Below are positions 1 through 20,850 of a stretch of DNA of 20,850 bases, in pieces (position 1 is the first letter of the stretch; each line of letters begins with the position of its first letter). The notes under the pieces were generated by a model, which saw only the letters and a list, made by a program, of their open reading frames with translations, had not been told where the DNA came from and did not search any database. This DNA comes from Sphingobacteriales bacterium (GTDB taxonomy: Bacteria > Bacteroidota > Bacteroidia > Chitinophagales > Chitinophagaceae), in contig JAHEFC010000011.1 in the NCBI GenBank assembly GCA_024640385.1, positions 1-20,850 of the forward strand, written 5' to 3'. The position numbers were made by a program, and so were the translations under genes.

Positions 1-4679
<4,679 letters not shown>

Positions 4680-4683
4680 TGGA

Positions 4684-4691
4684 CAAAAATA
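4684..4691 (-). promoter_or_regulatory. Bacteroidota-type -7 box for the oxidoreductase operon
   Basis: The minus strand reads TATTTTTG, an exact match to TAnnTTTG, with only TCCA between it and the ATG at 4679. No good -33 TTG was found at the usual spacing. If it is the promoter, transcription would begin at or within a few bases of the start codon, giving a leaderless mRNA. Confidence 0.5.
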
Positions 4692-4839
4692 AGATAAAGC
4701 CGCTAGTATTTCTTCCCCGGTTGTTAACAAACTGGCTGGCGCGGCAATATGACCAAGTGTTGCCTGTCAAGGGTTTGCCGGAAATATTCACTTGCAGGTC
4801 TTAGGTTTATTTCACATATTCACGGTATAATCAAATCTT

Positions 4840-5262
4840 ATGGCTAAGGCAGAAAATAAAACCCAGCCAACAAAAAAAACTTTAAAAGAGTTTATCGAGG
4901 GTATTGAAGATGACCAGGTTCGGAACGATTGCAAGAAACTTGGAAAATTCATGGAAAAGGTTTCGGGCGAAAAACCTGTGATCTGGGGCGATTCGATCGT
5001 GGGTTTTGGCAAATATCATTATAAGTATGCCAGCGGACATGAGGGCGACAGTTGCCTGATCGGTTTTTCTCCACGCAAGGATAAACTATCCATATACACG
5101 AACATCTATCTCGATAATGTTGATCCGCTGCTGAAGTCGCTGGGCAAATTCAAAAATGGCAAGTCCTGCATCTATATCAAAAAGGTTGACGACATCGACC
5201 TTGACGTGTTGGAGAAAATTCTTAAAGCGGGCATGAAGAAGCTCAAAGAACTCTACGGTTAG
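4840..5262 (+). CDS. DUF1801-family protein
   Basis: A soluble 140-residue protein with no signal peptide or membrane segment. The pattern KTLKEFIEGIEDDQVRND, then the VIWGDSIVGFGKYHYKYASG segment, FSPRKDKLSIY, and a C-terminal basic helix is typical of DUF1801 (YdhG-like fold). The family has no settled biochemical role, so I assign none. It stands alone behind about 160 bases of divergent intergenic DNA. A TATAAT at 4826-4831 exists but lacks a partner at useful spacing, and there is no TAnnTTTG box near the start. Its TAG stop (5260-5262) coincides with the first bases of an octamer repeat array, so the gene ends exactly where the repeat begins. Confidence 0.85.
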   Translation: MAKAENKTQPTKKTLKEFIEGIEDDQVRNDCKKLGKFMEKVSGEKPVIWGDSIVGFGKYHYKYASGHEGDSCLIGFSPRKDKLSIYTNIYLDNVDPLLKSLGKFKNGKSCIYIKKVDDIDLDVLEKILKAGMKKLKELYG

Positions 5263-5298
5263 AGAGCCAGAGAGGCAAAGAGTCAGAGAGCCAGAAAA
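5260..5298 (+). repeat. Octamer array, left arm of inverted pair 1
   Basis: Four 8-base units in a row on the plus strand: AGAGAGCC (5261-5268), AGAGAGGC, AAAGAGTC, AGAGAGCC (to 5292), then AGAAAATG. The TAG stop of the DUF1801 gene is the T at 5260 plus the first two bases of the first unit. Against the reverse complement of 5748-5786 it matches at 34 of 39 positions without gaps. Confidence 0.9.
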
Positions 5299-5371
5299 TG
5301 TTGGTGGGTTTCTCTCAAAATATTGTTTAAAGGGCTATTTATTCTCTTTTCGCCGATACTACTTTCATTCC

Positions 5372-5734
5372 ATGGAGCGAAAGCTATTGAGGCAACGGGT
5401 TATTGAATTTTCAATATCGATACAGAAGGTTGTAAAACAACTCGAACAGGTCAACCAGTATGTTATATCTAAACAATTCCTAAGGTCAGGAACGGCTATT
5501 GGCGCACTGGTTTTCGAAGCTGAGCAATCTGAAACCAGGGACGATTTCATTCACAAAATGAAAATCGCTTTAAAGGAGGCTAACGAGACCAGATATTGGC
5601 TAACGTTAGTCGAAAATCTCATATCATTAGACAACGGCATAGCTGAAGATCTTCTCATTATCATAAAAATCCTAAACAAGCGTATTGTAACTGCCAAATT
5701 GAACAGGCCAAAAAAGAAAAGAGAGAAAGACTGA
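5372..5734 (+). CDS. Four-helix-bundle protein of the 23S rRNA intervening-sequence (S23/IVS) family
   Basis: The 120 residues are almost wholly helical by pattern: RQRVIEFSISIQKVVKQL, QYVISKQFLRSGTAIGALVFEAEQ, DFIHKMKIALKEANETRYWL, and a last helix LLIIIKILNKRIV with a basic tail. FLRSGTAIGA and the KEANETRYWL stretch are the family hallmarks. Such proteins are encoded in intervening sequences within 23S rRNA genes of several bacteria and, commonly in Bacteroidota, as stand-alone genes; relatives act with diversity-generating retroelements (Avd). Their function outside those settings is unknown. No rRNA and no reverse transcriptase is present here. The gene sits alone between inverted octamer arrays, like an IVS between its stem arms, and looks more A+T-rich than its neighbours by eye. 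The last codons (KKKREKD) run into a purine tract before AGAATTC. Confidence 0.9.
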   Translation: MERKLLRQRVIEFSISIQKVVKQLEQVNQYVISKQFLRSGTAIGALVFEAEQSETRDDFIHKMKIALKEANETRYWLTLVENLISLDNGIAEDLLIIIKILNKRIVTAKLNRPKKKREKD

Positions 5735-5738
5735 GATA

Positions 5739-5786
5739 GAATTCTGACTTTTTGCCTCTCTGACTCTCTGACTCTCTGGCTCTCTA
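5739..5786 (-). repeat. Octamer array, right arm of inverted pair 1
   Basis: On the minus strand five units follow the T of the permease stop: AGAGAGCC (5785-5778), AGAGAGTC, AGAGAGTC, AGAGAGGC, AAAAAGTC (to 5746), then AGAATTC (5745-5739), four bases from the stop of the four-helix-bundle gene. The permease TAG (5786-5784) is made of the base before the array and its first two bases. A transcript across both arms could fold into a stem of about 39 pairs enclosing the internal gene. Confidence 0.9.
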
Positions 5787-8300
5787 CTCCTGTCTTAATA
5801 TTTCTAACGGAGACCTTGACACAACGGTTCTGATATTCATCAGCCCGATAAAAACAGTGAGTGCACAGATCACTAAAAAAATGATCAGCAAGGGTACCAG
5901 GTCCGGGCCATAATTCATTTCAAAACTGAAATAGGCCAGGGCCCATCCGGCGAGCAGGGAGAGTACAATGCCCGTGGTGGCGGCAAGTGCCCCGATAAAA
6001 AAATATTCGATCGCATTGATCATGTAGACCTGTTTTCTTTCTGCGCCCAATGTTCTTAACAAAACACTTTCCTGGATACGCTGGTATTTACTGATCAACA
6101 CAGAGGCGATCAATACGATTAATCCGGTGATGATGCAGAATCCCGCCATGAAACGGATCACGAAACCGATCTTGCTGAGTATGTTATCAAGTATGCCGAG
6201 TACCAGCCCAAGGTCTATGACAGAAATATTAGGAAAAGTTCTGACCAATACCTGTTGGAATTTGGCAGACGCTTCAACGGATGGCACGTGAGTGAGCAAC
6301 ACATGAAACTGGGGTGCATTTTCCAGCACGCCGGTGGGGAATACCACCAGGAAGTTAGTCTGGATGCGGTTCCAATCCACTTTCCGGTAACTGCCCACGA
6401 TGGTTTTTATCATCGCTCCCTGTACGTTGAAGATCATGGTATCGCCCAGGTCAATGCCGTTTCTCTTGCCATAACCTTCTTCGATGGAAACAATTACATT
6501 GTTATTTTCTGATTTGCCGGTCCATTTTCCTGCTGTGATCTTTTCTGAACTGATCAGGCTGTCGCGGAATGTAGCGCGGTATTCCCTGCTGAATACCCAG
6601 GGCTGGATCTTGATGGTACTATCTTTCTCTAAACTGGCTGCATTGATATTGTTGATCGATTCCAGGCGCATGTTTACAATAGGCACGGTACCGTTCACTT
6701 CCAGGCCCTGTTGCCTGGTGAGCTCCATCACCTTTTCCCGCTGTGAGGTTTGTATATCGAACAGTACAATATTTGGTTGATTGCCTGACGAAGAAAGCGT
6801 GACCCTGTTCAGCAGTAATGACTGGATGATGATCAGTGTTGAGATCAACGCAGTGCCCAGTCCGATAGAGACCAACAGTATGGTGGTCTGGTTATTGGGC
6901 CTGTAGAGGTTCGACAATCCCTGCCGCCACAGGTAGCTCCATGAAGTTGGAAAGAATTTCCGGGTGGTCCACATCAGCGCTTTAGCGATCAGCGTAAGTG
7001 CACCAAATGCAATGATCACTCCAAGGGTGAAGAACATGGCTTCTTTCCAGTTTTTCAACTGCAGCCTGGTGAAGAAAAATATGAAAGCAATGATCAGCGC
7101 ATATACCAGTATGGTAAATACATCTCTTTTCAATTCGGGCTGGTAGGAGATACGTAATGTGTTCAGCGGGGAGATGTTCCGGATAGATACAAGTGGCAAC
7201 AGTGCAAATAACACAGAAATGATAAGCCCCAATACTAAACCCTTCCATACCGCAGACCAGCTCATCACGGGGTGCAGTTCCACCGGCAATAATTCTTTCA
7301 ATACGAGGGGCAGGAACTGGTGGATGACCGTACCCAGCAGTACGCCCACTACCGAACCTATCAGCCCGATCACTATGATCTGTATGAGGAAAATAAGAAA
7401 TGCCTGTAACGACGTTGTACCCAGGCAACGAAGCACTGCAATACTGTTGATCTTTTCTCTTACATAGATATGGATCGCGGAAGCAACGCCGATACATCCC
7501 AGGAGCAGAGCAATAAATCCGATCAGAGAAAGAAACCGGGCCAGGTCACGGAATGATCTTGCTGTTTCTTCTTTTTTGGATTCTATCGTATCGATATTCA
7601 ACCCTTCGCTCCTGAAAGCAGGTTCTAATTTTTCAACAAGGGCCTTGACAGATTGCGGATTATTGAGCTTATAATAGAATGTTGTGCTGATCCTGCTGCC
7701 TTTCTGGTCCAATGCCGTTTCGGGTAGGGTTGACAAGGGAATGTAGACTACGGGTGCTACTGAAGCACCGAGGCCTGTTTGGCCGGGAGCGGCCTCAAGG
7801 CTGCCGGAAACAATATACCCTCTTTCGCCTATCCTGACGGAGTCGCCCACTTTGATATTGAATTGTAACAGCAAAGCCTTGTCAACTATGGCGGTTTTAT
7901 TGCTTTGAAATTCACGACCAGCATTCGCGGGTTTTGTATCCAGCGATCCGTAATACGGATAGTCACCGGCCAGAGCCCTCACCTGGATCAACCTCGTGCC
8001 TCCATTGGATGGGAAATAGACCATGGAGGAAAATGATTTCTGCTCCGATTTCTTGCCCTGTATAGAGTCAAGTAACTTCTGTGCTTTTTCAGAGATCTTT
8101 TTATTGGTGCTTATATCAAGGTCCGCACCGATCAGTGTGGCGGCCTGTTGATCAATTTCCCTGCTCAATGTATCTGACAAAGAAAAAATAGAAACCAGTG
8201 CAGCAATGCCAAGTATAACAGAAGAAATAAATAATAGCAAGCGGGAGAAATTCCTCCTGCTGTCTCTCCAGGCCATTTTGATCAACCATTTGATATCCAT
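5784..8300 (-). CDS. ABC transporter permease with two FtsX domains, YbbP-like
   Basis: An 838-residue inner-membrane protein. Seen: an N-terminal hydrophobic segment (about 20-42) followed by a long periplasmic MacB-type domain, three membrane segments around 255-385 (FLSLIGFIALLLGCIGVASA and onward), two more around 390-440, a further segment near residue 475 starting the second half (GLGTALISTLIIIQSLLL), a second periplasmic domain, and a final three-segment FtsX block ending in SRSPLEILRQE. The doubled-FtsX form of 800-plus residues with an adjacent ATPase and a divergent TesA-like gene is the YbbP layout. YbbA-YbbP has been linked to lipid or hydrophobic-compound handling but its substrate is not firmly known. 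The start lies 10 bases after the YbbA-like stop, so they form an operon. Its TAG stop is the beginning of an octamer array. Confidence 0.88.
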   Translation of the reverse strand: MDIKWLIKMAWRDSRRNFSRLLLFISSVILGIAALVSIFSLSDTLSREIDQQAATLIGADLDISTNKKISEKAQKLLDSIQGKKSEQKSFSSMVYFPSNGGTRLIQVRALAGDYPYYGSLDTKPANAGREFQSNKTAIVDKALLLQFNIKVGDSVRIGERGYIVSGSLEAAPGQTGLGASVAPVVYIPLSTLPETALDQKGSRISTTFYYKLNNPQSVKALVEKLEPAFRSEGLNIDTIESKKEETARSFRDLARFLSLIGFIALLLGCIGVASAIHIYVREKINSIAVLRCLGTTSLQAFLIFLIQIIVIGLIGSVVGVLLGTVIHQFLPLVLKELLPVELHPVMSWSAVWKGLVLGLIISVLFALLPLVSIRNISPLNTLRISYQPELKRDVFTILVYALIIAFIFFFTRLQLKNWKEAMFFTLGVIIAFGALTLIAKALMWTTRKFFPTSWSYLWRQGLSNLYRPNNQTTILLVSIGLGTALISTLIIIQSLLLNRVTLSSSGNQPNIVLFDIQTSQREKVMELTRQQGLEVNGTVPIVNMRLESINNINAASLEKDSTIKIQPWVFSREYRATFRDSLISSEKITAGKWTGKSENNNVIVSIEEGYGKRNGIDLGDTMIFNVQGAMIKTIVGSYRKVDWNRIQTNFLVVFPTGVLENAPQFHVLLTHVPSVEASAKFQQVLVRTFPNISVIDLGLVLGILDNILSKIGFVIRFMAGFCIITGLIVLIASVLISKYQRIQESVLLRTLGAERKQVYMINAIEYFFIGALAATTGIVLSLLAGWALAYFSFEMNYGPDLVPLLIIFLVICALTVFIGLMNIRTVVSRSPLEILRQE

Positions 8301-8310
8301 ATCCCGTTTG

Positions 8311-9003
8311 TTATTGATGATATGGATTAGCCGTTTCTTCTACCAGCTTGCCACCCTTGATGCGTATGATCTTATTTGTTCTGGCAGCCAGGTCCGCGTT
8401 ATGGGTCACAACGATCAGGGTAGTACCTGCATCCCGGTTGAGGCTGAAAAGAAGGTTTTCAATTTTCTCACTGGTTTCCGCATCCAGGTTTCCGGTAGGT
8501 TCATCTGCAAACAGGATCCTGGGCGTATTTGAAAATGCCCTGGCCAGGGATACCCTTTGCTGTTCACCGCCACTCAGTTGTACCGGGTAATGATGGCCCC
8601 GGTCTGCCAGGCCCACCCGGTCCAGCAGTTCCAGCGCCTTGGGACGTATGTTTTTTTCCCGTCTCAGTTCCATGGGCACCATGATATTCTCCAGCGCAGT
8701 CAACGTTGGCAGCAATTGGAAATTCTGGAATATGAATCCAATATATTTGTTCCTCACGGCGGCACGCTGGTCCTCATTCAGCGTTTCGAGGCGGATATCA
8801 TTCAATACAACTGATCCGGAACTGGCACTGTCCAGCCCAGCACAAAGCCCCAGCAGTGTGGTTTTCCCGCTTCCTGAAGGACCTACTATGGCCAGGGTGG
8901 AACCTTCCTCCACGCTGAAGCTGATATCTTCCAGTACGGTAAGTGTTCTGCCCGCGCTGGTATATGTTTTTCTTACGTGTTCTGCCTTTAATATTGTATT
9001 CAT
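8311..9003 (-). CDS. ABC transporter ATP-binding protein, YbbA/LolD-type
   Basis: A 230-residue nucleotide-binding subunit. Seen in order: A-loop region YTSAGRTLTVL, Walker A GPSGSGKTT, Q-loop IFQNFQLLPTLT, signature LSGGEQQR, Walker B ILFADEPTGNLD, and H-loop VVTHN. The GEQQRVSLARAF form and size are typical of the MacB/LolD/YbbA class that drives FtsX-type permeases. I chose ATG 9003; a TTG three bases upstream would add one residue and cannot be excluded. It is the first gene of a two-gene operon with the YbbP-like permease and is divergent from the TesA-like gene across 70 bases. It should power the permease by ATP hydrolysis on the cytoplasmic side; the transported substrate is unknown. 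Confidence 0.93.
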   Translation of the reverse strand: MNTILKAEHVRKTYTSAGRTLTVLEDISFSVEEGSTLAIVGPSGSGKTTLLGLCAGLDSASSGSVVLNDIRLETLNEDQRAAVRNKYIGFIFQNFQLLPTLTALENIMVPMELRREKNIRPKALELLDRVGLADRGHHYPVQLSGGEQQRVSLARAFSNTPRILFADEPTGNLDAETSEKIENLLFSLNRDAGTTLIVVTHNADLAARTNKIIRIKGGKLVEETANPYHQ

Positions 9004-9073
9004 CAATCCTATTTCAATACCAATTTATCTTATTTTAGTTTTACACCCCGAAAGCTTTTTTGTTCAACCATTC

Positions 9074-9763
9074 ATGATGAAAAAGATCAGCATATACCTG
9101 TTTTTGCTTGCGATGTTCACTGGCCTGTCCTGCGGAGCTCCTGAAAAGGAGAAGGCGCCCTCCAAAGCAGAAGAAAAACAACCCGACAAATCAAAGAAAA
9201 AAAGCATTGTTTTCTTTGGAGACAGTCTCACCGCCGGTTATGGCCTTGACGATCCATCACTGGCCTATCCTGCGCTGGTGCAGAAAAAACTGGATTCAAT
9301 GGGCTTGAATTATGAGGCTGTTAATGCCGGTGTGAGCGGTGAAACATCAGCTGGTGGACTGGGACGTATTGACTGGATATTGAAGCAGCCGGTAGATATT
9401 TTTGTACTTGAACTGGGAGCTAATGATGGACTCAGGGGGATCTCGCCGGAGGAGACCCAGAAAAACCTGCAGGGGATCATAGACAGGGTTAAGGCAGTAA
9501 ACCCTTCGGCTAAGATCGTAATTGCAGGTATGCAGGTTCCCCCCAGTATGGGTCAGCGTTACGTGAAACAATTCAGTGCCATCTTCCCCAAACTCGCCAA
9601 AGACAATAATGGGATCCTGATCCCTTTCCTGTTGGAAGGCGTTGGTGGTGAACCTGAACTTAACCAGGCAGATGGCATACATCCAACGCCGGAAGGGCAC
9701 AAGGTTGTAGCGGCTACTGTTTGGAAATACCTTGAAAAGAGAGTAAGAGAGGAAGAGAGATAG
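9074..9763 (+). CDS. TesA-like SGNH/GDSL esterase, predicted lipoprotein
   Basis: A 229-residue hydrolase. Seen: signal sequence MMKKISIYLFLLAMFTGLSC with lipobox GLSC and Cys20, so it is probably a lipid-anchored periplasmic or outer-membrane protein; a charged linker (21-43); then FFGDSLTAGYG with nucleophile Ser51, the NAGVSG block, LGANDG, and DGIHPTPEGH with the catalytic Asp and His. This is the arylesterase/acyl-CoA thioesterase I layout; E. coli TesA is a soluble periplasmic form, so the lipid anchor differs. The reading frame is open far upstream, across the ATPase gene, but the lipoprotein signal fixes ATG 9074 (9077 is also possible). The C-terminal tail KRVREEER is encoded by octamer repeats and the TAG stop lies at the joint of units 3 and 4. 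Confidence 0.9.
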   Translation: MMKKISIYLFLLAMFTGLSCGAPEKEKAPSKAEEKQPDKSKKKSIVFFGDSLTAGYGLDDPSLAYPALVQKKLDSMGLNYEAVNAGVSGETSAGGLGRIDWILKQPVDIFVLELGANDGLRGISPEETQKNLQGIIDRVKAVNPSAKIVIAGMQVPPSMGQRYVKQFSAIFPKLAKDNNGILIPFLLEGVGGEPELNQADGIHPTPEGHKVVAATVWKYLEKRVREEER

Positions 9764-9792
9764 AGAGATAGAGAGAAAGAGAGAAAGAATTC
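9738..9792 (+). repeat. Octamer array, left arm of inverted pair 2
   Basis: Six units on the plus strand: AGAGAGTA (9738-9745), AGAGAGGA, AGAGAGAT, AGAGAGAT, AGAGAGAA, AGAGAGAA (to 9785), then AGAATTC (9786-9792), which touches the stop codon of the channel gene at 9793. The first three units are coding: they give the last residues of the TesA-like protein, and its TAG is at 9761-9763. Positions 9762-9787 match the reverse complement of 10781-10806 at 24 of 26 bases. Confidence 0.9.
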
Positions 9793-10728
9793 TTAATCCA
9801 GCATGTCATAGCTGTTGAGCTTGTTCAACTCCAGGATTGTTGTAGATCCGTCTTTCGACATATGATACATCGGTACGAACTTGGCGTTATGGATGATCTC
9901 ATTGAAAGTATAGGAAGTTCTTTTGATCACCGTATTTGAAAACACAGGATCGAAACCATCGATGTGTACATACACTTCCAGATCCGATCTTTTAAAATCA
10001 TCGGCGGTCATATTAAAAAGGGGGCTGTTCTCATCGATAGGGTGCACGACGGTCCAGTTCGTACTCAGGGCATCAACATGCGAACGTTCCAGCTGAAGAT
10101 TGTAAAAATGATATTCCGAGCCATGTAATAATGCTGCGTTCACGTTGATATGGGAGTTGGTAAGGTAATGGTCATTCTTGTAGGGAACAACCCTCATCAT
10201 GAGGGCTTTGCCACCTTTGAACGGCGCGATGACCGCGTTATGTGAAAAATGCAAAAAGGCCTTAGGCCTGGTGAATCTTCCATAATAAATACCTGTCACC
10301 AGTGCAAAGAATAACCATCCGGTCATGGTCTCGAATGAAGCAATAATATTTGCCAGGTGGCCGGTGGGATTGATCCTGCCGTAGCCTACTGTTGTAAAAG
10401 TTTGAGTACTGAAAAAGAAAACTTCCATTAATTTCCCACCTGCCGAATTCGAAATGTAGCCGCTGAGTTCGTCGAAGCCGATGAGCAGGTAAAAAATAGT
10501 GAAGATGATGTTGATCACCAGATAGGTACTGATCAGCAGGAGCAGGAATTTCCAGGAATTCAATTCAAGCAGGTTGGAGTAAATGCTCATCCTTTGCCAT
10601 GCGGGATAGCCAGTTTTCCTGATGTTGAAACTTCCATCTTTATTTACAAAACGTTCCCCTACCTGGTTAGCCTGGACGCCGAAACCGGTATTCGCATTTT
10701 CGCCTGGAGGTGGATTGAAGTCAGCCAT
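9793..10728 (-). CDS. Inward-rectifier-type potassium channel (KirBac family)
   Basis: A 311-residue channel subunit, expected to form a tetramer in the inner membrane. Seen: an N-terminal tail, the amphipathic slide-helix region (about 40-58), first membrane helix WKFLLLLISTYLVINIIF (about 59-84), pore helix and selectivity filter TVGYG at 113-117, second membrane helix (about 124-151), then a cytoplasmic beta-rich C-terminal domain (from about 155) with FKGGKALMMRV and the late TNWTVVHPIDENSPL segment, all typical of Kir. I chose ATG 10728; the frame stays open to 10830, but that extension is the complement of the UbiD gene end and the repeat. No Shine-Dalgarno is visible. It follows the UbiD gene on the same strand and lies alone between inverted octamer arrays. 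Gating ligand unknown. Confidence 0.93.
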   Translation of the reverse strand: MADFNPPPGENANTGFGVQANQVGERFVNKDGSFNIRKTGYPAWQRMSIYSNLLELNSWKFLLLLISTYLVINIIFTIFYLLIGFDELSGYISNSAGGKLMEVFFFSTQTFTTVGYGRINPTGHLANIIASFETMTGWLFFALVTGIYYGRFTRPKAFLHFSHNAVIAPFKGGKALMMRVVPYKNDHYLTNSHINVNAALLHGSEYHFYNLQLERSHVDALSTNWTVVHPIDENSPLFNMTADDFKRSDLEVYVHIDGFDPVFSNTVIKRTSYTFNEIIHNAKFVPMYHMSKDGSTTILELNKLNSYDMLD

Positions 10729-10767
10729 ATTGAAAGATTGGTGTATTGAGGAAGAATTCAGGATCGA

Positions 10768-10806
10768 GAATGCTGGCTCACTTTCTCTCTTTCTATCTAA
10801 CTCTCT
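10768..10806 (-). repeat. Octamer array, right arm of inverted pair 2
   Basis: On the minus strand: AGAGAGTT (10806-10799), AGATAGAA, AGAGAGAA, AGTGAGCC (to 10775), then AGCATTC (10774-10768), one base from the AGAATTC that ends two other arrays. The first units encode the last residues (QRVR) of the UbiD protein and its TAG stop falls inside unit 2. AGAGAGT-AGA is read in the same frame here and in the TesA-like gene, giving RVR in both. Confidence 0.85.
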
Positions 10807-12634
10807 GATACAGGCTTCCTCCTTTTGCAAATATGCGATCTATTTTCTTTTCAATGGCAGGATCGCTTTTTACAGGTGGGGCATGGTGGGGCTTGATGCG
10901 GGCGTCTATGACCAGCGGGCCCTTGCAACCCCAGTGTTTATATTCATAAAAACTTTCTACCCCGTAAATATCATGAGACGGATTGCTCCTGGTGAAGGTC
11001 ACCCAGAGAAAGTTGCGGAGGCTGGCTGCGGTGAAATCAGCATCGTCGCACCAGATCACCAAAGGAATGCCACTCAGTTCCCGGATCGAATTTTTCAATG
11101 CTTGGTTGATCTGCTCCATTTCCCTGGCAGTAGTTGCTTCGTCTATGTATGCTGTTGTCTGCAAGGCGACTACACCGGGCATGACCAATTTTATATTTTT
11201 TGCAATAGTGATATGGCTGAAAGGGTCTTTTACAGCCGTATCCAGATCCCTGATCTTTTCGCCATAGGCAGCGAATACCACTTTGCTTCCGGTGTTCAGC
11301 CCGGTGCCTGAATAATCCAGGGTGTCGATGGTTGTATTGGTATGAAAATGTATATCCCTGTCAAGGTGAATCCTTTCCATTACAAACTTCAGGTAGTCTT
11401 CCACGTTATGGGTGCTGACCCTGTTCTCATCATCGGCGGTGATGATGAGGAATTTAGCAAGACTCAACTGTCCCGTACCCAGCACATGGTTTGCAATGGT
11501 GAGTAATTCAGCTGGCTGTTTTGTTGGCGTGAAAGGGGTATATCTTTCACTGCCAATTGCGAGTAACAGGGGATGAACTCCGGCGGCATCAACGGCATGA
11601 ACTTCTTTCAGGCCAGGGATCTCTTTAGGTATGGCTTCGCCGGTCATTTCATGGATGAGCTGGCCAAAGGAAGTATCTTCCGCTGGTGGCCTTCCCACCA
11701 CCGTAAATGGCCAGATCGCATGTTGCCTGGCGTACACTTTGTTCACTTTCATCAGTGGAAAGGGGTGGGTGAGGCTATAGTATCCAAGATGGTCACCAAA
11801 AGGCCCTTCCGGTTTATTGGAATGGGGATATACTTCTCCTGTTATAACGAAATCTGCGTCTGTACTTATACAAAACCCCTGATCGTAGGTATACCTGAAT
11901 CTTCGTCCGCCCAGTACACCTGCAAAGGTCATCTCGCTGATCCCTTCCGGCAGGGGCATTACGGCTGATACGGTGTGTGATGGAGGTCCCCCGGCAAACA
12001 CACTGACTTTCAGCGGTTGCCCCTTGGCGTTAGCTTTTGCCTGGTGTACTCCTATCCCTCTGTGCAGCTGGTAGTGCAGGCCGATCTCTTCGTTCATGAT
12101 ATACTCATTGCCGGAGAGTTGGATGCGGTACATGCCGAGGTTGGCATTCATGATACCGGGCTTCTCGATATCTTCTGAATAAACCTGGGGGAGGGTAACG
12201 AAAGCGCCTCCGTCCATCGGCCAGTGCTTGATCTGGGGAATATCCTGTATCCGGATCTGCTGGTACATGACGGGTTTTGAAGCGGGGTTTTTCAGTGGCA
12301 ATGCCTTCAGAGCGGCCAGTGCTGTGCCCGCGTGTTTGAAAGGGCTTTTTAAAGCGGCAGCTGGGTCATTCTTCAGGCGTATCAGGTTCTGTACCTGCTC
12401 GAGTGTGTCCCGGAAAATAAAACGGCTGCGTTCAATGGTTCCGAAAATATTGGAAGCGGCGCGGAACCCCGATCCTTTGACCCTCTCGAACAGAAGTGCA
12501 GGACCTCCTGCTTCATATACGCGCACATGGATGGCAGCCATTTCCAGGTCAGGATCAACTTCTTCCTTTACCCTGATCAGCTGGCCAGTTCTTTCCAGGT
12601 CCAATAGGCATGATTCCAGTGAATGATAAATCAT
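10793..12634 (-). CDS. UbiD-family prenylated-FMN-dependent decarboxylase
   Basis: A 613-residue cytoplasmic enzyme, full length for the longer UbiD branch. Seen: N-terminal LERTGQLIRVKEEVDPDLEM, the central prFMN-domain stretch with MNEEIGLHYQLHRGIG, GGPPSHTVSAVMPLPEG, and EGPFGDHLGYY at 276-286, where the first Glu corresponds to the catalytic acid region of UbiD/Fdc enzymes; C-terminal FTRSNPSHDIYG and ARIKPHHAPP. Such enzymes remove carboxyl groups from aromatic or unsaturated acids, including quinone precursors; the substrate here is not determined by sequence. The cofactor-making UbiX is not in the window. The start is ATG 12634, eight bases after a TATATTTG box. Its 3' end runs into an octamer array. 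The channel gene lies downstream on the same strand after 64 bases. Confidence 0.9.
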   Translation of the reverse strand: MIYHSLESCLLDLERTGQLIRVKEEVDPDLEMAAIHVRVYEAGGPALLFERVKGSGFRAASNIFGTIERSRFIFRDTLEQVQNLIRLKNDPAAALKSPFKHAGTALAALKALPLKNPASKPVMYQQIRIQDIPQIKHWPMDGGAFVTLPQVYSEDIEKPGIMNANLGMYRIQLSGNEYIMNEEIGLHYQLHRGIGVHQAKANAKGQPLKVSVFAGGPPSHTVSAVMPLPEGISEMTFAGVLGGRRFRYTYDQGFCISTDADFVITGEVYPHSNKPEGPFGDHLGYYSLTHPFPLMKVNKVYARQHAIWPFTVVGRPPAEDTSFGQLIHEMTGEAIPKEIPGLKEVHAVDAAGVHPLLLAIGSERYTPFTPTKQPAELLTIANHVLGTGQLSLAKFLIITADDENRVSTHNVEDYLKFVMERIHLDRDIHFHTNTTIDTLDYSGTGLNTGSKVVFAAYGEKIRDLDTAVKDPFSHITIAKNIKLVMPGVVALQTTAYIDEATTAREMEQINQALKNSIRELSGIPLVIWCDDADFTAASLRNFLWVTFTRSNPSHDIYGVESFYEYKHWGCKGPLVIDARIKPHHAPPVKSDPAIEKKIDRIFAKGGSLYQRVR

Positions 12635-12642
12635 AGACTAAG

Positions 12643-12650
12643 CAAATATA
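12643..12650 (-). promoter_or_regulatory. Bacteroidota-type -7 box for the UbiD gene
   Basis: The minus strand reads TATATTTG, matching TAnnTTTG exactly, eight bases before the ATG at 12634. The usual -33 position falls within the CAGGTTR heptamer array, which offers no TTG on this strand. The box predicts a leaderless or almost leaderless message. Confidence 0.5.
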
Positions 12651-12662
12651 AGGACACAACTG

Positions 12663-12711
12663 CAGGTTGCAGGTTACAGGTTGCAGGTTACAGGTTGCAG
12701 GTAACAGGGAT
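12663..12711. repeat. Heptamer tandem array (CAGGTTG/CAGGTTA)
   Basis: Units on the plus strand: CAGGTTG 12663-12669, CAGGTTA, CAGGTTG, CAGGTTA, CAGGTTG (to 12697), then the degenerate CAGGTAA (12698-12704) and CAGGGAT. G and A alternate at the last position, so the real period is 14 bases. It lies between the divergent UbiD and cysE genes, about 13 bases upstream of the UbiD -7 box and about 115 upstream of the cysE start. Length change here would alter the sequence at the UbiD -33 region. Confidence 0.9.
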
Positions 12712-12751
12712 TATAACAGTAATGGGGGGCACTGGTTCACCGAAAAAGTTA

Positions 12752-12763
12752 AAAACCGGTTTT
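12752..12763. promoter_or_regulatory. Perfect 12-bp palindrome upstream of cysE
   Basis: AAAACCGGTTTT reads the same on both strands, 64 bases before the cysE ATG and about 50 before its -7 box, within an otherwise unassigned intergenic stretch. It could be an operator for a dimeric regulator of cysteine synthesis; this is inference from position and symmetry alone. Confidence 0.3.
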
Positions 12764-12812
12764 CACTCCCGGATTCTGTTGATTATCCCGGAGAATTACG
12801 CCCATTCGCGAT

Positions 12813-12820
12813 TATCTTTG
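12813..12820 (+). promoter_or_regulatory. Bacteroidota-type -7 box for cysE-cysM
   Basis: TATCTTTG matches TAnnTTTG exactly, six bases before the ATG at 12827. No TTG at the usual -33 distance was seen. Its nearness to the start codon both supports that start and predicts little or no 5' leader. Confidence 0.5.
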
Positions 12821-12826
12821 TTTATC

Positions 12827-13642
12827 ATGAACAGGGATCTTTACTTAAAAATATTTCATAAACAGCAATTGATCGACGCAGTGCCACCTAATGAACAGAT
12901 CGCAGGTTGGGCACTGAAAGTCATCGCCATGTTGTTCCCGGAATTATCTGACAAATCTTATGCAACAGCGGCTGATATTGAAGAAGAAGCTTTGCGGTTA
13001 AGGCATGAGCTGACGATCATGATGAATGCCACCAAAGCATGCATGGATTGTGACAATGCAGCCATCAGTATAAAATTTTTCAATCAACTTCCGGAGATCT
13101 ACCGCGTATTACAGACTGATATTGATGCGATACTGGAAGGGGATCCGGCTGCCAAATGTGAGTTTGAAGTGATCAGGGCCTATCCGGGATTCTTTGCGCT
13201 GAGCTTTTACAGGATAGCCCATGAGCTGCTGATGCTGAACGTGCCCATGCTGCCGCGGATACTTACCGAATATGCGCATGCCAGAACAGGTATTGATATA
13301 CATCCGGGAGCAAGGATTGGAGAGTATTTGCAGATCGATCATGGAACCGGTATCGTGATCGGTGAAACAACAGAGATCGGCGATCATGTTAAGATCTATC
13401 AGGGTGTTACTTTGGGCGCCCTCAGTGTTGAAAAAGCCATGGCTGATATTAAAAGACATCCTACCATCGAGGATCATGTGATCCTTTATTCCAATGCTAC
13501 CATTCTGGGTGGTGAAACCGTGATTGGCCACCACAGCGTGATCGGGGGAAACGTGTGGTTGACGCATTCTGTAGCTCCGGGTTCATTGGTGTTTCATGAT
13601 CCCGATGTCACAGTTCTGGAAGGCAAAACATTAAACCAGTGA
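12827..13642 (+). CDS. cysE: Serine O-acetyltransferase
   Basis: Transfers acetyl from acetyl-CoA to L-serine, giving O-acetylserine, the first step of cysteine synthesis. Seen in 271 residues: an all-helical N-terminal domain, the YRIAHELL and ARTGIDIHPGARIGEYLQIDHG transition, then left-handed beta-helix hexapeptide repeats (IGETTEIGDHVKIYQGVTLG, and ILGGETVIGHHSVIGGNVW). His172 in DHGTG is the expected catalytic base. The C-terminal tail ends in LEGKTLNQ rather than the Ile that docks into CysK in enterics; whether it forms a cysteine synthase complex is open. The frame extends upstream to 12623, but that part is heptamer-array translation (RLQVAGYRLQV) and is rejected in favour of ATG 12827 behind a TATCTTTG box. 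cysM follows after five bases. Confidence 0.93.
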   Translation: MNRDLYLKIFHKQQLIDAVPPNEQIAGWALKVIAMLFPELSDKSYATAADIEEEALRLRHELTIMMNATKACMDCDNAAISIKFFNQLPEIYRVLQTDIDAILEGDPAAKCEFEVIRAYPGFFALSFYRIAHELLMLNVPMLPRILTEYAHARTGIDIHPGARIGEYLQIDHGTGIVIGETTEIGDHVKIYQGVTLGALSVEKAMADIKRHPTIEDHVILYSNATILGGETVIGHHSVIGGNVWLTHSVAPGSLVFHDPDVTVLEGKTLNQ

Positions 13643-13647
13643 ACAAG

Positions 13648-14526
13648 ATGATGAATGGTATTGCAGGCACTATTGGCAATACGCCAATGGTTGAATTGTT
13701 AAGGATGAATCCTAATCCTGCGGTAAAAATTTATGCCAAACTCGAAGGCAATAATCCCGGCGGCAGTGTGAAAGACCGGCCGGCGTTCAACATGATCAGA
13801 TCTGCTTTTGAAAGAGGCGATATTAATCAAGACACGGTTCTGATCGAAGCTACCAGTGGTAATACGGGAATAGGAATGGCCCTGGTGGCCAATCTTTTTG
13901 GAATTCGTATTGAGCTGGTCATGCCTTCCAACTCTACTAAAGAAAGGGTGCAGACCATGGAGGCCTATGGTGCAAAAGTGATCCTGCTGGACAGTATTGA
14001 AATCTGCAGGGATTATGCCGAAGAAAAAGCTGGCCAGCCGGGGTACTATCTGCTGAACCAGTTCGCAAATCCTGATAACTATCTTGCCCATTACAAAACA
14101 ACTGGTCCTGAGATCTGGAAGGATACCGAACACCAGATCACGCATTTTGTTTCTTCGATGGGAACCACGGGTACCATCATGGGTTGTTCCATGTATTTCA
14201 AGGAACAGGATCCCGGCATACAGATCGTAGGCTGCCAACCTACCGAAGAATCATCCATACCTGGAATCCGCCGCTGGAGCAAAGAATATCTTCCAAAGAT
14301 CTTTGATCCAGAGCGCGTTGACCGGGTGATGGATATCTCCCAGGCAGAAGCGGTTGAGCATGCCCGCAAGTTGGCGAAAATGGAAGGGATATTCGCAGGG
14401 ATGAGCAGTGGAGGAGCCGCGTCTGCTGCCATCAGGCTCGCGAAGGAGCTGGACAAAGGAGTTATAGTTTTTATTTGCTGCGACAGGGGCGACAGGTATC
14501 TGAGCAGTGATCTGTTTGCTTCCTGA
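13648..14526 (+). CDS. cysM: Cysteine synthase B (O-acetylserine sulfhydrylase)
   Basis: Makes cysteine from O-acetylserine and a sulfur donor using PLP; the CysM branch also accepts thiosulfate in enterics. Seen in 292 residues: NTPMVEL, KLEGNNPGGSVKDRPAF with PLP Lys42, the substrate loop SGNTG at 70-74, DQFANPDN-type region, FVSSMGTTGTIMG for PLP phosphate binding, GIRRWSKEYLP and GMSSGGA, ending in CDRGDRYLSSDLF. GNNPGGSVKDRPA, SSIPGIRRW and the RGDRYLS ending place it with CysM rather than CysK. Start: ATG 13648 is preferred; GTG 13639, overlapping the cysE stop as GTGA, and ATG 13651 are alternatives. It is the second gene of a two-gene operon and its stop touches the stop of the convergent DoxX-like gene. 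Confidence 0.94.
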   Translation: MMNGIAGTIGNTPMVELLRMNPNPAVKIYAKLEGNNPGGSVKDRPAFNMIRSAFERGDINQDTVLIEATSGNTGIGMALVANLFGIRIELVMPSNSTKERVQTMEAYGAKVILLDSIEICRDYAEEKAGQPGYYLLNQFANPDNYLAHYKTTGPEIWKDTEHQITHFVSSMGTTGTIMGCSMYFKEQDPGIQIVGCQPTEESSIPGIRRWSKEYLPKIFDPERVDRVMDISQAEAVEHARKLAKMEGIFAGMSSGGAASAAIRLAKELDKGVIVFICCDRGDRYLSSDLFAS

Positions 14527-14916
14527 TCATCGGGACTTTTCCCAGGCTTTTCTTTTTTCCAGGTAGACTACCGCGATACAGCATAGCATTACGATGATGG
14601 CAAGTATAAAAAGTTGCCCCCGGTCACCCGCACTTTCAATGCCTATCACAAACAAATGCGAGGCAATTGCCCCAGACATGAGTACCAGGCCTAGTGCTGC
14701 GCCCAGCAATGCAGTTGGAGGGATAAGTAACAAGATTCCGGTGATCAGTTCAAGTATGCCCGTTGCTATTCGTCCCCAGGGCTCCATGTGAAGTTTTGTA
14801 AATATCTCCACGCTTTCAGGCGCTGCAGTGAATTTAAAAAATAAGGTCTGCATTAAAATGATTGCAGGTATTATACGTACGATCAGTAAAGTGATACTGT
14901 TGGATTTCGAAAACAT
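14527..14916 (-). CDS. DoxX-like small membrane protein
   Basis: A 129-residue integral membrane protein with four hydrophobic segments (about 8-28, 48-66, 69-91, 102-120). The opening helix with LIVRIIPAIILMQTLFFKFTAAPESVEIF, a following GILELITGILLLIP and a short polar loop before the last helix are typical of the DoxX/DoxD-like family. Members occur in many oxidoreductase and stress settings but have no single defined activity, so none is given. It is divergent from the carboxylesterase gene across 106 bases and convergent with cysM with no bases between the stops. No -7 box of the TAnnTTTG type precedes it. Confidence 0.8.
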   Translation of the reverse strand: MFSKSNSITLLIVRIIPAIILMQTLFFKFTAAPESVEIFTKLHMEPWGRIATGILELITGILLLIPPTALLGAALGLVLMSGAIASHLFVIGIESAGDRGQLFILAIIVMLCCIAVVYLEKRKAWEKSR

Positions 14917-15022
14917 ATCTGGTGAATATTCCCATCAAGGTTGGAAATATCAGGCGGATAAAAAAATCTGCAAGGATTTATTTTGTAGCAGGATACCCGC
15001 AGAAAATTGAGTAATTTGAATC

Positions 15023-16561
15023 ATGGGTAATCTAGTGAGAACAATATTGCTTTTGGCAATGCTTGTTGTTCTGTCCGTTACATCCATGGCACAGTTCCCA
15101 ACTGTGCAAACTGAGGCAGGTAAAATAGCAGGATCAACCGGGAAAACTGGCATTCATATTTTCAAGGGGATACCATTTGCTGCGCCTCCTGTAGGGGAAT
15201 TAAGATGGAAGGCACCACAGCCAGTTGCGCCCTGGGAAGGAGTAAAGAAATGCACAGTATTTGGCCCCAGTCCCATGCAGGGTGATCCGGTGCCATTCAG
15301 CATGTGGACAGCAGAGTTTCTGATCCCCAAAGAACCGATCAGTGAAGACTGCCTATATCTGAATGTGTGGAGCGGCGCCAGTTCTTCTAATGAGAAAATG
15401 CCGGTTTTAGTATGGATATACGGTGGCGGATTTTCAAGTGGCGGTGCGGCCTGCCCTATCTATGACGGCGAGGCCGTGGCCGCCAAAGGGATCGTATTTG
15501 TCAGCATGAATTACAGGGTAGGGATATTCGGATTCTTTGCACACCCTGACCTCAGTAAAGAGTCCGGGTCTTCAGGGAATTACGGATTGATGGACCAGAT
15601 TGCTGCACTCGGGTGGGTGAAGAGAAATATCGCATCTTTTGGTGGTGATCCATCGAATGTGACCATAGCAGGACAATCGGCTGGTTCTTTCAGTGTCAAC
15701 TGCCTGGTAGCTTCGCCGATGGCGAAAGGGCTGTTCAATAAAGCGATAGCGCAAAGCGGGGCAAGTTTTGTTTCCGACAGGTTAAGTACACCTTTAAAAG
15801 AAGCGGAAGAGAAAGGAAGAGCCCTGGCAGCCAGGTTGGGAGTTGGGTCTGTTAATGAACTCAGGGCAATACCTGCTTCAGAATTGTTGAAAAAAGCGAA
15901 TTGGATGTCGGCCCCGGTCATTGATGGAAAAGTCATGGTTGCGTCCATTGACGATGTTTTTAAGAATCGAAAGGAGAATGATGTGGCGCTTCTGACCGGT
16001 TGGAACCAGGATGAAGGTTTGTTGTTCGGGCCCGTCCAGAATGCAGAGAACTACAGGAAGCAGTTAAATGCTCGATTCGGTTCCCGTGCAGATAATGTGC
16101 TTGAATACTATCCCGCAAAAGATGATGCCCAGGCAGCCCGGTCGCAACTTGATCTTTCCAGGGATGAAATATTTGGTGTACAACAATATGTTTGGGCTTC
16201 AATACAGTCATCCCGAAATAAAAAAGTTTACGTGTACCGGTTCACCAGGAAGGTGCCGGCAAGAGGGGAGTATGTAAAATACGGGGCTTTTCATACGGGT
16301 GAGGTTCCTTATGCTTATGACAACCTGAAATTTGTTGACCGTCCATGGGAGGCCCAGGATCATGAACTGGCAGCGCTGATGTCAACCTACTGGGTCAATT
16401 TTATCAGATCCGGTAACCCGAACGGGAAAGGCATTCCGGACTGGCCGGCTTTTGATACACAGCTTAAAAAAATCATGTTGCTCGGCCCTGAACGCAAGGC
16501 AGTGGAAATGCCGGACGCCAGGGCCCTGGAAGTATTGGCCGAAGTGTTGCGGTCGAGATGA
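15023..16561 (+). CDS. Secreted type-B carboxylesterase (para-nitrobenzyl-esterase family)
   Basis: A 512-residue alpha/beta hydrolase that should hydrolyse carboxylic esters outside the cytoplasm. Seen: signal peptide with TILLLAMLVVLSV and cleavage near SMA-Q (about residue 24), then GIPFAAPPVGELRWKAPQP, EDCLYLNVW, the oxyanion-hole stretch VWIYGGGFSSG, GQSAGS with nucleophile Ser219, the acid in QDEGLLFG at Glu331, and FHTGEVPYAY with His424, followed by TYWVNFIRSGNPNG. The complete Ser-Glu-His triad and usual family length argue for an active enzyme. Natural substrate unknown. A near-match to the -7 consensus (TAATTTG, one base short) lies four bases before ATG 15023. The gene stands alone and its stop touches that of the thioesterase gene. 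Confidence 0.93.
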   Translation: MGNLVRTILLLAMLVVLSVTSMAQFPTVQTEAGKIAGSTGKTGIHIFKGIPFAAPPVGELRWKAPQPVAPWEGVKKCTVFGPSPMQGDPVPFSMWTAEFLIPKEPISEDCLYLNVWSGASSSNEKMPVLVWIYGGGFSSGGAACPIYDGEAVAAKGIVFVSMNYRVGIFGFFAHPDLSKESGSSGNYGLMDQIAALGWVKRNIASFGGDPSNVTIAGQSAGSFSVNCLVASPMAKGLFNKAIAQSGASFVSDRLSTPLKEAEEKGRALAARLGVGSVNELRAIPASELLKKANWMSAPVIDGKVMVASIDDVFKNRKENDVALLTGWNQDEGLLFGPVQNAENYRKQLNARFGSRADNVLEYYPAKDDAQAARSQLDLSRDEIFGVQQYVWASIQSSRNKKVYVYRFTRKVPARGEYVKYGAFHTGEVPYAYDNLKFVDRPWEAQDHELAALMSTYWVNFIRSGNPNGKGIPDWPAFDTQLKKIMLLGPERKAVEMPDARALEVLAEVLRSR

Positions 16562-16978
16562 TCAGGTGAGTCCATCCAGCCTGTCTTTCACAAAACTGAT
16601 CTGCGTTTTACCATGCGGCTCAGGAAGGCCGTCCAGGCCAAGATTTACGAATACCAGTTTTTCGATGGTGAGAATAGCCTGGTGAGTGAGCTTATTCCTC
16701 ACCTCACAGCGAAGGGTAAGCGAAGTTCTTCCGAAATGTGTGGCCACTATGCCGAGTTCAATGATGTCGCCTTGTTTTGGCGCACTGATGAAATTGATCT
16801 CTGAAATGTATTTGGTAACCACATGCTGGTTTTCGAGCTGCACAATGGCATAGATCACCGCCTCTTCATCGATCCACTGCAAAAGTCGTCCGCCGAACAG
16901 TGTATGGTTGGGGTTAAGGTCTTCCGGTTTTACCCATTTGCGGGTGTGAAAATTCAGAACTGGTGTTGAGGAATGCAT
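16562..16978 (-). CDS. Hotdog-fold acyl-CoA thioesterase (YciA/BACH type)
   Basis: A 138-residue cytoplasmic enzyme that should hydrolyse acyl-CoA to free acid and CoA. Seen: KPEDLNPNHTLFGGRLLQWIDEEA, whose N-x-T-L-FGG-x-LL-x-W-x-D pattern is the hotdog thioesterase active-site helix (Asp in WIDE is the expected catalytic acid), then INFISAPKQGDIIELG and the GRTSLTLRCEVRN strand. Length is one hotdog domain, so it would form dimers or higher oligomers. Start ATG 16978; no SD or -7 box is apparent. It is convergent with the carboxylesterase with no space between stops, and lies downstream of hsp20 on the same strand but separated from it by a strong terminator, so it is probably transcribed alone. 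Confidence 0.92.
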   Translation of the reverse strand: MHSSTPVLNFHTRKWVKPEDLNPNHTLFGGRLLQWIDEEAVIYAIVQLENQHVVTKYISEINFISAPKQGDIIELGIVATHFGRTSLTLRCEVRNKLTHQAILTIEKLVFVNLGLDGLPEPHGKTQISFVKDRLDGLT

Positions 16979-17091
16979 GAAAGGTTATTGATCTACGAAT
17001 CTATTTATTTTTTACGATCCGCTACTATCGATCCGCCATCGTTTATTTGCTGACCGTGTGAGATTTTTTTAAGTAGAGGCATATGCATAAA

Positions 17092-17122
17092 AAAGCCCCC
17101 GGCTTTACGGGGGCTTTAGTCC
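17092..17122 (-). terminator. Intrinsic terminator of hsp20
   Basis: AAAGCCCCC (17092-17100) pairs perfectly with GGGGGCTTT (17109-17117) around an 8-base loop. On the minus strand the stem is followed by a run of T continuing from CTTTTTT, 19 bases after the hsp20 stop. There is also a T run on the plus strand (17123-17128), so it could stop both directions. Confidence 0.9.
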
Positions 17123-17135
17123 TTTTTTGTGAACC

Positions 17136-17579
17136 CTAGTTCACTTTTATGTTTTTCAGCTGCATGGGCTTTTTAGCTTCCTCTTTTTTTGGAAGCATGA
17201 GGTTAAGCACTCCGTTTTCGTATTTAGCCTCAATTTTGTCCATTTCAACGTCTTCAGGCATGGTGAAGGTTCTCTCGAAAGAAGTGAAATTGTACTCATT
17301 GCGAGTCATTTTTTCATTTTTTTCTTCTTTCTCTTCTTCTTTCTCACAGCTAATAGTGAGCATGTTGCCTTCCACATTGATATGGAAGTCGTCTTTAACA
17401 AGACCTGGTGCAGCTAACGATAACCTGAAAGATTCGTCATTTTCAGTGATGTTCACTGCGGGGATGGTTAGCATTTTACCCCAAATATTTCCTGTGAATC
17501 TTTCATTCCAGGGTTTGAAGAAATCTTCAAATAAATCTGGAAACATCTCATTTACCCTGGACAATGCTTTGGTTGACAT
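17136..17579 (-). CDS. Small heat shock protein, Hsp20 family
   Basis: An ATP-independent holdase that binds unfolding proteins and forms oligomers in the cytoplasm. Seen in 147 residues: N-terminal region with two aromatic-rich segments (FPDLFEDFFKPWNERF), alpha-crystallin domain from about residue 37 with IPAVNITENDESFRLSLAAP, a Glu/Lys-rich loop, FERTFTMPEDVEMDKIEAKYENGVLNLMLPK (the AxxxxGVLxLxxPK signature), and a short C-terminal tail. I chose ATG 17579; the frame is open to 17621, but only this start has an AGGAGGTG four-base-spaced ribosome site, rare in this window. It has its own terminator. Regulation is probably stress-linked, though no known heat-shock operator was identified. Confidence 0.94.
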   Translation of the reverse strand: MSTKALSRVNEMFPDLFEDFFKPWNERFTGNIWGKMLTIPAVNITENDESFRLSLAAPGLVKDDFHINVEGNMLTISCEKEEEKEEKNEKMTRNEYNFTSFERTFTMPEDVEMDKIEAKYENGVLNLMLPKKEEAKKPMQLKNIKVN

Positions 17580-17581
17580 AA

Positions 17582-17589
17582 CACCTCCT
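17582..17589 (-). promoter_or_regulatory. Strong Shine-Dalgarno of hsp20
   Basis: The minus strand reads AAGAGGAGGTGTTATG: AGGAGGTG is a full match to the anti-SD end of 16S rRNA, two bases ahead of the ATG (four if only AGGAGG is counted). No other gene in the window has one this strong, and it decides the start codon. Confidence 0.75.
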
Positions 17590-17735
17590 CTTTTTGTTTT
17601 TGAGTTTTTGCGAGAGTGCACGCTACGTGCTATGCTTAAGGCATTGGGTTTAAATTTTATGAACTGAAGTTAAGACTTTGAATAGGGTTAAAACAATGAC
17701 GGATGTCATGCTTTTGATATTTTTTCAGGAACAAA

Positions 17736-17760
17736 AAAGGTTCCGAAGAACGGAACCTTT
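17736..17760 (-). terminator. Intrinsic terminator of the H1-like gene
   Basis: AAAGGTTCCG (17736-17745) and CGGAACCTTT (17751-17760) form a perfect 10-pair stem with a 5-base loop. On the minus strand it is followed by further T residues (CCTTTTTTG), 20 bases after the stop of the H1-like gene, and separates that gene from hsp20. Confidence 0.9.
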
Positions 17761-17780
17761 AGTATTGCACACTCAACTGG

Positions 17781-18107
17781 CTATTTCTTTTTTGCCGCTT
17801 TCTTAGCAGCAACTTTCTTAACGGCTTTTTTCACTGCTCCTTTTTTTGCTGCGGCTTTCTTGACTGCTTTTTTCACTGCTTTTTTTACCGCTGTTTTCTT
17901 AGCAGCAACTTTCTTGACTGCTTTTTTCACAGCCTTTTTGACCGCCGCTTTTTTCTTTTTTTCAGTTTCTGCTTTTGAAGTTCTGGCCATGTCTTGCTTC
18001 TGGGCCCTGGCATAATCCTGAATATCTTTGAATGTGCCGTCGGCATTTCTTACTGCATAAAGTTTTTTTCCTGCTTTGCTTCTTAAGACTGTTCTTTTAG
18101 TAGCCAT
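17781..18107 (-). CDS. Histone H1-like lysine/alanine-rich DNA-binding protein
   Basis: A 108-residue, extremely basic protein. Seen: an N-terminal section of about 40 residues, MATKRTVLRSKAGKKLYAVR then DGTFKDIQDYARA, that is not low-complexity; a linker; and from about residue 53 a tail made almost only of K, A, V and T in KKAVKKA and AAKK blocks. The tail resembles eukaryotic H1 tails and bacterial Hc1-like or AlgP-like proteins, which bind DNA without sequence preference and compact the nucleoid; that role is inference. The N-terminal part recurs, in my recollection, with such tails in Bacteroidota. The coding DNA of the tail is repetitive, so its length may vary between strains. It has its own terminator and lies upstream of hsp20 on the same strand. 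Confidence 0.8.
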   Translation of the reverse strand: MATKRTVLRSKAGKKLYAVRNADGTFKDIQDYARAQKQDMARTSKAETEKKKKAAVKKAVKKAVKKVAAKKTAVKKAVKKAVKKAAAKKGAVKKAVKKVAAKKAAKKK

Positions 18108-18230
18108 CGTAATTAGAATTTTTAGGTTAATGATATATTGAAGTTAAACTTAGTATTCCGGACCGGGGAATCCGGTTTGTACTAAATTTTAAACAATAGA
18201 GCATATTATTGCATCACCAAAATTGCTTTT

Positions 18231-20850
18231 ATGAAGATCAGCGTAATCCTGTTTGCCTTCCTGGCAATCGCTTTTAATGCCAGTGCGCAGTCTGTTTTGT
18301 TGAGGCATCCTGCAGTCAATAACAACGGCACCCTGGTGGCGTTCTCTTACCAGGGTGATATATGGACCGTGCCATCTACGGGAGGCAAGGCATCAAGACT
18401 GACCATCCATGAAGGGTATGAGTCCAATCCTATGTTCAGCCCTGACGGAAAGCAGATCGCATTCTCCGGTTCCCGGTTTGGTAACAACGATATTTTTGTT
18501 GTTCCGGTTGAAGGTGGCCTGCCCCAGCGCCTGACCTATCATTCCGCTGCAGATAATATCGCTTCCTGGCAGGGCAATAATACGATCGTCTTTTCAACAG
18601 CGCGGGAATTCAGGCAAATTGAAAGAGGGCTGGAAGTGTATGCGGTGAGCGCAGGCGGTGGTACGGAGAAGAGGATCCTTGACGCCATTTGCCTGGATCC
18701 CAGCACTTCTCCCGACGGACGGTTCATGGCCGTTGTAAAAGGTGAAAGCAATCCTGTTTTCAGGGAAGATTATCGTGGACCCAGCAATCGCGAGATCTGG
18801 ATCTATGATACGCAAAAAAAGACCTATCAGAAACTTGACCTGTTCACTACCAATGACATCATGCCACAATGGGCCGATAAGCGAACCATTTATTTTCTGA
18901 GTTCCGATGCCGGGACTTACAATCTTTACAGGATCAGTATCGACGAGAGCGGGAAGCAGACCGGAAAGCCCGAACAACTCACCCAGTTCAAGGATGAAGC
19001 CGTTCGATATTATTCTATATCTGCCGATGGCTCTACTATCGTTTTTGAAAAAGAAACGGATATATTCCTCATGAAACCCGGGAAGGGCAGCCCGCAGAAG
19101 ATCAATATCCAGTTAACGGCTGATGACAGGTTTGATCCCACGGAACTCAAGACCTTTCAGAATGGCGCAACACAGTATGCTATTTCTCCCAATGGTAAGC
19201 TTTTGGCCTATGTGGTGCGGGGCGAAGTATTCATTAAAGAAGCTGATAAGGAAAGATCAAGAAGCATCAATGCCAGTGATAACTCTTTCCGCGATATGGA
19301 TCCGGAATGGCTCAGTGACTCTGCACTTCTGTTCACCAGCGACAGGGCTGATGGGAATTTCGATATCTACATGGTGCGCAGTGCTGATACAACAGAAAGA
19401 AATGTTTTTAAAACACTGAAGCATGAAATATTGAGAGTAACAAAAACTGATGAAGATGAATCCGGTATAACTGTTTCTCCCGATGGCAAAAAGATCGCTT
19501 ACAACAGGGGACGCGGTACGCTGGTGGTGGCTGATATCAGTGCGGCCGGCAAACTTACCAACGAGAAATTATTGCAGCAGAACGGATGGGCTGCTGCCGG
19601 CGATATGGCCTGGAGTCCCGACAGCAAGTGGATCGCATATAGTATGCAGGACCTTTATTTCAATAGCGAGATCTATGTGCAGTCCCCGGAGAATGGCGGG
19701 AAGCCTGTCAATGTAAGTATGCACCCGCGTTCAGACCGGAGTCCCTGCTGGAGTGCAGACGGGTCCAAACTTGGGTTTATCAGTGAAAGGAATAATCTCT
19801 CCGCTGATATATGGTTTGTATGGCTGAAAAAGGAAGACTGGGAAAAAGATGCTGCTGACTGGCAGGAAAAAGAGACACTCCCGGCAGACAATAAATCAGG
19901 TACCAAAGCACCGGTTAAACCGATCCGCATAGATCTCGAGAATATTTATCAAAGGTTAGTTCAGGTGACCAGCCTGCCAGGTGATGAGAATAACCTTGTG
20001 ATATCGAAAGATGGTGAAACATTTTATTATACAGCAACGAATACTGCTGCGAAGGGTACCGATCTGTACAGTATCAAATGGGATGGAAAGGACCTGAAAG
20101 AACTCACCAAAGGTGGAACTAATCCCGGTAATGTAGTTGCTGACAGGGAGTTGAAATATCTGTACTTCATGCGGCAGGGCGGAACGATGGCAAGAATTGA
20201 TGCAAAAGCTGGCACACAGGAATCACTTCCCTATGCCGCCAAGTTGAAGATCGATTATAAAGCCGAGCGGGAACAGGTGTATGAAGAAGCATGGCGTACC
20301 ATACGGGATGGTTTTTATGATCCTAATTTCCATGGTTATAACTGGAACAAACTGCATGATAAGTATAAAGACCGCTGCGTGAGTGCGAGTACTTCGAACG
20401 ATTTCAGGGATATGTTCAACCTGATGCTGGGTGAGCTCAATGCAAGTCATATGGCCATTACCCCGGCAGACCGCACTGAAACGCAGCGCGAAGCTACAGG
20501 ATTACTGGGCGCAGAGTTATATCCTGCCGAAGGCGGGATGAGAATTGGTAAAGTGGTCCCTGAGACCCCTGCCGCCAAAAATGGAAATGCGTTGAAAACA
20601 GGAGAGCTGATCACAGCGGTGAATGGATCAGCTTATCGGGAAGGAGATAATTTTTACGAAACGCTTGGGGGCTTAAGTGGTGAGAAGACCTTGCTTACGG
20701 TGAAGGGTGCAGATGGGAAGATGAGGGAGGTGGTAGTAAGGCCAGTGAACACGATCATTACCCAATTGTACAATGAATGGGTTGATGAAAGGAAGAAGCT
20801 TGTGGAGAAGTACTCCGGGGGACGATTGGGGTACATTCATATACGGGGGA
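18231..20850 (+). CDS. Tricorn-like S41 family protease, secreted (3' end outside window)
   Basis: 873 codons are readable. Seen: signal peptide (VILFAFLAIAF, cleavage near ASA-Q at about residue 20), then WD40-like/TolB-type propeller repeats with SPDGKQIAFSGSRFGNNDIF, SPNGKLLAYV, SPDGKKIAYN, SPDSKWIAYS and SADGSKLGFIS spread over residues 25-690; a C1-type helical domain (EEAWRTIRDGFYDPNFHG) carrying ELNASHM, whose His740 corresponds to the tricorn catalytic His; and a PDZ domain from about 771 (IGKVVPETPAA, LITAVNG). The window stops at GRLGYIHIRG, just entering the S41 core, so the catalytic Ser is not visible. Tricorn homologues degrade peptides through a propeller-gated chamber; the export signal in this copy suggests work in the periplasm or outside. 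A TATTATTG (18204-18211) one mismatch from the -7 box lies 19 bases before ATG. Confidence 0.92.
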   Translation, partial: MKISVILFAFLAIAFNASAQSVLLRHPAVNNNGTLVAFSYQGDIWTVPSTGGKASRLTIHEGYESNPMFSPDGKQIAFSGSRFGNNDIFVVPVEGGLPQRLTYHSAADNIASWQGNNTIVFSTAREFRQIERGLEVYAVSAGGGTEKRILDAICLDPSTSPDGRFMAVVKGESNPVFREDYRGPSNREIWIYDTQKKTYQKLDLFTTNDIMPQWADKRTIYFLSSDAGTYNLYRISIDESGKQTGKPEQLTQFKDEAVRYYSISADGSTIVFEKETDIFLMKPGKGSPQKINIQLTADDRFDPTELKTFQNGATQYAISPNGKLLAYVVRGEVFIKEADKERSRSINASDNSFRDMDPEWLSDSALLFTSDRADGNFDIYMVRSADTTERNVFKTLKHEILRVTKTDEDESGITVSPDGKKIAYNRGRGTLVVADISAAGKLTNEKLLQQNGWAAAGDMAWSPDSKWIAYSMQDLYFNSEIYVQSPENGGKPVNVSMHPRSDRSPCWSADGSKLGFISERNNLSADIWFVWLKKEDWEKDAADWQEKETLPADNKSGTKAPVKPIRIDLENIYQRLVQVTSLPGDENNLVISKDGETFYYTATNTAAKGTDLYSIKWDGKDLKELTKGGTNPGNVVADRELKYLYFMRQGGTMARIDAKAGTQESLPYAAKLKIDYKAEREQVYEEAWRTIRDGFYDPNFHGYNWNKLHDKYKDRCVSASTSNDFRDMFNLMLGELNASHMAITPADRTETQREATGLLGAELYPAEGGMRIGKVVPETPAAKNGNALKTGELITAVNGSAYREGDNFYETLGGLSGEKTLLTVKGADGKMREVVVRPVNTIITQLYNEWVDERKKLVEKYSGGRLGYIHIRG

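Follow-up and report, generated by a model that had tools for sequence, protein, structure and literature searches.

The interval 5260-5786 of the window, which is the whole 20,850-nucleotide stretch analysed (positions 1..20,850, forward strand, of contig JAHEFC010000011.1, assembly GCA_024640385.1, Sphingobacteriales bacterium), is probably one element of a widespread class. In this class, an S23 (23S rRNA-intervening-sequence protein, IVP) gene is placed between inverted arrays of its own unit, usually of 7-8 nt, in a REPtron-like organization. S23 genes are known chiefly as rRNA insertions. Their frequent occurrence between mirror repeats, together with the same repeat at other gene ends of the tested genomes, suggests a widespread and little-noticed kind of DNA element. 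Our best reading relates this S23-plus-array system to rRNA intervening sequences (IVSs), with a mode of spread that we infer. The tie between S23 and the arrays is what appears to be new; heptamer arrays and IVSs are already known.

The S23 element of the window

The DUF1801 and YbbP-like genes are convergent, and the window S23 gene lies between their inverted AGAGAGNN arrays (Table 1). All four phased octamer arrays of the preliminary description are present with a period of 8 (5261-5295, 5743-5789, 9736-9788 and 10777-10806). The pairing of their arms, given there as 34/39 and 24/26, is found at 34/38 positions for the S23 pair (5260-5297 vs 5749-5786) and at 37/46 for the pair around the K+ channel gene (9754-9799 vs 10761-10806). 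The S23 protein matches the S23/IVP models and, far under their cut-offs, two hypothetical-protein models; no catalytic domain was found in it. A PADLOC search of three proteins gave no match to a known defence family, and tblastn against phages gave no match. No Rfam match at gathering scores occurs in the window, and the element sits between protein genes, not in rRNA. Of the five S23 genes in the source genome, four stand between matched inverted arms and one is cut by a contig end.

Table 1 Features of the analysed window and their coordinates.
Feature	Position	Strand	Remarks
Array of third family GTCAAAA	1555..1591	-	Same unit as in the S23 element of contig C539
Host gene, DUF1801 protein	4840..5262	+	PF08818; TAG stop is left arm start
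Left arm, AGAGAGNN array	5260..5297	+	Starts on TAG stop of DUF1801 gene
S23 / 23S rRNA-intervening-sequence protein gene, four-helix bundle, 120 aa	5372..5734	+	Pfam PF05635 E 1.3e-18, NCBIfam TIGR02436 E 3.6e-20
AGAATTCT palindromic core, inner end of right arm	5738..5745		
Right arm, inverted AGAGAGNN array	5749..5786	-	Finishes on TAG stop of YbbP-like gene
Host gene, YbbP-like ABC permease	5784..8300	-	TAG stop is right arm start; TGA in G032
Solo AGAGAGNN array over TesA-like gene end	9736..9788	+	TAG stop 9761-9763
AGAATTCT core of TesA-side array	9786..9793		
Inward-rectifier-type K+ channel gene	9793..10719	-	PF17655, PF07885; flanking arrays taken to be independent, gene not regarded as cargo
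Solo AGAGAGNN array over UbiD gene end	10777..10806	-	UbiD ends GSLYQRVR*, TAG
Array of second dispersed family RCAGGTK	12661..12708	+	Same unit as in the S23 element of contig C63

The comparison of orthologous loci proposed in the preliminary description revealed an empty site. In the sister genome G032, which lacks the whole interval, the stops of DUF1801 and YbbP touch, with 0 bases between them. YbbP ends in RQEV*, REES*, REEG*, RED* or RDAS* in sisters and in RQE* in G032. As this last ending equals that of the window, a right arm that replaced the last codon of YbbP was rejected. At nuoF|nuoG, most sisters have a short gap (27 sister loci parsed with strand; earlier gap tallies, 15/30 and 12/30 loci) vs 451 bp with S23 in G000. 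GATAA possibly stands at both ends there, as judged by eye, and no target-site duplication was seen at the window element. Among seven groups of orthologous sites, two (L006 vs L007/L010; L017 vs L008/L011) show a clear joint change of both arms from one species to another. The other five show a unit common to the species, low scores or a comparison confounded by homologous flanks in opposite orientation, with some cross-scores above the own score.

Inverted arms at S23 loci in the genus and across phyla

From 69 PF05635 matches in the genus, 63 loci were analysed, of which 58 were usable; weak or partial hits (G012, G038:C110, G033:C446, G031:C260) and the three-stop G020:C9:15699 were left out, and G034:C299 was merged with its neighbour. 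At an arm match score of >=17, matching inverted arms, mostly of 7-nt units, flank 48/58 of these loci. Control genes reach this score in 0/34 cases and swapped pairs in 6.8%. A second set of named loci from many phyla, for which the best 80 of at least 579 were fetched and which is not a random sample, yielded matching arms in 52 of 78 usable loci (swapped pairs, 3.1%). Thus, 10/58 genus loci and 26/78 named loci fall under the threshold. GxxExxY genes carry inverted arms in 7/17 cases, so S23 is not the sole gene of such a kind.

Arms also occur on plasmids, for which 13 of 44 records were fetched. Among the 12 cyanobacterial ones, seven score >=25 (one of them, L318, is outscored by a swap), one scores 15 and four score 8-12, with unit runs visible by eye in three of these four. 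The 11 loci on viral contigs are mixed: four near-identical loci score 10, L363 scores 38, L361 21, L360 and L362 18, L364 16, and L355 and L359 11-12. An S23 gene within the 23S rRNA of Azospirillum has heptad arms with a score of 17 vs <=12 for swapped arms; an Rfam search of 40 further loci (39 on genome contigs, 1 viral) found no other rRNA-located element.

Private units and their dispersal in the own genome

The units are largely private to single elements. Arms are shared between elements of one genome in 6/86 ordered comparisons over 11 genomes, all six in G020, and in 7.5% between genomes. Within one genome, S23 proteins reach at best ~62% identity, so the S23 gene itself is not amplifying. 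Its unit, in turn, is dispersed in the own genome for all four author-chosen cognate units (AGAGAGNN, GCAGGTK, GGATTARY and AGTGGAAK), whose hit counts include the own arms. The genome scan for phased units suggested earlier gave 67 exact, overlapping three-unit hits of AGAGAGNN in the source genome vs 3 for the reversed control, and 0 hits in 40 same-genus genomes; two more distant genomes show plain AG runs. GCAGGTK has 279 exact overlapping hits in its own genome, 0 in 40 sisters and 0 for the reversed control; GGATTARY has 136 in G040 and 0 in 40 others. AGTGGAAK has 47 overlapping hits in G016, of which the arms of the S23 element itself contribute 20; G008 has 4 hits and 39 other genomes have 0. 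Array listings comprise ~97 of the 279 GCAGGTK hits and ~97 of the 136 GGATTARY hits.

Ordinary microsatellites paired in inverted orientation by chance would explain the short units and variable copy number. This explanation is highly improbable, and we rejected it in view of the reversed controls (3 vs 67 and 0 vs 279), the near-absence from sisters, an arm match above that of swapped pairs, the AGAATTCT core, and the strand and stop-codon bias described below.

Alternatively, S23 could be a loop-inserting element, landing in the hairpin loops of arrays that arise alone by slippage or template switching. In the available part of the source, rRNA intervening sequences took the place of tetraloops (PMC4990558), and array families lacking an S23 partner exist: for AGGCGAG and TTAGCCAA of the source genome, none was seen in the 94% complete assembly. 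Random landing, however, should revisit abundant families, at odds with the few units common to one genome's elements. Furthermore, array load differs with S23 content: per 200 kb, we counted 22 period-7 arrays with 8 S23 genes, whereas two genomes without S23 had 0 and 1, although among the six genomes compared one with a single S23 gene also had 0. The S23-free G021 holds one period-14 GTTGTAA-like array. Protein identity also correlates with unit similarity at non-homologous sites (genus, r = 0.22, reached by 0/2000 permutations; named set, r = 0.16, 3/2000), a weak correlation whose genus signal comes from pairs above 50% identity and which could stem from shared ancestry of whole elements instead of recognition. 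Taken together, we consider loop insertion unlikely and retain the S23-plus-array system.

Placement, strand and core of the arrays

Gene-end, TAG-stop and strand properties were checked on fetched stretches of the source genome and bear out what had been noticed in the window. AGAGAGNN arrays with a gene end <=150 nt on the 5' side face a stop codon in 29/36 cases and a start in 7/36 (31 stop, 9 start and 2 none in a looser count, n=42), and 11 of the 29 stop-facing arrays start precisely at position -2, where the AG of a TAG stop lies. RCAGGTK arrays face a stop in 18/24 cases. Across five families, 24/46 genes with an array at the stop end in TAG vs 16/113 without an array nearby (Fisher p = 1.7e-6). 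The G (purine) strand points inward in 6/6 AGAGAGNN pairs within 300 bp, with none outward, and in 10/11 RCAGGTK pairs (one same strand, none outward), the RCAGGTK stretches having been chosen from the list partly because pairs were already visible there. The inner AGAATTC noted earlier recurs as well: GAATTC lies <=24 nt from the inner end in 14/42 arrays, with ~0.5 expected, and a palindrome X-AGAATTCT-rc(X) is centred on it. Dispersed copies are short palindromes or solo arrays at stop codons, with the G strand inward; those of AGAGAGNN occupy gene ends either alone or paired in tight palindromes. As in MITE-type elements, terminal inverted repeats occur along with dispersed non-coding palindromic copies.

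Such exact placement on stop codons could also be read as a sign of functional 3'-end elements (terminators, mRNA stabilisers or G-quadruplexes), with S23 as an RNA-binding regulator. The RNA fold of the window element, better than 100 shuffles (z = -4.4), agrees with this, as does the orientation of S23, co-directional with both neighbours in 58/70 named loci with both neighbours called and reversed in 2/70. In the accessible text of Rehm et al., most such repeats are transcribed (PMC4692102). A test for G-U wobble bias was nevertheless negative (107 vs 116; 99 vs 126) and gives no support for selection on pairing in sense RNA. Units vary by species, sister UbiD loci lack the array, and gene-end placement is also expected from selection against insertion in genes. 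We therefore regard 3'-end elements as slightly less likely still than loop insertion, and continue to favour the S23-plus-array system.

The K+ channel pair

The preliminary description had offered two models, which are partly supported: each fits one pair. It did not anticipate that units would vary between elements, that those tested would be dispersed in their genome of origin and almost absent from the rest of the genus, or that many phyla would show the pattern. Model (a), a cassette with repeat ends, fits the S23 pair, given the arms at S23 genes of the source genome and the genus, the empty site in G032 and the one rRNA-located case. Model (b), in which a unit is attached to the 3' ends of genes, applies to the K+ channel pair, in line with the dispersed AGAGAGNN copies on gene ends, the AGAATTCT core kept on the TesA side, and a UbiD gene end unlike that of 11 sister loci, where an array stands at the stop in 0/11. 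The K+ channel pair as one cassette was rejected: ordinary genes (307 and 330 aa) also lie within two further wide RCAGGTK pairs, and for the K+ channel relatives in G022 and G031 (40-50% identity) neither TesA nor UbiD was hit on the short loci.

A proposed keeper and its repeat

We postulate that the low-copy S23 gene would act as keeper, with its cognate repeat distributed over that genome in the form of short palindromes and of solo arrays on stops. The S23 protein, a relative of which (XCC0516) is pentameric, may recognise its own unit, either as a hairpin or as a single strand, and may assist a host or other enzyme in copying the unit into gene ends. Classical 23S rRNA intervening sequences would then be elements of this kind located in rRNA. 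More tentatively, and at slightly less than even chances, S23 proteins may be sequence-matched keepers throughout, with one system of S23 and private 7-9 nt arrays behind rRNA IVSs, stand-alone four-helix-bundle genes of operons and the heptamer arrays found in cyanobacteria, Xanthomonas, Beggiatoaceae and Bacteroidota. Templated or reverse-transcribed array synthesis is a possibility, raised by the C-poor arm strand and a link to the accessory protein Avd of diversity-generating retroelements (DGRs), whose PHROG family matches the S23 protein of L013 (E 3.8e-12), not that of the window.

Comparison with known systems

S23 genes are common. The available part of one report gives them no known function and places IVSs in 16S and 23S rRNA genes (PMC4990558). 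Heptamer arrays at gene ends have so far been described genome by genome, with no consensus on their origin. An array family tied to one S23 gene of its genome makes both array origin and S23 function testable, places rRNA intervening sequences in a wider family, and suggests a possible reason for 23S_rRNA_IVP genes in cas loci.

The window element shares with 23S rRNA IVSs the S23 ORF between complementary ends and a scattered presence, and the fetched rRNA case has heptad arms. It differs in standing between protein genes and in having its unit dispersed elsewhere in the genome. Among dispersed heptamer arrays, the accessible sections of two reports describe GGGAATC in Xanthomonas and GGGGAYT in Nostoc (PMC4692102), and TAACTGA in Beggiatoaceae and others (PMC4679880). 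The former arrays resemble ours in unit size, intergenic position, sense G strand near stops and inverted pairs (70 in X. campestris); the RCAGGTK family likewise consists of tandem 7-mers with the G strand sense near stops and inverted pairs. In the portions of this open-access literature available to us, heptamer arrays are described and no link to S23 was found.

The REP-RAYT system (REPtron) comprises a low-copy gene with inverted repeats and related palindromes scattered over that genome. RAYT belongs to the HUH/Y1 nucleases, whereas the window S23 protein is a four-helix bundle with no HUH/Y1 match, and S23 repeats are arrays of 7-9 nt units, not single REPs. Common to both REP-RAYT and window-type elements are inverted flanks made of a genome-dispersed repeat.

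Arrays at gene ends in the window and genome

A repeat search recovered all four AGAGAGNN arrays of the preliminary description. One pair of inverted arrays, or arms, surrounds a gene of the S23/IVP four-helix-bundle family, known mainly from 23S rRNA intervening sequences; it lies on the stops of a DUF1801 gene and a YbbP-like gene, and its arms align at 34 of 38 positions. The second pair surrounds a K+ channel gene and lies on the ends of TesA-like and UbiD genes (37 of 46 positions aligned). Throughout the genome, three phased units (AGAGAGNN x3) match 67 times versus 3 for a reversed control, with 0 matches in 40 same-genus genomes.

Among 36 AGAGAGNN arrays counted in fetched stretches of the genome, 29 have a stop codon on the 5' side, and the first two bases of 11 of these are the AG of a TAG stop. 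The proposed preference for TAG stops holds across all five array families searched in fetched stretches (24/46 genes with an array at the stop vs 16/113 others, p = 1.7e-6). The G strand points inward, as described before, in 6/6 AGAGAGNN pairs of <=300 bp (outward 0), and in 10/11 RCAGGTK pairs within 300 bp (outward 0), the latter in stretches partly selected for visible pairs. The AGAATTC noted at inner ends is a palindrome centre and lies close to the inner end in 14/42 arrays, vs ~0.5 expected. Two array families, AGGCGAG and TTAGCCAA (loci L046, L047, L050, L061), have no S23 partner seen in this assembly, which is 94% complete.

The arrays around the K+ channel gene are real, but their reading as one paired cassette did not stand. 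They are best read as independent gene-end copies, each on its own host gene's stop. Two comparable wide RCAGGTK pairs elsewhere in the genome surround unrelated ordinary genes. The UbiD C-terminus reads GSLYQRVR* in the window vs GSLYG.., GCLEG.. or similar at 11 sister loci (from 32 matched sister genomes), where no array was seen by eye after the UbiD stop.

Coordinates of features in the window
Feature	Position	Description
S23 gene	5372-5734	S23 / 23S rRNA-IVP four-helix-bundle protein (PF05635, TIGR02436)
Array of K+ channel pair	9736-9788	Gene-end copy; AGAATTCT core retained
Array of K+ channel pair	10777-10806	Gene-end copy

S23 genes and their arms

The genome contains five S23 genes, four of which lie between inverted short tandem arrays; the fifth (contig C264) has one visible arm, the other being cut off by the contig end. 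Their units differ: AGAGAGNN, GCAGGTK, AAGTCAA, AAGTAAA and GAATGTG. Within the genus, 27 of 41 genomes have a PF05635 match. Contigs C539 and C264 carry distinct nuoG 5' regions beside S23 genes that also differ (57% identity), suggesting that the assembly contains two nuo loci or a mixture of strains. In orthologues L006, L007 and L010, a terminator-like hairpin (AACGCCAGGCTTT..AAAGTCTGGCGTT) with a T-rich tail immediately precedes the start of S23, on the gene side of the left arm.

Arms were scored by aligning the 300-nt left flank of each gene with its reverse-complemented 300-nt right flank (threshold >=17). Of 63 genus loci, 58 were usable and 48 reached the threshold, as did 6.8% of arms swapped between genomes and 0/34 usable control loci (nuoF, YbbP), which are conserved core genes. 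A named set comprised the best 80 of at least 579 loci, taken from a scan limited to one genome for each species; among its 78 usable loci, 26/41 from Bacteroidota and 26/37 from elsewhere reached 17, compared with 3.1% of swapped arms. Record titles of positive loci include Geobacter, Thiohalocapsa, Omnitrophota, Planctomycetota, Cloacimonadota, Atribacterota, Clostridia, Gastranaerophilales and candidate phyla. Period 7 fits best in 29/48 genus elements and 28/52 from the best 80 of at least 579, followed by 8 and 9, with no clear period in 12 and 11, respectively. The C content of the S23 5' arm is only 8-10%.

GxxExxY genes (PD-(D/E)XK; PF13366 loci L155-L177, L161, L165), the sole small orphan gene set scored besides S23, also tend to have inverted short-repeat arms: 7/17 reach the threshold of 17. 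Their units include ACAGAGAC/GCGGAG and CGCAAAG, and they may form a parallel element family.

In the best 80 of at least 579 loci, S23 is co-oriented with both neighbours in 58 cases and opposed to both in 2, with 6 convergent, 4 divergent and 10 incomplete cases; neighbours were called by a simple longest-ORF rule. The genus counts, in the same order, are 17, 11, 21, 4 and 10. This fits a dependence on host transcription in many phyla.

Presence and absence at matching sites

Comparison of orthologous loci, as proposed earlier, revealed an empty site: in sister genome G032 the YbbP and DUF1801 orthologues (the latter at ~50% identity) converge with 0 bases between their stops and no S23 gene. 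In the window these stops are 521 bp apart, and each is a TAG that runs on into AGAGAG. The nuoF|nuoG gap of the window's genome is 451 bp and holds an S23 element. Among 27 sister loci parsed with strand, the gap is <=76 bp by script in 20 and short in four more by reading bases or a separate parse; the other three measure 176 bp in G029 (L117), 786 bp in G034 (L096) and 517 bp in G031, where the gap holds a GxxExxY gene. In 2/7 orthologous-site groups the left and right arms clearly vary in concert from species to species, the other five groups being uninformative. At two intergenic sites (L024/L028, L014/L020) the S23 elements of different species have opposite orientations, as if by inversion between the arms or two insertions.

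Private units and their dispersal

Units are largely private to an element and its genome. Different S23 elements of one genome share arms in 6/86 ordered comparisons (11 genomes), all 6 in G020. We searched four author-chosen units through the genus, with hits that overlap and include the elements' own arms. AGAGAGNN accounts for the 67 matches given above, which within the genus fall in the window's genome alone. GCAGGTK gave 279 hits, all in its own genome, and GGATTARY 136, all in G040. AGTGGAAK matched 47 times in G016, with 20 matches inside the arms of the S23 element itself and the remaining 27 spread over ten contigs; G008 had 4 matches and 39 other genomes 0. Dispersed RCAGGTK copies often take the form of a compact palindrome, X-core-rc(X), in which the unit order GCAGGTT ACAGGTT GCAGGTT recurs, a pattern that favours copying over independent slippage.

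In a small sample of six genomes, period-7 arrays per 200 kb numbered 22 in G019 (8 S23 genes), 2 in G024 (2), 1 in G040 (1) and 0 in G015 (1); S23-free G021 had 0, with a single GTTGTAA-like array of period 14, and S23-free G007 had 1 in 196 kb.

Between elements at unrelated sites, the more identical two S23 proteins are, the more similar their units tend to be: r = 0.22 in the genus (reached by 0/2000 permutations) and r = 0.16 in the best 80 of at least 579 loci (3/2000). The genus correlation is carried by 35 pairs above 50% identity (mean unit similarity 0.42 vs 0.21-0.24) and could also come from common descent of whole elements.

Mechanism and relation to known systems

The data directly support the anatomy of the elements, the largely private units with their dispersal and placement, and the presence or absence of elements between species. 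Beyond this, we propose that the S23 protein would recognise its own unit, and that the unit may be copied into gene ends. A wobble test gave no sign that base pairing of the sense transcript is under selection, so an RNA function is no more likely than a DNA-level or single-strand intermediate.

In the literature searched, mostly open-access with few subscription journals covered, we found no link between S23 and such arrays. According to PMC4692102, Xanthomonas arrays have the same stop-codon placement as in the window's genome, and X. campestris has 70 inverted pairs; a solved S23 structure (XCC0516, 2gsc), a homopentamer according to PMC4990558, comes from this species. TAACTGA arrays (PMC4679880) would be the 3' arm under this scheme. 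Some cyanobacterial plasmid S23 genes have arms of GGGAACA, GGGAGTA or GGGTGTA, resembling the GGGGAYT arrays that Rehm et al. (PMC4692102) describe in Nostoc. On cyanobacterial plasmids L318 and L325, a heptad-armed S23 gene lies between cas6 and cas4 (cas1d next in L318), which may explain the 18 23S_rRNA_IVP genes that PMC3936711 reports from cas loci.

On an Azospirillum plasmid, an S23 gene located within a 23S rRNA gene is flanked on either side by heptads resembling GACRGAN, with an arm score of 17 (swaps <=12); it is a single case, with no other rRNA-located S23 in 40 further loci scanned. In the proposed model the S23 system works like REP-RAYT, yet S23 itself does not belong to the RAYTs; it is related to rRNA intervening sequences, but located outside rRNA.
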